Shown in pieces: positions 1-64,000 of a stretch of DNA of 64,000 nt (positions are counted from its first letter, which is position 1; each line of letters starts with the position of its first letter). The DNA comes from Chloroflexaceae bacterium. Lineage in GTDB: Bacteria > Chloroflexota > Chloroflexia > Chloroflexales > Chloroflexaceae. The notes beneath the pieces were generated by a model. That model ran no database searches and had not been told where the DNA came from. It saw only the letters and a program-made list of their open reading frames with translations. The position numbers and the translations under genes are program-made. The stretch is taken from contig JANWYD010000007.1 of NCBI GenBank assembly GCA_025057155.1, positions 124,001-188,000 of the forward strand. The letters run 5' to 3'.

Positions 1-75
1 GCTGTAAAATATGTTATACTTCAAACGAATAAAACCAACAACGGGGTTGGCGCCGCGCAACAAAGGAGTAGCGTG

Positions 76-453
76 ATGATCACCAAGCGACCCGGCCGTG
101 ACGGTAAAGTGCTCGTGACCTTTGCGATACCCGCCGCGATCTGGGCCGACTCGATCTCCGTCGTAGGCGACTTCAATAACTGGGACGAACTGGCCACACC
201 GTTGCGGCAGACCGAGACAGGGTGGATAGCGACCGTTGAGCTGGAGGCCGGACGCGCCTACGAGTACCGGTACCTCTTTGATGGCACGGAGTGGCACAAC
301 GACTGGCAGGCTGACGCCTACGTCACCAATCGTTTCGGCGGCGACAACTCCGTTGTGGTGACGCCGGAATTTGCCCCCTCCGAGCCCGACTACCCCGACG
401 AGCGGGTCATTCCCTTCAACCGCGGTCGTCTCCGGCGCGCCTCGACGGGCTAG
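76..453 (+). CDS. CBM48/isoamylase early-set domain protein
   Basis: A 125-residue soluble protein made almost entirely of one glycogen-binding (CBM48, AMPK-beta-like) beta-sandwich. The VVGDFNNWDE motif, a central YEYRYLFDG strand and the WHNDWQADAY segment are all visible. Such stand-alone domains are thought to bind alpha-glucans or act as protein-interaction modules; no catalytic domain is present, so the partner is unknown. ATG 76 is preferred over the adjacent GTG 73 because AGGAG at 64-68 then has normal spacing. A -10-like TATACT lies at 15-20, but its -35 box is cut by the window edge. Confidence 0.8.
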   Translation: MITKRPGRDGKVLVTFAIPAAIWADSISVVGDFNNWDELATPLRQTETGWIATVELEAGRAYEYRYLFDGTEWHNDWQADAYVTNRFGGDNSVVVTPEFAPSEPDYPDERVIPFNRGRLRRASTG

Positions 454-645
454 AGGCGTCAAGGTCGGGACGTTATTCAGCTACGTGGTCTGTCGCATGA
501 GCGTTGGGGAAGGTGCGGAGGGCTGCGCCCTCCGCGGTTTCATTCCGCCCGCGGCGGCGGTCGCGCTCTGGCTTCGCCAGAGCGTGCATTCGCTGTGGGC
601 GCAACCCTGCGGGTTGCCGATGGGGTCGGAAAGGAATTACCACCC
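454..645. repeat. Intergenic palindromes upstream of guaA
   Basis: No gene is seen here. A perfect 9-bp hairpin GCGGAGGGC-TGC-GCCCTCCGC lies at 515-535 and belongs to the recurring GGGAGGGC..GCCCTCCC family of this window. A GCAACCC/GGGTTGC hairpin follows near 600-617, and the guaA ribosome-binding site AAGGAA is at 631-636. Confidence 0.6.
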
Positions 646-2190
646 ATGACCCATCACAGTGTTCCCGTGCTCGATTTTGGCTCGCAGACGGCCCAGTTGA
701 TCGTGCGCCGCGTGCGCGAACTGGGCGTGTATAGCGAATTATTGCCCCACGACGCCCCCGCGGAACAGGTGCGCGCGCTCAACCCGGTGGGCATCATTCT
801 CTCCGGCGGCCCCGCGAGCGTCTACGAGCCGGGCGCGCCGGCAATGCCCGCCTGGTTGCCCGCCAGCGGCCTGCCGGTGCTGGGGATCTGCTATGGCATG
901 CAGTTGATGAGCCAGGCCCTTGGCGGCCTCGTGTTGCGCCACGAAACCCGTGAGTTTGGCCCGGCTACAATCGAGGTGCTCGACCCTGACGAACTCTTCG
1001 CCGGCACGCCGCTGACGCAGGCGGTGTGGATGAGCCATGGCGACCGCATCGAGGTCCTGCCGCCCGGCTTCCGCGCCATCGCCGCCAACCCCGCCACGCC
1101 CTTCGCCGCCATCGCCGATGAGGCGCGGCGCTGGTACGGGGTGCAATTTCACCCCGAAGTGGTCCACACGGTCCACGGGCGCGCCGTGCTGAGCAACTTC
1201 CTGTTTGGCGTCTGTGGCGCGGTGGCCGACTGGCGCCCCGCCAGCTTCGTCGCCGAGGCGGTCGAGCGGGTGCGCGCCCAGGCAGGCCCAGAGCGGCGGG
1301 TGATCTGCGCCCTCTCCGGGGGGGTGGACTCGGCCGTCGCTGCGCTGATCGTTCATCGGGCTATTGGCGACCGGCTGACCTGCGTGTTCGTGGATAATGG
1401 CCTGCTGCGGCTCGGTGAGGCCGAACAGGTGATCGCCACCTTCCGCGAGCACTTCCACGTGCCGCTGATCGCCGTGGACGCTCGCGAAGAGTTCCTCGCC
1501 GCGCTGGAGGGCGTGGCCGACCCGGAGCGCAAGCGCAAGATCATCGGCGAGAAGTTCATCCGCATCTTCGAGCGCGAGGCGCGCGCCCTGGGGAATGTGA
1601 ACGTGCTGGTCCAGGGCACGCTCTACCCTGACGTGATCGAGTCGAGCGCCCCCGACCGCCAGAAGGGCGTAACGATCAAGACCCACCACAATGTTGGCGG
1701 TCTGCCGGCGGATATGCGGATGGAGCTGGTGGAGCCACTGCGCTACCTGTTCAAGGACGAAGTGCGCGCGGCAGGGTTGGAGCTGGGTCTGCCCGAAGAC
1801 TGGGTCTGGCGGCATCCCTTCCCCGGCCCAGGGCTGGCGGTGCGCGTCATCGGTCCGGTGAGCTTCGCGCGGCTGGAGACGCTGCGCCGCGCCGACGCGA
1901 TCTTCCTGGAGGAACTGCGCGCCGCCGGTCTCTACCGCGCAACGCAGCAGGCCTTCGCCGTGCTGCTGCCGGTGCAGAGCGTGGGGGTGATGGGCGACGG
2001 GCGCACCTATGCCGACACCATCGCGCTGCGGGCGATCACCACGGAAGATTACATGACCGCCGACTGGGCCCGTCTGCCCTATGAAGTGCTGGCCCGTGTG
2101 AGCAGCCGCATCGTCAACGAAGTTCCCGGCGTGAACCGGGTGGTCTACGACATCTCCTCCAAGCCTCCGGCGACGATTGAGTGGGAGTGA
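646..2190 (+). CDS. guaA: GMP synthase (glutamine-hydrolysing)
   Basis: Converts XMP, ATP and glutamine to GMP, the last step of guanine nucleotide synthesis. The 514-residue product has the usual two-part order. An N-terminal class I glutamine amidotransferase carries the nucleophile Cys82 (GICYG) and the His169/Glu171 pair (FHPE). An ATP-pyrophosphatase P-loop SGGVDS follows at 224-229, then a C-terminal dimerisation domain ending in [11 protein letters not shown]. The open frame extends upstream to 595, but that part is palindromic intergenic DNA. ATG 646 follows AAGGAA by 9 nt and gives the family N-terminus. The mevalonate kinase gene follows on the same strand after a short repeat. Confidence 0.97.
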
Positions 2191-2196
2191 TGCGTC

Positions 2197-2247
2197 GGTC
2201 CTCACCCTCCCGCGCCGAGCGCAGCGAGGCGGGGGAGGGTGAGGACC
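2197..2247. repeat. R2 palindromic element, short form
   Basis: An inverted repeat with ends GGTCCTCACCCTCCC and GGGAGGGTGAGGACC around a GAGCGCAGCGAGG core, sitting between guaA and the mevalonate kinase gene. Longer copies with the same ends occur at 30931-31023 and, inverted, at 35001-35090. Confidence 0.75.
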
Positions 2248-2286
2248 CGGCAGCGTGTAGCGAAACCCGCACAGGAATGCTATGCC

Positions 2287-3273
2287 ATGACCAGCGCCTC
2301 CGCCCCTGGAAAGCTCATTCTCTGCGGCGAGCACGCCGTGGTCTACGGCCGCCCTGCGATTGCCGCCCCCCTCGGCGATCTGCGAGCCTATGCCCGGCTG
2401 GAAGCGGGTGAGCCTGGCAGCGGGCTGTGTTTCAGCGCTCCCGACCTTGGCGAGACCTGGACCGCTGCCGGCCAGCCTGAGCACCCGCTGAGCGAACTGG
2501 CCCTGGCGACGCTGGCGCGTCTGAGGCAAAACGAACCCGATCTGACCATCGAGTTGCGCTCGGACATCCCCATCGCCAGCGGCATGGGCAGCGGCGCAGC
2601 GATCGGCACGGCTCTGGTGCGCGCGCTGGCGACCCATGCGGGCGCGACGCTGGCGCCCGAAGAGGTGGCCGCCCTGGTCTACGCCAGCGAGCGGCGCTTC
2701 CACGGCACGCCCAGCGGCATTGACAATACGGTGGTGGCCCATGAGCGAGCGATCTGGTTCGTGCGGCGCGAGCCGGCCCCGCTGATCGAGACCCTGACTA
2801 TCGCCAGGCCGTTGCTGCTGGTGGTGGGCGATACCGGCGTGCGCAGCGCCACCCGGCTGCCGGTGGGCGCGGTGCGGGAACGCTGGCGCGCCGACCCGCC
2901 GCGCTACGAGGCTCTCTTCGACCGGGTGGCCGAACTCGTGACCCAGGCCCGTGCGGCCCTGGCTACCGGCGATGCGCCGCTTCTGGGGGCCCTCCTTAAC
3001 GCTAATCAGGCTCTGCTGGAGCAGATCGGCGTCTCATCGCCCGAACTGGAGCGGCTGGTGGCCGCGGCGCGGGCAGCCGGCGCCCTGGGGGCCAAGCTCT
3101 CCGGCGCGGGCTGGGGCGGTGTGATGCTGGCCCTGGTGACCCCTGAGAATCGCCCGGCGGTTGAAAATGCCCTCCAGGAGGCCGGCGCCGCACGGGTGCT
3201 GGCAGCTACGGTCCCGGCGACAGGCGGGGTCGAAGGATTGGCGCAGCCAATCCTTCGGCCCTGCCTGTTATAA
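2287..3273 (+). CDS. mvk: Mevalonate kinase (GHMP family)
   Basis: Phosphorylates mevalonate to 5-phosphomevalonate in the mevalonate route to isoprenoids. The 328-residue protein shows the GHMP layout: PGKLILCGEHAVVYG at residues 7-21, the ATP-binding glycine loop IPIASGMGSGAA, and the C-terminal motif KLSGAGWGG. This pathway is uncommon in bacteria but known in Chloroflexota such as Roseiflexus. No other pathway gene is in the window. ATG 2287 is chosen because it starts the family N-terminus TSASAPGKL; the frame upstream to 2239 is repeat-derived. A 12-bp hairpin is embedded in the last codons, and the stop codon overlaps the -10 box of mnmA. Confidence 0.93.
   Translation: MTSASAPGKLILCGEHAVVYGRPAIAAPLGDLRAYARLEAGEPGSGLCFSAPDLGETWTAAGQPEHPLSELALATLARLRQNEPDLTIELRSDIPIASGMGSGAAIGTALVRALATHAGATLAPEEVAALVYASERRFHGTPSGIDNTVVAHERAIWFVRREPAPLIETLTIARPLLLVVGDTGVRSATRLPVGAVRERWRADPPRYEALFDRVAELVTQARAALATGDAPLLGALLNANQALLEQIGVSSPELERLVAAARAAGALGAKLSGAGWGGVMLALVTPENRPAVENALQEAGAARVLAATVPATGGVEGLAQPILRPCLL
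3231..3257 (+). promoter_or_regulatory. Strong hairpin in the 3' end of the mevalonate kinase gene
   Basis: A perfect 12-bp stem (3231-3242 with 3246-3257) closes a GCA loop inside the final codons, only 12 bp before the mnmA -10 box. There is no T-tract, so it may end transcripts factor-dependently, protect the 3' end, or separate the two genes. Confidence 0.55.
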
Positions 3274-3274
3274 T
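3269..3274 (+). promoter_or_regulatory. -10 box TATAAT of mnmA, probably leaderless
   Basis: A consensus TATAAT ends 7 nt before the A of the mnmA ATG at 3282, so the transcription start would fall on or next to the start codon. No Shine-Dalgarno sequence precedes the ATG. No good -35 box was found at 17 bp. Confidence 0.55.
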
Positions 3275-3281
3275 TGTCACC

Positions 3282-4367
3282 ATGGCAAAGATCATCGTCG
3301 CAATGAGCGGCGGCGTGGATAGTTCCCTCACCGCCGCGCTGTTACATGAAGCGGGACACGAGGTCGTCGGGGTGACCATGCACCTCTGGGATGACGACGA
3401 CGAGCGCCTGGCCGAGAGCCTCTGCTGCGCCGCGGAGATGGCAGAGAGCGCCCGTCGTGTCTGCGCGCGCCTCGGCATCCCCTACTATGTCTTCAACTAC
3501 CAGCAGGAGTTCCGGCGGCACGTGATTGAGTATTTCGTGCATGCCTACGCCCAGGGCTACACGCCCAACCCCTGTCTGGAGTGTAATCGCGAAATCAAGT
3601 TCCGAGCGCTGCTGGAGCGCGCCCGCGCCCTGGGCTTTGACTACGTGGCCACGGGCCACTACGCACGCATCGTCCGTGAGCACGATGACGCTCCGTACCA
3701 GTTGCTGCGCGCGGTAGACCGTGACAAGGACCAGTCATACATGGTCTACATGCTTGGGCAGAGCGACCTGGCCCGGCTGATGTTCCCGATCGGCGGGCTG
3801 ACGAAGCCCCAGGTGCGCGAAATGGCCGCCGCGCGCGGCCTGCCAAGCGCCTACCGCGAGGAGAGCCAGGACATCTGCTTCGTGCCGGGGGGCGATTATC
3901 GCAACCTGCTGCGCGAAGCGGCGCCGGAGAGTCTCGTTCCCGGCCCGATTGTCGATCTCCAGGGCCGCGAGATCGGCCGCCACCGCGGCCTGCCGCTCTA
4001 CACCATTGGCCAGCGTCGCGGTCTGGGTTTGAGTGCGGGCGCGCCCCTCTATGTGGTTGACCTTGATGTGGGCCGGAACGCCCTGATCGTTGGCCCCCTG
4101 GAGGCCATTCTGCGCGACCGCTTCGAGGTGGACCGGCCATCCTTTGTCGAGGGGAGGCGCCCGGACGAGCCGTTCGCCTGTGAGGTGCAGGTGCGCGCCC
4201 ATGCCGCCCCCGCCCCCGCCGAGGTCGCCCCGCTGCCCGATGGGCGGCTGCGGGTGCGCCTGCTGACGCCGCTCAAGGCGATCACGCCGGGGCAGGCCGC
4301 GGTCTTCTATGACGGCGATCGCGTCATTGGCGGGGGACGCATCGTGCGCTCAAGAACGGAGGGGTAG
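3282..4367 (+). CDS. mnmA: tRNA-specific 2-thiouridylase MnmA
   Basis: Adds sulfur to C2 of the wobble uridine U34 in Lys, Glu and Gln tRNAs, using ATP. At 361 residues it has normal family length. Visible motifs are the PP-loop SGGVDSS at 9-15, the first catalytic cysteine Cys98 in NPCLECN, the tRNA-contacting ATGHYAR and DKDQSYM segments, and the second cysteine Cys199 in ESQDICF. A C-terminal beta-barrel with GLGLSAG and PGQAAVFYDGD completes the protein. The gene has its own -10 box and appears to be translated from a leaderless transcript. Confidence 0.96.
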   Translation: MAKIIVAMSGGVDSSLTAALLHEAGHEVVGVTMHLWDDDDERLAESLCCAAEMAESARRVCARLGIPYYVFNYQQEFRRHVIEYFVHAYAQGYTPNPCLECNREIKFRALLERARALGFDYVATGHYARIVREHDDAPYQLLRAVDRDKDQSYMVYMLGQSDLARLMFPIGGLTKPQVREMAAARGLPSAYREESQDICFVPGGDYRNLLREAAPESLVPGPIVDLQGREIGRHRGLPLYTIGQRRGLGLSAGAPLYVVDLDVGRNALIVGPLEAILRDRFEVDRPSFVEGRRPDEPFACEVQVRAHAAPAPAEVAPLPDGRLRVRLLTPLKAITPGQAAVFYDGDRVIGGGRIVRSRTEG

Positions 4368-4407
4368 CACGGGCGGATCCGCCTTGCCTCTTAAGAAAGG
4401 CAACTCT

Positions 4408-4668
4408 GTGTTCAATGGCCTGGCGCCGGCGATCTTTCTGCTGTTGCTCCTCGCCACTGCTAGCGCCACCCTGGGGTACGCGCTCCTGGGACGGCGCTGG
4501 CGGCACTTGCCGATCTTCTGGCTAACGGCGTTCGCCGGGTGCCTGCTGGCCTACGGTCTGGGCCTGCGCCTGCCGCTGGCCCTGCCGCAGCCCGCCGACG
4601 TTCCGGTGCTCGAAGCCGTACTGCTGGCCTGGATTCTGATGATTATTGTCTCGCGCCTGCGAGTATGA
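4408..4668 (+). CDS. Small membrane protein, three helices
   Basis: An 86-residue hydrophobic protein with predicted membrane helices at about residues 5-25, 33-50 and 63-83 and a basic loop GRRWRHLP. The function is not recognised. GTG 4408 is chosen because AAGAAAGG at 4393-4400 precedes it; the open frame runs back to 4309 inside mnmA, but that part has no conserved look. It lies 40 bp after mnmA and probably shares its transcript. Its last codons contain the promoter of the next gene. Confidence 0.6.
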   Translation: MFNGLAPAIFLLLLLATASATLGYALLGRRWRHLPIFWLTAFAGCLLAYGLGLRLPLALPQPADVPVLEAVLLAWILMIIVSRLRV

Positions 4669-4674
4669 TATAAT
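4646..4674 (+). promoter_or_regulatory. Sigma-70-type promoter for the 4762 gene
   Basis: TTGTCT (4646-4651), 17-bp spacer, TATAAT (4669-4674). It overlaps the stop codon of the upstream membrane protein and would give a leader of about 80 nt before GTG 4762. Confidence 0.6.
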
Positions 4675-4761
4675 CGCCGCCGCTGTCCGGGCAAAACACC
4701 GCATTCTGATGCCAAGGATAACGAAGTGGGGCCATGATGCCCCAGGAGCGGAGGGCCTGCC

Positions 4762-5220
4762 GTGCTACGATGGATTGGGATCGGCCTGGGTGTACTACTC
4801 CTCTTGTTGCTCGCTGCGATCGTTGGCCTGTATCTGGCGCCGGTTGGCGTGCGTGAAGCGATACGCGACATCTTTATCATCATTCTGGGCTTCTTCACGC
4901 TCGTCAGCACGATTCTTACCATCGCGATCCTCTTCGGGCTGTTCTACGTGCTCAATCGCCTGGATCGGCTCGCGCGCCTCAACCTGATGCCCAGGCTCGA
5001 TGAACTGTCGGGCAAGCTCAACGAGGTGCTCGACAGCACCAAGGCGCTGGCAGCCAACGCGAAGGACACCGCCGGCACGGTCGTGGGAACGACGGGGTTC
5101 GTTTCGGAACGGGTCGTCTCACCGTTCATCCGTGTTTCCAGCCTGGTCACCGGGGTTGCGGCGGCGGCCACCACCTTCGCCCGCCGCGACGCCCCAGAAC
5201 GACTCAGTAGCGAGACCTAG
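4762..5220 (+). CDS. Membrane protein with amphipathic helical tail
   Basis: A 152-residue protein with two strong N-terminal membrane helices (about 5-27 and 36-63), then an amphipathic stretch LDELSGKLNEVLDSTKALAA and a Ser/Thr/Val-rich tail. The layout resembles DUF948-like envelope proteins, but the match is loose and no catalytic motif is visible. The start is GTG 4762 after a GGAGGG purine stretch. A promoter at 4646-4674 serves it, and about 230 bp of non-coding DNA separates it from the DUF1385 gene. Confidence 0.65.
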   Translation: MLRWIGIGLGVLLLLLLAAIVGLYLAPVGVREAIRDIFIIILGFFTLVSTILTIAILFGLFYVLNRLDRLARLNLMPRLDELSGKLNEVLDSTKALAANAKDTAGTVVGTTGFVSERVVSPFIRVSSLVTGVAAAATTFARRDAPERLSSET

Positions 5221-5314
5221 CCGCCGGGCTACAATCTGGTAATGCCTCCGGGATATACTCGCTCCAGGTTGCACGCCGCGATGGCGCCTTGCCCGGTCAA
5301 TAAGGTACGATTCC

Positions 5315-5344
5315 TTGTCGGAAAGCTGCACAGCGTGGTATGAT
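5315..5344 (+). promoter_or_regulatory. Promoter of the DUF1385 gene
   Basis: TTGTCG (5315-5320), 18-bp spacer, TATGAT (5339-5344). Transcription would start near 5351, giving a leader of about 98 nt that begins with a hairpin. Confidence 0.6.
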
Positions 5345-5354
5345 ACACGCCGGC

Positions 5355-5392
5355 AGGCTGCTGCTGCCGCGGAAGCGAGAAGGCAGCAGCCT
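5355..5392 (+). promoter_or_regulatory. Leader hairpin before the DUF1385 gene
   Basis: AGGCTGCTG..CC at 5355-5368 pairs with GGCAGCAGCCT at 5382-5392 (three bases bulged). It sits right at the predicted 5' end of the transcript, where it could stabilise the RNA or control it. Confidence 0.4.
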
Positions 5393-5448
5393 CAGTCGTG
5401 GGTCGGACAGATAGAACGGCGCTCAGGTGCGCAAAGATTCTGGGGGCG

Positions 5449-6369
5449 ATGAACGAACAACGCTTTACATACGGCGGTCAGGCAGTACTCGAAGGGGTCA
5501 TGATGCGTGGCCGCCAGCAGGCTACCGTCGCCGTTCGCCGACCCGATGGCGCCCTTGCCCTCAAGCATATTCCCGTTGCCGCCCAGACCTGGCCGGCCTG
5601 GACCAGATTGCCCGTCATCCGCGGCCTGGTCGGGTTGTGGGAAGCGGTGCGGATCGGCAGACAGGCCCTCGATTTCTCGGCCACGGTTGCGGTTGGCGAT
5701 GATGGCCAGGATCTCCATCCGGTCGCGCGGTTCGGCATCGTGGCAGTCGCGCTGGGGATTGCGGTGGGCGTCTTTATCTTCCTGCCCTCGTTGATTGCCA
5801 ACTATGCCGCTCAGCATGGAGCGCCGGTGCTGATGCGCGAAATGATCGAAGGGGCGATCAATCTGTTGCTCGTCCTGGCCTATATTTATGCGATCAGTCG
5901 GGTGCGAGACATTCAGCGGGTTTTTGGCTACCACGGCGCCGAGCACAAGGTGATTAACGCCTACGAAGCCGGCGCCCCGCTGACGGTCGAGTCGGTCCGG
6001 CAATTCTCGCGCATCCACCCCCGCTGTGGCACCAGTTTTCTGGTGATCGCCGCGCTAGTCGGGTTTGTCATTTTTCTGTCGGTAAGTGGTCTGCCACTCT
6101 GGCAGCGCGTCGGATCCCGCATCCTGCTTATCCCGGTGGTGGCTGCCGTGGCCTTCGAGGCGATGCGCTTCGCTGCGGCGCACTACCATCGCCCCTGGGT
6201 GCGTTGCCTGCTTGCCCCGGCCCTGGCGACTCAGCACCTGACGACTCGTGAACCAGATGATGCGATGATTGCGACGGCCATCGCCGCCCTCGTCCCCGTT
6301 CTGGAGGCGGACGGCGTCGCATCGGCGCCCGCGGAGGCGCCAGAAGCTGCTTTCGCCGTTACTGCGTGA
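5449..6369 (+). CDS. DUF1385 (YqhQ-like) membrane protein
   Basis: A 306-residue member of DUF1385, annotated elsewhere as a predicted metal-dependent membrane enzyme with no settled reaction. The family signature is complete: N-terminal YGGQAVLEGVMMRG, central GYHGAEHKVINAYE, and IHPRCGTSFL, whose His and Cys residues are the presumed metal ligands. Four to five membrane helices surround these motifs. ATG 5449 gives the family N-terminus; the frame back to 5398 is leader. In many bacteria the gene sits near prfA or rpmE, but not here. The C-terminal 45 residues are Ala/Glu-rich and variable. Confidence 0.88.
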   Translation: MNEQRFTYGGQAVLEGVMMRGRQQATVAVRRPDGALALKHIPVAAQTWPAWTRLPVIRGLVGLWEAVRIGRQALDFSATVAVGDDGQDLHPVARFGIVAVALGIAVGVFIFLPSLIANYAAQHGAPVLMREMIEGAINLLLVLAYIYAISRVRDIQRVFGYHGAEHKVINAYEAGAPLTVESVRQFSRIHPRCGTSFLVIAALVGFVIFLSVSGLPLWQRVGSRILLIPVVAAVAFEAMRFAAAHYHRPWVRCLLAPALATQHLTTREPDDAMIATAIAALVPVLEADGVASAPAEAPEAAFAVTA

Positions 6370-6447
6370 GGCCCGCGTGACTCGCCGGCAACATCTCTGC
6401 ATCAATGCGCCGCTGGGGAGGAGCGCCAAGCCCGTGGAGGCAATGCA

Positions 6448-7263
6448 ATGGCCCTCGTAGGCAACATTCGCGACTTTGGTCTCTCTGATTTTCTCTACCT
6501 GGTTGATCGGGGTGATAAGACCGGGGGGTTGTACCTGTCGCGCGGGCAGGAAACCGCTTTGCTCTTTTTCGAGCGTGGCAAACTGGTGATGGCTGTGCGA
6601 CGCCCTGAGGATCAGCAGCCTGATCTGCTGGTGCGCCTGGGCCTGTTGAGCGAAAGCCAGCTGGCCCGCGCTCGCGCCAGTCTGGCCGCCCGCGGCAGCG
6701 GCGCAACCCTTACCGAGGTGATCCTGGCCGAAAACCTGGCCTCGCGCGAGCAACTGCAAGGGGCGTTGCAAAGCTTTTCTGAAGAAGCGGTCTATGGTCT
6801 CTTCGGCTGGCCCGAAGGCGAGTTTCGCTTCGAGCAAAATCAGCGTCCCGATCCGGCGGCGCCCACCATTCCTACGCCTATCTCGGTGGATCACCTGATT
6901 ATGGAAGGCTCCCGCCGCATTGATGAGATGGGCCGGATCCGCGATCGCATACCCTCTACCGACCTGGTGGTGCGCTTTCTCGATCAGCCCGGCGTGCGGA
7001 TTAAAGGGATCAAGCTCTCGACCGAGGAATGGCGGGTTATTGCCCGGATCAACGGCCGCGACACCCTGGCCGAGATTGCGCAGAAGACGAATCTGAAAGA
7101 GTTCGACGTCTGCCGGATCGTCTATGGCTTCTTGACCGCGGGCCTGGTAGAGGTGGTGAAGAAGCCTGTGCCGATGCCCCTTGCCCGTGGCGTTCCCGCC
7201 GAGACGTCCCGGATCAAGCGGAGCCTGGTGAACCGCATCATTAATCGTATCAAAGGCATGTAA
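6448..7263 (+). CDS. DUF4388 (PATAN-type) regulatory protein
   Basis: A 271-residue soluble protein. Residues 1-140 form a DUF4388 domain (GNIRDFGLSDFLYLVDRGDKTGGL, then GRLxFxxG-like FFERGKLVMA and WPEGEFRF). The C-terminal part (about 175-235) looks like a winged helix, with INGRDTLAEIAQKTNLKEFDV. DUF4388 proteins often work beside Ras-like GTPases of the MglA type in gliding and polarity or signalling modules. The next gene, 50 bp downstream, encodes just such a GTPase, and the two share the terminator at 7858-7900. The start is fixed by GGAGGC just upstream. Confidence 0.85.
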   Translation: MALVGNIRDFGLSDFLYLVDRGDKTGGLYLSRGQETALLFFERGKLVMAVRRPEDQQPDLLVRLGLLSESQLARARASLAARGSGATLTEVILAENLASREQLQGALQSFSEEAVYGLFGWPEGEFRFEQNQRPDPAAPTIPTPISVDHLIMEGSRRIDEMGRIRDRIPSTDLVVRFLDQPGVRIKGIKLSTEEWRVIARINGRDTLAEIAQKTNLKEFDVCRIVYGFLTAGLVEVVKKPVPMPLARGVPAETSRIKRSLVNRIINRIKGM

Positions 7264-7313
7264 CACTCGATGTGTGCGTCATCCAGGGCACAGCACCGAA
7301 GCGGAGGGCTGGA

Positions 7314-7844
7314 GTGCAGACTGTAAAGATGGTAATCAGCGGCGCCGTGAACGCCGGCAAAACCGAGTTCATCCGATCAATCAGCGAGATCGAAGTGGTC
7401 TCGACCGAGCGCCGCGCGACCGATGATACCAGGTTGATCAAAAAGGAGACCACCGTTGCGATGGACTTCGGTCGCATCGCAATCGGGCCCGATCTGGTGC
7501 TGCATCTCTTCGGCACACCCGGACAGAAACGGTTCGACTTTATGTGGGAGATCCTCTCCGAGGGGATGCTCGGTCTGGTTATCCTGGTAGATAGTACGCG
7601 CCCGGAAACGTTTCGCGAGACGAACCGGATCATTGATTTCTTCATCTCGTATCGAGATACGGCCTACGTCATCGCGGCCAACAAACAGGATCGCCCCAAC
7701 GCCTGGAGTCCCGAGGAACTGCGCCTCGCGCTGCGCCAGCCGCCGCACATTAAAGTGCTGCCCTGCGTCGCTTCCGACCGCGAGAGCGTGAAGAATGTGC
7801 TGCTGGAGTTGCTCTACGTCATCCAGGAGCGGAGCGAGGAGTAG
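7314..7844 (+). CDS. Small Ras-like GTPase (MglA/COG2229 type)
   Basis: A 176-residue GTP-binding switch protein. The P-loop GAVNAGKT is at residues 10-17, the switch II region reads FGTPGQ in place of the usual DTAGQ, and the base-specificity motif is NKQD. GTG 7314 is preferred to the GTG at 7272 because GCGGAGGG at 7301-7308 is well placed and the P-loop then has its normal distance from the N-terminus. The partner is presumably the DUF4388 protein encoded just upstream. The replacement of Asp by Gly in the DxxG motif is typical of this bacterial subfamily. Confidence 0.88.
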   Translation: MQTVKMVISGAVNAGKTEFIRSISEIEVVSTERRATDDTRLIKKETTVAMDFGRIAIGPDLVLHLFGTPGQKRFDFMWEILSEGMLGLVILVDSTRPETFRETNRIIDFFISYRDTAYVIAANKQDRPNAWSPEELRLALRQPPHIKVLPCVASDRESVKNVLLELLYVIQERSEE

Positions 7845-7857
7845 TATTCGGGAGAAG

Positions 7858-7900
7858 ACGACACTGGGAGAGCGTTCGCCCTCCCAGTGTCGTTTTCTTT
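7858..7900 (+). terminator. Rho-independent terminator
   Basis: A perfect 13-bp stem (ACGACACTGGGAG at 7858-7870 with its complement at 7881-7893) is followed by TTTCTTT. It ends the DUF4388/GTPase transcript and is the clearest intrinsic terminator in the window. Confidence 0.9.
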
Positions 7901-7988
7901 TCTCGGTTGGGATGACCGGTCGCGTAGGAGCAAATGGGGAGCCTGGCTCGCCAGAGGCAAAGCCGCCGACCTGGTCGGGCGCAGGCTT

Positions 7989-9434
7989 TTATGGCGCGCG
8001 CACCCAGCGCGCCTGGTCGAACCAGATGGTGGCGCCGGCATCGCCGGCAAGGGCCCCGCTCTGCACGTAGCCTTCGACGCCGGCTTTAAAGGGGAAGCGC
8101 CCCAGGTGCACCCATCCGGTCTGATCGCGCTGGTTGACCGTAACTTCCACCGCGCCGTCGCGGTGCTGGATGACGTAGCGCGCCTGGGTGGCGCGCTCGC
8201 GTCTACTCGGGCAGATCGGAACGTGCACGAACAGATCGTACATGGCTTCGACAGGTAGATTGGGCTGCCAGCGCACCACCACTCCCCCTCGCGCCGGGTC
8301 GTTCACCGTGGTAGCCTGGTAGGCATGGCGCGCCATGCCGCACCCGACGGGGCTGGCGTTGAGAACCGTCTCACCGTGCCAGAAATCGCCGCCGAGTTCG
8401 TCAACGACGTGCTCAGAAGCGGACGGGTCGCGTTGCGGCGGGCCGGCGAGGGGGTCCTGTCCTAGCCAGAGGTATGTAACTTCCACTTCAGCCTGGTCGC
8501 CGACGATACCCAGGTCGTCCCACCAGATGCCATCCCCCACATCCATGGCCGTAGGGAAGCGCACAAAGCCCTTGTCGGCGCGCCCGCCGTTGAAGCCTTC
8601 GTAGTAGGCGGCGTGGTCAACGGGCCAGCCGCGCTCAAGTTGCGGGAAGCCGCGTCGCGGCTGGTTCCAGTAGTCGTCGCGTTCGCTGTAGGGACCGACG
8701 TCATACACCGGGGCCACTGCACTGCGCCCCTGGTAGGTAATACGCACCTGGTACTCATCGCGCCCACGGGTGGAGAGCGCCGTCCAGGAGGGCAGAGCGA
8801 CGAAGCGCGCCCGTGGCGGAATGATGTAGCCATTGGCCGTCCGCCCGCCGACCATGCCCTGCCGGGTAGCGCGGATGCGGAACGTCGGCGCGATGCTGAA
8901 CGGCCCTGCGCTGGCTGCCGCGAAGACGGAGGGCGTCTGGCTGGTGCTGGCGAGGCGCACGTCGCGCACCGCTGGCGTCGCATCAGGGCTGCCAAGAAGG
9001 ATCACGCGGTACTGCGCGAGGAGTACAGGCTGGTCGAAGCCAACTACGGCGCCGTCGGGAAGGGTGGTGACCCAGGGCAGCCAGCGCTGGCCATCAGGGC
9101 TGCCGCGCACGTCAATCCGCGCTTCGGCGCCGGGAGGGAGCGTGGTGGTATAGCTAAGTTTCAGGCGAGTAGCGGGCGGGTCGAGTCGAACAGGCGTGGA
9201 GAGGGCGCTACCGTAGCGCTGGTATCCGCCAACAACGGACGGGGGCGGGCCGGCGTCGGCCGCGAGCGTGAGAGCGCGATCGGGGCCGCTCCACGCGCCG
9301 TCGAGCAACTCCAGGCCTCCAGCGGACACGGGGCTGTTTGCCAGGACGGGAAGGGCGGGGACGAGAGCGGTGATGAGGATCCAGAGCGCCCATATGGGCC
9401 GCGACCACAACCTGGGGGATCGCTTGCTACTCAA
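7989..9434 (-). CDS. Secreted golvesin C-terminal-like domain protein
   Basis: A 481-residue exported protein with an N-terminal signal/anchor (basic SSKRSPRLWSR, hydrophobic residues 14-31, cleavage near VLANSP). Beta-rich domains follow. The C-terminal 130 residues match the golvesin-like fold: GGVVVRWQPNLPVEAMYDLFVHVP, then a YVIQHRDG strand and the ending GATIWFDQARWV. A middle segment YDVGPYSERDDYWN resembles part of double-psi barrel proteins. No catalytic residues are evident; an extracellular or envelope-binding role is likely. A TATAAT -10 box lies on the minus strand near 9492-9497. It is convergent with the GTPase operon across the terminator at 7858-7900. Confidence 0.72.
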   Translation of the reverse strand: MSSKRSPRLWSRPIWALWILITALVPALPVLANSPVSAGGLELLDGAWSGPDRALTLAADAGPPPSVVGGYQRYGSALSTPVRLDPPATRLKLSYTTTLPPGAEARIDVRGSPDGQRWLPWVTTLPDGAVVGFDQPVLLAQYRVILLGSPDATPAVRDVRLASTSQTPSVFAAASAGPFSIAPTFRIRATRQGMVGGRTANGYIIPPRARFVALPSWTALSTRGRDEYQVRITYQGRSAVAPVYDVGPYSERDDYWNQPRRGFPQLERGWPVDHAAYYEGFNGGRADKGFVRFPTAMDVGDGIWWDDLGIVGDQAEVEVTYLWLGQDPLAGPPQRDPSASEHVVDELGGDFWHGETVLNASPVGCGMARHAYQATTVNDPARGGVVVRWQPNLPVEAMYDLFVHVPICPSRRERATQARYVIQHRDGAVEVTVNQRDQTGWVHLGRFPFKAGVEGYVQSGALAGDAGATIWFDQARWVRAP

Positions 9435-9729
9435 TCGGTCCTCCGTTGTCTACGTTCCTGGTAGAATCGCCACACCCTGGTGGACGGAGGGGATTATAGC
9501 ATAATTTTTTCTTAATGTAGCAGGGGGTTGGAGAAACCCCAGGGCTGATGCGATGTCCTCCTCCCGCGGGTGGATCGGGTCGGTCTGGCCGCCCGACAGG
9601 TCATTTCTGGTTGGTTTTGGCGGCTATGCCGCCAAAACCAACCAGAAATCCGGGGTCTGGGACACTGCAACAGCCCTGGAGAAACCTGGTTTACCCGACT
9701 ACCTGCCCGCAGGGCGGATGTGATCGCCC
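9435..9729. other. Intergenic region with a 21-bp perfect palindrome
   Basis: No gene was found. It holds a minus-strand TATAAT (9492-9497) for the golvesin-like gene and the R5 palindrome at 9604-9648, described separately. Confidence 0.6.
9604..9648. repeat. R5 palindrome, perfect copy
   Basis: A 21-bp stem (9604-9624 and 9628-9648) around the loop TAT. A second copy with one inner mismatch and the same TAT loop lies at 37171-37213, and a degenerate half-copy near 39010-39040. It could act as a bidirectional transcription end between the divergent regions. Confidence 0.8.
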
Positions 9730-10902
9730 CTACAGATTGGCGGGGCGTTCGCCCAGGGTGACCTGGATATTGCGCTCCCGGCCGTCGCGGAGCACGGTGA
9801 GGGTGATAGTGTCGCCGGGCTTGTAGCCCAGCAGCAGTTGGCGGAGCGAGGTGCTGTAATCCAGGCGGACGCCGTTTACCGCGACGATAATGTCGCCTTC
9901 ACGCAGGCCGGCGCGCGCGGCGGCGCTGCCAGGCTGCACGGCGGGTTCGCCGGGACGGGCGCTGCGGATCAGGGCGCCATTCTGCACCGGCAGGTTGAAC
10001 TCGGCAGCCACCTGGCCATCAATGGTGAGGTAGGTGATCCCCAGGTAGGGGAAACGCACGCGCCCGGTCGTAATCAACTGGTCGGCCACGTTGCGGAAGA
10101 TCGCGCTGGGCACGGCGAAGCTTAACCCCTCGACCGGAGCGGCGCCGAAGACGCTCCCGTCTCCGCGCACCACCAGCGTGTTGATGCCGACGACTTCGCC
10201 GGCAAGGTTGATCAGCGGGCCGCCGCTGTTGCCCGAGTTAATCGCCGCGTCGGTCTGGATCAACCCCTCCAGGCCGGCGCCGGGGACGGAGCGATTCAGC
10301 GCGCTGACCACGCCAGCCGTGACCGTGTTGCGGAAGTTGCCCAGCGGGCTGCCAATCGCCAGCACCGTCTCGCCGGGCTGCAACTTCGTCGAGTCGCCGA
10401 TGCTCGCCACGCCGGGGACGGGGCCCTGGACGCGGATCACAGCGATGTCGTTGAGCGGGTCCGTGCCGATCAGCCGCGCCTCCTGTAACGTGCCGTCGGC
10501 AAAAAGCACGCGCAAGCTGGCGGCGTTCTCAACCACGTGGTTGTTGGTAACGATGTGACCCTGTGCGGTGATAACTACGCCACTGCCGCTGCCGCGCCCC
10601 TGCCGGCTGGTTACGATCACCGTGACCACTGCGGGGCCCACTTTCTGTACCGCGGCGACTACGGCGTCGGAATGGGCCGAGTGCCCGACGGCGCTCTGCG
10701 TCGAAGGGGCCAGGCGCGGGGCGGCCTGCGCCTCGCTCTGGATGCTTACCGGCTGGGCGCCGAAGGCCGGCGAGGCAGAGGCGGCGCGCCCGGTGACAAC
10801 CATCGCCACCGTCCCCCCGGCAACGGCGCCGCCACCGATGCCGATGACGATCCCGAGCAACAGGACGGCAAGGAGCAAGAACGGATTGTGTCTACGTTCC
10901 AT
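9730..10902 (-). CDS. HtrA/DegP-type serine protease (S1C) with PDZ domain
   Basis: A 390-residue membrane-anchored protease for envelope quality control. A single N-terminal helix (about 8-38) anchors it, and a Ser/Ala-rich linker leads to the trypsin-like domain. The triad is complete: His122 (TNNHVV), Asp152 (NDIAV) and Ser226 (GNSGGPL). One PDZ domain occupies about 285-385 (YLGITYLTIDG, LREGDIIVAVNGV). Length and layout match single-PDZ DegS/HhoA-type proteins. It appears to be transcribed alone; an ATTTTGGATT-type repeat lies just upstream at 10917-10939. Confidence 0.93.
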   Translation of the reverse strand: MERRHNPFLLLAVLLLGIVIGIGGGAVAGGTVAMVVTGRAASASPAFGAQPVSIQSEAQAAPRLAPSTQSAVGHSAHSDAVVAAVQKVGPAVVTVIVTSRQGRGSGSGVVITAQGHIVTNNHVVENAASLRVLFADGTLQEARLIGTDPLNDIAVIRVQGPVPGVASIGDSTKLQPGETVLAIGSPLGNFRNTVTAGVVSALNRSVPGAGLEGLIQTDAAINSGNSGGPLINLAGEVVGINTLVVRGDGSVFGAAPVEGLSFAVPSAIFRNVADQLITTGRVRFPYLGITYLTIDGQVAAEFNLPVQNGALIRSARPGEPAVQPGSAAARAGLREGDIIVAVNGVRLDYSTSLRQLLLGYKPGDTITLTVLRDGRERNIQVTLGERPANL

Positions 10903-11165
10903 GGGCTATACCATGTGTGGATTTTGGATTGCGGATTGTCGCAACCTTGAGGAAGCCGGCGTTCCTGCTGTTGCCCTCACGAGGCAGGGGCGAATCATAG
11001 TTCACCTCTACCTGGCCGCTGGGCATCCACCGGGTGTCAGGGCCGCCAGCGCAAGGCCGGGAGGGAGGGAACGGGTGGTCACCCCGATCCGCGACCCGGA
11101 GGAATGCGCCAGCCTGGTTGCCCGGCCGGCCGGGGGGTGGGTAAATCAGGTGTCCCCACTTTACT

Positions 11166-11300
11166 AGTCTGTGAACGAAAGTTTCCTTGCATTTCCGCCT
11201 CCCTCCCAACCCCCCCGTTGGGAGGAGGAGCCGGACACACCCTCCCCCAGCGGGGGAGGGCGGGGAGGGGGATGAGTTACCGAAAGACTTCGTTCACAGA
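11166..11300. repeat. R1 terminal-inverted-repeat element, copy A
   Basis: A 135-bp element starting AGTCTGTGAACGAAAG and ending CTTCGTTCACAGA, an inverted pair. Inside are two GC-rich hairpins (CCTCCCAAC../..GTTGGGAGG type and CCCTCCCCC/GGGGGAGGG). No open reading frame and no obvious target duplication were seen. Other copies are at 12598-12735, 18431-18538, 27561-27688 and 61677-61815. Confidence 0.85.
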
Positions 11301-11438
11301 GCACTTTCTAACCGGCGTTGGGGCCGCCTGACGCCTCAAGGCAGCCTGTCCTGCTTCAAGTATATGGCACACGACTGAGGACGAGGTTAAGCAGATGTAA
11401 GAGTTGGATGAGTGGGCGGTCATGGGCGATTGTTTCCC

Positions 11439-11457
11439 GGGAGGGCGCAGCCCTCCC
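11439..11457 (-). terminator. R3 hairpin after the epimerase gene
   Basis: Perfect stem GGGAGGGC/GCCCTCCC with a GCA loop, 14 bp beyond the epimerase stop codon. There is no U-tract, so termination is an inference from position. Confidence 0.45.
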
Positions 11458-11470
11458 ACGTCTTCAGGTT

Positions 11471-12409
11471 TTACCTCAGCAGGTCCTGAAGCGCAGGCTT
11501 CAGGGTCGGGAAGCGGAAGGAATAGCCCAGTTCCAGGGCGCGTTTGGGGAGCACGCGCTGGCCTCTGGTCACCAGGTCGGCCATTTCACCGAGGGCGATG
11601 CGCAGGGTGAACTCGGGCACCGGCAGCCACGAGGGCGAGCCAAGCACCTCGCCGAGAGTCTCGCAGAAGGTGCGGTTAGTCTGAGGATTGGGCGCGGTGG
11701 CATTGATCGGCCCGCGCACCCGTTCGTCTTCCAGGGCCAGGAGCAGGATGCCAATCTCGTCGTCGGGGTGGATCCAGGAATAGTACTGCGTGCCGGGCAT
11801 GATCGGGCCGCCGGTGCGAAGGCGGAATGGCAGCAGTAACTGAGCCAGGGCGCCCCGCTCCGGGTCGAGCACGATGCCTGTGCGGATCAGGGCCGTGCGC
11901 ACGCCATACTCCTCGGCGCGAGAGGCTTCGCGCTCCCAGGCGATGCACACCTCGGCGACGAAGTCGCGCCCCGGAGGAGAGCTTTCGTCGAGGGGCGTAT
12001 CGTCGCGGTAACCGTAGTAGCCGATGGCCGAGGCGTTGACCAGCACGGCGGGGCGCTGTTCGGCGGCGGCGATGGCATTCACGATGCCGCGCGTGCCTAT
12101 CACGCGGCTGTTGAGGATCTCCTGCTTATACTCGGGCGTCCAGCGCACTCCCAGCAGGCCCTGGGCGATGGGAGCCCCGGCGAGGTGTATCACCGCGTGC
12201 GCCCCGTCAATGGCCGTGGCCCAGGGGCCGCTTTCAGTGGGCGACCATGATACATACTCGGCGGCGCCGGGCAGGGTGGCGCGGGCCTTGACGGGATTGC
12301 GCGAGAACACGATCAGTTCATAGCCTCGTTCGCGCAGAGCGGTAAACAGTTTCGAGCCGATTAATCCGGTCGCGCCGGTGAGAACAATGCGTTTATTGGT
12401 GGTGCTCAT
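11471..12409 (-). CDS. TIGR01777-family NAD(P)-dependent epimerase/YfcH-like
   Basis: A 312-residue short-chain dehydrogenase/epimerase-like protein of the TIGR01777 group, whose substrate is not known. It shows the Rossmann motif GATGLIGSKL at residues 11-20, the family motif HLAGAPIA, NSRVIGTRGIV, and ASAIGYYGYRDD with the active-site Tyr. The ending PKRALELGYSFRFPTLKPAL is also typical. The open frame extends to 12574 through repeat sequence; ATG 12409 gives the expected N-terminus. It is transcribed away from the glycoside hydrolase gene. Confidence 0.88.
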   Translation of the reverse strand: MSTTNKRIVLTGATGLIGSKLFTALRERGYELIVFSRNPVKARATLPGAAEYVSWSPTESGPWATAIDGAHAVIHLAGAPIAQGLLGVRWTPEYKQEILNSRVIGTRGIVNAIAAAEQRPAVLVNASAIGYYGYRDDTPLDESSPPGRDFVAEVCIAWEREASRAEEYGVRTALIRTGIVLDPERGALAQLLLPFRLRTGGPIMPGTQYYSWIHPDDEIGILLLALEDERVRGPINATAPNPQTNRTFCETLGEVLGSPSWLPVPEFTLRIALGEMADLVTRGQRVLPKRALELGYSFRFPTLKPALQDLLR

Positions 12410-12862
12410 AAGGTATAGAGTACTCCGGGATGCAGCACCGGTCAAGAGCGGGCGCGAGCGCGATTTTGGATTGCTGATTTTAGATTGTGGATTGAGCGCG
12501 GCGGATCTAGAGACAGTCGCAGTCGTGCTGACGACCGAAGGGGCGCATTCCTGAATCAGTTTATCCGCCCACATTCATTTCTTCAACGAGCATGAGTGGT
12601 CTGTAAACAAAGTCTTTCCCTAAACCCCCGCCCCCTCCCCAACCCTCCCCCGCCGGGGGAGGGAGTCTGGCGCCTACCCCAACGGGGGAGGCTGGGAGGG
12701 GCGCGGAAATGCCGCGCAACTTAGCTTTACAGACTAATCAGTCTCGCTGCGGGCCGGTGAGCCACGGACGCCAAAATATGTGATACCCTATGCACTCGGA
12801 GGACGCAATGAGGGACGCGGGCCGCGCGGGTTTTGCTCGGCGCGTCTCGACCAGGCGAAGCA
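12410..12862. other. Divergent intergenic region with repeats
   Basis: It holds an R8-type TTTTGGATT/TTTTAGATT repeat (12462-12494) and R1 copy B (12598-12735) between two divergent genes. No gene or clear promoter was found. Confidence 0.55.
12598..12735. repeat. R1 terminal-inverted-repeat element, copy B (inverted)
   Basis: A 138-bp copy in the opposite orientation to copy A: left end GGTCTGTAAACAAAG, right end CTTTACAGACT. The internal GCATTTCC-type motif and both GC hairpins are kept, seen on the complementary strand. Confidence 0.8.
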
Positions 12863-14794
12863 ATGGAGTGGAATGGAGTTGTGGAGCGATACCCGACGGC
12901 CAGCGTGCCTGTGCTGGTGTTAATACTGCTGGTTGCGTTCGTTCCGGGCGTTCCGCCGGCCAGCGCCGCCCCACGCCAACCCGCGGGGCCGCCCACGCTC
13001 TTCGGCCTGAACATGTACATCACCGGGCGCGAACGCAGCGATGCCGAGGCCGCTGCGCTGGTGGCGATGGCCACGCGCATCGGGGCCAGATGGACCCGCG
13101 AGGAGATCTGCTGGGCCTGCTGGGGCCGGGAGGCCGCGAATCTGTTCTATGACCGGCGCATCGGCCTGCTCGCCGACGCGGGCATCGGCATCATTGGCAT
13201 GCTGCTGACCACGCCTGAGGAGCACCGCGACCCGCGCTGCGCGGCCCACGCCAGAGCGACCGGCCAGCCCGCGTACTGGTGCGCGCCAACTGATATGGAC
13301 GCCTACGCCCGCTGGGTTGGCCAGGTGGTTGAGCGGTACGACGGCGATGGATACAATGATGCTCCCGGCTCGCCGCGGGTGGCCGCCTGGGAGATCTGGA
13401 ACGAGCCGGATATGGACGGCACCTGGCTGCCCCGGGCCGACCCGGCGGCCTACGCCGTGATGCTGCGCAAAGCCTATGCCGCGGTCAAACGGGCCGACCC
13501 GACCGCGCTCGTGCTGAATGGCGGGGTCTACGTCTTCGATGCAGTGGGCCAGAATGCCTTTATGGACCGGGTGGTGGAACTGGCGGGCTGGGATAGTTTT
13601 GACGTGCTCTCGATCCACCCCTGGCTGATTGACCACGCGCCTGATGACCCCGCGCTGATTAACCCCCGTGAGGGTTTCGATGTGACCATTCCCGGGCGGC
13701 TGGAGCTGGCGAAGCGCTGGGCGTCTCGGGGCGGCAAGCCGGTGTGGATCACCGAGGTGGGCTGGAGCGTCTGTGGCGGGGCCTGCGCGCCGCAGTTCGC
13801 CAGGAGCCTCGACCAGCAGGCCGATTACCTGGTGCGCACCTTCGTGCTGGCGGCAGCGGCAGGCATTCCCCACGTCAGCTTTTTTCAGCTCGAGGACAGG
13901 TTCGGCGGCGCGCAGCAACCATGGGGGCCAGCGGCGATCGTTGACGACGCGCTCAACCCCAGGCCGGCCTACCTGGCCTACGGCACAATGGTGGCCCAGT
14001 TGCAGTTCGCGCGCTACGAGGGAACCGGGCCGGCCCATCGCCCCGGGCGCCTGGCCCACCACCGCTTCGTTCAGCCCGACGGCGGCAGCGTGGAGGTGCT
14101 CTGGAGCCTCGGCGAGCGGCGCAGCGTCGAATTGCCGCTGGCGCCAGGGTGCAGCGCGGCCCTGATCCAGCGTGATGGGGCCGAGCAACCGCTGACGGGC
14201 AGCGTGGCGAGCATCAGTGTGGGGGAGCGTCCGGTGTACCTGCGCCAGACGGCGCCCGGACGTTCGCGCACCTTCGCCGAGACGGGATTGACGGTGAGCG
14301 GGGTGTTTCTGGCGGCGTGGGAGCGCGGCGGCGGGCTGACCGTATTCGGCCTGCCGCTGACGCCGGAGCGGGTGGAGCGGGGCGCCGACGGGCGCGACCG
14401 GCGCGTGCAGTGGTTCGAGCGCAACCGCCTGGAGCACCACCCTGAGAACCCGCCGCCCAACGATGTACTCGGCGGGCTGCTCGGCGTGGAGTACCTGGCG
14501 CGCCGCGGCATTGACTGGCGCGGCCTGCCCACGGTGAGCGGGGCCGGGCCGGGCTGCCGCTACTTCCCCGAGACGCAACACAGCCTCTGCCCGCCCTTCC
14601 GGGCCTTCTGGGAGCGCAACGGCGGCCTCGCGACGTTCGGCTACCCCATCAGCGAGCTGCTGACGGAAACGGTGGAGGGAGGGCGAGTGTTGACCGTGCA
14701 GTACTTCGAGCGCAGCCGTTTCGAGGAGCATCCCGACCAGCCGCCCGCGCGCCGCGTGCAGTTGAGCCGGCTGGGGGCCGAGTTGATGCCGTAG
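12863..14794 (+). CDS. Secreted clan-A glycoside hydrolase with C-terminal repeats
   Basis: A 643-residue exported enzyme. An N-terminal hydrophobic segment (about 13-36, ending ASAAP) is followed by a TIM-barrel of the GH5/GH39 type (about 45-400). The acid/base is Glu181 in WEIWNEPD and the nucleophile Glu298 in VWITEVGW, so a retaining beta-glycosidase mechanism is expected; the sugar is unknown. The C-terminal region (about 460-640) has two units with the pattern FxxxWxxxGGLxxFGxPxxE..VQ(W/Y)FERxRxExHP, a repeat often seen in Chloroflexota secreted proteins and probably involved in binding. ATG 12863 is chosen over the TTG at 12833 because it begins a proper signal sequence. Confidence 0.82.
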   Translation: MEWNGVVERYPTASVPVLVLILLVAFVPGVPPASAAPRQPAGPPTLFGLNMYITGRERSDAEAAALVAMATRIGARWTREEICWACWGREAANLFYDRRIGLLADAGIGIIGMLLTTPEEHRDPRCAAHARATGQPAYWCAPTDMDAYARWVGQVVERYDGDGYNDAPGSPRVAAWEIWNEPDMDGTWLPRADPAAYAVMLRKAYAAVKRADPTALVLNGGVYVFDAVGQNAFMDRVVELAGWDSFDVLSIHPWLIDHAPDDPALINPREGFDVTIPGRLELAKRWASRGGKPVWITEVGWSVCGGACAPQFARSLDQQADYLVRTFVLAAAAGIPHVSFFQLEDRFGGAQQPWGPAAIVDDALNPRPAYLAYGTMVAQLQFARYEGTGPAHRPGRLAHHRFVQPDGGSVEVLWSLGERRSVELPLAPGCSAALIQRDGAEQPLTGSVASISVGERPVYLRQTAPGRSRTFAETGLTVSGVFLAAWERGGGLTVFGLPLTPERVERGADGRDRRVQWFERNRLEHHPENPPPNDVLGGLLGVEYLARRGIDWRGLPTVSGAGPGCRYFPETQHSLCPPFRAFWERNGGLATFGYPISELLTETVEGGRVLTVQYFERSRFEEHPDQPPARRVQLSRLGAELMP

Positions 14795-14958
14795 GGATGT
14801 AGAGAAACCTGGTTTCCCCACGCCCTACGGCATCGCGATGCTGGATTCGGAAAAGAGGTCGTGGAGAGGCAAAGCCTCTCCGAACCTCCCCTGCGCCGTG
14901 TCGCTGTCCACCAGAGCGCTAGCATATTAGTTTGCCAGCATATTAGCTTGTTAGTATA
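14795..14958. repeat. Short AT-rich direct repeats downstream of ettA
   Basis: Between convergent genes lie a GAAACC-T-GGTTTC hairpin (14804-14816) and the direct repeat AGCATATTAG occurring twice near 14922-14948, followed by TTAGTATACTAG. The composition is unlike the GC-rich surroundings. Confidence 0.5.
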
Positions 14959-16632
<1,674 letters not shown>

Positions 16633-16662
16633 GTGCTGTTGCTCCTCGATGTCGGTTTCAAG

Positions 16663-16843
16663 ATGGGGAAACCAGGTTTGCCCTTGCCCCGGCCTGCCGG
16701 GAGACCAACCGTAACGCAACCCTCCGGGTTACACGCGGGCAAACCGGGTTTCCCGCGGCCGGGCTCGCCAGGGAACCCGCCATAATGCAACCCTTCGGGT
16801 TACATGCGGGCAAACCGGGTTTCCCCCGCCCCGGCCTGACGAA
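16663..16843. repeat. Tandem repeat of GCAAACC/GGTTTCCC units
   Basis: Units begin near 16663, 16736 and 16806. Each combines a GGCAAACC-GGTTTCCC hairpin, a CCCGGCCTG/CCGGGCTCG stretch, then GCAACCC-GGGTTAC. The third unit is partial. Confidence 0.7.
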
Positions 16844-16904
16844 AGGGTTTGGGAGGGCTGCGGTCGCTCCAGTATACCCTATCTACGTAACTATTGGAGG
16901 GGTT

Positions 16905-16925
16905 CGGGGAGGCCAGGCCTCCCCG
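16905..16925. repeat. R3-like perfect hairpin
   Basis: CGGGGAGGCC and GGCCTCCCCG around a single A; same structural class as the GGGAGGGC hairpins elsewhere. Confidence 0.6.
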
Positions 16926-17084
16926 CAATTCCCTTTCCGCCCGCTGCGGCAGATCCGTTCCGGCTTTGCCGGGGCGTGCGCCCGCCGCGGGCGGAATCAA
17001 CGAATCGCGGAGGGCGCAGTTCTCCCCACCTCCCCCCAACGAACGCGCCGCGCAGCGAAACCACGGGTTAGCAGGAGGACTCCT

Positions 17085-17615
17085 ATGTGCACCCGAGTGT
17101 TCTGGAACACCAACAAGACGGCGCTGCTGGTCGGCAGGTCCATGGACTGGCCGACGTCCACCGAGCCGAAGCTCTACGTCTTTCCGCGGGGGATAGCGCG
17201 CGATGGCGGCATGCTGGGCGCGCAACGGTTCATCGCGGAGAACCCGGCGAGGTGGACCTCGCGGTACGGCAGCATCGTCACAGCGGCCTACGATCTGGGC
17301 GCCTTTGATGGCTTCAATGAACGCGGCCTCGCCATGCACCTGCTCTACCTGACGGCCGCCGACTACGGCCCGCGCGACCCAAGCCTGCCCGCGCTCCATT
17401 CAGGGGCGTGGGGGCAGGCCCTGCTCGACAACGCGGCGACCGTCGAGGAGGCCCTGGCGTTGCACGCGGGATACCGACTGGTGAAGGCTCAGGACCGGGG
17501 CTACGAGGCCAATCTGCACCTGGCGCTCGAGGACGCCAGCGGCGACTCGGCGATCATCGAGTAGATTGACAGCAAGCCGGTCATCCATCACGGGCGCGAG
17601 TTTCGGGTCATGACC
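17085..17615 (+). pseudogene. Broken Ntn-hydrolase (choloylglycine hydrolase family)
   Basis: The gene starts with MCTRVFWN, so Cys2 would become the N-terminal nucleophile of a linear amide hydrolase (penicillin V acylase/bile salt hydrolase family). The normal motifs GRSMDWP, GFNERGLAMHLLYL and GDSAIIE follow. An in-frame TAG at 17562-17564 then interrupts the frame, yet translation beyond it continues to match the family (IDSKPVIHHGREFRVMTN) up to about 17615, where similarity ends. Only the first half of a typical 330-360-residue enzyme remains. A TAC or TAT to TAG change is the simplest explanation for the stop. The ribosome-binding site AGGAGG is intact. Confidence 0.8.
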
Positions 17616-17684
17616 AACATGGGAAAAGCTGGCGCTCGAACCGGGGGACTTCGAGGGCGCCGGGCGGCGCCGTTCACAGACCAT

Positions 17685-18350
17685 TCACCCGCTCACCTGC
17701 AGCCCGGTGAGGGCCACGAACGCGGCGATCAGCAGGCAGAACAGGGACAGATAGAAGAGCGCGGGGATCAGGACGACCACCAGGGCGCGGCGTGGCGGCA
17801 GGTTCAGCCCCGACTGCACGCCGAGGTAGGTCAGGTAGAGGCCGTAGAAGGTTAGGAAGATCGCCAGCGGCGCCGTCAGGCACGAGAACCAGCCGAAGGA
17901 GAAGAGATTCACCACTGCCCCGATGATCGCGACCGGCGCCCAGAACAGCGCGATATCGTATGCCAGTTCGCCGAACTTGCCGTCACCGCCCAGCAGCCGC
18001 CCCAGCAGGTAGACGATGACAAGGTAGAGGAGGAAGCCGATCATCGTGTGCAGCAGGTTGCCGAGCACGGGGATGCCGGGCTCCCAGGGCCTGAGAAGCG
18101 TTTCATAGGGCAGATCGCGGCCGAGCCGCGCTTCCAGGCCGGCGAAGTAGGCCGCCACGGTGGCCGCCTGCCGCTCCAGGAACGGCCGCTGGATCAGGAA
18201 GGTCAGCCAGCCGAGGATGGCGGTGATGGTCGCGCCGATGAACACGTAGAGCAGCGCCCAGCCCAGCCTGCGCTGCTCGTGGGCCTCGAAGGTGGCTACC
18301 GAGGGCCGCAGCAACACCGCCCGGCTGCCGCGGATCATCGTCATCAGCAT
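17685..18350 (-). CDS. Yip1-domain membrane protein
   Basis: A 221-residue integral membrane protein with about five helices and an N-terminal cytosolic segment MIRGSRAVLLRPSVATFEAHEQ, the usual Yip1-family entry before the first helix. Visible helices are LGWALLYVFIGATITAILGW, LLHTMIGFLLYLVIVYLLGR, IALFWAPVAIIGAVVNLFSF, a helix with AIFLTFYGLYLTYLGV, and ALVVVLIPALFYLSLFCLLIAA. Its role in bacteria is unknown. The frame extends to 18533 only through R1 copy C; ATG 18350 is the credible start. Two further Yip-like proteins lie at 20685-21365 and 52775-53443. Confidence 0.75.
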   Translation of the reverse strand: MLMTMIRGSRAVLLRPSVATFEAHEQRRLGWALLYVFIGATITAILGWLTFLIQRPFLERQAATVAAYFAGLEARLGRDLPYETLLRPWEPGIPVLGNLLHTMIGFLLYLVIVYLLGRLLGGDGKFGELAYDIALFWAPVAIIGAVVNLFSFGWFSCLTAPLAIFLTFYGLYLTYLGVQSGLNLPPRRALVVVLIPALFYLSLFCLLIAAFVALTGLQVSG

Positions 18351-18430
18351 GCGCGTTGCTCCGTTACGGACGCCCCTGCCGGCAGGAGAGTCGTTGCAGC
18401 GCAATTCTCCGCGTTGCGGCAAGGAAACCA

Positions 18431-18538
18431 GATGTTCTCCCCAACCTTCCCCTGCCGGGGGAGGGCGCCCGGCGCCTCCCTCCAACGGGGGGAGGTTGGG
18501 AGGGGGGTGGAAATGCAGGGAAACGTCGTTCACAGACT
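18431..18538. repeat. R1 element, copy C (inverted, one end lost)
   Basis: The right end GTCGTTCACAGACT (to 18538) and the inner GGAAATGCA motif match the other copies on the complementary strand. The left end near 18431 is degenerate. Its terminal TAG (complement of 18537-18539) is the stop codon of the PIN gene. Confidence 0.7.
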
Positions 18539-18965
18539 ACGCAAGCTCGGCCAGCGCCTCGGCAGGGGTGAGCGCCCGCACCAAGGGCGCCGCGCGCTCG
18601 CGCTGCTCGCGGTCGAGCGAGACGAGCGCGCAGCCGTGGCGTCGCGCGACGGCGACATACACGGCGTCCGCGCCGCGGAGCGCGCGATCGGCCGCGATGT
18701 CGGCGGCTTCCTGCGCGAGGGCGTCGTCGAGGGGGATGTATTTGATAATGTGCAACTCGCGCAGCAGTTCGACCTCAAGTCGGGCGCGGATCGGGTCGCG
18801 ATAGCTGCGGCTCAACGCGCTGGCGATTTCCGCTAGCACGAGCGTGGGTAGCACAATTGACGTGCTGCTCTCGTAGAGGCGCGCCGGCAGGGCATGGCAC
18901 ATCACCTGTTCAGGGTCGTTCGGGATGGCGTCGCGAATGAAGATGTTGGCGTCAAGGGTATACAT
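18537..18965 (-). CDS. PIN-domain toxin, VapC-like
   Basis: A 142-residue PIN-domain nuclease, probably a tRNA- or mRNA-cleaving toxin. The acidic metal-binding residues are in place: Asp5 (TLDANIF), a Glu in LAEIASAL, Asp in GADAVYVAVA, and Asp in LVSLDRE. Its ATG overlaps the TGA of the upstream antitoxin gene by one base, the classic arrangement for translational coupling. The stop codon falls in the terminal repeat of R1 copy C, so the ancestral C-terminus may have differed, although the length is normal. Confidence 0.85.
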   Translation of the reverse strand: MYTLDANIFIRDAIPNDPEQVMCHALPARLYESSTSIVLPTLVLAEIASALSRSYRDPIRARLEVELLRELHIIKYIPLDDALAQEAADIAADRALRGADAVYVAVARRHGCALVSLDREQRERAAPLVRALTPAEALAELA

Positions 18966-19234
18966 CACTCGCGGATTTTACCTTCAAGGAGATCGGCGCG
19001 GTGCTGCCGGTCAAGATCCAACTGCTCACCGGCGCTGGGCGAGACCGGGCCGAGGCGCCGAAACTCCTCGCGCAACTCAGCCAGCCGGGCCCACGCTTCG
19101 TGCGACCGTTGCAGTGCCATATCACGCTCGTCTGCCAGTTCTTGCACCACTTGCGCCACCAGCCGCGCCCGGCTCTGCCGGTCGAGCCGGCGGATGATCG
19201 CGAGCGCCTGCTCATAATCGGATGTCGCGGTCAT
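18965..19234 (-). CDS. Antitoxin-like partner of the PIN toxin
   Basis: An 89-residue, highly charged helical protein (ALAIIRRLDRQSRARLVAQV, then long Glu/Arg-rich helices). It immediately precedes the PIN gene with a one-base overlap, which suggests it is the antitoxin and would both neutralise the toxin and repress the operon. The sequence is not a clear member of a named antitoxin family; the assignment rests on position, size and composition. A minus-strand TATAAT (complement of 19301-19306) lies about 70 bp upstream. Confidence 0.65.
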   Translation of the reverse strand: MTATSDYEQALAIIRRLDRQSRARLVAQVVQELADERDMALQRSHEAWARLAELREEFRRLGPVSPSAGEQLDLDRQHRADLLEGKIRE

Positions 19235-19525
19235 GGGGCGCCTCCTGGTTACGCGCCCGGTGGTTCCTCGACGGGTCGCCTGTTGAATGCTTGCGCTTCC
19301 ATTATAGCAGGCGCGTTTGGGCGCCGAGGGGCAGGGCCGCGCGTTCAGGCTGTCGCAACGTCTGCCTCCGGCGGAGGGTTATGATACTTCCTTATCGCGG
19401 AGGAGCGCCTTCCGCGATCCTCGGGTTCCTCCAGATGGCGCCTCAGGTGTGAACCAGGCTTATCAGGAAAACCTATTTCCCGTAGCGTTCGTGCGCGGGG
19501 GAGTGGCTCAACCGCGAAGGCTCTG
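19235..19525. other. Intergenic region before the toxin-antitoxin pair
   Basis: It contains the -10-like box at 19301-19306 (minus strand) and GC palindromes such as TCGCGGAGGAGCGCCTTCCGCGA near 19395-19417. No gene is supported. Confidence 0.45.
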
Positions 19526-19583
19526 TCATTCCGAGCGCAGCGAGGAATCTCGGCTGGGACGCTTCGCTTCGCTCAGGGTGACA
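19524..19583. repeat. R6 repeat (TGTCATTCCGAGCGCAGCGAGG type), copy 1
   Basis: An inverted-repeat element running from TGTCATTCCGAGCG to CGCTCAGGGTGACA. It is a common intergenic repeat type in several bacterial phyla. It forms the last codons and stop of the hydrolase gene at 19526-20665. Copy 2 is at 21502-21572. Confidence 0.8.
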
Positions 19584-20665
19584 TTCGAGATCAAGCCACG
19601 ACTGTGCGGAGCGACACTGGACGCGTGTTTATCGTGAAATGCTGTGATGAGCTCGACAACCGTGGCCGTCGTCTTCTCCATGTGGCTGCGGCCGTCCGGC
19701 AGAAAGGCCTCCGTGTCCAGGTAGCCCTTCGGGCCGGTGTGGGTCATCGGTCCCAGGTTGATCTGCCGCAGCCGGCCGGAGGCGAGGGCCCGGTTCCAGC
19801 GCGAGTTGCGGGCGAGCGGCCATCGCCCCCAGAAGACCACGTCGGCGATGGCCTGCACCGAGTCCCGTTCGCCTTCGAGATGCACCAGTTCGTCGGCGGC
19901 GTCAATGCCGCGAGTGCTGGCCATGACCCCGCCCAGCGAGATGACCTGGAGCGGCGCGGCGATTGCCGGCTTGAGGTAGTAGGCCGCGCCAAAGACCACC
20001 TGGCCGCCGCCGCTGTAGCCCATCAGCGTCACCGGCACGCCGGAACCGGGCTGGTAACCCTCGTCCAGCAGCGCCCGCAGGATGGTGCTGGCGGTGCCGT
20101 AGTTGAAGACCGGGGCATAGCGCCGGTCGGCCGAGACGGCCACCTGGAGCATGTTGCGCATGTTGATCAGGTTGCCCAGGGCGGAGGCCCGCCCGCCGGT
20201 TGACTTCACGGCCAGGATCGAGCGCCAGAACTCCCCGTAGCGCTCGTCTTCGGTAAGGCCGGTGTTGTCGGGCGAGTAGGGGAAGATGTTGTCGATGATC
20301 GCGAGCCAGGGCATGGCCGCCTTCAGGTTGCGCAGGAACGCCTGCTCCTCGCTGGCCAGGGCGTCGGCCGAGGTGTTGCCGATCCCCGAGAGGAAGACCA
20401 GGTAGTGACTCGGCGGAATCTCCGCGCCGGCGCCCTCAGGCGGCTTTACCGGGGCCCGTAGCGGTTCGGGAGCAGGGCCGGCGCCGAGGGCCGGCGCGTC
20501 CTGCTCACCGGACCAGCCCGCCCACCACCCCAGGAAATTGAGCGGCGCGGTCGCGCTGACGACCAGAACGGCGAAGATCAGCATTCCTATCAGAAAGAGG
20601 ATCTCGACGCTAAAGGTGAGGACAAAGGCGACGAGACCTTCGTACAGCAGGAAGAAGATCTCCAT
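19526..20665 (-). CDS. Membrane-anchored alpha/beta-hydrolase, block 1
   Basis: A 379-residue protein with an N-terminal membrane hairpin (helices about 5-22 and 25-47), the motif LNFLGWWAGW, a Pro/Ala linker, and an alpha/beta-hydrolase-like domain with the nucleophile elbow GYSGGG (Ser218). Conserved blocks are FLSGIGN, VAVSADRRYAPVFNYG and VISLGGVMAS. The substrate is unknown. It is paralogous to the protein at 53440-54519 and, like it, follows a Yip-like membrane protein gene (19 bp gap). The last about 20 residues are read from an R6 repeat and are probably not ancestral. Confidence 0.7.
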   Translation of the reverse strand: MEIFFLLYEGLVAFVLTFSVEILFLIGMLIFAVLVVSATAPLNFLGWWAGWSGEQDAPALGAGPAPEPLRAPVKPPEGAGAEIPPSHYLVFLSGIGNTSADALASEEQAFLRNLKAAMPWLAIIDNIFPYSPDNTGLTEDERYGEFWRSILAVKSTGGRASALGNLINMRNMLQVAVSADRRYAPVFNYGTASTILRALLDEGYQPGSGVPVTLMGYSGGGQVVFGAAYYLKPAIAAPLQVISLGGVMASTRGIDAADELVHLEGERDSVQAIADVVFWGRWPLARNSRWNRALASGRLRQINLGPMTHTGPKGYLDTEAFLPDGRSHMEKTTATVVELITAFHDKHASSVAPHSRGLISNVTLSEAKRPSRDSSLRSE

Positions 20666-20684
20666 TGGGGCAACCTCGTACCGT

Positions 20685-21365
20685 TTATTTCCGGCGCTGC
20701 AATCCCAGCGGCGCGGAGGGCACAATGTCACGCAACTGGTAGTTAACCTCCTGCCCAGTGAGCGCCCGCAGCATGCGCCGGCTGATCAGCGTGACCGGGC
20801 CGGCGGTGAACCAGCGGAAGAGCTGGAAGAGCAACCAGCCGCCAATGGCGCAAAGGGCCGCGCCGCCAAACGTCAGCGGGTAGACGATGGCGAGCGTAAG
20901 CGCGACCAGATAGAGACTGAGACCCTGCAGGACCATCAGCAGCCCCTGGCCGAGGTAGGGGGTGAAGCCCAGGAAGGCGAACAGCAGGGGCAGGAACCCG
21001 ACCGCGACGGCGCGCAGGGAGACGCGAAAGACGTCGTCGAGGCCGTAGAGGGCATTGACGACGAACGCGGTCGTGTAGGCCCAGACAAAGCCTCCTACGA
21101 CATACGTCAGGGCGGTGAGCACCAGGGCGATGGCGAAGGGCCGCCGCCCGACCCGGTTCAGCAGCAGTACCACCGCGCGGGTGCCGAAACTCTCCGCCAG
21201 GCCGGCCAGGAAGAAGATCAGGACGATCGTGGGCAGCCAGAGCGGGCCCGCCAGCAGCGGCGCCCTGGCCGCGTCCGCCAGGCCGGCCTGGAGATTGCCC
21301 AGTGACTGGACCACGGTCCACAGGGCGATCAGCGACTGGATAAGCGGGCGCGTGTCGAAGAGCAT
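20685..21365 (-). CDS. Yip-like integral membrane protein, block 1
   Basis: A 226-residue membrane protein with about five helices. The segment from DDVFRVSLRAVAVGFLPLLF to the end aligns by eye with the protein at 52775-53443, including P(Y)xGxxxxxxL, GWLLF and the cytosolic tail RRMLRALTG..LRDI. The topology resembles Yip1-domain proteins. Its partner, the anchored hydrolase, starts 19 bp downstream, so the two are probably co-transcribed. ATG 21365 is preferred; the frame upstream to 21434 has no conserved character. Confidence 0.65.
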   Translation of the reverse strand: MLFDTRPLIQSLIALWTVVQSLGNLQAGLADAARAPLLAGPLWLPTIVLIFFLAGLAESFGTRAVVLLLNRVGRRPFAIALVLTALTYVVGGFVWAYTTAFVVNALYGLDDVFRVSLRAVAVGFLPLLFAFLGFTPYLGQGLLMVLQGLSLYLVALTLAIVYPLTFGGAALCAIGGWLLFQLFRWFTAGPVTLISRRMLRALTGQEVNYQLRDIVPSAPLGLQRRK

Positions 21366-21713
21366 GCTGTCTCCATTAAGGCGTCGCATAGGGCCGCAGC
21401 ATTGGCTGCGACGATGTTTCGGCCTCAGGCACAATACCGCTCAAATACGTCATGGCCCCCACGCGGCGCTGTTACCTTTTGGAGTTGGTGATCCCGCATC
21501 TTGTCATGCTGAGCGCAGCGAAGCATCTCGGCGTCTTGATACCGGGACCCTTCGCTTCGCTCAGGGTAACAGCATGCGGGAGCCGCACAGCGAATTGGCA
21601 GTGTCAAACGGTGAGGCCTCTCGGGGTGAGGCCCGCACTGTCATGCTCATTTGAGCCATGACGTATGGGGCTGCTGCCGTGGCAGGAGGCGAGCAACATA
21701 CCCCGGCGCCCCG
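21366..21713. other. 348-bp gene-free region with R6 repeat
   Basis: R6 copy 2 (21502-21572) lies here. No gene or convincing promoter was found in the rest. Confidence 0.5.
21502..21572. repeat. R6 repeat, copy 2
   Basis: TGTCATGCTGAGCGCAGCGAAG at the left and CTTCGCTTCGCTCAGGGTAACA at the right form the inverted pair. It flanks the same gene pair as copy 1, about 2 kb away and in the same orientation. Confidence 0.75.
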
Positions 21714-23918
21714 TCAAGCCCCCGTTGCGCGGGCAGTCGCCACGGCCGCGCGCCTCTCAAAGACACCCGTATCGTAGATGAAGTCGAGGATCACCTGCTC
21801 GACTACCTCGGGGTTGTTCACCACAATGATATGATTCGCTCCCGGCACGGTGATCAGCCGCGAGCCGGGCACGTGGCGCTGGATGATTTTTGAATCCTCG
21901 ACAGTGAATACGGTGTCTTCCTCGCCGACGACCACCCACACCGGCTGGGTCATCGAGCGCAGGGAGGCCACGCCGTCGTACTGGGCGATGCCGCGGTAGA
22001 TCATCAGCCAGGCGCGCAGGGTGGTGTGCGAGGCGTCGGCCATCAGCCGGTTGAGCTGGATGTCGCCCGTGCCCTTGAAGGCGTCCATGGTGTTGGGCAG
22101 CAGGGCGCGCCGGTCGGCGGGGAGCAGTTCGAGCAGCCGCCCGAGCATGCCGATCACCCAGGGCGCGCGGGTCGCCACCCAGCCCGGCGCGGCGGGGGCG
22201 CGGGCGGCCGTGTCGAGCAGCAGGTAGCCCTTGCTGAGGTGCGGGTGGGCCTGGTGAAACATCGTCGTGACCATGCCGCCGAAGCAGTGGCCGACCATAA
22301 TGAAGTCGCGGATCGCCAGGGCCTCCAGCACATCGTAGACGTCCTCGGCGAAGCGCTCGAGCCGATAATCCTCGGCGTCGCGCGGGCGATCCGAGTAGCC
22401 GTGGCCGCGCAGGTCGAGGGCCAGGGTAGAGAAGCCCGCGCCGTGGAGGGCCGGATACTGCGCGCGCCAGGCGTCGTGGTCGCCGCCGGCGCCGTGCAGC
22501 AACACGATGGTACGCGGGCCGTGGCGATGCCAGTCCGCGAAGATGCGCACACCGGAGCGGGTGGGGATGAGTTGCCGCGTCTCGGGTCCCTCGGCCCCGG
22601 CGAGGCTCAGGGCGGCGCGACGCTCCTCGTCGATCGTTGCATCGACCAGTTGCGCAGCGGGCAAGGGCAGGTGGCGGATGGTCGCGCCCTCCGCGCGCAG
22701 GGCCTGCACAGTCGCCGGGCCGGCGTGGTGGTAGATCGAGGCGATCAGCAGCGCCTTGCCCGGCGGCACGGTCTCGGCGATGCGGCGCAGGTCGGCGTCC
22801 TTATAGGCCAGGTTGACGAGGTGCGCGACGCCGGCGCCGAGCAGCCCGCCTCCCAGTCCGAAGACGATGGCTCCCAGGGCGCCGAGCACCAGCCCGAAGG
22901 CGAGGATGAAGCCGCCCGCGTTGGCTGGCACGGTCGCCGTGCCCTGGTTGACCATCAGGGCCAGGCCGGCCAGCGCCGCGCCGGCGGCACCGCCGACCAG
23001 CAGCCCGCCCGCCGCGCCGGCGAGGCCGCCAACCAGGGCCCCGCGCCCCGCGGTCACATTCCCGGCCTGCTGGATGCCCGCGCGCCCCTGTTCATCGCGG
23101 GTGACGATGGCGTGATTACCGGCGGAGAGCCCGCCGAGGGTGCGGCGGAGCCGGCGCAGGCCGCGGGCTGCCCGGCGCGCGTGGGCGGCATCGGCGCACT
23201 CGGCTACCACCAGGTCGCGCTGGCGCGGGTCAACCGGCGGCGTTTCCAGGGTAATGGGAACGTAGGCGCCCGCGCGCCCCACACCGGCGTCGTAGGCCCG
23301 CGCCGCGAAGCCGGCGGCGGTCGGATCATCGCCAGGCGGCGCGCCGACCTCGCCGGCCTCCCGCGGGCGCATCAGCGCGCCGCCGCTCAGCGCCAGCAGG
23401 TCAGCGATAGGCGGCCGTTGCGCTGCGCTCACGCGGGTAACCAGCGCTGCCTGGCCGACCGCCAGTTCCTCACCGATGGCGTAGAGTTTGCGGCTGCCGA
23501 TGCCGAAGTTGATCAGCGCGGCGGCCAGCCCGCCCAGCAGCGCGCCGCCGAGGGCCGAGAGCAGCGCCGTCAGCCCGCTGGCGAAGGCCACCACCAGCGC
23601 CAGGGCCATCACCCAGTTGTCCACGCTCGGCGCCGTGGCGAGGCCCTGGCGCGCGTTGCCGGCTACCAGGATCCCGACGAAGGGCGCCAGCAGCACGGCG
23701 CCGAGCACCGCGCCGACCACCAGGCCGAAGCGCATGCCGTCCCCGGCCCCCAGATTGCCGTCCTGCTCAAACTGGATGCTGTCGCGCGCCGGCCGGGTCA
23801 CGACGGCGATCGAGGGCAGGCGGCCCAGCCGCAGCTCTTTCTGAAGCGCGCGCAGCTCGCGCCGGGCCTCGTGGGCGGCGCCAGGTCGCTCGAAGAAGCA
23901 GATGAGCTCGTCTTGCAT
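21714..23918 (-). CDS. Fusion: two DUF1269-like membrane domains plus alpha/beta-hydrolase
   Basis: A 734-residue protein of unusual build. Residues about 1-165 and 230-395 are two DUF1269-like halves, each with a short ferredoxin-like stretch ending in a QxGN motif (EQDGNLG, QQAGNVT) and then Gly/Ala-rich membrane helices. Residues about 450-720 form an alpha/beta-hydrolase with HGAGGDHDAW, LDLRGHGYSD, the nucleophile elbow GHCFGG, acid Asp668 and His696. The nucleophile position is Cys545 instead of Ser, as in dienelactone hydrolases. The hydrolase probably sits at the membrane surface. The gene is 36 bp downstream of the S9 peptidase gene on the same strand. Confidence 0.75.
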   Translation of the reverse strand: MQDELICFFERPGAAHEARRELRALQKELRLGRLPSIAVVTRPARDSIQFEQDGNLGAGDGMRFGLVVGAVLGAVLLAPFVGILVAGNARQGLATAPSVDNWVMALALVVAFASGLTALLSALGGALLGGLAAALINFGIGSRKLYAIGEELAVGQAALVTRVSAAQRPPIADLLALSGGALMRPREAGEVGAPPGDDPTAAGFAARAYDAGVGRAGAYVPITLETPPVDPRQRDLVVAECADAAHARRAARGLRRLRRTLGGLSAGNHAIVTRDEQGRAGIQQAGNVTAGRGALVGGLAGAAGGLLVGGAAGAALAGLALMVNQGTATVPANAGGFILAFGLVLGALGAIVFGLGGGLLGAGVAHLVNLAYKDADLRRIAETVPPGKALLIASIYHHAGPATVQALRAEGATIRHLPLPAAQLVDATIDEERRAALSLAGAEGPETRQLIPTRSGVRIFADWHRHGPRTIVLLHGAGGDHDAWRAQYPALHGAGFSTLALDLRGHGYSDRPRDAEDYRLERFAEDVYDVLEALAIRDFIMVGHCFGGMVTTMFHQAHPHLSKGYLLLDTAARAPAAPGWVATRAPWVIGMLGRLLELLPADRRALLPNTMDAFKGTGDIQLNRLMADASHTTLRAWLMIYRGIAQYDGVASLRSMTQPVWVVVGEEDTVFTVEDSKIIQRHVPGSRLITVPGANHIIVVNNPEVVEQVILDFIYDTGVFERRAAVATARATGA

Positions 23919-23954
23919 CGCGGCTCCAGTCCAGGGGACTGTATTGTACCAGAT

Positions 23955-26195
23955 TTACTGCCCCAGATACCGGCGGAACCAGAGCACCTGCTCCTGGACG
24001 CCGTAGAGCTCGTAGGTGTCGGTAAGATCAGTTCCGCCGAAGTTGTGGTAAGCGTCCTGGAACTTCAGCAGCCTGGCAGGCGTCCCGGTGGCGATCACCT
24101 GACTCATGAAGTTCTCCATGACCGCGACCGGTAAGAAGTCCTTCGTACCGTGGAAGGCCAGCAGCGGCGTCCGCACCCGCTCAACCTGGTAGATCGGCGA
24201 GTCGCGGCGGTACTCCTCGAGAGCTGCGTAGATCGGCCGGCCCTGCAACCAGGGGATCAGCTCGCCGCCACCACGGCTCCACTCAGTAATGACGTCGACG
24301 ATCGAGCACATCGTGTGGGCGGCATCATAGGTGTTGGGGTGACGGGTGACGCTCTGGGTAACGAAGTAGCCGCCGTAAGAGCAGCCCGCGATGCCGACTT
24401 TGCTGGCCCAGCCCCGCGCCCGCAGTTGGGCGACGATCTCGGCCTGGGCATCGATGTCGATCTGCCCGAAGTTGTTGCCGTCGGCCAGGGCCTGGAAGCG
24501 CTCAGGCCCAAACCCGTAACGCCCGTAGAGCGGCGTGACCAGCACCCCGAAGCCGAAGTTCGGCAGCAGAGAGGTTGGGACCTCAACCGTATCTCTCCAG
24601 CTATTCGGCACCGTCTCGGTCGGCCCACCTGGCTGCCAGACGACGATCGGCACCTGCCGGGGCGGGAAGGGCACGTCGGCGGGCAGGATGAGCACACCCT
24701 CGAAGCGCTCGCCGTTGCGCAGGGTGAACGAGACCCCGTACTGCCGCGCCTGGCTAAGGTTGCGCACCGCATCGTTGCGCCAGGTGAGCTGCGCAAAGGC
24801 CGTACCGTCCCAGCGCATGCGATAGTACTCGGGCGGGTCGGTGAACGAGCTGTAGACGAAGACGATCTCGCGCGAGCGGTTCGTTGAGACGACATCAAGG
24901 AAGACTCCGGCCCGGTCGGCGATGTTGCGGAATTCGCCCGATCGCAAGTTGTAATAGTAGGGGTGCCCGTTGGTGCCGTAGCGGGTCTGGATGATCACCT
25001 CGTCCGGTGAGACGAATTCTACCCGCTTCTGGCTGGTGTCGAGCTCCGGGCGCTCCAGTCGGCGAATCTCTTGCAGGTCGCTGTTGAAGAAGCGCAGGCT
25101 ACCGCCAGCGTGGAACTGCGGGTAGTACTGCGGGTAGCGCCGCCCCTTCACCCGGCCGGGCGTGTTTACTTCCACAACGAGCGTCTGGTTGTCGGTGCTC
25201 CAACTTGTGCCAGTGTAGAACACCCCGTCGCTCTCGGCGGCACGCATGCGGCGCACGACGCCGCTTGGAAAATCGAGGATCGTGACGGCGTTGCTCTGGA
25301 GGAAGATGTTCTCCTCAGGCGCCAGATTGCCCGTCGCGTCACGATAGCCGAACTCGGTAAGCTTGACCCCGTCGAAGCTGCGGGTATCCGTGTCGGCAAT
25401 CGACCAGCTGGTGAGGCTGAACTTGTCACCGTTCTGGCTGAAGGTGACATCGGCGATCAGCGTGTTCGGCTCGACCGTGAGCACCTCGTGCGCCACGCCG
25501 CTGTCCACGTCGACAACTTTGAAGCGTGCGCCCTCGGTGACCAGGAACCTCACCAGGCTCGGAAGCGGCGTGAAGCCCGGGTCGAGCACGTCGCCCTGGC
25601 CGGAGGCGCTCAGGGACGGGAACGACGCCGGTTTCGCATCTGTCGTGTCCAAGAGCAGCAGCTTCTGATGGTTGGGCGAGAATAAGATAGGGACCTGCTT
25701 CTCACCGACCCAGCGAACCGCCTTGCTCAGCCGAGGCTCGCCGATCGTCGCCCTCCCGGTGCGACGATCGATATTGCCCCCGCTGTAGCCGTTTTTGGTT
25801 ATCGTGAGAAATCCGAGGGTGTAGTCATCGAGCCAGACATAGTTCGTGGAGGCAGAGAACCGCTGATCAGAGGTCACTGGCGTCACCCCGCCGTCGCGCA
25901 CATTGACGAGAAACAGCTCGGGTCCATAGGCTGCGAGAAACGCCTGGTCGTCGGGGCTGACCGGGCTTACGACCCTGTACGAGGTACCCCACCCCGCGCT
26001 CCGTAGTGTGACGATCTTCTCCACATCTTCGGCTGGGAGCAGATTTGGAAGCGACCCCTTTGTGCCATCGACGAGGTAGATGTTCTTCCTCTCTTCGATA
26101 ACGGTGGGGGTGCCGGTCTGGGCAAAAACCGGAGGGGTGCTGAGCAGCAGGGCAAGCAGGATGACGATCAGACCGAGGCGATGAGGCTGTGCCAC
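23955..26195 (-). CDS. Secreted S9-family prolyl oligopeptidase-like protein
   Basis: A 746-residue exported serine peptidase-like enzyme. A signal peptide (1-25, cleavage after VFAQ) precedes a beta-propeller of about 440 residues and a C-terminal alpha/beta-hydrolase domain. The triad is Ser606 (GCSYGGY), Asp686 (GTKDFLP) and His717 (YHNF), in the order of S9C/dipeptidyl aminopeptidase-like enzymes. It is expected to cleave peptides or esters outside the cytoplasm. Compared with most S9 members the propeller is divergent. The DUF1269 fusion gene follows after 36 bp. Confidence 0.85.
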   Translation of the reverse strand: MAQPHRLGLIVILLALLLSTPPVFAQTGTPTVIEERKNIYLVDGTKGSLPNLLPAEDVEKIVTLRSAGWGTSYRVVSPVSPDDQAFLAAYGPELFLVNVRDGGVTPVTSDQRFSASTNYVWLDDYTLGFLTITKNGYSGGNIDRRTGRATIGEPRLSKAVRWVGEKQVPILFSPNHQKLLLLDTTDAKPASFPSLSASGQGDVLDPGFTPLPSLVRFLVTEGARFKVVDVDSGVAHEVLTVEPNTLIADVTFSQNGDKFSLTSWSIADTDTRSFDGVKLTEFGYRDATGNLAPEENIFLQSNAVTILDFPSGVVRRMRAAESDGVFYTGTSWSTDNQTLVVEVNTPGRVKGRRYPQYYPQFHAGGSLRFFNSDLQEIRRLERPELDTSQKRVEFVSPDEVIIQTRYGTNGHPYYYNLRSGEFRNIADRAGVFLDVVSTNRSREIVFVYSSFTDPPEYYRMRWDGTAFAQLTWRNDAVRNLSQARQYGVSFTLRNGERFEGVLILPADVPFPPRQVPIVVWQPGGPTETVPNSWRDTVEVPTSLLPNFGFGVLVTPLYGRYGFGPERFQALADGNNFGQIDIDAQAEIVAQLRARGWASKVGIAGCSYGGYFVTQSVTRHPNTYDAAHTMCSIVDVITEWSRGGGELIPWLQGRPIYAALEEYRRDSPIYQVERVRTPLLAFHGTKDFLPVAVMENFMSQVIATGTPARLLKFQDAYHNFGGTDLTDTYELYGVQEQVLWFRRYLGQ

Positions 26196-26309
26196 AGGAT
26201 ACTCCTTATCAGACTCCCATATGCGGGATGCACAACGCCGCGATGAACACCGGCCCCCGTACGGCCGCAGCGCGCTGCGGCCCTCCGGCTTCTGCGGGCG
26301 CCGCAGCCA

Positions 26310-27011
26310 CTACCGCCGCCTTCCGGTGAGGGCAAGCACGCGCAGGAACATGTTGATGAAGTTCAGGTACAGCGCGAAGGCGCCGTAGATCGTCGCCTGG
26401 CGCGCGCCATACGCATCACGGGCCTCGGCGACCCGCCTCTTGGTCTGCTGGGTATTGTAGGCGGTCATGCCCGCGAAGAGCAGCACGCCGCCGACCGAAA
26501 GCGCCCAGTCCAGCCAGCCGCTGCGCACGAAGAAGAAGTTGATCGTCGAGACGAGCAGCAACCCGAGCAGGCCAAAGAAAAGAAACAGGCCCCAGCCCGA
26601 CAGATCGCGCTTCGTTACGAAGCCGTAGACGCTCAGGGCGCCGAAGATGCCGGCGGTCACAAGGAGGGCGATCACGATCGCCTGGATCGGGTAGATCAAC
26701 ACGAACAGCGAGATGGTCAGCCCGGTGAGCGCCGAGTAGACGAGAAACAGCACGATTGTCACCGCGGGGGGGAGCCGCATCACCAGCATACCCAGGACAA
26801 TCGCCACCACCAACTGTACCCCGAACAGGCCGAAGAGAACCCAGATACTCGACTGCAAGAACCCGATGAACGCCGGCGTGTTCGCGGCGAACCAGGCGAC
26901 GGCCCCGGTGATGCCCAGACCGAGCACCATCCAGGCGTAGACTCCCGCCATCGACCGCTGCTCCGCAGTCACCTGGAGGGTCGTAGCGGAAGACATTGAT
27001 GAAGTGTTCAA
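26310..27011 (-). CDS. Bax inhibitor-1/YccA-family membrane protein
   Basis: A 233-residue protein with seven predicted membrane helices. Family signatures are the early YAWMVLGLGITGAVAW, SALTGLTISLF in the middle, and the C-terminal ATIYGAFALYLNFINMFLRVL with the buried acidic/His region reduced. BI-1 proteins form pH-sensitive calcium-leak channels in the membranes studied so far. It sits in the first envelope block, 134 bp downstream of the holin-like gene and upstream of the S9 peptidase gene. A tail of RRR ends the protein. Confidence 0.88.
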   Translation of the reverse strand: MNTSSMSSATTLQVTAEQRSMAGVYAWMVLGLGITGAVAWFAANTPAFIGFLQSSIWVLFGLFGVQLVVAIVLGMLVMRLPPAVTIVLFLVYSALTGLTISLFVLIYPIQAIVIALLVTAGIFGALSVYGFVTKRDLSGWGLFLFFGLLGLLLVSTINFFFVRSGWLDWALSVGGVLLFAGMTAYNTQQTKRRVAEARDAYGARQATIYGAFALYLNFINMFLRVLALTGRRR

Positions 27012-27145
27012 GCGTTTACCTCACTGGCTCTAGCGCACCAATGGTATGCCGATAGTTGGTCACCGGTGATCGCTGTGATGCAATGGCGCAAAGGCCTGGC
27101 ATTACTACCACGAACCCGTTGCGCCTTCGCGCCATTGCCTCGACG

Positions 27146-27538
27146 TTAAAAAACCTGTTGCAAACCGATGACCACGAACCCGATAAGCATGTTCACCAGG
27201 CCGATCGCGACCGCGGCAAAAAGTGCCCCCACGATGCCGTCAACCTTCATACCGGGCAGGATCTTATCACCGAGCAGGAGCACGACTACCGCGACGATCA
27301 GACCCAGGAGGCCGCTCCAGATACCCGGGGAAGTGCCCGTAGCGATGAACACGGAGGCCAGCAGGACGTTGATGATGATCGTGAGAATGGCGATGACGAT
27401 CGCTGCCACAATCGCGCCGTCGAACCCGGCGACGGTCAAGCCGACGTTGAGCTTGCTCACGATCCAGATGACCAGAGCACCGAGAAGCGTATTGAGGACG
27501 AGGGATACGATCAGGGCGACGATTGGTAACGTGTCCAT
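27146..27538 (-). CDS. Small four-helix membrane protein (holin-like), block 1
   Basis: A 130-residue, almost wholly hydrophobic protein with four helices in which short polar turns (SKLNVGLTVAGFDGA, TGTSPGI, DKILPGMKVDG) alternate. The pattern resembles the phage-holin-4/YvlD-like family; its relative in block 2 is at 56517-56885, sharing LPG(I/M).V-G and interspersed Asn residues. These proteins occur on ordinary chromosomes and need not be phage genes. R1 copy D lies just upstream. Confidence 0.65.
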   Translation of the reverse strand: MDTLPIVALIVSLVLNTLLGALVIWIVSKLNVGLTVAGFDGAIVAAIVIAILTIIINVLLASVFIATGTSPGIWSGLLGLIVAVVVLLLGDKILPGMKVDGIVGALFAAVAIGLVNMLIGFVVIGLQQVF

Positions 27539-27560
27539 GGATTATTGCTCCTGGTTCATT

Positions 27561-27688
27561 CAGCAGGTTTACTTGCATTTCCGCCCCCCTCCCAACCTCT
27601 CCCCGTTGGGGGAGGCGCCGGAATCCCTCGCCCAGCGGGCGAGGGTTGGGGAGAGGGCGGGGTTACCGAAAAACGTCGTTCACCGACT
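27561..27688. repeat. R1 element, copy D
   Basis: Same orientation as copy A. The left terminus is weak (GCAGGTTTACTTGCATTTCC) and the right end reads ACGTCGTTCACCGACT. Both GC hairpins are present. It separates the holin-like gene from the polytopic hydrolase gene. Confidence 0.75.
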
Positions 27689-27778
27689 ATTCGGCGGTCC
27701 GTCAGGACGCAGCACGCTGCGTCCCCACGGGTCGTTTACAGGCAGCATAGGCCGATCACACCGCAGGGCGGTCACAAC

Positions 27779-29338
27779 TCACGGGTGTGTCCCTTCGATC
27801 AAGCTGATCAAAACCGGATAGACCAGATCAATGCGCTGTTTCGGGTGGTTCGGGTCAATGACATCGTGGTCAAGGTTCAGTTCGGCGGGGAAGGTGTAGG
27901 TGCGGACAGTCGCGCCGTTGCGCGCCCACGACTCGCCAAAGGCCGCAGTGGCGCCATTGCTGATCGCCCCGTCCGCGTCGTTGTTCACCAGCAGGATGTT
28001 CCGAACCTCCGGCGCCTTCCGTGCGGCATTGTCCTGCACGGCGAAGCTCGGACGCAGGAGGGCGCCGACAGCGTGGACGGGGTAGCGGGGGTAGGCGTAG
28101 GGCGGGCCGATGGCCCGCTCGCGCGCTTCGTTGTCCCACCACATGTAGAAGTTCGGGGTCGCCAGAATGGCGCTTGCCGCCGGGCGAATCGAGAAGGGTG
28201 GCAGGCCCGCGATGTGGAATAGCGGCGCGATCAACACCGCCTGCGCCACATCGCCGCGCTGCTGCGCGGCCCAGGCCGCCAGCGTCCCGCCGGCTGAAAG
28301 GCCGGCGACAATCACCTCGGCGCCGAGGCCCTGAGCCAGATCGATGCTCTGGCCGGTGAAGCTGACCAGTTCGTTCGCGGTCAGCCCGGCCAGGTCGTCG
28401 GTCAGGCGGTCGGCGTGGCCATGGCGGGGCAGGCGGGGGATGTAGACGGCATAGCCCCGCGCCGCCAGTTGCTCGGCCAGCGGCACGAACTGGGCCGGAC
28501 AGTTGGTAAAGCCGTGAAAGAAAACCACCACCCGCTCGGCGCGCCGGCCCGGCGTGAAGAGGCGACTTGCGCAATTCGGATTGAGACTGGAGTCGGCCAG
28601 TTCCGCCGCGATCCGCGCCCGGATCGCGGCGACGCTCGTGTTGTAGTCGGTTACCGGCGCCGGGGTGGTGACCAGGTCGCTCACGAAGAGCGGGCGCGTC
28701 CAGACCCAGGCGCCAAGGCTGACGACGACGAGGGCGATCAGGATCAGACCGCTCACCAGGGCCTGGACCAGCGGGCGCCCGCGCAGGAACGCCGCTACAC
28801 GGCGCCCTGCGCTCCGCAGGCGCGGGGTCAGGGCGCGCTCCATCCCCGGCGATAGCGCGATCTGCCCCAGAGCGAGCAGGGCGCCGGTCAGGGCGAGCAG
28901 CGTGACCATGAACCACCCGCTGAAGACCAGCGTCACCAGCGAGATCATCAGGCCGGTTACGACGCGCTGGGCCAGGCTCTCGCCGTAGAACCAGGGGGAC
29001 GCCAGCCCATAGACCAGGTGTGACACCTGGTAGACCAGCAGGTAGCCCAGCAGGGCCGTGAGCGCGCCGGCCATGGCCCCGCGGCCCTCGCTGACACGGC
29101 GCCGGCGGGTGATAAGCAGCCACCAGCTCAACGCCCCCGCTGCGCTTACGGTGAGGAAGACGATCAGGCTGGTGACGGTCAGATCGGCCGCTGGCTTGCC
29201 GCCCTGGAAGAGGCGTGCAACGCCGGCCGCCACTCCGCCGAGGATCAGCCCCGCGATTGCTGTCCAGACGGAAAACGCGGAGATGCGCTGAAAGCCGTTC
29301 GCCGCCACGACGATGTCAGATCCTCGACGCAAGGCCAT
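27779..29338 (-). CDS. Polytopic membrane protein with C-terminal alpha/beta-hydrolase
   Basis: A 519-residue protein. Residues 1-215 hold about six membrane helices; residues 265-519 form an alpha/beta-hydrolase with oxyanion-region HGFTNCPAQF, nucleophile elbow GLSAGG (Ser348), and a late LNLDHDVIDP likely carrying the catalytic His. The hydrolase resembles carboxylesterase/monoglyceride lipase-like enzymes; membrane fusion suggests a lipid or envelope substrate. ATG 29338 follows a GAAGG-containing stretch; upstream frame to 29512 lacks conservation. The gene lies 35 bp after the small FSAEEW-domain gene, likely one operon. Confidence 0.75.
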   Translation of the reverse strand: MALRRGSDIVVAANGFQRISAFSVWTAIAGLILGGVAAGVARLFQGGKPAADLTVTSLIVFLTVSAAGALSWWLLITRRRRVSEGRGAMAGALTALLGYLLVYQVSHLVYGLASPWFYGESLAQRVVTGLMISLVTLVFSGWFMVTLLALTGALLALGQIALSPGMERALTPRLRSAGRRVAAFLRGRPLVQALVSGLILIALVVVSLGAWVWTRPLFVSDLVTTPAPVTDYNTSVAAIRARIAAELADSSLNPNCASRLFTPGRRAERVVVFFHGFTNCPAQFVPLAEQLAARGYAVYIPRLPRHGHADRLTDDLAGLTANELVSFTGQSIDLAQGLGAEVIVAGLSAGGTLAAWAAQQRGDVAQAVLIAPLFHIAGLPPFSIRPAASAILATPNFYMWWDNEARERAIGPPYAYPRYPVHAVGALLRPSFAVQDNAARKAPEVRNILLVNNDADGAISNGATAAFGESWARNGATVRTYTFPAELNLDHDVIDPNHPKQRIDLVYPVLISLIEGTHP

Positions 29339-29373
29339 ACCCTCTGGACCTTCTTCACCTGATAGTATGCCGA

Positions 29374-29850
29374 TCAGGCCGTGACGTTGAGCACCCTGGC
29401 GAGATCGGCGAGAGCAGACTGCTCTTCGGCGCTCACCGGCGTACCGCCCATCCCCAGAAACCCGCCTTCCGTGTTGGCCTCGGCCACCTTTACCGCCGCC
29501 TGGTACAGCCACTGGCGAAAGGCCGACGCCTCGCCGGGCGCCTTGCTGTCAACCAGCGCCAATGCAGAGCCAAGCTCGGACAAGATCGCGTCGTTCGACT
29601 TCGGGGCGCTCGGTCCCTCACTGGAAGAGGCCGGCTTCTGCTCCTGCATATCGGCCATCAGATCCTTGATGATCTGCAGGCCCCCGGCGCTTTCCGCCTC
29701 GCCTTTCAGGCTGCCGAGGACAGCGAACGCCTCTTTGATGTTTCCGATCAGACCACCCTTCGATGCCTTGCCAACGTACTCCGCGACCAGCATCGGCAGC
29801 TTCGCAACCTGCTGCCATTCCTCCGCGCTGAAACTCGCCTTGCCTGTCAT
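29374..29850 (-). CDS. FSAEEW-domain protein, block 1
   Basis: A 158-residue soluble helical protein of unrecognised family. It begins MTGKASFSAEEWQQVAKLPMLVAEYV and ends AVKVAEANTEGGFLGMGG..VSAEEQSAL. The C-terminal half of the protein at 57784-58752 has the same start (FSAQEWAQVRNGPM) and end (EGGFLGIGG..VTPEEQAAI), so the two are paralogous domains. No enzymatic motif is visible. It precedes the polytopic hydrolase gene by 35 bp. Confidence 0.65.
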   Translation of the reverse strand: MTGKASFSAEEWQQVAKLPMLVAEYVGKASKGGLIGNIKEAFAVLGSLKGEAESAGGLQIIKDLMADMQEQKPASSSEGPSAPKSNDAILSELGSALALVDSKAPGEASAFRQWLYQAAVKVAEANTEGGFLGMGGTPVSAEEQSALADLARVLNVTA

Positions 29851-29980
29851 CCTGTTTACCTCCTTCTGCCTGGTGCAGTGCACCCTATTGAACACCGCCC
29901 TATCGACGGCTCAGGAAGAGCGTACTCCGGCGCCCTGTCAAAAACCTGTCAGATAGCATTTACATTTACCAAACCTTCGG

Positions 29981-30056
29981 CGCCGCGGAGGGCGCCGAGA
30001 AGCGCAGAGATCTTCAACAAGCCTGGCTTCCTCGATCCTCCGCGCACTCTGCGGTA
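29981..30056. repeat. R7 repeat (CCGCGGAGGGCGC..CTCTGCGGTAA), copy 1
   Basis: Inverted ends CGCCGCGGAGGGCGCCGAG and CTCCGCGCACTCTGCGGTAA. Copy 2 is at 38008-38063 with CGCCGCGGAGGGCGCGGAG and GCGCCCTCCGCGGTAA. Confidence 0.65.
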
Positions 30057-30099
30057 AGCCTGACCGGGTATGTCAGACCAGATTCGTCTTGAGTCAGTG

Positions 30100-30172
30100 C
30101 GTGCGCATAATCGCCAGATCTCATTGGAAGGCCATATACGGCAATCCGAAATCCGAAATCCAAAATCCAAAC
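30100..30172. repeat. R8 repeat (TTTTGGATT plus flank), copy 1
   Basis: A run of ATCCGAAATCC/AAAATCC units with an adjoining segment (GATCTCATTGG..CCATATACGG). On the complementary strand it matches 63252-63336, including GATCTGGCGAT and GCGCA. Confidence 0.7.
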
Positions 30173-30182
30173 TGGCATCGCC

Positions 30183-30887
30183 CTATGCGCTCCGGGCGCG
30201 CGCCGTACCACGGAGTGGGCGTTGCGCCACCGGCTCAGTCTCGGCAATCAGCCGCGGCGCCAGGTTGCGGGCATAGGCCACAGCGACAGCCTGGGATCGG
30301 CTCTGCACCCCGAGCTTGGCGAAGATCTGGCCGCAGTGGAACTTGACCGTCGCGCGGCTCACGCACAGGCGCGCCCCGATCTCATCGTTGGAAAGTCCAT
30401 GCGCCAGCAGGGCCAGCACCTCGCGCTCCCGCCGCGTGAGCGTTTCAACCCCCAGGTCGCGTGACTGCGCCGAGAAGGTGATGCCCAGGACCTCAGGGGC
30501 GAAGACCTGCTGGCCGGCGGCGATGCTGCGCAGGGCCTGGGCCAGGGCCAGCGGCCTGGTATTCTTGAGCAGATAGCCCCGCGCGCCGGCCCTGAGCGCC
30601 TCCCGCACCCGTTCGGCATCGGCCTCCAGGGTAAACACGACCAGGGGGATGCACAGCGCCTCGAGCAGCCGACGAAGCGCCGCGGGCCACTCCGGCCCGA
30701 GCGCGTCAATCTCGACGAGCGCGACGGTCGCCGCGCGCGCCGGGCCGAGCCGGAGCGCGTCATGGAGGTCAAAAGCCTCGCCGACCAGTTGCAGGTCGGG
30801 AAAGGCGGCGAGCAACTGGCGCACGCCGGCGTGGACAAGCAGTAGCGGGTCAATCGTCAGGATGCGAATGGTTATTGGCTCAGCCAT
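30183..30887 (-). CDS. NarL/LuxR-type response regulator with atypical receiver
   Basis: A 234-residue DNA-binding regulator with a receiver-like domain (1-120) and a C-terminal LuxR helix-turn-helix at about 149-205 (LTRREREVLALLAHGLSNDEIGA in parts, VSRATVKFHCGQIFAKL). The receiver is odd: where a phosphorylatable Asp is expected, the strand reads ALVEIDALGP, placing Glu59 at that position. The acidic pair at the N-terminus is reduced to Asp13. It may be active without phosphorylation. A degenerate sensor kinase lies at 42667-43839, but no adjacent kinase exists. Confidence 0.82.
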   Translation of the reverse strand: MAEPITIRILTIDPLLLVHAGVRQLLAAFPDLQLVGEAFDLHDALRLGPARAATVALVEIDALGPEWPAALRRLLEALCIPLVVFTLEADAERVREALRAGARGYLLKNTRPLALAQALRSIAAGQQVFAPEVLGITFSAQSRDLGVETLTRREREVLALLAHGLSNDEIGARLCVSRATVKFHCGQIFAKLGVQSRSQAVAVAYARNLAPRLIAETEPVAQRPLRGTARARSA

Positions 30888-30930
30888 GGCTATTCCTGGG
30901 GCCTCAAGCTATACGACATGTGAGGCGTGT

Positions 30931-31023
30931 GGTCCTCACCCTCCCCCCAACCCCCTCCCTCTCCACCTGCAGTGGAGAGGGAGGGGGCGTCGAGCGCAGC
31001 GAGGCGGAGGAGGGTGAGGAACC
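30931..31023. repeat. R2 palindromic element, long form
   Basis: GGTCCTCACCCTCCC at the left and GGAGGGTGAGGAACC at the right enclose a CCTCCCTCTCCACCTGCAGTGG-type hairpin and the GAGCGCAGCGAGGCGG core. It lies between two oppositely read regulators. Confidence 0.8.
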
Positions 31024-31099
31024 CGGCTTTCTCTATATCCCTAACCGTGGGAGGGTTCGTTTCGCCAGGCTCGCTCTGTGCTCCATCCCTCAGCGCGTC

Positions 31100-31306
31100 T
31101 CAGATATGACAGGCGCCTGCGTCGCGACAAGGCGGCGCAGGCCGAAGGCCCCCAGGGGCGCCGAGCAGGGCCGAGCCGGCGACCACCAGGGGCCAGGCGC
31201 CACCGCTGGTGTTGGGCAGGTTCCTGGGAACCACAACCATGAGCGCAGGCAGCGCGAGCAGGACAACGGCGAAGGCCAGCACCCCGGCGAGACGGATCAC
31301 GCTCAT
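31100..31306 (-). CDS. Micropeptide with LPxTG-like sorting signal
   Basis: A possible 68-residue exported peptide. Residues 1-27 form a signal/membrane helix (SVIRLAGVLAFAVVLLALPA), and residues 30-34 read LPNTS, followed by a second hydrophobic stretch (AWPLVVAGSALLGAPGGL) and an Arg, the order of a sortase sorting signal. The AGGTG purine run 9 nt before the ATG is a weak ribosome-binding site. No sortase is in the window. The tail is Pro/Cys-rich and unlike a normal sorting tail, so it may be a decaying or spurious gene. Confidence 0.4.
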   Translation of the reverse strand: MSVIRLAGVLAFAVVLLALPALMVVVPRNLPNTSGGAWPLVVAGSALLGAPGGLRPAPPCRDAGACHI

Positions 31307-31478
31307 TGTCTTGCACCTCTGGTGTCGGCGCGGCTTGTCGCCGCGTGCCACGCTATCTTGCGCGGCTCCAGACCGCGCCCCCGACCACCCAGGGCTGTTG
31401 CTGCGTCCCCGGGTCAGGCTCCAGCCTCCGCCGCGGGAGGAATACTTTGCGAAAGCGGCAACAGGATACTCCCTCACC

Positions 31479-31507
31479 TTGTCAGAATCTTGTCAAAGGC
31501 GTATCAT
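31479..31507 (+). promoter_or_regulatory. Promoter of the AfsR-type gene, near-leaderless
   Basis: TTGTCA (31479-31484), 17-bp spacer, TATCAT (31502-31507). The start of transcription near 31514 is only about 3 nt from ATG 31517. A second TTGTCA at 31490-31495 makes a direct repeat that could be a regulator site. Confidence 0.55.
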
Positions 31508-31516
31508 GGCTCTGGT

Positions 31517-34500
31517 ATGACAACCTTGACCCTCAAGCTGATTGGTGCCATCGCCGTTGAGCTTGACGGCCAGCCGCTGCGCTTTTCACGCCGGGCCAGC
31601 CTGGCGCTCCTGATCTACCTGGCCTGCGCGGGGCGCTCGCAGGCCCGCGCCACCCTCGCCACGCTGATCGCCAGCGAGAGCGATGAGCCGAAGGCGGCCA
31701 TGGCCCTCAGCAACGCGCTGCGCGATCTGCGGGCCGTGCTCGGCGATGACCTCCAGGCCGACAAGCAGACGGTCACGCTTGCCCCGACCCTCACCATCGC
31801 CCTCGACGTGGCCGACTTCGAGGCCGCGGCCCGCCTGGCGCTCCAGCGGGATGATCTGGAGGCCCTGCGCGCCGCTGCCGCCACCTACAGCGGTGAGTTC
31901 GCCCGTGGCTTCCACCTCCGCGATGCGCCCGCCTTCGATGACTGGTTGCACTACGAGCGCGAGCGGCTGCGCGACCAGTACGTGGCCGTGCTGGAGCGAC
32001 TGGCCGGCGCCGAGGAGCGGGCCGGCGATCTGCGGGCCGCAATTGCGACCACGCGCCGCCTGCTTGCTGAGGAGCCATGGCGTGAGGAAGCCCACCGTGG
32101 CCTGATGCGCCTGCTGGCCCGCGATGGCCAGCGCGCCGCCGCGCTGCACCAGTTCGCCCGGTGTCGCGATCTCCTCCAGCGCGAGTTCGGCGTCGAGCCG
32201 CAACTCGAGACCCTCCGCCTCTATGAACAGCTTCAGGCCGGGCCGCTCGCCCCGCCCCACAATCTGCCGGCGCGCGCCACGGCCTTTGTTGATCGCCCGG
32301 CTGAACGCGCCCTGCTCACCACCCAGTTGCTGCAGCCCGATTGCCGCCTGGTCACCATCACCGGCATCGGCGGCGCGGGCAAGACGCGCCTCGCCCTCGA
32401 GCTTGCCGCGGCCTTTACCCGGCCCGCCCTGCCCGACGAGCTTGCCTTTCCCGATGGGGTTTTCCTGGTCACCTGCGATGAAGCCGACCGGTCCAGCCCT
32501 GGTGAGGTACGCCAGCTCGCGCAGACGGTCCTGCGCAGCCTCAAGCTCATGGTCGAGCCGGGCGCCGATCCGCAAGCGGTTCTGCTGGGCTGGTTGGCCG
32601 CGCGCCGGCTGTTGCTGATCATTGACAACGCCGAGGTGGAACCTGCGGTGGCCCCGCTGGTCAGCGCGATCCTCGCCGCCGCGCCCGAAGTGCGCCTGCT
32701 GGTGACCTCGCGGGTGCGGCTGCGGCTCGCGGCGGAGTGGGTCTTCGATCTGGGCGGCCTCAGCCTGCCCGCCGGCCCCGAGGATCTGCCGGGCAGCGCC
32801 GCGGGCCAGCTCTTCCTGGAACGGGCGCGGGCGGTGCGCCTCCAGCACCCGCCGGGCCTCGACGACTACCCGCATATCGTCCGCATCTGCCAACTGGTCA
32901 ACGGGCTGCCGCTGGCCATCGTGCTCGCCGCCGGGCGGCTGCGGGCCCTCGACTGCGCCGCAATCGCCGATGAACTTGCCTGTAGTCTCGACCTGCTGGT
33001 CAGCGACGAGACCGACCTGCCGGTACGGCAGCGCCGCCTCGACGCCGTGATCCGCTGGTCCTGCGCGCGGCTCAGCCCCGAAGAGGCCATGGTCCTGCGG
33101 CGCCTGGCCATCTTCCCCGGAGCCTTTGATCGCCCGGCGGCCCGGGCGGTGGGCGGCTGCACGCCTCAGGTGCTGGAAATGCTGCTTGACTACGGGTTGC
33201 TCAGCCGCGCCGGTGAGCGCGCCTACAGCCTGCATCCGCTGGTGCGGCGCATCGCCGCCGAGGAACTGGCGCAACTTCCCGATGAACAGGCCCAGGCCGA
33301 ACTGCGCCACGCCGGCCATTTCATCCGCCTGGTTGCCACGGTGGACGAACAAGTTGCCCGTAACGCGAACGCGATCTACGACCTGATAGACCACTGGAGC
33401 GATCTGAACCTCGCCTGGGGCTGGGCCGTCGCCCGGCGCAATCGCGAGTACATCGTGCGGCTGCGCCCTGGTATGGTCCAGGTGTGGTACGCCCTCGGCC
33501 TCTTTCAGGAAGGCGCCGCGCAGTGCCAGCGGGCGGTAGCGGCCCTGGGCGGGAGCGGCGCGCCGCACACGGTGAGCCGCGCAAATGGGTTGGAGATCAT
33601 CGAACTGCTGCTGGCCGCAGCCCGGCTCCTTGTGCACCGGGGTGACGCCCCTCAGGCGCGCGCGGCCATGGAACAGGCCCGCGCCTTCGCCCCCGCCGAC
33701 GACGACACGCTCTCGGCGCGCATTGACCAGCTCGAGGGCACCCAGTTTTACGTCCAGACTCGCTATCGGGCCGCTCGCCCGCTCCTGGAGCGCGCCCTGG
33801 CCGCTGCGATTCGCCGTGAGGACCGGCAGGGCGAACTGGAGAACCGGAGCCTGCTCGCCCGCCTGGCCTGGCGGCATGGCGATCTCGCGTTGATGCGCGC
33901 AACGGTCGCGGCCGCCAGTCAACGCTTCGACGACCGCGAGCCCTCCCTCGACCTGATCCTGCTCTGGTACGCCGAGGCCCATCTCGCGGTAGAGATCGGC
34001 GATCTGACCTCGGCCCGGGCACTGCTTGAGCGACGCTCCGTTCGTTCGCAAGCGCCCGAGCATTTCCAGTTGCGCTTCTGGCACTGGTCGCTTCAGATCG
34101 CGGTTGCTACGGCTGAAGGGCGCCTGGCGGCTGCCGAGGAGCAGATGCGCCATGCCGCTGGCTATGCCGGTGAGACGGTCCACGGCTTCATCAGCGTCCA
34201 TCTTACGGCCATGCTGGGCAACGCCTTGCTCGCCCAGGGCACGATCGAGGAGGCCGATGCGATCTACGCGCACGCGCTACATGGCGCAATGCGTCTGGAT
34301 ATGCCGCACCCGCACTGTTCGGCGCTGCTTGGCCGCGCCCGCGCTGCTGAACTGCGCGGCGACGTAGCCCGCGCCCACGCCCTCGCCGGCGAGGCGCTGC
34401 GGATCGCCGGCGACGAGGGCTATCAACGCCTCCAGCGCAAGGCGTACCTGCTGCTGGGGCGCGGCCTGGCGGGCCTCGGGCGCTATGCCGAGGCCGCGGC

Positions 34501-34876
34501 AGCCTTCGCCAAGGCACGGGCCGCCGACGAGGCCGTGGGCCACTCCGTGCAGGCCGCCGAGGCCGCCACTGCCGAGGCCCAGGCGCTGTACCTGCAGGGC
34601 GAACCGCGTGCGGCCCGGAGGCGCCTGGAACCCTGCCTGCCGTTGCTGCTCAGTGGGCAGCTTATCGGCGCCGAAGAGCCGGTGCGCGCGCTGCGCGCCG
34701 CCGCCGAGGTGCTGGGGGCGGCGGACGACCCCCGTGGCGCGCAACTCCACGCCCGGGCGCGCGCCGAGCTCGAGCGGCGCGCCGCCCTATTGCGGCCCGA
34801 GCGCCGCGACGCCTTTCTGCGTGCCATCCCCGCCCACTGCGGTCTGCTGGGCACCGGTGAGCCGGTCGCCGGGTAA
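31517..34876 (+). CDS. AfsR/SARP-like regulator: BTAD, NB-ARC-like ATPase, TPR-type repeats
   Basis: A 1119-residue signalling regulator. Residues 1-95 form a winged-helix DNA-binding domain, 95-245 a BTAD domain (FDDWLHYERERLRDQY, EEPWREEAHRGLMRLLA, QLETLRLYEQL), 260-600 a STAND-type ATPase with P-loop TGIGGAGKTRLALE, LLIIDNAE and LLVTSRVRL, and 640-1119 helical TPR-like repeats. Such proteins switch on ATP-driven oligomerisation in response to a ligand at the repeats; the ligand and targets are unknown. Its promoter is at 31479-31507. The frame upstream to 30875 is repeat DNA and not coding. Confidence 0.88.
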   Translation: MTTLTLKLIGAIAVELDGQPLRFSRRASLALLIYLACAGRSQARATLATLIASESDEPKAAMALSNALRDLRAVLGDDLQADKQTVTLAPTLTIALDVADFEAAARLALQRDDLEALRAAAATYSGEFARGFHLRDAPAFDDWLHYERERLRDQYVAVLERLAGAEERAGDLRAAIATTRRLLAEEPWREEAHRGLMRLLARDGQRAAALHQFARCRDLLQREFGVEPQLETLRLYEQLQAGPLAPPHNLPARATAFVDRPAERALLTTQLLQPDCRLVTITGIGGAGKTRLALELAAAFTRPALPDELAFPDGVFLVTCDEADRSSPGEVRQLAQTVLRSLKLMVEPGADPQAVLLGWLAARRLLLIIDNAEVEPAVAPLVSAILAAAPEVRLLVTSRVRLRLAAEWVFDLGGLSLPAGPEDLPGSAAGQLFLERARAVRLQHPPGLDDYPHIVRICQLVNGLPLAIVLAAGRLRALDCAAIADELACSLDLLVSDETDLPVRQRRLDAVIRWSCARLSPEEAMVLRRLAIFPGAFDRPAARAVGGCTPQVLEMLLDYGLLSRAGERAYSLHPLVRRIAAEELAQLPDEQAQAELRHAGHFIRLVATVDEQVARNANAIYDLIDHWSDLNLAWGWAVARRNREYIVRLRPGMVQVWYALGLFQEGAAQCQRAVAALGGSGAPHTVSRANGLEIIELLLAAARLLVHRGDAPQARAAMEQARAFAPADDDTLSARIDQLEGTQFYVQTRYRAARPLLERALAAAIRREDRQGELENRSLLARLAWRHGDLALMRATVAAASQRFDDREPSLDLILLWYAEAHLAVEIGDLTSARALLERRSVRSQAPEHFQLRFWHWSLQIAVATAEGRLAAAEEQMRHAAGYAGETVHGFISVHLTAMLGNALLAQGTIEEADAIYAHALHGAMRLDMPHPHCSALLGRARAAELRGDVARAHALAGEALRIAGDEGYQRLQRKAYLLLGRGLAGLGRYAEAAAAFAKARAADEAVGHSVQAAEAATAEAQALYLQGEPRAARRRLEPCLPLLLSGQLIGAEEPVRALRAAAEVLGAADDPRGAQLHARARAELERRAALLRPERRDAFLRAIPAHCGLLGTGEPVAG

Positions 34877-35127
34877 TGCCCGGCAAGCCGTCGTGTAGAG
34901 GTGTGGAGGTGTAGAGCTGTAAGGTGTGAAGATGTGCAGCAGATAGTCACGCCCCAGCCCGAAGATGACAGCCCTCGCCCTTCTACGCATCAGAGTGGCG
35001 CTCCTCACCCTCCCCCGCCTCGCTACGCTCGGCGCCCCCTCCCTCTCCACCTGCAGTGGAGAGGGAGGGGGCCAGGGGAGGGTGAGGACAACCACACCGT
35101 AGCCGCCCATACGCCGCGCGCAACGGT
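34877..35127. other. Intergenic region with an inverted R2 element
   Basis: About 90 of its 251 bases are the R2 copy at 35001-35090. No gene was seen, and no clear ribosome-binding site precedes ATG 35128. Confidence 0.5.
35001..35090. repeat. R2 palindromic element, long form, inverted
   Basis: The same element as 30931-31023 in opposite orientation, including CTCTCCACCTGCAGTGGAGAG at its centre. The two copies bracket the AfsR-type gene and its upstream region. Confidence 0.8.
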
Positions 35128-35913
35128 ATGCAAAACGATCGCTCCGAAGGGGCTTCGCCCTCCCAACCGCTCCCGGCCCCCGTTCCCCTCGTCACCGTGC
35201 GCTGCCACGGCGCGCTAAACGACTTCCTGCCTCACGCACAACGTGGCCGGCCTGTTACATTACCCTGGTCGGCCCATGAAACCGTCAAGCATGTGGTCGA
35301 GGTGGCCGGCGTGCCACATCCGGAGATCGGGGCGCTGACCATCAACGGCGCGCCAGCGAGCTTTGGCGCGCGGGTCGCGCCCGGCGCAGTGATTGACGTC
35401 TTCTCGCCCGAAGAGGCGCCGCCAGACGGGGTTCCCTTGCGCCCGCCGCTGGCCGTGCTGCGCTTCGCCTGCGATGTGCACCTGGGGCGTCTGGCCGCCT
35501 ACCTGCGCATGCTCGGCTTCGACACACGGTATCGCAACGACCAGAGCGACGCCGAACTGGTGGCCCTTGCCCGCGCCGAGGAGCGCGTCCTGCTCACCCG
35601 CGATGTGCGGCTGCTGATGCGCGGCGCGGTCGTTCATGGCGCGTTTGTTCGCGCCACCGACCCGGAGGCGCAGGTGCGCGAGGTGGCGCGGCGCTTCGGC
35701 CTGCGGGCCAGCGCGCGGCCCTTCCGGCGTTGCATGCGCTGCAACGGCCTCACGGCGCCGGTGGCCAAAGCGGAGATCATCGATCAGCTCCAGCCAAAGA
35801 CCCGGCGCTACTACGACGAGTTCTGGCGTTGCCAGGATTGCGGGCGGATCTACTGGTGCGGCTCCCATGTGAAGCGGATGCAGGAATTGATTGACCGGGC
35901 CCTCACAGGATAA
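35128..35913 (+). CDS. Mut7-C RNase-domain protein with ubiquitin-like N-terminus
   Basis: A 261-residue protein joining a ubiquitin-like/ThiS-type domain (about 20-95, VTVRCHGALNDFLP, IGALTINGAP) to a Mut7-C RNase (PIN-fold) domain. The latter has the acidic residues of FACDVHLGRLAAYLRMLGFDT and LLTRDVRLL, then a zinc ribbon with CMRCN and CQDCGRIYWCGSH. Family members are predicted RNA-processing nucleases with no assigned target. The start is uncertain since no ribosome-binding site is evident before ATG 35128. Two perfect hairpins follow the stop codon. Confidence 0.85.
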   Translation: MQNDRSEGASPSQPLPAPVPLVTVRCHGALNDFLPHAQRGRPVTLPWSAHETVKHVVEVAGVPHPEIGALTINGAPASFGARVAPGAVIDVFSPEEAPPDGVPLRPPLAVLRFACDVHLGRLAAYLRMLGFDTRYRNDQSDAELVALARAEERVLLTRDVRLLMRGAVVHGAFVRATDPEAQVREVARRFGLRASARPFRRCMRCNGLTAPVAKAEIIDQLQPKTRRYYDEFWRCQDCGRIYWCGSHVKRMQELIDRALTG

Positions 35914-35936
35914 TGAGCCGCCCGATCAATCCAAAC

Positions 35937-35985
35937 GTGGGTGCAACCCTGAGAGTTGCACCCACATTGCAACCCTCAGGGTTGC
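35937..35985. terminator. Two adjacent hairpins after the Mut7-C gene
   Basis: GTGGGTGCAAC/GTTGCACCCAC (35937-35947 with 35955-35965) and GCAACCC-TCA-GGGTTGC (35969-35985). They lie between convergent genes and probably end both transcripts, although neither has a T-tract. Confidence 0.55.
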
Positions 35986-36024
35986 ACCCAGGAGCACAGA
36001 ACCCTCCCAGAAGCTGAATCAGCC

Positions 36025-36891
36025 TCAGCGCAGCTCCTGACCGGCCAGAAAGCCAAGCAGCAAGCCATGGAAACGTTCCTGGGCCTCGATCTGCGGAAAG
36101 TGGCCGCAACGGGGAATGATCACCAGTTGCGAGCCCGGAATGGCGGCCTGCGCCTCCCGCGCATACTTGACCGGGAACAGACGATCCTGCTCGCCCCAGA
36201 CGATCAGCACCGGGCAGCGGATCTCCTTCAGGCGCTCCCAGAGGCCGCTGCCCTTGAGATCGTTGGCCTCGAAGTGACGGCTCATCGCCAGCGTCGTGTC
36301 GCGAATGCGGCGATCGCCAAGAGTGGCGCGCCCGCGGGCGATCAGCTCAGGGGTGACGTAGCGCGCCGGGTCGGCAAAGGCGGCGGCAAGTTGCATGCGG
36401 ATCACCGGCGTGAGTGCGGAGAGAGAGAGAATGCTCTCGCCCAGGAAGGGCAGCGACCCGCCTTTGCGCATAAACAGCGGCAATTGCATAAATCCCTCGC
36501 TGTCGGCGATCAACAGCCGCGAGACGCGCTGCGAGTAGAGCACTGTCGTCGCCAGGGCGTGCTTGCCCCCCATCGAGTGCCCGACCACGGCGGCGGATTG
36601 CACCCCCAGGGCGTCGAGCAGGCCGACATTGAGGTCCGCAAACCGCTGGAGGCTGTAAGCCGCGCCTCCCGGCTTATCCGAGTACCCGAAGCCCAGCGTG
36701 TCCGGGGCGATTGCCCGGTAGCCCGCCTCGGCCAGACATGCGATGGTGGGGCGCCAGTCATCGGCGTTGACCAGGAAGCCGTGCAACAGCAGCACCGCCG
36801 GTCCTTCACCCGCCGTCAGCACCCGCAGGCGGAACCCTTCGACCGTGACCGTCGTGGCCTCGACGTTGACCTGTTCCTTCAGATTGTGCAT
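36025..36891 (-). CDS. Alpha/beta-fold hydrolase
   Basis: A 288-residue soluble hydrolase of the epoxide hydrolase/haloalkane dehalogenase-like superfamily. It shows LLLHGFLVNADDW, DTLGFGYSDKP, nucleophile elbow VGHSMGG, WGEQDRLFP with the acid, and CGHFPQIE with the His. A Ser nucleophile points to esterase or C-C hydrolase activity rather than epoxide hydrolase. The substrate is unknown. ATG 36891 gives the family N-terminus; the frame to 36966 lacks conservation. It is convergent with the Mut7-C gene. Confidence 0.85.
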   Translation of the reverse strand: MHNLKEQVNVEATTVTVEGFRLRVLTAGEGPAVLLLHGFLVNADDWRPTIACLAEAGYRAIAPDTLGFGYSDKPGGAAYSLQRFADLNVGLLDALGVQSAAVVGHSMGGKHALATTVLYSQRVSRLLIADSEGFMQLPLFMRKGGSLPFLGESILSLSALTPVIRMQLAAAFADPARYVTPELIARGRATLGDRRIRDTTLAMSRHFEANDLKGSGLWERLKEIRCPVLIVWGEQDRLFPVKYAREAQAAIPGSQLVIIPRCGHFPQIEAQERFHGLLLGFLAGQELR

Positions 36892-37447
36892 GGTGTCATC
36901 CTCCGTAGGGGCCTGGCCGGGGCGCCAGAACCCAGGGATGTTTCTGGAAGGGCGTGGTCCTCTCAAATCCTCTCCTGACGCCTGGCGGCGCCATGCTCCA
37001 GATGCAAAATGGAGGTATTCGGCACTTGGAGAAACCCGATTTCCCCATACCCCGGCTCACCGGCAGGGCCGAAACTCGGCAGGCGCCTCTGACCCCTCTG
37101 CCCACCGGCCTCGTGCAACGCCCGCCTTCGGTGGCGGGTCTGGAGCGGCTACACGGCGCGCCAGGGTGGTTTTTCGTTGGTTCTGGCCGCTATGCTGCCA
37201 GAACCAACGTGAAGTTCGGGGCTTGACCCGGAGATGGTGCATCGCCCCTGCCTCCGCACGGAATCCTACCACACTATTTGACAGGGTTTGCTATAATAAG
37301 CGGCATTATCCACCCCGATCCCGCAACACAGAGAAAAGCTGAAACCCGCTCCCGGCCCGCGCCAGCGGCTCGCGGCTTGTCTGGCGCCGATGGCTGCTTC
37401 GGTTGGTGCGCTGCCGGGGTTGCCGGGCACGTAAAGGAGGTGCGCTC
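36892..37447. other. 556-bp gene-free region with R5 repeat and -10 box
   Basis: It contains a GAAACCCGATTTCCCC hairpin near 37024-37040, R5 copy 2 (37171-37213), and an extended -10 box TTTGCTATAAT (37287-37297) on the plus strand, suitable for the flavodoxin gene. No gene is supported. Confidence 0.5.
37171..37213. repeat. R5 palindrome, copy 2
   Basis: CGTTGGTTCTGGC (37175-37187) pairs with 37197-37209, and the inner CGC-TAT-GCT leaves one mismatch. The same TAT loop as the copy at 9604-9648. Confidence 0.75.
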
Positions 37448-37957
37448 ATGGGTGATCCCTGCCGAGTGCTGGTGCTCTACGATCACGGCGATCTGCTGGC
37501 CGCGCTAGCCCAGGAAGTGGCCGCTGGCGCGCAGGAAGTGTCGGGCGCAAGCGTGTCGCTCCTCAAGCTTCCCGACGCTTCGCGCGAGGATCTGCTCGAA
37601 GCCGACGCGATCATTATCGGCACACCGAACTGGACGGGTATCAAAGGCTCGCTCAAACGCTGGCTGGATACGACAGGGGATATGTGGGAGGAGGGCCTGC
37701 TCGCGGGCAAGGTGGGCGCGGCCTTCACCACCAGCGCCGGGCGGCACTCGGGCACCGAGTTCACCCTCCTCAATGTGCTGCACTGGGAGCTTGGCAGCGG
37801 GATGATCATCGTCGGGCTGCCATGGACCCCGACGATGGAACGTTCCGGCTCCTACTACGGCGCCACTGCCATCGGCGGCATTACCGATGAGGACCGCGCC
37901 CAGGGCCGCGCGCTGGGCCGCCGCGTGGCCGAAATTGCAGAACGACTGAAGCGTTGA
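37448..37957 (+). CDS. Flavodoxin/WrbA-like flavoprotein
   Basis: A 169-residue flavodoxin-fold protein expected to bind FMN and work in electron transfer or quinone reduction. It has a modified phosphate-binding loop VLVLYDHGDLLAALA at the N-terminus, the IIIGTPNWTGIKGSLKRWLD motif, and the FTTSAGRHSGTEFTLLNVL segment seen in WrbA-like NAD(P)H:quinone oxidoreductases. The first loop lacks the usual Ser/Thr-rich TxSxTGNT pattern. ATG 37448 follows a strong AAAGGAGG at 37433-37440. Confidence 0.8.
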   Translation: MGDPCRVLVLYDHGDLLAALAQEVAAGAQEVSGASVSLLKLPDASREDLLEADAIIIGTPNWTGIKGSLKRWLDTTGDMWEEGLLAGKVGAAFTTSAGRHSGTEFTLLNVLHWELGSGMIIVGLPWTPTMERSGSYYGATAIGGITDEDRAQGRALGRRVAEIAERLKR

Positions 37958-38007
37958 GAGGGCCGCCATTCATGCCGTGACGGCGTTCACGTCTACCGAC
38001 ACGTGTT

Positions 38008-38063
38008 CGCCGCGGAGGGCGCGGAGGTTTCATCCAGCCCATCCTCCTGCGCCCTCCGCGGTA
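38008..38063. repeat. R7 repeat, copy 2
   Basis: CGCCGCGGAGGGCGCGGAGG and CGCCCTCCGCGGTAA as inverted ends, between the convergent flavodoxin and sirtuin genes, where it may end transcription. Confidence 0.65.
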
Positions 38064-38081
38064 AAAGTGAAGACGCGCGCG

Positions 38082-38840
38082 CTACTGCCGCGCGCCCCGC
38101 TCCAGCGCCCCGGCGACGATTGCCGGAATAGCCGTCGCCACATCCTCGCGGACCACCGCATCGGCCTGTTGATCCAGATACGTCTCCTCCAGGTTCACGA
38201 TGATCATCCGGGCGCCGCGGCGGGCGGCGATCAGCGGCAGGTCGCAGACCGGGGCCACTTCGAGCGAGGTTCCGGCTACCAGCAGCAGGTCGCACTGTTC
38301 GAGCAGCGCCTGGGCCAGCCAGAGCAACCCCAGCGGCAACCCCTCGTCAAAGAGCACGACGTCGGGCTTAAATACTCCGCCGCATGCGCAGCGCGGCGCG
38401 CGCCCCTGCCGGATCATCGGCAGCAGCTTCTCGCCCGGCGCCTGCCGTTCGCACTCGAAGCACGTCGCGGTCCGCAGGTGCCCATGGAGTTCATAGACGC
38501 GGCGCGAGCCGGCCTGCTGGTGCAATCCGTCAATGTTCTGGGTGATCACCCCCGTCACGCGCCCGGCGGCCTCGAACTCGGCGATGGCCAGATGCGCCGG
38601 GTTCGGACGCGCCGCCAGGATCGGCTCGATCAGCTCGTTGAGCCAGCGGTAGAAGCCGTCAGGATCGCGCCGGAACGCCCGCAGTGAAGCCACTTCGGAG
38701 GGATCGCTGCGCGCCCAGAGGCCATCTGCGCTGCGAAAATCGGGGATGCCGGAGGGCCGGCTGAAACCGGCGCCAGTAAGAACCACTACCCGTTGCGCTG
38801 CCGCCGCCAGTTCGATCGCTCGCCCAAGCTCTGTGCGCAT
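38082..38840 (-). CDS. NAD-dependent protein deacylase (sirtuin, CobB-like)
   Basis: A 252-residue Sir2-family enzyme that removes acyl groups from lysines at the cost of NAD. The binding motif [16 protein letters not shown] is at about 21-36, [12 protein letters not shown] at about 99-110, and the catalytic His in ELHGH follows. The zinc site shows CFEC and [15 protein letters not shown] motif completes the NAD pocket. Length and motif spacing are normal for bacterial class II/III sirtuins. A minus-strand TATAAT (complement of 38942-38947) lies about 100 bp upstream. Confidence 0.92.
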
Positions 38841-39106
38841 AAGCCTTCCTCAACTCCGAAAGTGATGGCGGGAGAGCGTGGAACCCGCCCTGGTTGCCCC
38901 GCCTCTCTACCACGGAGAGGGGCTGGAAGGGCGTGGCTCTTATTATACCGATCTTGCCGACCTCACAGAACCGATGCAACGTCCCGGGGGCAGGCTTCAA
39001 TCTCCAGTTTTTTCGTTGGTTTTCGCGGCCTTGGCGCCCCGGCCCCCCGCTGAAGGCGGAACGGAGGGTGGGGGGTGTGAACATAGCCAAAACCGAGAAG
39101 TCCCAA
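38841..39106. other. Intergenic region with degenerate R5 half-copy
   Basis: It holds the sirtuin -10 box (38942-38947, minus strand) and a half R5 (TTTTTTCGTTGGTTTTCGCGG at 39009 onward). No gene is supported. Confidence 0.45.
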
Positions 39107-40456
39107 TTATTTCCCTCCCGCGCCGCGGTTGAGCATCCCCAGGGCCAGCGTGATGCCCGGGTCATCGGCGGGGCTGAAACGCGTCCAGTCGTCGAGAGAG
39201 AGAATGTCAGGTTGCACGCCGGCGCCCTCCAGCCAGGCCCCGTTGGAGAGTTCAAAACCTTCCTGAGCCACCCAGAGGCGCGCGCCGCCGCTCAGATCGT
39301 AGGCGTAGATGGTTTCAGTGTTGCCCGCAGTGGGCGCGCCCACGACCACCGCGCCGCCGTGCTGTTGCAGCACCGCCGCGATCACCTCGGCGTAGGAGGC
39401 GGTGCCCTCATCCACCAGCACCACCAGGGGCAGACCGCGCAGGTCAGGCAGCACTGGCTCAATCACCAGCGGCGTATCTCCGGCGCGGCTGGTGAAGCGC
39501 CCCACCTCGCCTCGAACAAAGTGGCCGAGGAGGCCGGTCATAACGCCGCGCCAGCCGCCGGGGTTGCTGCGCAGGTCAATGATCAGGCCGCGTAACGGCG
39601 CCGCTCCGGTCAGAGCGGCCAGCGCCTCGCGTACCTGAGCGTCCATATCGTTGACCCAGAGGGTTGTAACTCCGAGGTAGCCAATGTCGCCGGCCAGACG
39701 CAACGCCGTAGGACCGATGCGTCCCTCGACTCGCTGCCGGGTGAGCACCAGGTCGCGACTGGCCTCACCGGGGCGCACGACGGTCAGGCGAACCTGGCTG
39801 CCCTCCGGCCCTTGAATGTCGCCCTGGGGATAGGCGGTGCCGTCAATGGCTACGATCCGGTCGCGGGGTTGCAGGCCGGCCCGTTCGGCAGGGCTATCAG
39901 GAAAGACGTGCTGGATGAACAACCCGTCCTGGAGCGGCAGCGCGATCACCCCGATGCCGACCTGCTCCTCGCGCCCGCTGGTCAGCACATCCTGGCGCTG
40001 GGCGTCGCCTGGAGGCAGGAAGCGCGAATGCTCATCCCCCAGGCGCCCCACCATCTCCACCATCAGGGCGAAGAATGCCGCATCATCGGCAGCGCTCTCA
40101 ACCAGCGGCGCGAACTCCTCGCGCGTCGCTTCCCAGTCTACGCCGCGAAAGTCGGGGTAGAGGTACTTTTCGTTGATCGTGCTCCAGACCTCATTGAAAA
40201 TCTGCCGGCGCAGCGCCATAGACAGAGGGGCTGCCTCCTCCGCCGTGGCGGGAGTGGGTGAAAGCGCCGTAGGTGACGGTTCAGTGGCAGGGCTGACCGC
40301 AATGGCTGTCGGGGGTGGCGCGGGGGTCGCCGCTGGCACGACAGGGATCGGCGTTACCATCGGCGTCGCCGGCGCCGGCGCGCCGCGCGCGGCGCATCCG
40401 GCTGCAAGCAATGCCAGTCCCAGCAACCAGCTCACCGTTCCCAGGATGCGGATCAT
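39107..40456 (-). CDS. Lipoprotein S41-family protease with PDZ domain
   Basis: A 449-residue C-terminal-processing-protease-like protein. A lipoprotein signal (LLAAGC, Cys21) and a Pro/Thr-rich linker (24-75) place it outside the membrane. A PDZ domain covers about 160-240 (GIGVIALPLQDGLFIQHV, GLQPRDRIVAIDG). The S41 core has LIIDLRSNPGG and the nucleophile Ser354 in DEGTASYAEV. The position of the usual catalytic Lys reads GAPTAGN (Asn379), so a Ser/Lys dyad is absent at the expected place. The penicillin-binding protein gene ends 73 bp from its start, on the same strand. Confidence 0.85.
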   Translation of the reverse strand: MIRILGTVSWLLGLALLAAGCAARGAPAPATPMVTPIPVVPAATPAPPPTAIAVSPATEPSPTALSPTPATAEEAAPLSMALRRQIFNEVWSTINEKYLYPDFRGVDWEATREEFAPLVESAADDAAFFALMVEMVGRLGDEHSRFLPPGDAQRQDVLTSGREEQVGIGVIALPLQDGLFIQHVFPDSPAERAGLQPRDRIVAIDGTAYPQGDIQGPEGSQVRLTVVRPGEASRDLVLTRQRVEGRIGPTALRLAGDIGYLGVTTLWVNDMDAQVREALAALTGAAPLRGLIIDLRSNPGGWRGVMTGLLGHFVRGEVGRFTSRAGDTPLVIEPVLPDLRGLPLVVLVDEGTASYAEVIAAVLQQHGGAVVVGAPTAGNTETIYAYDLSGGARLWVAQEGFELSNGAWLEGAGVQPDILSLDDWTRFSPADDPGITLALGMLNRGAGGK

Positions 40457-40529
40457 TCTTAAACCGACGGTGGAGGGAAACCGGGGTTCCCCGCACCTCT
40501 CCCGGATCTCTCTGCACAAAGCGCGATCG

Positions 40530-42248
40530 TTATTCCGTTGCGAACGCCGCGGCGAGCACCTGCCCGGCCAGTTCGGCGCCGACGCTGCTGCCCTCGCCGC
40601 CGCTCTCCACCATCACCGCCACCGCGTAGCGCGGGGCGTCAAGGGGGGCCACCGCCAGGAACCATGCATGCGGTATCGCTCCCGGTACATGCTCGGCGGT
40701 GCCCGATTTGCCGCCCACTGCAATGCCCGGCACGAAGGCGCTCACGCTGCTTCCGAAGCCATAGCGCGCCACCGCGCCCATGGCGGCGCGCACCGTCCGG
40801 GCCGTCTGCGACGACATCGTCCGGCGAAGTTCGCGTGGCCGGAACTCGCGGATTGTTCCTCCATCGGGCCGGGTGATGCGTTGCACAAGATATGGTTGCA
40901 TCATCACCCCGTCATTGGCGACCGCGGCGGCCACCAGGGCCATCTGCAACGGGGTGACCAGCAGTTGCCCCTGGCCATAGCCGGTGTCGGCCAGGGCGCG
41001 CGGGTAATTCAGAAAGCCCGGATCCACGTAGAGCAAACTCTGCGAGGCGGGCAGTTCGGTGAAAGCCGGATAAGAGGCAGGCGCGCTCCGGGGCGGCAGA
41101 ACATCGAAGCGGCGCGCCACCTCGATCATCAGGTCCGCTCCCAGACGCACGGCGTACTGGGCGAAGGCCGTGTTGCACGAGAAGGCGTAAACCCGTTCAA
41201 GGTCGGAGGGTGATCCGGTCAGCGAGGCCAGACCGGCGACGGCATTGGTCACGGGCGGCGCGCCCTCCTGGGGCGTATAGGTCTCCGGGCAGGTAATCTC
41301 GTCGGGCCGTCCGGCCCGGGGATGTTCGAGCACCGCGATTGCCGTAACAGTTTTGAAGGTTGAGCCTGGCGGATAGACGCCTTGAGTAGCCCGGTTCAGC
41401 AACGGCTGGCCGGCGCCGTCGGCGGTCAACTCGGCCCAGTAGGCGCTGATGCGCCGATTTTCTTCCTGCCAATCGCTGGCGGCCGGGTCAAAGCTCAGCC
41501 CGCGCGGGTCGAAGCCAGGGCTGCTCACCAGAGCCAGCACGGCGCCGGTGCGGGGATCCAGCACCACCACCGACCCCGTGCGCCCGCTCAGCGCCGCCGC
41601 CGCCCCCGCCTGCAGATCGGCGTTGATGGTCAGCGTCAGGTCATTGCCCTGCGGAGCGCCGCCGAGGAAGCGTTCGCGCAGCCGCGCCCATTCGTTGCCC
41701 CGCTCGCCGGTTAAATACTCGGCAAAGCTGGCCTCCAGGCCGCTCTGACCATAGCGGGTGCTGAAGAAGCCCACCACGTGACTGAAGGCCCGCGGGTCGT
41801 AACGCTCCGCCAGCGGATAGGTGCGGCGGGCGAAACCGGCCGCGGGTTCGCCGGCCACCAGCGTCTCGCCGCGACGGTCGAGCATGCGTCCGCGCAACAC
41901 GCGCTGCGAGGCCAGAACGGGTCGCACGTCGCCGGTGGTGAAGCCATCGGGCGTGGTAACCACGAACGACGTAATCGCCTCGGCCTGCACCACCTGTTGC
42001 CGGAGCAGTTGCAAACTCAAAAGCCCGAATCCTACGAGCACTACCAGTCCCAGGTTATACACGCTGCCCGACAGGCCGCGCCGCTGAGGCGGGGCGGTAA
42101 TGCGCGCCGCGAGCCAGAGGAGCGGCCCGGCGGCCCAGAGACAGATCAGCCAGCGCCTCTCAGCCTCAACTGGCTGGATGATCCCGTACCCGATCAGCCC
42201 CGCGGCTCCGATCACACTTAACGTTCGCAGCGCGGTGCGCGCCATCAT
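40530..42248 (-). CDS. Class B penicillin-binding protein (transpeptidase)
   Basis: A 572-residue peptidoglycan transpeptidase. The penicillin-binding domain has the motifs STFK (Ser296/Lys299), SCN (Ser357-Asn359) and KSGT (514-517). A dimerisation-type region precedes it (GRMLDRRGETLVA). Three hydrophobic segments at about 8-24, 33-48 and 63-82 replace the single anchor of standard PBP2/FtsI. It most resembles the PbpA group, which usually lies next to a RodA/FtsW gene; none is present here. A good promoter (42310-42338) precedes it, and the S41 protease gene follows by 73 bp. Confidence 0.9.
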   Translation of the reverse strand: MMARTALRTLSVIGAAGLIGYGIIQPVEAERRWLICLWAAGPLLWLAARITAPPQRRGLSGSVYNLGLVVLVGFGLLSLQLLRQQVVQAEAITSFVVTTPDGFTTGDVRPVLASQRVLRGRMLDRRGETLVAGEPAAGFARRTYPLAERYDPRAFSHVVGFFSTRYGQSGLEASFAEYLTGERGNEWARLRERFLGGAPQGNDLTLTINADLQAGAAAALSGRTGSVVVLDPRTGAVLALVSSPGFDPRGLSFDPAASDWQEENRRISAYWAELTADGAGQPLLNRATQGVYPPGSTFKTVTAIAVLEHPRAGRPDEITCPETYTPQEGAPPVTNAVAGLASLTGSPSDLERVYAFSCNTAFAQYAVRLGADLMIEVARRFDVLPPRSAPASYPAFTELPASQSLLYVDPGFLNYPRALADTGYGQGQLLVTPLQMALVAAAVANDGVMMQPYLVQRITRPDGGTIREFRPRELRRTMSSQTARTVRAAMGAVARYGFGSSVSAFVPGIAVGGKSGTAEHVPGAIPHAWFLAVAPLDAPRYAVAVMVESGGEGSSVGAELAGQVLAAAFATE

Positions 42249-42666
42249 GGGTGCTTACTCCACGAAACACCCGGCGCCGGAGGGTATTGCCGGGAACACG
42301 ACTGTATGGATTATACGCGAACGCATGTCCCACGACAAGTCATGAAGGACCTGTCTCCAGGGCTGGAGCAAGGCCGTCGCCCGGGGCGGGGCGTGAGTCG
42401 GACTGGCATCCCGGTCGTGCTGTTGCGGTGATTTTGATGAAAACTACTAAAAAACCGAGGTCAGGGTTGGCGCCGCGGGCGGTACAACACCCTGGGCTCT
42501 GCCTGGCTGGCGACTGCGGGAGGGTCTGGGTCGACGAACCCCCCCTGGGAACACTCGTTTCTTGCTCGATCAGAGGGGGTAAAAAACCCGGCTTTCCGGC
42601 GCCCCTGGTCGGGAGAGGGACGGGGAGGGCCAGGCTCTCCCCATCACCGCGCCGGCGCCTGTCCTG
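42249..42666. other. 418-bp gene-free region
   Basis: It contains the promoter of the PBP gene and an R3-like hairpin GGGGAGGGCC-A-GGCTCTCCCC (42622-42642), with one mismatch, near the end of the sensor kinase gene. Nothing else was recognised. Confidence 0.5.
42310..42338 (-). promoter_or_regulatory. Promoter of the PBP gene
   Basis: On the minus strand TTGTCG (42338-42333), 17-bp spacer, TATAAT (42315-42310). The leader to ATG 42248 would be about 55 nt. Confidence 0.65.
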
Positions 42667-43839
42667 TCAGGAGTCAAGGGGCAGACTGGCGCGGACCGTC
42701 ACCCCGCCACTCTCGCCCTCAAAGACATCAAGGCTTCCGTCGAACTCGGCCAGGCGATAGCGCACCGCCCGCAGGCCGTGCAAGCCAGGACGTTCGTAGG
42801 TGCCATCGAGAAGCCCGACGCCATCATCTTGCACGGTGAGGGAGACCCTATGCGCCTCGAAGGCGAGCAGCACGGTGGCGCTATGGGCGCGGGCGTGCTG
42901 TTGCACGTTCTGGAGGGCTTCCTGCGCGCAGCGCAGGAGCACGGCGTACTGGGCCGCATGCAAACGGCGCGCCGTTCCCGTGCAGCTCACCTGTATCGCC
43001 AGACCGCTCTGCTGGGCCACAAGGCTGCCGAGTCGTTCGAGGGCCGTTCCGAGGCTAATCTCCGGTGTTAGGGGGAGATCGTAGAGGACCCGCCGTGTGA
43101 CAGGATGCTGTTCGGCGGTGGCGACCATCGGCGCGCTGGAAGTGAGGTTGGCGCCGGTCTGTCCGGGAGGTGTGCTGCGCTGCAAATCAGCCAGGCGCAG
43201 GGTTGACGCAGAACGGTCAACTGCGCCTTTGCCCTGGGCGAGGCCGCCCGTTCCCGCTTTGCCCGGAGGATGGATCGGCGCCGTTCCCGTTTCGCCGTCG
43301 CGTTCAACAACCTGTCCTGCGATGACCCAGAACCCGGCGAAGAGCAGCGGCGCCGTGACGCGGAAGGCGAGGGTCAGCGGAGCGAGGCTCTCGCCGGAAG
43401 ACTGGTTGAACGTCGCCAGGCCCAGCAGATCCAGACCGATGAAGCTCAGGGCGCTTACCAGCCCGCCCCGCCAGCCAAAGAGCAGCGCGGGGAGCACCAG
43501 CGCGCCCAGGGCATACGGCAGGAATGGCAGCGCCCGGCTCTCGCTGAGCCACAGCACCGCCGCGCTTGCCGCCAGATCGACGAACCCCGCTGCCGGACGG
43601 CGCCGGAGCAGGCGAACATACCGCTGGGCCAGGGCCGTCGCCAGCACATTGACAACGCCAAGCAGCAACAACAACCCGGCGTCCCGCGGTAACGAAGCGG
43701 TGGAACGGCCAGGGACAGTCAGGGTGAGGGCTGCCACACCCCAGACTATCCAGCGGTAGCCAAAGAACGCGACGTGGTCGCTTAAACGAACGCGCCACTC
43801 TGCTGCCGGTCGCTTCACGCTATTCCCTTTCCCGGACAC
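42667..43839 (-). CDS. Sensor kinase-like protein lacking a phosphoacceptor H-box
   Basis: A 390-residue membrane protein with about five to six helices (residues 25-175) and a C-terminal HATPase domain. The N-box is clear (RCAQEALQNVQQHA, Asn311), as are the G-box DDGVGL (338-343) and GLHGLRAVRYRL, all typical of HisKA_3/NarX-type kinases. The region that should carry the ER.RIARELHD phosphorylation helix (about 205-275) shows no such His. It therefore may not autophosphorylate in the usual way. Its promoter is at 43893-43921. A NarL-type regulator with an equally atypical receiver lies at 30183-30887. Confidence 0.78.
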   Translation of the reverse strand: MSGKGNSVKRPAAEWRVRLSDHVAFFGYRWIVWGVAALTLTVPGRSTASLPRDAGLLLLLGVVNVLATALAQRYVRLLRRRPAAGFVDLAASAAVLWLSESRALPFLPYALGALVLPALLFGWRGGLVSALSFIGLDLLGLATFNQSSGESLAPLTLAFRVTAPLLFAGFWVIAGQVVERDGETGTAPIHPPGKAGTGGLAQGKGAVDRSASTLRLADLQRSTPPGQTGANLTSSAPMVATAEQHPVTRRVLYDLPLTPEISLGTALERLGSLVAQQSGLAIQVSCTGTARRLHAAQYAVLLRCAQEALQNVQQHARAHSATVLLAFEAHRVSLTVQDDGVGLLDGTYERPGLHGLRAVRYRLAEFDGSLDVFEGESGGVTVRASLPLDS

Positions 43840-43892
43840 GACGCCGTGGCGGCGGGGGCAAGCCAGTCGGTCGAGGGTAAAAATCCACCCAC

Positions 43893-43921
43893 AGTGTAGC
43901 AGAAAGACCCTTTCCCGGCAA
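43893..43921 (-). promoter_or_regulatory. Promoter of the sensor kinase-like gene
   Basis: On the minus strand TTGCCG (43921-43916), 17-bp spacer, TACACT (43898-43893), about 50 bp before the ATG. The same TTGCCG box is found before rplS. Confidence 0.6.
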
Positions 43922-44045
43922 CCTGAAATCGCTTCAAGGAGGCGGGATTATTTTTCCTATCTTAAGAATCGCGGCAGCGCCGTCGCAAGCGGAGGCCGGG
44001 TCGGCGGGCTGCCGAGGACCAAACCATTCCCGTTGCCTACGGATC

Positions 44046-44066
44046 GGCGAGGACCCGCCTCGCCGA
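44046..44066. terminator. Hairpin after the 44096 gene
   Basis: CGGCGAGG and CCTCGCCG around a 5-nt loop, about 30 bp beyond the stop codon of the minus-strand membrane protein gene. No T-tract. Confidence 0.4.
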
Positions 44067-44095
44067 CCCGCGGCGGCAATCATCGCCACCCGGCA

Positions 44096-44956
44096 TTATT
44101 GCCGCAAGGCTGCGTATATAATGACGGCGAACAACCCGCCGCCGATCAACCCGTACTCCACCAGCAGCCGGCGCTGCAATTGCCCGGACCCCAGGTGGTG
44201 TACGAGGCTAACGGCGACATAAAAAATCACCAGTAGCACCGTGCCGGCAATCAGGAAGCTGGTGGCCCAGTAGTTCAGCGCCCACAGAACCTCGGCAAGC
44301 ATCAATCCCACCACGGCTGACATGCGCCAGCGGTTGGCGGCCGGGGTGTAGGCCAGCAGGCCGTAGGACAGGAAGGCGGCCGTCGCCCCGATCAGCGTCG
44401 CCGAGTAGAGCGTGCGATAGCGCGTGTAATAGATGGCGCTGAAGCATCCAAAGGCCAGCAGATATCCGATGGCCTGCAGTACGGTCTGCGCGCGCTGACT
44501 GATCGCCGGGTCGCGGTCAAGGGCGTAGTGCTGGGCGATGAGTGCTGCCAGCAACAATCCCCCCGCCGCCACCAGCGCCAGCGCGAGGGCCAGGCCCTGC
44601 CATGCCCCGCTAAACAGGCGGAAGAAGGCAAACGAGCCGACAACGCTGAAGGAGGGCAACATCCAGAATGCCGGCGCGACTTCAAACCGCACCACTCCCA
44701 GGTCAACCACGGGAAGGGCGCGGTGTTGCATTTGCGGATGCGAGCGAATCAACACATCGGCGCCGGCGCTGGTAATGATGACCAGCGAAGTGAGCAGGAG
44801 CCACGAGACGCTGATCGTCGGCAGATCGCCCCCCAACACGAACCGCAGGGTGTTGGGATTGCCGTCAATGAGAAAGATCACCGTTAGCCCGATAAGCGTC
44901 ACGATGACCAGGGAGACAATGCGGTCGTAACGCGGCGCTGGCGAAGGCGTAATCAC
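44096..44956 (-). CDS. Polytopic membrane protein, eight helices
   Basis: A 286-residue membrane protein with about eight helices and very short loops, including IVSLVIVTLIGLTVIFLI, VSWLLLTSLVIITSAGA and LAEVLWALNYWATSFLIAG. The family was not recognised; it has the look of Chloroflexota-specific DUF5656-type proteins, but this is uncertain. An AP-rich basic start MITPSPAPRYDR precedes the first helix. It is divergent from the MarR gene and its leader. Confidence 0.6.
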   Translation of the reverse strand: MITPSPAPRYDRIVSLVIVTLIGLTVIFLIDGNPNTLRFVLGGDLPTISVSWLLLTSLVIITSAGADVLIRSHPQMQHRALPVVDLGVVRFEVAPAFWMLPSFSVVGSFAFFRLFSGAWQGLALALALVAAGGLLLAALIAQHYALDRDPAISQRAQTVLQAIGYLLAFGCFSAIYYTRYRTLYSATLIGATAAFLSYGLLAYTPAANRWRMSAVVGLMLAEVLWALNYWATSFLIAGTVLLVIFYVAVSLVHHLGSGQLQRRLLVEYGLIGGGLFAVIIYAALRQ

Positions 44957-45003
44957 GGGGCACCTTTATGCACAGATTGGCTGTGCATCTACTTGACAAA
45001 CGA

Positions 45004-45032
45004 TTGACAGCACAAGTTTTACATGCTATATT
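45004..45032 (+). promoter_or_regulatory. Consensus sigma-70 promoter
   Basis: TTGACA (45004-45009), 17-bp spacer, TATATT (45027-45032) with an extended -10 TGC. It is the best promoter in the window and lies about 340 bp before the MarR start codon. Confidence 0.75.
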
Positions 45033-45038
45033 TCGAAG

Positions 45039-45331
45039 TGTTAAGGAATTACATTGCTGCAAATGGGGTTGTAGAACGCCTGTGTTCCATAGCATCACCT
45101 TCGAGTTGATCGGGGGCGTCCGGCAATATACTGACCTGAAGGCTCGGAGAAGCTCGTAAGCCCTGCACCTTTCTACATACGGTGGAGGGCGAAGAACCTG
45201 GAGTCTGACCGCTTTCGCACCCTGGCTCCGGTTCACACTGCGCCGCGTGCGACTGTGACACGGGCCGGCGACTTGCCTATTACGGGAGGTTCCTGGGAGC
45301 ACGTCACACTTGTCGCTTCTCCCAGTCTTCC
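45039..45331 (+). ncRNA. Candidate structured RNA or long leader
   Basis: From the predicted start near 45039 the transcript has hairpins at 45076-45119 (ACGCC/GGCGT), 45160-45190 (GCCCTGCACC/GGTGGAGGGC) and 45194-45234 (GAACCTGGAG/CTCCGGTTC). A terminator-like CTGGGAG/CTCCCAG hairpin at 45293-45325 is followed by TCTTCCTC. Its size and own strong promoter would fit a 6S-like RNA or a regulatory leader of marR. No Rfam family was recognised with certainty. Confidence 0.4.
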
Positions 45332-45378
45332 TCGGTTTCGTGCCTGCGTAGGGTATTCTTACATCAGGAGCAAAGGTT

Positions 45379-45867
45379 ATGACTCTCCAACCCGATAGCT
45401 CCTCGGCTGACCTGGTTTCCACCGAGCTTGAAGCCTACACCCTTCTCCGCCAGGTCAATTCGATGATGGACATCTACAATCGTTATGACTTGCGCAGCGA
45501 GGATCTGACCGTTCCTCAGTTTATGATCCTCAATTATGCCACGCCCGAGGGCGTGCCGCTCAGCGAGATCAGTGCGCGCATGCTCTGTGACAATAGCAAC
45601 CTGACCGGCATCGTTGATCGCCTCATCAGCAAGGGTTACGTTCAGCGTCGTCACGACCCCCAGGATCGCCGCGTCAGCCTGATCTGCATCACCCCTGAAG
45701 GGGCCGATAAGCTCCGGCGCATCAAGCCGCGCCATCATGCGCGCGTTAGCCGCCGCATGCGCACCCTCTCCGAGAGTCAGGTTCAGGAGTTGCGCGATCT
45801 GCTTCAGCAACTTTTCCAGGGGTTGCGCGAGCGAACGCCTGATGAAGACGCTGCTGAAGCACGCTGA
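45379..45867 (+). CDS. MarR-family transcriptional regulator
   Basis: A 162-residue winged-helix repressor-type protein. The DNA-binding core is clear: LTVPQFMILNYATPEGVPLSEISARMLCDNSNLTGIVDRLISKGYV (in parts), then the wing HDPQDRRVSLICITPEG. Helices at both ends form the dimer interface. The ligand and targets are unknown; autoregulation through the upstream leader is possible. ATG 45379 follows AGGAGCAAAGG. It is convergent with the DUF6624-like gene across a perfect hairpin. Confidence 0.92.
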   Translation: MTLQPDSSSADLVSTELEAYTLLRQVNSMMDIYNRYDLRSEDLTVPQFMILNYATPEGVPLSEISARMLCDNSNLTGIVDRLISKGYVQRRHDPQDRRVSLICITPEGADKLRRIKPRHHARVSRRMRTLSESQVQELRDLLQQLFQGLRERTPDEDAAEAR

Positions 45868-45915
45868 CCAGCCGTCTTATGGGGTGCATCTGAATCCAGG
45901 TCCCCACTGGAGAGT

Positions 45916-45938
45916 CTGGGAGGGCATAGCCCTCCCAG
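45916..45938. terminator. R3 hairpin between convergent genes
   Basis: Perfect 10-bp stem CTGGGAGGGC/GCCCTCCCAG with an ATA loop, placed between the MarR stop (45867) and the DUF6624-like stop (45945). It could end both transcripts. Confidence 0.65.
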
Positions 45939-45944
45939 AAGCCT

Positions 45945-46445
45945 CTATGCCCTTTCCTGACGCCGAAGTTGCTCCACCCGCTGCTGTTGCACATACAGCG
46001 GCGGCACGCCGTAGAATGCCCGCTCCAGGTCGCTGACTGCCGGATCAACCGCTCCGAGTGACCAGCGTCCGTGCTGCTTAAGGATCTGGGTGCCAAAGCG
46101 TTGCGGCTTGCCGCTCGCCACCAGCCAGCGATCCCAGGCCATGGCCTCCAGCGTCCAGGACCTGGCTTCGCCGAGCTCCGCCGCGCGTCGGGCGAACATC
46201 CGCGCCAGTTTGAAGTGCGCCGCGCTTTCGCCGCAGAGCAACACCCACGCGGCGTGAAAGTTGTCCAGAGCGTCAACAATACGGCCCTGCGCGTAGAGGT
46301 CAATAACGCGCCGGCACCGCGCGCGCATTGCCGTCAGGTCGGATGGATCGGCCTGAGCTTCGAGGCTTTCGCGGGCCAGGCGTTCCAGTTCTTCGCCGGG
46401 GCTTTCAAAACTCGCCCGTTCCAGCGCATCATCATTATCTTCCAT
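45945..46445 (-). CDS. DUF6624-like protein
   Basis: A 166-residue soluble helical protein. The segment NFHAAWVLLCGESAAHFKLA, then EAMAWDRWLVASGKPQRFGTQ and GVPPLYVQ follow the pattern of DUF6624 proteins (a DR(W)L..GxPQ(R)(Y/F)GTQ block). The function is unknown. It is the last gene of the leftward rplS-headed run and begins 22 bp after the preceding gene. Confidence 0.65.
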   Translation of the reverse strand: MEDNDDALERASFESPGEELERLARESLEAQADPSDLTAMRARCRRVIDLYAQGRIVDALDNFHAAWVLLCGESAAHFKLARMFARRAAELGEARSWTLEAMAWDRWLVASGKPQRFGTQILKQHGRWSLGAVDPAVSDLERAFYGVPPLYVQQQRVEQLRRQERA

Positions 46446-46467
46446 GATGCAGTCTCCCCGTGAGCCT

Positions 46468-47049
46468 TTATGCCCTGCTCGCGGAGGTAGTGTACCACAG
46501 CATTGGCTGTCTGCGCCGAGCGGGGCCGGTTCGCCCCGCCCTTATCGTCCTGTGCCAGCAGGCCCGGCAGAGCGCAAGGTAGCGCGTGCCCGCGGCGTGG
46601 CGGAAGCGGTGGACTTCGAGGCGCGCGCCGCGACGCCCACAGGACTGGCAGGCCCCTCTGGCGCGCAGCCGGGCCTGGATGCGCCGCGGCATGTCCACGT
46701 GGTCGAGCAGCAGGTGCAGGCTCAGGCCCAGGGCCAGGGGGCGCGCCGCCGGATAGGCGCCGGTCCAGGCCCACGCCAGCGGCAGGGCCAGCCAGGGGTT
46801 GTGCAGCCACGAACGGAGCGATCCATAGCGCGGTCGCGTGTCGCCAGCAGTGTAGCGCCGGCCACGGTAGCGGTTGTAGCGGAGCGCCCCTACCACGCTC
46901 CAATCCCCAGTGCGCAACCCGTAGAGTGCCATGTGGTCAAGGTCAATCAATGTGCCGGCCGCCACGAGGGCCGCCAGATGTTCCAGCCGGCGCGGATACA
47001 GGGCCAGGCCCAGCGCCGATGAGATGAGCAAGTGGGTGCATGGATGCAT
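46468..47049 (-). CDS. YdjM-like membrane hydrolase with C-terminal zinc ribbon
   Basis: A 193-residue protein with the YdjM/metal-dependent hydrolase pattern: MHPCTHLLISSALG at the N-terminus, then LIDLDHMALYG, and LSLHLLLDHVDM, whose His and Asp residues would hold a metal at the membrane face. Residues about 130-165 add CQSCGRRGARLEVHRF and LCRACWHR, a Cys4/His zinc ribbon like those of HNH-type proteins. This extra module is not part of usual YdjM proteins. The DUF6624-like gene follows by 22 bp. Confidence 0.7.
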   Translation of the reverse strand: MHPCTHLLISSALGLALYPRRLEHLAALVAAGTLIDLDHMALYGLRTGDWSVVGALRYNRYRGRRYTAGDTRPRYGSLRSWLHNPWLALPLAWAWTGAYPAARPLALGLSLHLLLDHVDMPRRIQARLRARGACQSCGRRGARLEVHRFRHAAGTRYLALCRACWHRTIRAGRTGPARRRQPMLWYTTSASRA

Positions 47050-47188
47050 GCCGGGACCTCGCCTGGGTGTGGATCGATACTGTGCGGGGAAATCGGGCTT
47101 CCCTCAGACTCTCGCTCAATTGCAGCGCCACAAGAACGTGAAGGCCTGCGGGCGCCCGCGGCGCCCGCGGTTCCTGTCAGGACGGAAG

Positions 47189-47941
47189 CTAGTATTCATC
47201 GTCGTCGAAGTCCTCGTCCTCGCCGGATCGCAGAAATGGCCCATAACGATCGTAACGTTCGAAGAAGCCGTAGTGTACATTCCCCACGCTGGCCCGTCCG
47301 CCGCCGAGCAGGTACTGGCGGGCTGTCGCGGCTGGCGCTGCTGCCTGATCCACGCGCCCGGCGCGGTAGGCGGCCATCACTACCTGGTAACTGTCTTTGT
47401 CTCCCAGATCGCTTAACGCCATCGCTGCGCCCGTGCTGACCGGCCTCGCGGACTCGGCTTCCAGGCGGTGGCGCGCCTCGACGATCACCGTGTCACGCAC
47501 CTCTGGCGCGCGCGTCGCCACGTATGACAGACAGGCCATAGCGAGCATGCGCGCCAGCGGCGGATGGCTTTCGTCGTCGGCGTAGCTTAGCAGCGCCGGC
47601 AGGGCCGGGGCGCCAGTTCGCCCGATGATCTCCAGCGCCTCCTGGTTGTACAACCGCGCTGGCACATCTGTTTCACTCCACGTCGGCGCCGGCAACGCTT
47701 CCAGCAGCGGGGCGATGATTGATACGTCGGGCAGTTCGCCCAGCAGACGCAGAGCGTGGAGTGGGCCGAGGGTCGCCGGCATCGGTGCGTGCAGGTCCTC
47801 GGTGTTTGTCGCCAGCTTGAGCAGTTCGCTCCGCGCTGCTGGACCAGGGGCGAGGATCTGCTCCACCAGACGTTCGGACGGGCGCAGGCCTGCCCGCCTC
47901 AACTGGCGCACCAGGTCGGCGGGCGATGATGTTGCGACCAT
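47189..47941 (-). CDS. HEAT-repeat-like protein
   Basis: A 250-residue soluble all-helical protein. Repeats such as LGPLHALRLLGELPDVSIIAPLLEAL, RLYNQEALEIIGRTGAPALPAL and ARMLAMACLSYVATRAPEVRDTV have the spacing of HEAT repeats, which usually serve as protein-binding scaffolds. The tail is extremely acidic (GEDEDFDDDEY). It begins 21 bp after rnhB and is probably in its operon. No catalytic role is suggested. Confidence 0.7.
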   Translation of the reverse strand: MVATSSPADLVRQLRRAGLRPSERLVEQILAPGPAARSELLKLATNTEDLHAPMPATLGPLHALRLLGELPDVSIIAPLLEALPAPTWSETDVPARLYNQEALEIIGRTGAPALPALLSYADDESHPPLARMLAMACLSYVATRAPEVRDTVIVEARHRLEAESARPVSTGAAMALSDLGDKDSYQVVMAAYRAGRVDQAAAPAATARQYLLGGGRASVGNVHYGFFERYDRYGPFLRSGEDEDFDDDEY

Positions 47942-47962
47942 GGCGTGATTCCTCCACAGCGA

Positions 47963-48607
47963 TTACACCGCGGCTTCCGCGGTTGTTCCGGCGGCTTGGA
48001 GCAGAGGGGCAAAACTGCGCCGGTGGAGCGGACAGGGGCCGTAACGAGCCAGGGCGCGCCGGTGGGCGACGGTGCCATAGCCCTTGTGGGCCGCGAAGCC
48101 GTAGACCGGATAAACCCGGTGAGCGGTATCCATGAGCCGGTCGCGGGTCACCTTGGCCACGATGGAGGCCGCGGCAATGGTCAGGCTGCGGGCGTCACCC
48201 CTGACCAGGGCCTGCTGGCGCAGCGTCAGTTCAGGGAGGCGCAGGGCGTCAATCAGCAGGACGTCAGGAAGGAAGGGCAGGTGCAGCAGGGCCGTCAGCA
48301 TCGCCAGGCGCGTAGCGGCCACGATGCCGAAGGCATCAATGACATAGGCCGGCACGATCCCGACCCCCACTCCCAGGGCGGCGGCGCGTACCTGGTCATA
48401 GCGCTGCGCGCGCGCGGCGGCTGTGAGTTGTTTCGAGTCATCAACCCCGGCGAGGAGTTCGGGCCGTCGCAGCGCCGCCTCACCCAGCACCACCGCGGCG
48501 GCCACCACCGGCCCTGCCCAGCAGCCCCGTCCAGCCTCGTCGAGGCCGGCGATGCGGGTATGGCCCGCGGCGAGCAGCGCGCGTTCGTGCTCAGTGGTTG
48601 GCGGCAT
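47963..48607 (-). CDS. rnhB: Ribonuclease HII
   Basis: Cleaves the RNA part of RNA-DNA hybrids and removes misincorporated ribonucleotides. The 214-residue product has the four acidic active-site residues in [14 protein letters not shown] and LLIDALRLP, along with the [23 protein letters not shown] and [11 protein letters not shown] motifs. The start is either ATG 48607 (used here) or ATG 48625; both overlap the end of the methyltransferase gene (to 48591), indicating translational coupling. The rplS-rnhB order with one gene inserted is common in bacteria. Confidence 0.95.
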
Positions 48608-49271
48608 ACGGGGTAAGATCTTCAACTGCCGTTTCTTCCCGCTCGCCGATCAGGACCATCGCCTGGCTCGGCCCGACCCGCGCCCAGCGTCGGGTCAGGC
48701 GCATCCCGGCGATGCGCAGGGGCACAGGCGGCGGTTCGGCCCGCGGATGGCGGTAGACCGGGGCAAGCAGGGCCAGGCGGTACACCACGTCAATCGCCCG
48801 GGCGTACACGCCGGGGTCGAGTTCAGCCGAGGGGACGATGACCAGGCGACCGCCAGGGGCGAGCACGCGGTCAATCTCCTGATGCGTCGCGGGATCGAGA
48901 ATATACTCGGACGGAAAGGTCGCGACCACGGTATCGAAGCGGGCCGCGGGGAAGGGCAGCGCCTGCGCATAGCCCCTGACCAGCCGCGGTGCGCGCCCGT
49001 GCCGGCGCAGGCGCCGGGCGGCGATGCGCGCCATCTGCGGCGAGGCGTCAATGCCGGCGACATCCGGGCGCGCGGCCAGGGCGAGTTGCAGGTGACCGGT
49101 GCCGAAGCCCAGTTCCAGCACTCGCCCGCGCACTTCGGGCAGAGCGGCCCGCACCCAGCCGAACCACAACCCCCCCGATACTGCCCAGGCCACTGCATCG
49201 AAGGTCCAGGCGAACTCGCGGTAAAAATGGTGAAAAACGCGCCGGATGAAACGGCGATACAAGGCGCTCAT
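48591..49271 (-). CDS. SAM-dependent methyltransferase
   Basis: A 226-residue class I methyltransferase. Motif I is [15 protein letters not shown], motif [10 protein letters not shown], and motif [14 protein letters not shown]; the region [11 protein letters not shown] is also typical. The N-terminus ([26 protein letters not shown]) is basic and helical and could sit near the membrane. The substrate is unknown. Its stop codon overlaps the start of rnhB, and rplS precedes it by 111 bp. Confidence 0.85.
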
Positions 49272-49382
49272 CCCCTCATATGACCGACAAGGTTTCTCAA
49301 GGCGGGCGCCGGCGGGACGGAAAGCGATTTCCCGGGAGAGCCTCGCCCTCCCGGAGCCTGCCGCGTGCAGCCTGTCCGGGCC

Positions 49383-49736
49383 TCAACTCCGTCGCTCTTT
49401 GATGCGCGCGGCCTTGCCTGAGCGCCCGCGCAGGTAGTAGAGCTTGGCGCGGCGCACCTTGCCGCGGCGGATGACCTTGATCGAGTCCACCCGCGGGGCG
49501 TGGAGCAGGAAGGTGCGTTCGACGCCGATGCCGTGCGAGGCGATGCGGCGCACGGTAAAGTTCTCGTTGATTCCCCCGCCGCGGCGGCGGATCACCACGC
49601 CCTCGAACTCCTGGATACGCTCGCGGTTCCCTTCCACCACCTTGACACCCACGCGCACGGTATCGCCAACGCGGAAATCAGGGATGTCCTGCTTCATCTG
49701 GCGCTGGGCCAGTTCCATCAAAATCTGATCCGACAT
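49383..49736 (-). CDS. rplS: 50S ribosomal protein L19
   Basis: A 117-residue ribosomal protein at the 30S-50S interface. The sequence is canonical: [53 protein letters not shown] and [28 protein letters not shown] 49736 gives the standard N-terminus; the frame to 49823 is leader. A promoter at 49869-49897 and a 10-bp leader hairpin at 49824-49854 precede it. Confidence 0.97.
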
Positions 49737-49823
49737 CGCCGGACGCTCCTTGCCATCGTACCAGGCCGGCGCCAGGCGCCCGAACGCCCTCGGGACTGGC
49801 GGGCCACTCCAGTGACACAACAA

Positions 49824-49854
49824 ATCTGGCAGGCGCGCGTGCCACCTGCCAGAT
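49824..49854 (-). promoter_or_regulatory. rplS leader hairpin
   Basis: ATCTGGCAGG and CCTGCCAGAT form a perfect 10-bp stem within the predicted rplS leader, followed on the minus strand by TTGTTGTG. The position fits autoregulation by L19, or attenuation, as in known L19 leaders. Confidence 0.5.
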
Positions 49855-49868
49855 CGGCTACCGACGGG

Positions 49869-49897
49869 ATTATAGCACAGCCCGGCGCAGCCGGCAA
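49869..49897 (-). promoter_or_regulatory. rplS promoter
   Basis: On the minus strand TTGCCG (49897-49892), 17-bp spacer, TATAAT (49874-49869). Transcription would start near 49862, giving a leader of about 125 nt. Confidence 0.7.
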
Positions 49898-50364
49898 GCG
49901 CGCTGGCGCCGGGCGGGAGCCTTCCCGCGGAAGGGAGTCGGGCAACCCGGGATCCCCACGTTCATCGCGCCAGGTGATGCGGGGCGCGGCGGATTGGCCT
50001 ATTCATCCAAACTGCCGTGGCCTGAGATTGTGCAGGATCACCGTAGCCCCGACCGAGGACTAAGATTAAGATAACGTGAAAGGTTCCGCTGGAGGCAACT
50101 CGCCTGATCCCACGCAGGAGATCATCGCATCGTGGCGCGCAAGGCACACGATGTGTCCGACTTAGCGACGGCGCACCGAGTCGACACGATCGGTTCACCC
50201 CATCTCGCCTCAGCAACACTCGCCAGCATAACTGCCGTTCCGGCCGTTGGCTGGCCTTTACCCGTTGAATCCGCTGTGCCACCGGCTAACGTCTCGCGGC
50301 GCGCGGACGCCCTGCATGCGCCCGTAAGACCACGTTCGTCTGTTGCGACAAGGAGACCAGAGGT

Positions 50365-51786
50365 ATGAGCATGACCCCGAAGGACGTCCTGAAACTCATC
50401 AAAGACAACGGCATTCAGATCGTTGACACGCGCTTTACCGACCTGTTCGGCGGCTGGCAGCACTACTCGATCCCCGCCTCGCGTCTAACCGAGGACATGT
50501 TTGTAGACGGGCTGGGCTTCGATGGCTCTTCGATTAAGGGCTTCCAGGTGATCAATGAGAGCGACATGCTCATGGTTCCCGACCCCAACTCGGCGTTCAT
50601 TGATCCCACCCTCAAGGTGCCGACGCTGGTGCTGATCTGTGACATCATCGATCCGATCACCCGGCAGCCCTACACGCGCGATCCGCGCACGGTGGCGCGC
50701 AAGGCCGAGGCCTATCTGAAGAGCACCGGCATCGCCGATACGGCCTACTTCGGACCCGAAGCCGAGTTCTTCCTCTTCAGCGATGTGCGCTTCAGCCAGG
50801 CCGCCGACCACGGCTTCTACTTCATTGACAGCCCCGAGGCGGTCTGGAACACCGGGGCCCAAGTCGAGGGCGGCAACAAAGGCTACCGTATCCGCCACAA
50901 GGAGGGCTACTTCCCCGTACCGCCCACCGACACCCTGCAGGACATCCGCTCGGAGATGATCCTGAAGATGATGCAGATCGGCATTGAGATCGAACTGCAC
51001 CACCACGAGGTGGCCACCGCCGGCCAGTGCGAGATTGATATGCGGTTCGACTCGCTGGTCAATATGGCCGATAAACTGCAGAAGTACAAGTACATCGTGC
51101 GGAACGTGGCCCGCGCCCATGGGCTTACCGCCACATTCATGCCCAAGCCGATCTTTGGCGATAACGGCTCAGGCATGCACACCCACCAGAGTCTGTGGAA
51201 GGACGGCGAGCCGCTGTTCTTCGATGAGGCGCGCTATGCCCTGCTCTCCGAGATGGCGGAGTACTACATCGGCGGCATTCTGCATCACGCCCCGGCGCTG
51301 CTGGCGATCTGCGCGCCGACTACCAACAGCTATCGCCGCCTGGTGCCCGGCTTCGAGGCGCCGATCAATCTGGTGTACTCGGTGCGCAACCGCTCGGCGG
51401 CCATTCGTATCCCGACGTACTCCTCCTCGCCTAAATCGCGCCGCATCGAGTTCCGCGCCCCCGATGGCATGTGCAACCCCTATCTGGCCTTCGCGGCGAT
51501 GTTGATGGCCGGTCTGGACGGCATTCAGAACAAGATCGCCCCGCCCAAACCGCTCGATGTGGACATCTACGAACTCTCGCCAGAGGAGAAGGCCGGCATT
51601 CGCGGCACTCCCGGATCGCTCAGCGAGGCCCTGGACGCCCTCGAAGCCGATCATGCCTTCTTGATGAAGGGGAACGTCTTTACGGAGGACGTGATCGCCA
51701 CCTACATCGAAGGGAAGCGCAAGGAGGCGGTCGCCATCTCTCTGCGCCCGCATCCCTACGAATTCATGATGTACTACGACGCCTGA
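50365..51786 (+). CDS. glnA: Glutamine synthetase type I
   Basis: Assimilates ammonia by joining it to glutamate with ATP. The 473-residue length and motifs are those of [21 protein letters not shown], the metal-binding [32 protein letters not shown] and the [10 protein letters not shown] segment. The adenylylation site is present as DIYELSPEE near residue 400, so this is a GSI-beta type enzyme that can be switched off covalently. A perfect 15-bp hairpin follows the gene. The start is at AGACCAGAGGT-ATG. Confidence 0.97.
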
Positions 51787-51822
51787 TGGCAACCGCCTCG
51801 CACGGAGCGGGGGCGCACAACG

Positions 51823-51857
51823 AGGGGCGTGGGGAAAGCAAGTTTCCCCACGCCCCT
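51823..51857. terminator. 15-bp perfect hairpin after glnA (R4 family)
   Basis: AGGGGCGTGGGGAAA and its exact complement close a 5-nt GCAAG loop, 37 bp after the glnA stop and facing the minus-strand gene at 51930. Its TTTCCCC/GGGGAAA core recurs elsewhere in the window. No T-tract follows. Confidence 0.7.
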
Positions 51858-51929
51858 TCCAATGGCACCAGGGTAGCGCAACCTTCCCGTCTGGCCCCGG
51901 ACTGGCGAACGAAACCCCGCCGGCTGCAG

Positions 51930-52211
51930 CTACGGGCGGGTGCGCGGCGGGCGCGCGCGGGCCCCGGCAAGCACGAAGAGGGTCAGCAGCGCAGTGGTCA
52001 GGCCAACGTACAGCGCCGCGGCATCGGTCGCCATCAGGCCGGCCAGCACGAAGCTGCCAAAACCGGGCGTCATCCACGCCACCCAGCTACAGATCAGCAT
52101 CCCCCGGCGTTCGTTCGCATTCAAACGGGGCGAGTCCTGCAACAGGAGGATGGTGGCCGCCCATCCCATCAGCGCCAGAAAGAAGCCCGGAACTTGCATC
52201 AGGATCTCCAT
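51930..52211 (-). CDS. Small membrane protein, three helices
   Basis: A 93-residue hydrophobic protein with helices at about 5-25, 38-58 and 63-85 and the polar segment QDSPRLNANERRG between the first two. The family was not recognised. ATG 52211 is chosen over 52226 because GATGGAGATC includes the ribosome-binding region only in part; both are possible. It is convergent with glnA. Confidence 0.6.
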   Translation of the reverse strand: MEILMQVPGFFLALMGWAATILLLQDSPRLNANERRGMLICSWVAWMTPGFGSFVLAGLMATDAAALYVGLTTALLTLFVLAGARARPPRTRP

Positions 52212-52371
52212 CTTGAGCCTCCACACGCCTCATTGCAGTGTCGGTAGCCCTATCCTAGCAAACCTCCTGTACATTTTCAACAACTTGAAGGTTGTGATTT
52301 ATGTACTTTTTGCACAAATTGTGAGAGATAATGGCGCTTCGCGGCGTAGACCCGCCATGGCGGGGAGGGTA

Positions 52372-52392
52372 GCGCAACCCTCAGGGTTGCGC
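52372..52392. repeat. GCAACCC/GGGTTGC hairpin
   Basis: Stem GCGCAACCC/GGGTTGCGC, loop TCA. Same family as the hairpins at 35969-35985 and 52488-52520. Confidence 0.6.
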
Positions 52393-52487
52393 ACTACTTC
52401 GGCGGGGGCGCGGAGCAACTCGGGAGGGCTGCACCTTCCCGGCAGGGGCATGTTGTGGTAGCAGGCGGCCGGGGAAACCCTTTACTG

Positions 52488-52520
52488 CCGTGGGCGCAAC
52501 CTGGAAGGTTGCGCCCACGG
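52488..52520. repeat. GGGCGCAACC perfect hairpin
   Basis: 15-bp perfect stem CCGTGGGCGCAACCT with its complement, loop GGA. Confidence 0.65.
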
Positions 52521-52774
52521 TCAGTCTATGCCGCAATTGTCCTCCAGGATCAGCGACAACTATCCTTTTAGCCATTTCCTTTCCCGGACTCTCATTGCAC
52601 AATACACTGCACGTGAGCGGTTCACTCCTCGCCACTAGCTGTGTGGAGCGCGGATGCGCACCCCTGCCGATGTAGCGCAATCCTGAGGGTTGTACGCAGC
52701 CAGGGGAAACCCTGCTTCCTGCAACCAGATGTCAATCGTCCGGGGAAAATCTCTTAAGCGGCAAGTGAGGGAAG

Positions 52775-53443
52775 ATGTTCGAGTTTATCAGAGCCATGTG
52801 GGTGGGTACGATAGAAGCCATGCGCCTCAATCCGCGCGCCTTCGAGATCGTGGAGGCGAATCCCCGCACGGGCTGGGTGGTGCTCGCCGTGGCGATCGTG
52901 GGCGGCGCGTCGCTGTTGCTGGGCCAGAGCGTGATCCTCTTCGTCAACCGCGTTCGCCCGGGGCGCTTCGTGCTGAGTTTGCTGCTCAACGGCGTCGTCT
53001 TTGCGCTAAGCCTGATGGTCTGGGGAGCGGCAATCTGGCTGACGAGCAAGGCGCTCTTTCCCAATGAGATCCCGCTCTCGAAGGCCCTGCGCCTGACGGC
53101 CATGGGCGCGGCGCCGTATGTCTTCGGCTTCCTGGTGCTTTTGCCCTACGCGGGCAATTTCATCGGCAAGGTGCTGGCAGTCTGGAGCTTTCTGGTGGTG
53201 CTCGCGGCGATGACATCGCTGGCCAACGGAAACTTTGGCCCGGCGCTGGTTTGCACGGTGATCGGCTGGCTGCTCGTTATGGTGATGAGCGCGACGATCG
53301 GGCGGCCGGTGATCTACGCGCGGAATGCGATCTACCGGCGCATTACCGGCGCCGATCTCGACGCGAGCGTGCAGGATATTCTCACCCAGTTCGCCGCTCC
53401 GCCTGAAGAGGCCTCCAGCAAGAGCCGGAAAGGTGCGCCATGA
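52775..53443 (+). CDS. Yip-like integral membrane protein, block 2
   Basis: A 222-residue membrane protein with about five helices. The N-terminal cytosolic part MFEFIRAMWVGTIEAMRLNPRAFEIVEANP resembles the entry of Yip1-domain proteins. The segment SKALRLTAMGAAPYVFGFLV onwards and the tail RNAIYRRITGADLDASVQDIL parallel the block 1 protein at 20685-21365. Its TGA overlaps the ATG of the hydrolase gene (ATGA), a sign of translational coupling. Role unknown. Confidence 0.7.
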   Translation: MFEFIRAMWVGTIEAMRLNPRAFEIVEANPRTGWVVLAVAIVGGASLLLGQSVILFVNRVRPGRFVLSLLLNGVVFALSLMVWGAAIWLTSKALFPNEIPLSKALRLTAMGAAPYVFGFLVLLPYAGNFIGKVLAVWSFLVVLAAMTSLANGNFGPALVCTVIGWLLVMVMSATIGRPVIYARNAIYRRITGADLDASVQDILTQFAAPPEEASSKSRKGAP

Positions 53444-54519
53444 TACTCTCGACGCTAAGCCTGTTGCTCACTGGTCTGATCCTGCTGATTATCCTTGGCG
53501 CGCTGCTGGCCCCCTTCGAGAGCCTGGGGTGGTGGGCGGGCTGGTTCGGCGAGAAACCGGCGTTGCCCGGTCAGAAGATGACCGAGGCGCACAGGGCGAT
53601 ACCGGAACATCCGGCGGGATCGGCGGTGGTGTACCTGTCGGGCATCGGCGCGATTGACGCCGACTCGATCCCCCAGGAGGAGATAGACTGGGGAATGATG
53701 GCGATCAAGCGCCTGCCGGGGGTGCTGGTGGTGCCGGATGTGTATCCCTACTCGGTCACCAACGCCGGGTTGACCGCTGATCGCGGCTTCTCGCGGATCT
53801 ATCGCTGGATCGAGCAGCGGCGCCTGGAGAACCCCTACGACCTGTTGCAGTTTGTGATCAACCTGCGCAACCTGTTCCAGGTGGCCGTATCGGCCGACCG
53901 GCGCTACGGGCCGATCTACAATCTGGGGGTGGCGAACGAGATTGTCAAGGCCCTGGCGAACCGCGGCTACCGGGTGGGCAGCGGCAAGCCGGTGACGCTG
54001 GTCGGCTTCAGCGGGGGGGGGCAGATTTCCCTGGGGGCGGCGACCTACCTTGCCCCGGTGCTGAAGGCGCCTATCCGCATTATTTCGATCGGCGGGGTTA
54101 TGGCCGATGATCCGGGGTTGAACCACATCACCAGGCTCTACCATCTGTACGGTGAGGCCGACCCGGTGCAGAAGCTGGGCCACTGGCTCTACGCCGGGCG
54201 CTGGAAGTGGTTCCCGCAGAGCGACTGGAACCGCGCTATGGCTGCGGGCAAGATTGAGATGATCAGCATGGGGCCCATGGCTCACAACGGCGCGAAGAAC
54301 TACTTTGGCTGGACGGCCTTCACCCCCGAAGGAAAGTCCTATGCCATCGCCACGATTGACAAGATCGGCGATCTGCTGGCGAAAGACGGGTTGATCGACC
54401 CGGCGGCGTTGCAGGCGGCACGCGCGGCCAATGATCCTGAGGCCAGGGCCTATGAAGCTGCGCGTGTGGCCGAGGCCGCCCGCGCGAAGGAAAAGCAACG
54501 CCAGGCCAAGACAGCATAG
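53440..54519 (+). CDS. Membrane-anchored alpha/beta-hydrolase, block 2
   Basis: A 359-residue protein with an N-terminal membrane helix (about 3-26), the motif SLGWWAGWFG, and a hydrolase-like domain with nucleophile elbow GFSGGG (Ser191). Shared blocks with the block 1 protein are YLSGIGA, VAVSADRRYGPIYNLG and IISIGGVMAD, and a GPMAH motif that may carry the catalytic His. The tail is a charged helix rich in Ala, Arg and Lys. It overlaps the Yip-like gene by 4 bp and lies 13 bp before the 596-residue protein gene, so the three form one operon. Confidence 0.7.
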   Translation: MILSTLSLLLTGLILLIILGALLAPFESLGWWAGWFGEKPALPGQKMTEAHRAIPEHPAGSAVVYLSGIGAIDADSIPQEEIDWGMMAIKRLPGVLVVPDVYPYSVTNAGLTADRGFSRIYRWIEQRRLENPYDLLQFVINLRNLFQVAVSADRRYGPIYNLGVANEIVKALANRGYRVGSGKPVTLVGFSGGGQISLGAATYLAPVLKAPIRIISIGGVMADDPGLNHITRLYHLYGEADPVQKLGHWLYAGRWKWFPQSDWNRAMAAGKIEMISMGPMAHNGAKNYFGWTAFTPEGKSYAIATIDKIGDLLAKDGLIDPAALQAARAANDPEARAYEAARVAEAARAKEKQRQAKTA

Positions 54520-54532
54520 TGAGGATTGAGCC

Positions 54533-56323
54533 ATGCGGCGCAAACGAGAGCGGGTTCCCGTCGAGAGCAACTACGCGCGCTACCGCGCGGCGCAGTTCAA
54601 TCGGATCGAAGAGTATCCCGTCGCCCAGAGCCTGGACCCGGCCCGCTACCGCCCGGTGGGGGCGTGGATGGGGCGACTGGTCCTCCCCGCCATTCAGGAG
54701 CGGGCGCTGGTCCTGGGCGCCTGGATGGAGGTGCGTCATGCCCCCGAGTCCCACCGCGGGCTGGTAGGGACGCAGGTGCGCCTGCGCTGGATGTCCACCC
54801 CCGATCTCAACGCCCGGCTCTGGGGCGCGTCGCGCACCGTCGTGCTCGACGAGAACGCCTGGGAGTCGGTGGAGAAAGGGACAGTGGTGGGCGAGCGTCT
54901 GCACGGTCTGACCCACGTCAACCCGCTCGAGTCGCTGGCCGGCGCCCATCCCTACGATGACATCCTGGTGCGCCTCGATGGACCCGTCGCGGTGGATCTG
55001 GCTCCGGGCGATGGAGGCCCGCCAATCGTGACGATCAGCCGGATGCCGGTGGAGATCAGCGCGCCGTTCTACGCGCTGGCGCGGTTCCTCGGTCCTGCCG
55101 AGGCGCCCGACACCTACCGCGTGGTCCATTATCAGGCTGCGGCTGGCGACTTTAGCGGCCCTGAGGAAGTAGTGTACATGCCCGAGGTGATCCCGGACAT
55201 GCACGATACGCGCAATTTCACCGTCGCGGGCATCGAACGCTCGCCCTGCAACGAGCAGGGCTGGTACCTCTATGGCGCGCAGGATCGCCAGGGGCGCTTC
55301 GTGGTGCGGGCCGTGGCAGCGCGACAACTCTTGCGCCTCAATCCGCTCGCCGTGGTGGTGGGAAGCGGGGAAGCGATGGACTACCTGCGCCCGCGGCAGT
55401 GGCGGCGGGCCGCGGCCAAGGGGCAGGCCACCCAGGTCCTGCTGGTCCCCGACGGGATACACCCCGAGGCGGCGCGCGCCGGCTGGGGCGAGGGCGATCA
55501 GGCCCTGGTCATTCACATCTACGGCGGCATCGGCGGCAACAAGACTGAACCGGCGGCCCGCACGCCGCTCTACTGGGGCCATGTCGCCTTCGGCGTCGCC
55601 ACGGTCGTCCATGAGCCGCTGGCCGGCGAATTGAGCTTTGATATCGTCTATCACCAGGTCTACGCCCACAATGCCGATGGCCTTGCCTCCGGGGCGATCC
55701 ACTACAGCCGCTACAGCGGCGACCGGCAGTTCGGCTGGGCAGGCGTCCGGCCCATCCAGGATCTGCTGGTCAAGATTGACGCCCTGAGCGGCGCGTTTAC
55801 GATCTTCGACACCGAAGTTGCCGCGCTGGAGCAGATCTGCAAGTACCTTGAGGTCATGGAGGCGCGCTATCGGGTGGCCGACGGGCGCGGAGCCACCTTC
55901 GTCGGCGCGCTCAACAATTGCGCCCAGGACTCGGCCCAGGCGCTCTACATCGCCGTGCGCGAGGTGGGACGCATACTCGGGTCGCGGGCCGATGTGCGCG
56001 CCGAGATGACCGATACGCCGGAGGAGGCCCGGCGCCTCGAAGCGCTACAGGAGCTGGGGGAGGAGATCCGGCGGGTGTTGCTGCCCTGGGGGTCGGCGCG
56101 CAGCGACTGGGAGTACGAGGCCGCGGTGCTCGGCGGCGGTGGCTCCGGGCTGCTCGGCGCTATTGGCGATGCTATGAAGAGCTGGCGCACCATGCTGCCC
56201 CCGGTGATGGCCCGCGCCCTGGCCGAAGTCTTCCTCGAACAGGGCGCCACAATCTACGCCCTGCGCACCTACCAGGTCGGCGGCGATGACCCGGATGTTG
56301 AGCCGATTGTGCCGAATGTGTAA
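54533..56323 (+). CDS. Unrecognised 596-residue soluble protein of the Yip-hydrolase operon
   Basis: The family was not recognised. The protein has no signal peptide or membrane helix. Notable blocks are YRPVGAWMGRLVLPAIQER (39-57), HGLTHVNPLESLAGAHPYDD, VIHIYGGIGGNK (326-337), YWGHVAFG (347-354) and ALNNCAQDSAQALY (459-472). A Cys (463) in an NNCxQDS context and a His (350) in GHVAFG ahead of it could form the pair of a permuted papain-like/NlpC-type hydrolase, but this is speculation. The gene follows the anchored hydrolase by 13 bp and is probably co-translated with it. Confidence 0.6.
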   Translation: MRRKRERVPVESNYARYRAAQFNRIEEYPVAQSLDPARYRPVGAWMGRLVLPAIQERALVLGAWMEVRHAPESHRGLVGTQVRLRWMSTPDLNARLWGASRTVVLDENAWESVEKGTVVGERLHGLTHVNPLESLAGAHPYDDILVRLDGPVAVDLAPGDGGPPIVTISRMPVEISAPFYALARFLGPAEAPDTYRVVHYQAAAGDFSGPEEVVYMPEVIPDMHDTRNFTVAGIERSPCNEQGWYLYGAQDRQGRFVVRAVAARQLLRLNPLAVVVGSGEAMDYLRPRQWRRAAAKGQATQVLLVPDGIHPEAARAGWGEGDQALVIHIYGGIGGNKTEPAARTPLYWGHVAFGVATVVHEPLAGELSFDIVYHQVYAHNADGLASGAIHYSRYSGDRQFGWAGVRPIQDLLVKIDALSGAFTIFDTEVAALEQICKYLEVMEARYRVADGRGATFVGALNNCAQDSAQALYIAVREVGRILGSRADVRAEMTDTPEEARRLEALQELGEEIRRVLLPWGSARSDWEYEAAVLGGGGSGLLGAIGDAMKSWRTMLPPVMARALAEVFLEQGATIYALRTYQVGGDDPDVEPIVPNV

Positions 56324-56430
56324 CTTCCCGGAAGGAATACGGCAACAACGGGTTTCTCCTGCCAGCGCAACCCGGAGGGTTGCGCCAGCGGGGAAATCCA
56401 GTTAGCCCCTTGTTGCCGAGGGGAGTGGAG

Positions 56431-56457
56431 TTCCGGGAGAGAGTCGCCCTCCCGGAA
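56431..56457. repeat. R3-type hairpin
   Basis: TTCCGGGAG and CTCCCGGAA, 9-bp stem, placed about 110 bp after the 596-residue protein gene. Confidence 0.55.
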
Positions 56458-56516
56458 AAATTCGCTTGCAGCCCATTGTCGCGCGGCGAAGCCGCACTGA
56501 TGAAAGAGGAACCTGT

Positions 56517-56885
56517 ATGCAGCTTCTGCTGCGCTGGCTGTTGACGGCCGTGGCGCTGGCGATTACCGCCTGGATCGTGCCGGGCATCACCGTGGAAGGT
56601 CAGACGGGCATCTTCGCCGTGCTGGTGATGGCGGTGGTCTTCGGGTTCGTCAACGCCTTTATCCGGCCCTTGCTCAAACTGCTGTCGTGTCCCTTGATTA
56701 TTCTGACCCTGGGCCTGTTCACCCTGGTCATCAATGCCATCAGTTTCTCCCTCTCGTCGTGGATCGCCCAGAACGTGTTCGGGGCGAAATTCATCGTTGA
56801 TGGCTTCTGGCCGGCCTTCTGGGGGGCAATTGTAGTGTCGATCGTCTCGTTCCTTCTCTCGCTCTTGCTGCCAGATAAGGATTAG
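56517..56885 (+). CDS. Small four-helix membrane protein (phage-holin-4/YvlD-like), block 2
   Basis: A 122-residue protein with four membrane helices. The signature WIVPGITVEG, FVNAFIRPLLKLLSCPLIILTLGLF and VINAISFSLSSWIA matches the phage-holin-4 (YvlD) family well. It is a chromosomal membrane protein of unclear role, often linked to envelope stress. The start is ATG 56517 after AAGAGGAA. The weaker relative at 27146-27538 is in block 1. Confidence 0.85.
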   Translation: MQLLLRWLLTAVALAITAWIVPGITVEGQTGIFAVLVMAVVFGFVNAFIRPLLKLLSCPLIILTLGLFTLVINAISFSLSSWIAQNVFGAKFIVDGFWPAFWGAIVVSIVSFLLSLLLPDKD

Positions 56886-56919
56886 CGTCGCAAAGGGCTT
56901 ATCCGGCTATCTCCGGTCT

Positions 56920-56938
56920 GGGAGGGCTGCGCCCTCCC
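56920..56938 (+). terminator. R3 hairpin after the holin-like gene
   Basis: GGGAGGGC-TGC-GCCCTCCC, perfect 8-bp stem, 35 bp after the stop codon. No T-tract. Confidence 0.5.
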
Positions 56939-56972
56939 GGGAACGCTCCTTACGCACTCGCCTGTGAGGAGG

Positions 56973-56995
56973 GCGGGGAAACCAGGTTTCCCCGC
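56973..56995. repeat. R4 hairpin
   Basis: GCGGGGAAACC-A-GGTTTCCCCGC, perfect 11-bp stem; a second copy of this class is at 58831-58856 and a related one at 51823-51857. Confidence 0.65.
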
Positions 56996-57047
56996 GCCCC
57001 TGCCGATGGAGGGTTTGGGAAGGCTGCGCCCTTCCGGGAACTTCCCG

Positions 57048-57761
57048 ATGAAAGCCTTGCTCCAACTCGTAGAAGCCTACACCGTTGCCTCGCTCAACGA
57101 CGCGGTGCGGGAGCTTGAGCGGCAGTTCCCGGAGGCGCTCTGGTCGGTCGGGCGCGACTCGAACCAGGTGGCCCTGACCTTCGATGACGGGCCGCACGAG
57201 CGCGATACGCCCGCGCTGCTGGCGGCGCTGGCCAGACACGGTGTGACGGCCACTTTCTCCTGGCTTGGCGAGCGGGTGGAGCGAATGCCGGAACTGGCAG
57301 CCGCCGCAGCCGCTGCCGGTCACCAGTTGATGATCCACGGCTACCGGCACCGTTCGTTCCTCGTGGAGCGTCCCGAGGCGCTGCATGCCATGCTTGACCG
57401 GACGCGGGAGTTGCTGGCGCGCTACAGCGGGCGCGATCCGGCGACGATCACCTGCGTGCGCCCGCCTTACGGGCACTTGAGCCGGACGCTTGCCCGGCGC
57501 CTGCTGAGCTGGGGCTACCAGCCGGTCATCTGCAGCATTATGCCAGTGCACTGGCTGTTGCCCGCGGAACTGAGCGTGCGCCAGGTTGTGCGCCAGACGG
57601 AGGGCGGATCGCTTATTGTCCTGCATGAGACGCTGCCCGGCCCTCCGGTGGCCGAGTTGACCGATCAGATTCTCACCCGGCTGGCCGATCGGGGCTTCAG
57701 CTATGTTACGGTCGATACCCTACGCGCAGAGCGCGCCGCGCTGGGCGGCGCGCTGGGTTAG
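57048..57761 (+). CDS. Polysaccharide deacetylase (CE4 family)
   Basis: A 237-residue NodB-fold deacetylase acting on acetylated sugars of peptidoglycan or exopolysaccharide. Motif 1 is TFDDGPH (Asp46, Asp47), motif 2 HGYRHR (His97, His101 as metal ligands), and motif 3 RPPYGHLS. A cleavable signal peptide was not evident, and the N-terminus is the helix MKALLQLVEAYTVASLND. The frame extends to 56964 through repeat DNA; ATG 57048 is used. It lies 16 bp before the stop-to-start junction of the DUF937-like gene. Confidence 0.9.
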   Translation: MKALLQLVEAYTVASLNDAVRELERQFPEALWSVGRDSNQVALTFDDGPHERDTPALLAALARHGVTATFSWLGERVERMPELAAAAAAAGHQLMIHGYRHRSFLVERPEALHAMLDRTRELLARYSGRDPATITCVRPPYGHLSRTLARRLLSWGYQPVICSIMPVHWLLPAELSVRQVVRQTEGGSLIVLHETLPGPPVAELTDQILTRLADRGFSYVTVDTLRAERAALGGALG

Positions 57762-57783
57762 CTCAGGTAAGGAGAGCATGCCA

Positions 57784-58752
57784 ATGTCCACGATGTTTGC
57801 TCCGCTTGAGGCGGTGATGACGCCAGAAATGTACGCGAAGGTTGGCGAGCGGTTTGGGGTTCCTGGCGACATGGTGCAGAAGGGCATCAACGTCGCCCTT
57901 CCGCTGCTGACCCGGGGACTGTCTATGGCCGCCGACACCCCTGAAGGTCAGGTCGCGATTGCTGAGGCGGTAAAGGAAGCTGACGCGGGAGTGCTGGGCA
58001 ACCTGACCAGTTTTCTGGGCTCGCTGAGTGGAAGCGAAGCCGGCGCAACCATGTTGACGCGACTCTTCGGCGATGAAAGCCGTGTCGTGACCGCAGGGAT
58101 CAAAGAGGCTACCGGACTTGATATCACGCCGGTCGTCGGGATGCTCGGCCCGCTCATCCTCGGCTTCCTCAACAGCACTGCGCAGAAAGAAGGCATGGAC
58201 ACCAATGCGCTGATTAAGAAGATCAAGAGCGAGGCGCGCAGCGTCGAGCGGCGCAAGAGTGACGAGGCCACCCTGGTCAACGACGTGCTCGGGAAGGTCA
58301 CCGAGGTGCGCGCGATGAAGGGGCGCTTCTCGGCCCAGGAGTGGGCGCAGGTGCGCAACGGGCCGATGGCGGCCACGACCCTGGTGATCGCTGCCTCGCC
58401 CTCCAGCGCCGGCAAGACGGCCCAGGAGATGGCCGCGGCGCTGGACTCGGTGCGCGAGTCGGTGAAGGATGCGGCTCCGACCAGCCTGCTCGCGGCCCTC
58501 TACCACCCTGGCGTGGATGATCTGACCGCCGAGGGCATTACTGACGCGCTGGGGGCGGCGAAGCAGGCGGCGGCGCTGGTGGAGAAGAACGTTCCAGAGG
58601 AGGCTAAGGCGTACAAGGAGTTGCTGGTGAAGGCCGCCTACGCCGCGGCAGAGTCGGTCAAAGAGGGCGGGTTCCTGGGGATCGGCGGCAAGAAGGTTAC
58701 GCCCGAGGAACAGGCGGCGATTGACGCCCTCGTCGCCGCCCTAGGGGTATAG
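57784..58752 (+). CDS. DUF937-like protein with C-terminal FSAQEW domain, block 2
   Basis: A 322-residue soluble protein. Residues about 1-180 are helical with the pattern GVPGDMVQKGINVALPLLTRGLS, ..NLTSFLGSLSGSEAG, reminiscent of DUF937 proteins, which form helical bundles. Residues 195-322 start GRFSAQEWAQVRNGPM and end EGGFLGIGGKKVTPEEQAAI, matching the stand-alone protein at 29374-29850. ATG 57784 is 9 nt after GGAG; ATG 57778 is an alternative. Function unknown. Confidence 0.7.
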   Translation: MSTMFAPLEAVMTPEMYAKVGERFGVPGDMVQKGINVALPLLTRGLSMAADTPEGQVAIAEAVKEADAGVLGNLTSFLGSLSGSEAGATMLTRLFGDESRVVTAGIKEATGLDITPVVGMLGPLILGFLNSTAQKEGMDTNALIKKIKSEARSVERRKSDEATLVNDVLGKVTEVRAMKGRFSAQEWAQVRNGPMAATTLVIAASPSSAGKTAQEMAAALDSVRESVKDAAPTSLLAALYHPGVDDLTAEGITDALGAAKQAAALVEKNVPEEAKAYKELLVKAAYAAAESVKEGGFLGIGGKKVTPEEQAAIDALVAALGV

Positions 58753-58830
58753 CCCCGGCCTTCTTGCCGCGAGGGTCCGCGAGGGCTGCGCCCTTCCAGG
58801 AACTCTCCCTCGCCGGTCGGTTGTGAGGGG

Positions 58831-58856
58831 GGTGGGGAAACCTGGTTGCCCCACGC
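58831..58856. repeat. R4 hairpin, second copy
   Basis: GGTGGGGAAACC and GGTTGCCCCACG around a T, one mismatch; located before the Ig-like protein gene. Confidence 0.5.
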
Positions 58857-58877
58857 CCCTGCCCGAGGGAAGGGTCC

Positions 58878-58896
58878 GGGAGGGCTGCGCCCTCCC
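58878..58896. repeat. R3 hairpin
   Basis: GGGAGGGC-TGC-GCCCTCCC, perfect. Identical stem and loop to 56920-56938. Confidence 0.6.
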
Positions 58897-58927
58897 CGTA
58901 GCGTTTCATCGAAACAAGGGAGTCCTC

Positions 58928-59944
58928 ATGCGCGTCGTTGCGCGCCTCGCCGCATTACTGCTGGCCGTGCTGGCAGCAGTCTTTCTCGGCATTGGCCCGG
59001 CGCGGGCCCAGGATGTCAGCGTCTCGCCCGACATCGGCCCCCCCGGTACGACCTTTCACTTCAGCACCGGCGGCTTCGCGCCCAATGAAATCGTGCGCGT
59101 GGCGTATCGCACCCCCTCGGGGCGGGTCCTCCGCTTCGCCGATAGCGCCGGCTTCGATATTAACCTCTTCGCCGATAGCGCCGGACGGGTGACGTGGAGC
59201 TATACCAGTTCGCCAGACGCCGAGTCGGGGGTGTACATCGCCGAGGCCAGCAACATCGGCGAGCGGGTGCAGCGGCGCCTCGGCTTTGTGATCCAGGCTG
59301 GCGCCGTGCCCCAGGAAACCCTGCCCCCCGTGCCGCAGGGCAGCGTGGTGGTGCGCCCTAAAGTGGGGCCGCCCGGCCAGTTGTTTGTCTTTCGCGCCGG
59401 CGGCTTCAAACCCACCGAGCGGGTGGGCATCTGGCTGCACTCTCCCGATGGGAGCGTTTCGACCCTGACCATCGACATCAGCGGGCGCGCCGTGTTCTTT
59501 GCCGATCGCAACGGCGACCTGCAATGGACCGTGGGAACCCGCGCCGATACTCCCGAGGGGCGCTACGTGGCGGTCGCGGCAGGTACAGTCAGCGGCGAGG
59601 TGCGGATCGCTGATCTGATCGTTGATCGAAAGGCCGGTCAGAGCGCGCCCGGGCCGACCGACAACGCTTTCGTGACGCCGGTTACGGGGCCGCCGGGTAC
59701 CAGCTTCGCCTTCACGGCCACGGGCTTCTTGCCCCTGGAGGGGATCGGGATCTGGATCCACCGGCCCGATGGCAGCATTGCCGCCATCAGCGCCGATGGG
59801 GCCGACGTGCAGGCCGATCGCGCCGGCGCGGCACGCTGGAGCGTCACTGCCGGCCCGGGACTTGCCGCTGGCGTGTATGCCATGGTCGCCGAGGGCATCA
59901 TCAGCACCCAGGTGCGGGTGGTGCGCTTCGAGGTGCGCCCCTGA
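58928..59944 (+). CDS. Secreted protein of three Ig-like repeats
   Basis: A 338-residue exported protein. A signal peptide (1-27, cut near ARAQD) is followed by three similar beta-sandwich repeats of about 100 residues, each beginning (V)xPxxGPPGTxFxFxxxGFxPxE and containing a GxxxW strand and a G(R/V)Y(V/I)A(V/M)A turn. Such repeats resemble bacterial Ig-like or CARDB-type surface modules. The repeats include about 20-residue spacers rich in Pro and Gln. No enzymatic motif is visible. The gene's ATG follows AAGGGAG. Confidence 0.75.
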   Translation: MRVVARLAALLLAVLAAVFLGIGPARAQDVSVSPDIGPPGTTFHFSTGGFAPNEIVRVAYRTPSGRVLRFADSAGFDINLFADSAGRVTWSYTSSPDAESGVYIAEASNIGERVQRRLGFVIQAGAVPQETLPPVPQGSVVVRPKVGPPGQLFVFRAGGFKPTERVGIWLHSPDGSVSTLTIDISGRAVFFADRNGDLQWTVGTRADTPEGRYVAVAAGTVSGEVRIADLIVDRKAGQSAPGPTDNAFVTPVTGPPGTSFAFTATGFLPLEGIGIWIHRPDGSIAAISADGADVQADRAGAARWSVTAGPGLAAGVYAMVAEGIISTQVRVVRFEVRP

Positions 59945-60017
59945 TACCCATGTCGCCCCCTGCTCGCGGAGAGGGGCTGAGAGAGCCGCGCCCGCTCGGA
60001 GCGCAAGGGGAGGATCC

Positions 60018-60036
60018 GGGAGGGCTACGCCCTCCC
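60018..60036 (+). terminator. R3 hairpin after the Ig-like protein gene
   Basis: GGGAGGGC-TAC-GCCCTCCC, perfect 8-bp stem, about 70 bp after the stop codon. Confidence 0.5.
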
Positions 60037-60158
60037 AGGAGAATCTAACCCGACCATCGGGGGCGCCGGGTTGCCCATCCCCCGCCTGCCCGCGGAGAGG
60101 GGCTGAGAGAGCCGCGCCCGCTCAGAGCGCAATCGGATCCAGGTTATTGGATTGCGCT

Positions 60159-61385
60159 CTAATATAGCCACTCCTCGATATGGTAGAGGGCCACGCGGGG
60201 GCGCCCGGCGGTGGCCGCGCGCGCGCCGGTTTTCAACTCTTCAAGCTGGGCTGCGAGTTCAGCGGGGGACAGGGGCGTGAGGCCCAGGGTGCGGGCGCGG
60301 CGCGCGTAGTCGCTATCGTCGGCCACGATCAGCGGCGAGATGTAAACCAGGTCGTCCGCATCGAGTTCCATGGCCGAGAGCGCCGCCAGCGACCGGGCCA
60401 CGTGCCGGCGCGCGAGATCGGCCCCGCCCGCCCCGGCCAGCAGAATGACACCCACTTGCAGGCCCACCGCTTTCAGTTGCACCACCGTTTCGACCCCCTG
60501 CTGCGGCGAGCCGGGCTTGTTGAGCAGGCGGAACACCGCGTCGTCGCCGCTTTCCAGCCCGATGTAGACCCGTCGCAGCCCCAGGTCGCGCAACTCGGCG
60601 TACTGCTCGCTGCTCTTCCGCGCAGCGCCGAAGATGTCGAGGAAGGCGTAGAAGTCGGGGGAAGGTCCCTCCTCGCCGCCGGGAAACTCCTCGCGAATGA
60701 CTGCGAACAGCTCGCGCAGGCGCGGCTGGGGAACGATAAGCGCATTCGCGTCGCCGAGAAAGATCGAGCGCCGCAGGCTGATGCCGCGCCCGAGGAAGGC
60801 TTTGACCTGGCGAATGTGCTCCCGCAACGCCGCAGCCGTCTTAATCCGGAAGCGCCGATCGCGATAAAAGCTACAGAAGCTGCAGCGGTTCCAGCTACAG
60901 CCCTCGGTGACCTGTAGCACCAGGGCGCGATACTGATCAGGCGGGACAATGCTGACCGGCCGGTAGATGCGTAGAAACCGTTCCCGATCCGCGCGCGCGC
61001 GGGCCTCGTCCCAGGCCAGAATATGCTCAAGCCAGGCGCGCACCTCGTCCGATACCGATTCGGCAATGCCGGCGGCGATGCGGCGCACATGCTCGCGCAC
61101 GGTGGCGCGCAATTCAGTCGCCTCGTCGTTAGAGAGGAGTCGGCGCAGCTTAGACGCGCCGGGGCGGGAGACCTTCATGAGGATCAGCCCCGACAGCCCG
61201 AAGCGGTAGTTGCAGCCATTGAGGAAACAACTCACCGGCCGCCCCTCACGGTCGAAGACGAAGGTGGCGCGCAGGTTGTCGGAAAGCGTCAGCGCCCACG
61301 GCTGCGCATTGACATAAATGTTGCCTGTCTGTGGAGTGCTGATCACCTGCGTGGCAGGCGCGACCGCCGTACCTTGCGTGTTCAT
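60159..61385 (-). CDS. Radical SAM protein
   Basis: A 408-residue enzyme with the iron-sulfur motif CSWNRCSFC (Cys163, Cys168, Cys171, CX4CX2C), a variant typical of some HemN-like and B12-type radical SAM groups. Other family signs are the IFLGDANALIVPQPRLREL strand and the YIGLESGDDAVFRLLNK block with the SAM-contacting Glu. The N-terminal 150 residues carry an extra domain (TLSDNLRATFVFDREGRPVSC). The reaction is unknown. ATG 61385 gives this N-terminus; the frame to 61535 is not conserved. Confidence 0.85.
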   Translation of the reverse strand: MNTQGTAVAPATQVISTPQTGNIYVNAQPWALTLSDNLRATFVFDREGRPVSCFLNGCNYRFGLSGLILMKVSRPGASKLRRLLSNDEATELRATVREHVRRIAAGIAESVSDEVRAWLEHILAWDEARARADRERFLRIYRPVSIVPPDQYRALVLQVTEGCSWNRCSFCSFYRDRRFRIKTAAALREHIRQVKAFLGRGISLRRSIFLGDANALIVPQPRLRELFAVIREEFPGGEEGPSPDFYAFLDIFGAARKSSEQYAELRDLGLRRVYIGLESGDDAVFRLLNKPGSPQQGVETVVQLKAVGLQVGVILLAGAGGADLARRHVARSLAALSAMELDADDLVYISPLIVADDSDYARRARTLGLTPLSPAELAAQLEELKTGARAATAGRPRVALYHIEEWLY

Positions 61386-61676
61386 CGGCGATCTTCCTTC
61401 TGTGGTTCGGCATATCCATCGGCAGAGAGAGGCGCCTGCGAGGCGCAGCTCTCCCAGCCCCTGCCGTCTACAGGACATGTTCGCGTTTATGTTGCATCTC
61501 ATCATAGCGCACCGGCGTAATGATGGGAGTAACAAAGTCTTTACGCCCGGTGAGCAAGTCGGGCCGACGGATGAGCGCCGCTAATCCTTCGGCCCGACCG
61601 GGCGAGGGTTCTGGCCCAACCGGACGAGGGCCGGCCCATCACCCGGGCTCGGACGGAAGAGACGTGTCAGATGAGT

Positions 61677-61815
61677 AGTCTGTAAAGTAAGTTTCGTGGC
61701 ATTTCCGCCCCCCTCCCAACCTCCCCCCGTTGGGGGGAGGAGCCGGACACCCTTCCCCAGCGGGGGAGGGTTGGGGAGGGGGCGGAGGTGTAGCGAGAGA
61801 CTTCGTTTACAGACT
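61677..61815. repeat. R1 terminal-inverted-repeat element, copy E
   Basis: A 139-bp copy in the orientation of copy A, with the best-kept ends: AGTCTGTAAAGTAAG and CTTCGTTTACAGACT. It ends 7 bp before ATG 61822 and 16 bp before ATG 61831, so its 3' end forms the GH4 leader. Confidence 0.85.
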
Positions 61816-61830
61816 AAAAGGATGTTCACC

Positions 61831-63240
61831 ATGCCCACGATTGCCTTCATCGGCGCAGGAAGCGCCGTCTTCGCGCGGAACCTGATTGGCGACATTCTCA
61901 GCTTCCCCGAACTGCGCGAGTCCACCATCTTGCTGTTCGACATCGACCCGGAGCGCCTGCGCGACTCGGAGCGCATGGCCCATCTCCTGGCGGCGCATCT
62001 CGGCGCGCGACCGCGGATCGAGGCCACTACGGTTCGCGAGCAGGCCCTCGAGGGGGCCGACTATGTGATCGCGATGTTCCAGGTGGGCGGCTACCGGCCC
62101 GCCACGGTGACCGACTTCGAGATCCCCAGACGCTTCGGCCTGCGACAGACCATCGGCGACACTATCGGCATCGGCGGGATCATGCGCGGGTTGCGCACCA
62201 TTCCGGTGCTCCTGGACATGTGCCGCGACATGGAGCGCCTCTGCCCCGATGCGACCTTGCTCCAGTATGTCAACCCGATGGCGATGAACTGCTGGGCGAT
62301 CAGCCGCGCCAGTCGCATTAACGCCGTGGGCCTCTGCCACAGCGTGCAACACACCATTAGCGAACTGGCCTATGACCTGGGCCTGCCGGAGGAGGAGATT
62401 GACTACCTCTGCGCCGGGATCAACCATATGGCCTTTTACCTGCGGCTGGCCCATCGGGGTGCGGACCTCTACCCGCGCCTGCGCCAGATCGTGGAGGAGA
62501 ACCGGGCGCCGGCATGGAACCGGGTGCGCTACGAACTCTTCCGGCGCCTGGGCTACTTCGTGACCGAGTCGAGCGAGCACGTGAGCGAGTACACCCCCTG
62601 GTTCATCAAGCGCGACCGGCCCGACCTGATCGAGCGGTTCAACATCCCGCTCGACGAATACCCGGCCCGTTGCGAGCGGCAGATTGCCGAATGGGAGGGG
62701 ATGCGCCCGTTGCTGGAGCATGGTGACGCAGCGGCCCTGGCGCGCTACGAGCAGGAGACGCGCGAACGGCGTCTGGCCGAGATCGCCGCGCGCGACCCGC
62801 ACCTGGCGGGCTACCTGCGGCAGCGCTGGGCGCGCGAGCGCCAGGAGGGGGGCGCGCCCTCCGGCGAGTACGGCGCGCTGATCATCCATGCGATGGAGAC
62901 CGGTCAGCCACGGGTGATCTACGGCAACGTCGCCAACCACGGGCTGATTGACAACCTCCCCCAGGGGTGCTGCGTCGAAGTGCCCTGCCTGGTGGACCGC
63001 AACGGCGTGCAGCCGACCCGGGTGGGGGCTCTGCCACCGCAGCTTGCCGCGCTGATGCAGACCAACATCAACGTGCAGGCGTTGACGGTGGAAGCGGCGC
63101 TCACCGGGAAACGCGAACACATCTACCATGCCGCCATGCTCGATCCCCATACTGGCGCCGAACTCGATCTCGAGCAGATCTGGGCGCTGGTGGATGCGTT
63201 GATCGCCGCCCATGGCGACTGGCTGCCGGCCTATAGCTGA
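61831..63240 (+). CDS. Glycoside hydrolase family 4 (alpha-galactosidase/6-phospho-glucosidase type)
   Basis: A 469-residue GH4 enzyme that cleaves glycosides by a NAD- and Mn-dependent redox mechanism. The Rossmann motif FIGAGSAVFARNLIGD is at 6-21. The metal site has Cys169/His170 in GLCHSVQHT and Asn198/His199 in GINHMAF. The sequence is nearest to alpha-galactosidases of the MelA type; substrate is an inference. The frame reaches 61696 only through R1 copy E. ATG 61831 is 9 nt after AAAAGG; ATG 61822 is possible. Confidence 0.88.
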   Translation: MPTIAFIGAGSAVFARNLIGDILSFPELRESTILLFDIDPERLRDSERMAHLLAAHLGARPRIEATTVREQALEGADYVIAMFQVGGYRPATVTDFEIPRRFGLRQTIGDTIGIGGIMRGLRTIPVLLDMCRDMERLCPDATLLQYVNPMAMNCWAISRASRINAVGLCHSVQHTISELAYDLGLPEEEIDYLCAGINHMAFYLRLAHRGADLYPRLRQIVEENRAPAWNRVRYELFRRLGYFVTESSEHVSEYTPWFIKRDRPDLIERFNIPLDEYPARCERQIAEWEGMRPLLEHGDAAALARYEQETRERRLAEIAARDPHLAGYLRQRWARERQEGGAPSGEYGALIIHAMETGQPRVIYGNVANHGLIDNLPQGCCVEVPCLVDRNGVQPTRVGALPPQLAALMQTNINVQALTVEAALTGKREHIYHAAMLDPHTGAELDLEQIWALVDALIAAHGDWLPAYS

Positions 63241-63251
63241 TGCTCCTCATA

Positions 63252-63336
63252 TTTCGGATTGTGGATTTTGGATTTTGGATGTTGGATTGCCATATAGGAC
63301 ATCAAGAAGTGATCTGGCGATGAGGCGCATGCATGT
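63252..63336. repeat. R8 repeat, copy 2
   Basis: GGATTGTGG..TTTTGGATTTTGGATG units followed by GGATTGCCATATAG and GATCTGGCGATGAGGCGCATG. The whole matches the complement of 30100-30172. Confidence 0.7.
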
Positions 63337-63404
63337 CAGCCGGAATTTGTATAAGAGGATTGTAGGGAAGCGGCGAAGCCCCTCCAGGCCTCTGCCAACT
63401 GTGG

Positions 63405-63436
63405 TACAATAGTCTATGACTGACCGACCGGTCGGT
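63405..63436 (+). promoter_or_regulatory. MFS promoter with TetR-type operator
   Basis: -10 box TACAAT (63405-63410) followed 12 bp later by a perfect 14-bp palindrome ACCGACCGGTCGGT (63423-63436), which overlaps the predicted start of transcription. Such palindromes are the sites of TetR-family repressors of exporters. The repressor gene is not in the window; the -35 box is weak. Confidence 0.65.
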
Positions 63437-63454
63437 AACTTGAGGAGGTGCACC

Positions 63455-64000
63455 ATGGAACCTTCGCCTGAACGACGGCGCAATCAGGTGCTGGGGCTGC
63501 TCTTTGTCGGCGTCTTGATGGCGGCGCTGGACATCGCCATCGTCGGGCCGGCCCTGCCGGCCATCCAGGGCGACTTCGGGGTGACCGAGAAGGCCCTGGC
63601 CTGGGTCTTTTCGCTCTATGTGCTTGGCAACCTGGTCGGCACGCCGGTGATGGCGGCCCTATCGGACCGCGCGGGCCGGCGCTGGATCTACGCCCTGTGT
63701 GTCGGCGGCTTCGCCCTCGGCTCGCTGATCGTGGCCCTGGCCCCGACATTCGCCATCCTGCTGGCGGGACGTCTGCTCCAGGGGTTCAGCGCGGGCGGCA
63801 TCTTTCCCGTGGCGAGCGCGGTGGTGGGCGACACCTTTCCGCCTGAGCAGCGCGGTTCGGCGCTGGGGCTGCTGGGCGCGGTCTTCGGCATCGCCTTTCT
63901 GATCGGCCCCATCCTGGGCGGCGTGCTGCTGCTGCTGGGCTGGCCGTGGTTGTTCCTGATCAACCTGCCCATCGCGCTGGCGGTGATCGCCCTTAGCCTG
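63455..64000 (+). CDS. MFS transporter, DHA2-type (partial, cut by window end)
   Basis: The first 182 residues of a major facilitator exporter. Five to six helices are visible with the motif-A loop SDRAGRRW between helices 2 and 3 (about 70-77), motif D-like DIAIVGPALPAI in helix 1, and motif C-like region GIAFLIGPILGGVLL in helix 5. The arrangement resembles EmrB/QacA multidrug exporters. ATG 63455 is preceded by GAGGAGG. A TetR-type operator upstream suggests induction by its substrate. The 3' end is outside the window. Confidence 0.85.
   Translation, partial: MEPSPERRRNQVLGLLFVGVLMAALDIAIVGPALPAIQGDFGVTEKALAWVFSLYVLGNLVGTPVMAALSDRAGRRWIYALCVGGFALGSLIVALAPTFAILLAGRLLQGFSAGGIFPVASAVVGDTFPPEQRGSALGLLGAVFGIAFLIGPILGGVLLLLGWPWLFLINLPIALAVIALSL

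Follow-up and report, generated by a model that had tools for sequence, protein, structure and literature searches.

A predicted membrane-anchored alpha/beta hydrolase and a Yip1-superfamily membrane protein are encoded by a recurrent bacterial gene pair

Results

The window contains two diverged copies of a gene pair

The window, i.e., the whole stretch of 64,000 nucleotides that was analyzed, contains two gene pairs, each consisting of a gene for a membrane protein (M) and a gene for a predicted membrane-anchored alpha/beta hydrolase (H). A sequence-only reading had delimited the four genes and proposed that both pairs have the same gene order, and indeed all four open reading frames are present and M lies 5' of H on the same strand in both cases (Table 1). 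In pair 2, the stop of M2 and the start of H2 share 4 bases (ATGA), and in pair 1 the two genes are separated by a gap of 19 bases, assuming ATG starts. The hydrolase motifs GWWAGW, VAVSADRRY, G(Y/F)SGGGQ and (V/I)IS(L/I)GGVMA were found exactly as that reading had written them. BLASTP aligned H1 with H2 (42% identity over 300 columns, E 6e-77) and M1 with M2 (27% identity over 168 columns, E 4e-15), and chance likeness was ruled out by comparison with 300 shuffles each, above the mean of which the alignment scores stood by 102 (H1-H2) and 20 (M1-M2) standard deviations. The two pairs thus align significantly and are diverged copies of one unit.

Table 1. Features of the two gene pairs and their surroundings in the window
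Feature	Position	Strand	Remarks
Canonical Yip1-domain protein near pair 1	17685-18533	-	Pfam Yip1 E 1.9e-13
H1, predicted membrane-anchored alpha/beta hydrolase of pair 1	19526-20665	-	379 aa; triad columns conserved
M1, membrane protein of the Yip1 superfamily, encoded upstream in pair 1	20685-21365	-	226 aa; 27% to M2; M-profile match immediately upstream of H
M2, membrane protein of the Yip1 superfamily, pair 2	52775-53443	+	222 aa; five hydrophobic segments
H2, predicted membrane-anchored alpha/beta hydrolase of pair 2	53440-54519	+	359 aa
Codon of H2 Ser191, predicted nucleophile (G-F-S-G-G)	54010-54012	+	Invariant in 72/72 rows of alignment A3
Codon of H2 Asp241	54160-54162	+	Invariant in 72/72 rows; after strand 232-237
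Codon of H2 His282	54283-54285	+	Invariant in 72/72 rows; after strand 272-276
X, third protein after pair 2	54533-56323	+	596 aa; matches no known family

The pair had been said to occur twice, which falls short of the actual number, as the same 5.1-Mb genome holds a third pair on contig C14. It also encodes, on contig C2, a full-length H that lacks an M and, on contig C5, a short fragment of H. Single-sequence searches returned three M genes in this genome, each adjoining an H, and the M profile added a weak fourth match, which is a canonical Yip1 protein (G000:C6). The canonical Yip1 protein encoded near pair 1 has homologues in 8/8 loci of the pair-1 clade among the best 80 of the 106 loci described below. 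Among the named organisms, the H relatives closest to those of the window genome belong to the Chloroflexales.

Distribution and linkage of M and H

A profile built from 22 H proteins yielded two peptide patterns, with which one genome per species was searched for 84,980 species; since only two short patterns were sought, the search is not exhaustive. It returned 106 related stretches, and the best 80 of these form the set analyzed here. These originate from Chloroflexota (Chloroflexia, Anaerolineae, Ktedonobacteria and others), Trueperaceae (Deinococcota), Propionibacteriaceae, Mesorhizobium, one Gemmatimonadales bin, one Chromatiales bin (without M) and one bin labelled Gracilibacteria that may be misbinned. 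Overall, M and H occur together in six bacterial phyla, namely Chloroflexota, Deinococcota, Actinomycetota, Gemmatimonadota, Pseudomonadota and, as a fusion, Cyanobacteriota. Alignments were computed at two stages: A1 and A2 comprise 22 of the 32 H loci and 21 of the 29 M loci known at that point, A3 (H) contains 70 of the best 80 loci and the two window proteins (72 rows), and A4 (M) contains 65 of 75 loci and the two window proteins (67 rows); near-duplicates and some truncated rows were left out.

According to the M profile, M is located 5' of H on the same strand in 72 of these best 80 loci, at a distance of at most 154 bases in 71 of the 72 and of 2.9 kb in the remaining one (L108). M is situated directly downstream of H in two loci (L068, L122) and is divergently oriented in one (L081); five lack M, three of them with flanking sequence present (L050, L072, L119) and two starting at a contig end (L091, L110). 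The adjacency of the hydrolase and the membrane protein in many species, which the sequence-only reading had proposed to test, was thereby borne out. The gap between M and H is exactly -4 bases in 42 and -1 in 9 of the 72 loci, which we take as a sign of translational coupling; gene starts were set by a script rule on which the counts of 4-base overlaps depend, and the ATGA overlap is plain in pair 2 of the window and in four plasmid loci. The latter belong to the six examined of 13 plasmid records with H: plasmids from Sinorhizobium meliloti GR4, S. fredii NGR234, Microvirga and Nonomuraea encode a shorter M-like protein (M profile E 1.5e-5 to 9.5e-8) upstream of H with an ATGA overlap, and on a plasmid of S. 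meliloti ABS7, H looks decayed and no M match was obtained; the sixth record, from Kovacikia minuta, carries the fusion described below. Mere synteny of close relatives was ruled out as the reason for the linkage, because it spans phyla with differing flanking genes (where these were scanned), because the order is reversed in L068 and L122, and because the gene for the third protein, X, precedes M in L061.

The question whether M exists without H was addressed in 41 relatives, in which the M profile gave 35 strong (at least 177 bits) and 18 weak matches (at most 37 bits); weak matches were compared with Yip1 in the window's own genome. When the result tables were paired by eye, 34 of the 35 strong M matches had H on the same contig, mostly touching and at most some 3 kb away (G001:C339). 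The exception (G016:C66) is an M that sits with X in a genome which carries an M-less H on another contig (G016:C292). A strong M match was present in 16/16 genomes with H and absent from 25/25 others. Conversely, 4 of the 37 full-length H proteins lack M (G000:C2, G007:C120, G022:C3 and G016:C292), so H may act alone in one subfamily; seven more H rows are pieces.

Within the phylum as a whole the unit is uncommon, being present in 15 of 400 sampled genomes, and a single genome contains up to four full copies of H. Such patchy spread and multiplicity would suit a defence or toxin-immunity module, an idea that we nevertheless regard as far-fetched: six proteins of the window gave 0 matches to the PADLOC 2023 models at E 0.01, H occurs in no phage record, and the recurrent neighbors that could be named by Pfam include ordinary genes (FUR regulator, methylmalonyl-CoA mutase, YibE/F). 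A viral or phage origin was likewise discarded, as neither the viral-contig scan nor the phages contained a relative.

Co-divergence of the partners

Trees were calculated for 70 pairs, comprising 67 of the 75 M-H loci (eight near-duplicates were dropped), the two pairs of the window and the third pair of the same genome. Patristic distances in the H and M trees are correlated with r 0.85. The trees have 30 of 67 splits in common, compared with at most two in 200 label shuffles, and the M tree reproduces 19 of the 27 strong H splits; disagreement is seen in the 37 splits that are not common and in two strongly supported conflicts. A further test relied on swaps of partners within genomes. It included 78 pairs (the 75 M-H loci and the three pairs of the source genome), 41 of which, in 16 genomes, are swappable, the genome groups following record titles, many of which denote metagenome bins. 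The observed r was 0.80, while swapped partners gave a mean of 0.33 and at best 0.70, such that 0 of 2000 swaps reached the observed value; partners were assigned correctly in 38 and wrongly in 3 of the 41 cases. H therefore tracks its own M beyond what species history accounts for, and the co-divergence that the sequence-only reading had asked about is evident from both tests.

H is a predicted alpha/beta hydrolase

None of the H and M proteins of the window matches a Pfam or NCBIfam family at cut-off, and a sequence search of the PDB returned no relative of H. Across the 72 H rows, Pfam gave weak hits only, to Thioesterase (six rows, best 4e-4), Abhydrolase_6 (three rows, best 1e-3) and DHO_dh (one row, 2e-3). 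The AlphaFold2 model of H2 is confident (mean pLDDT 92.3). Foldseek returned 17 matches at E <=0.001 for it (best E 9e-6), and VIA-align gave Z >=8 for 960 of the 1000 compared chains. Dienelactone hydrolases, thioesterases and carboxylesterases head the VIA-align list, e.g., a dienelactone hydrolase with Z 14.0 (rmsd 3.3, 196 aligned) and the thioesterase TesA with Z 13.8 (rmsd 2.9, 169 aligned), and because rows with Z within 1 count as tied, the substrate class of H is not readable from these matches.

In the H2 model, Ser191 follows strand 185-190, and the positions of Asp241 and His282 (Table 1) complete a predicted Ser-Asp-His triad in canonical order that is invariant throughout the alignment; Arg143, Asp153, Arg155, Tyr156 and Trp255 are invariant in the same 72 rows. 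The earlier designation of H as an anchored Ser hydrolase agrees with the confident model and with this triad. H shares with the alpha/beta-hydrolase superfamily the fold, the elbow G-x-S-x-G, and an acid and a histidine after the expected strands. It differs from the alpha/beta hydrolases named above by its own signature (W-W-A-G-W and V-x-V-S-A-D-x-R-Y), by an N-terminal membrane helix and by the M gene that adjoins nearly every copy. On the basis of sequence and model, H very probably has hydrolase activity, presumably towards an ester or thioester.

M is a remote member of the Yip1 superfamily

M2 yielded a helical AlphaFold2 model with a mean pLDDT of 90.7, and a simple hydropathy analysis detected five hydrophobic segments in M2 and six windows in M1. 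When the M profile was compared by hhalign with canonical Yip1 proteins, it matched at E 1.6e-8 (probability 95%, 165 columns); the Yip1 set consisted of 13 rows, including duplicates from two overlapping loci as well as some tails that are probably out of frame. The 12 column shuffles and a YibE/F membrane control were all negative. Pfam Yip1 was found at E <=0.1 in 16 of the 67 M rows (best 2.5e-7), and of ten relatives scanned singly, one (L073) passed the gathering cut-off with 31.2 versus 28.6 bits. M1 and M2 themselves gave no match to Pfam Yip1 (PF04893) up to E 10; the model matches in 11 of 14 control genomes. The label "Yip-like" thus holds at the level of the superfamily and fails at that of the Pfam model, which misses both proteins of the window, and M is therefore assigned to the superfamily and not to the Pfam family as drawn. 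A lone hit at 0.19 in the search against known families looks like chance.

The Yip1 superfamily (Pfam clan Yip1, with the eukaryotic YIPF and the bacterial Yip1 proteins) is expected to have five transmembrane helices; the hydropathy count would agree with this number for M2 (five) and exceeds it for M1 (six). M2 lacks the eukaryotic Yip1 motif D-L/F-x-G/I-P when compared by eye with section 6 of PMC6682643. What sets M apart from other Yip1 proteins is that its partner is a hydrolase. The six best conserved positions of M (at least 96%) are G50, L55, P114, P124, G127 and G192, five of which lie in or next to membrane segments, G192 being part of the C-terminal tail. S46, N58 and Y125 are further polar positions conserved to at least 75%.

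These features bear on the idea that M is a transporter or flippase and that H processes the transported molecule. Some Yip1-clan Pfam families resemble transporters according to the review PMC6682643, and two prolines buried in the membrane, P114 and P124, are fully or almost fully conserved; on the other hand, none of the positions conserved to at least 75% is a charged residue within the membrane, save R64 at the start of one segment. Nor does a solved transporter fold match the M2 model: Foldseek found nothing in the PDB at E 0.001, and the best VIA-align result was Z 4.3 (rmsd 4.0, 105 aligned), with the proviso that a missing match is no proof of absence. We judge a transport function to be quite improbable.

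A different proposal is that M serves as an assembly or stability factor for H, acting in folding, insertion or oligomerization and taking no part in substrate handling. It has a precedent in Bacillus, where the Yip1 protein YknW, the best studied bacterial one that we encountered and the closest precedent found, modulates assembly of the YknXYZ transporter, as reported in PMC4887032 and PMC4338810. In that system, as described there, a Yip1-type protein is devoted to one membrane machine, as M appears to be; the machine in question combines an ABC efflux pump and a membrane fusion protein, and genes of these kinds are not among the recurrent neighbors of M and H that were scanned. The tight coupling of the genes, with M translated first, would also agree with an assembly factor. 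The full-length H proteins without M count against it, since they imply that M is dispensable for the folding of H, and the conserved positions at the membrane segments would suit a substrate path as well, an argument that is not decisive. An assembly role alone is an unlikely explanation, albeit one with some standing, and we prefer a subunit that holds the enzyme at the bilayer, as set out below.

A natural fusion and the third protein X

Plasmid pA of the cyanobacterium Kovacikia minuta contains a single open frame of 1286 codons, uninterrupted by a stop, in the order M-H-X. The encoded protein matches M2 (30.6%, E 7e-25), H2 (40%, E 7e-73) and X (42% over 621 columns, E 2e-152). This is the one M-H-X fusion that was found. 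Adjacency, co-occurrence, co-divergence and the natural fusion all strongly support the earlier proposal that M and H form a functional module.

The module had been conceived as a two-gene unit, which needs correction, as a third gene, that for X, is part of the unit in the clade of pair 2. X adjoins M-H in the window and in 13 loci among the best 80 of 106; two of the 13 are incomplete (L046 at a contig end, L051 in two frames). Among the 41 relatives, X occurs in 13, all of which are within the 16 genomes that contain M and H. There, 17 X rows were obtained: ten are located at most about 310 bases from H or M, two lie about 2 kb from a lone H, three are on contigs in which neither H nor M was matched, one being just 4.7 kb long, and two are pieces. 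Most pairs outside one clade lack X. As judged by these sequence data, X is a component of the M-H unit in its own clade.

No credible relative of X was found in Pfam, NCBIfam or the PDB, and hits at 0.2 to 0.95 and from 0.037 up, as well as scattered Pfam hits of individual X rows (best 0.018), were read as chance. An alignment of 12 rows revealed that His350 and Asn462-Cys463 are invariant, which suggests that X may be a cysteine enzyme. A lone X from Stanieria has an N-terminal hydrophobic segment behind KKRR that resembles a signal anchor, and in addition a C-terminal Rce1-like protease domain.

Orientation of H in the membrane

Basic residues mark the cytoplasmic side of membrane proteins (positive-inside rule), which allows a prediction only. 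Over the 72 H rows, the mean number of Lys plus Arg is 0.01 before the anchor and 1.6 after it; 56 rows have more after the anchor, 16 are tied and none has more before it. M contains basic stretches at 55-64 (net +2.7) and 175-200 (net +2.8). This charge pattern would place the end of M inside and the start of H outside, and thus the H domain inside. In the Kovacikia fusion, the alignment to M ends at 212 and the H anchor spans 343-361; exactly one hydrophobic segment (305-323, cut 1.6) separates the two, and this parity fits an M that ends inside and an H that begins outside. Standalone X lacks a hydrophobic segment (the best 19-residue window in 11 rows scores 1.40), and since such a protein is fused directly to the H domain, both should be cytoplasmic. 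Counter-signs come from the same fusion, in which three Arg occur in the loop leading from the extra helix to the H anchor and the fifth M segment is missed at the same hydropathy cut, and these weaken the topology argument. The signal-anchor-like start of the Stanieria X would place that particular X outside. Weighing these features of the sequences, we consider it likely that the catalytic domain of H is exposed on the cytoplasmic face.

Anchored esterases are often extracytoplasmic, and H could accordingly face the periplasm or the cell surface and act on envelope polymers or lipoproteins. The start of the Stanieria X would accord with such an arrangement; the near absence of Lys and Arg before the H anchor and the direct joining of a non-hydrophobic X to the H domain in Kovacikia oppose it, and we find an outward orientation improbable.

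Discussion

The reading that we favor, with moderate confidence, is that M and H form a membrane-bound ester or thioester hydrolase complex in which the Yip1-like subunit keeps the enzyme attached to the bilayer. Each pair would encode both components of a single enzyme complex of the inner membrane. H would be tethered by a single N-terminal helix with its N-terminus outward, leaving the Ser-Asp-His site on the cytoplasmic face, and M, probably a five-helix protein of the Yip1 superfamily, would bind H, keep its active site at the lipid bilayer and probably assist in presenting a membrane-soluble acyl substrate to it. In one branch, soluble X would join the complex and add a step. The individual parts of this proposal differ in strength. 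A physical complex of M and H is highly likely, whereas a lipid or another acyl-membrane compound as the substrate is put forward tentatively, its chances being close to even and slightly on the unfavorable side. The role in lipid or envelope remodelling that the sequence-only reading had offered is a guess, and the charge pattern favors the cytoplasmic face over the outside.

The system unites known folds in a new partnership and includes one new family. Two protein families, H and X, that are unnamed in the profile libraries used come to light with it, and our survey, limited to open-access literature, turned up no account of such an M-H pair. At its most far-reaching, the unit might represent an undescribed membrane acyl-hydrolase complex in which the subunit with the Yip1 fold feeds a substrate from the bilayer to a serine hydrolase, X being a second, cysteine-type enzyme that acts on the product in one branch. 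In this complete form the scheme is speculative and would have to be called unlikely; if it were true, docking of enzymes or complexes onto membranes, and not vesicle traffic, would be the ancient role of the Yip1 fold. Yip1-type proteins are present in many prokaryotes and, to our knowledge, few of them have a known job. Here, one Yip1 branch has a single co-evolving enzyme partner and a natural fusion with it, and the role of a Yip1 protein therefore becomes testable by an enzyme assay. Culturable Sinorhizobium strains (GR4, NGR234) carry members of the unit and could serve as tractable hosts.

A minor observation concerns the lone H of G007, which is encoded on the same strand about 50 bases behind a gene of the monogalactosyldiacylglycerol-synthase type (E 1.6e-24). 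This neighbor gives a slight hint in the direction of glycolipids.

Fused and Separate Occurrence of X

The Yip1-superfamily membrane protein M, the membrane-anchored alpha/beta hydrolase H and X, the protein without known family encoded after H2 of pair 2, form a natural fusion in a single frame on plasmid pA of Kovacikia minuta, and this fusion is one of two places in the plasmid record matched by the X search. X from a Stanieria sp. NIES-3757 plasmid carries a membrane segment at its N-terminus and an Rce1-like CAAX protease domain at its C-terminus; no match to M or H was found within approximately 5.4 kb on each side of it. At another related locus (L169, 8870-13636), X, an ion channel and an MGDG-synthase-type glycosyltransferase lie near an H without M.

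Features in the window and on plasmids
Feature	Record	Position	Strand
Phage-holin-4_2-type four-helix protein, downstream of X	Window	56466-56885	+
DUF937 protein, downstream of X	Window	57703-58752	+
Long protein adjoining pair 1; glycine-rich membrane-like part, then C-terminal alpha/beta-hydrolase domain	Window	21714-23918	-
X	Stanieria sp. NIES-3757 plasmid (L167)	5896-8394	
M-H-X fusion	Kovacikia minuta plasmid pA (L163)	3915-7772	

Neighbours of Pair 1, and Decayed-Looking or Short Copies of H

The loci that group with pair 1 and three Ktedonobacteria-type loci have a neighbour in common, which contains an alpha/beta-hydrolase domain in locus L093 and may correspond to the long protein adjoining pair 1.

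An H copy on pSymA of S. meliloti ABS7 (L166, 3500-4582) gave a weak and partial match and appears decayed; it has Gly at the nucleophile position, and a search with the M profile found no match upstream of it. The window's own genome contains a short H gene remnant on another contig (L034, 7970-8218), immediately 3' of a gene for a large membrane protein.
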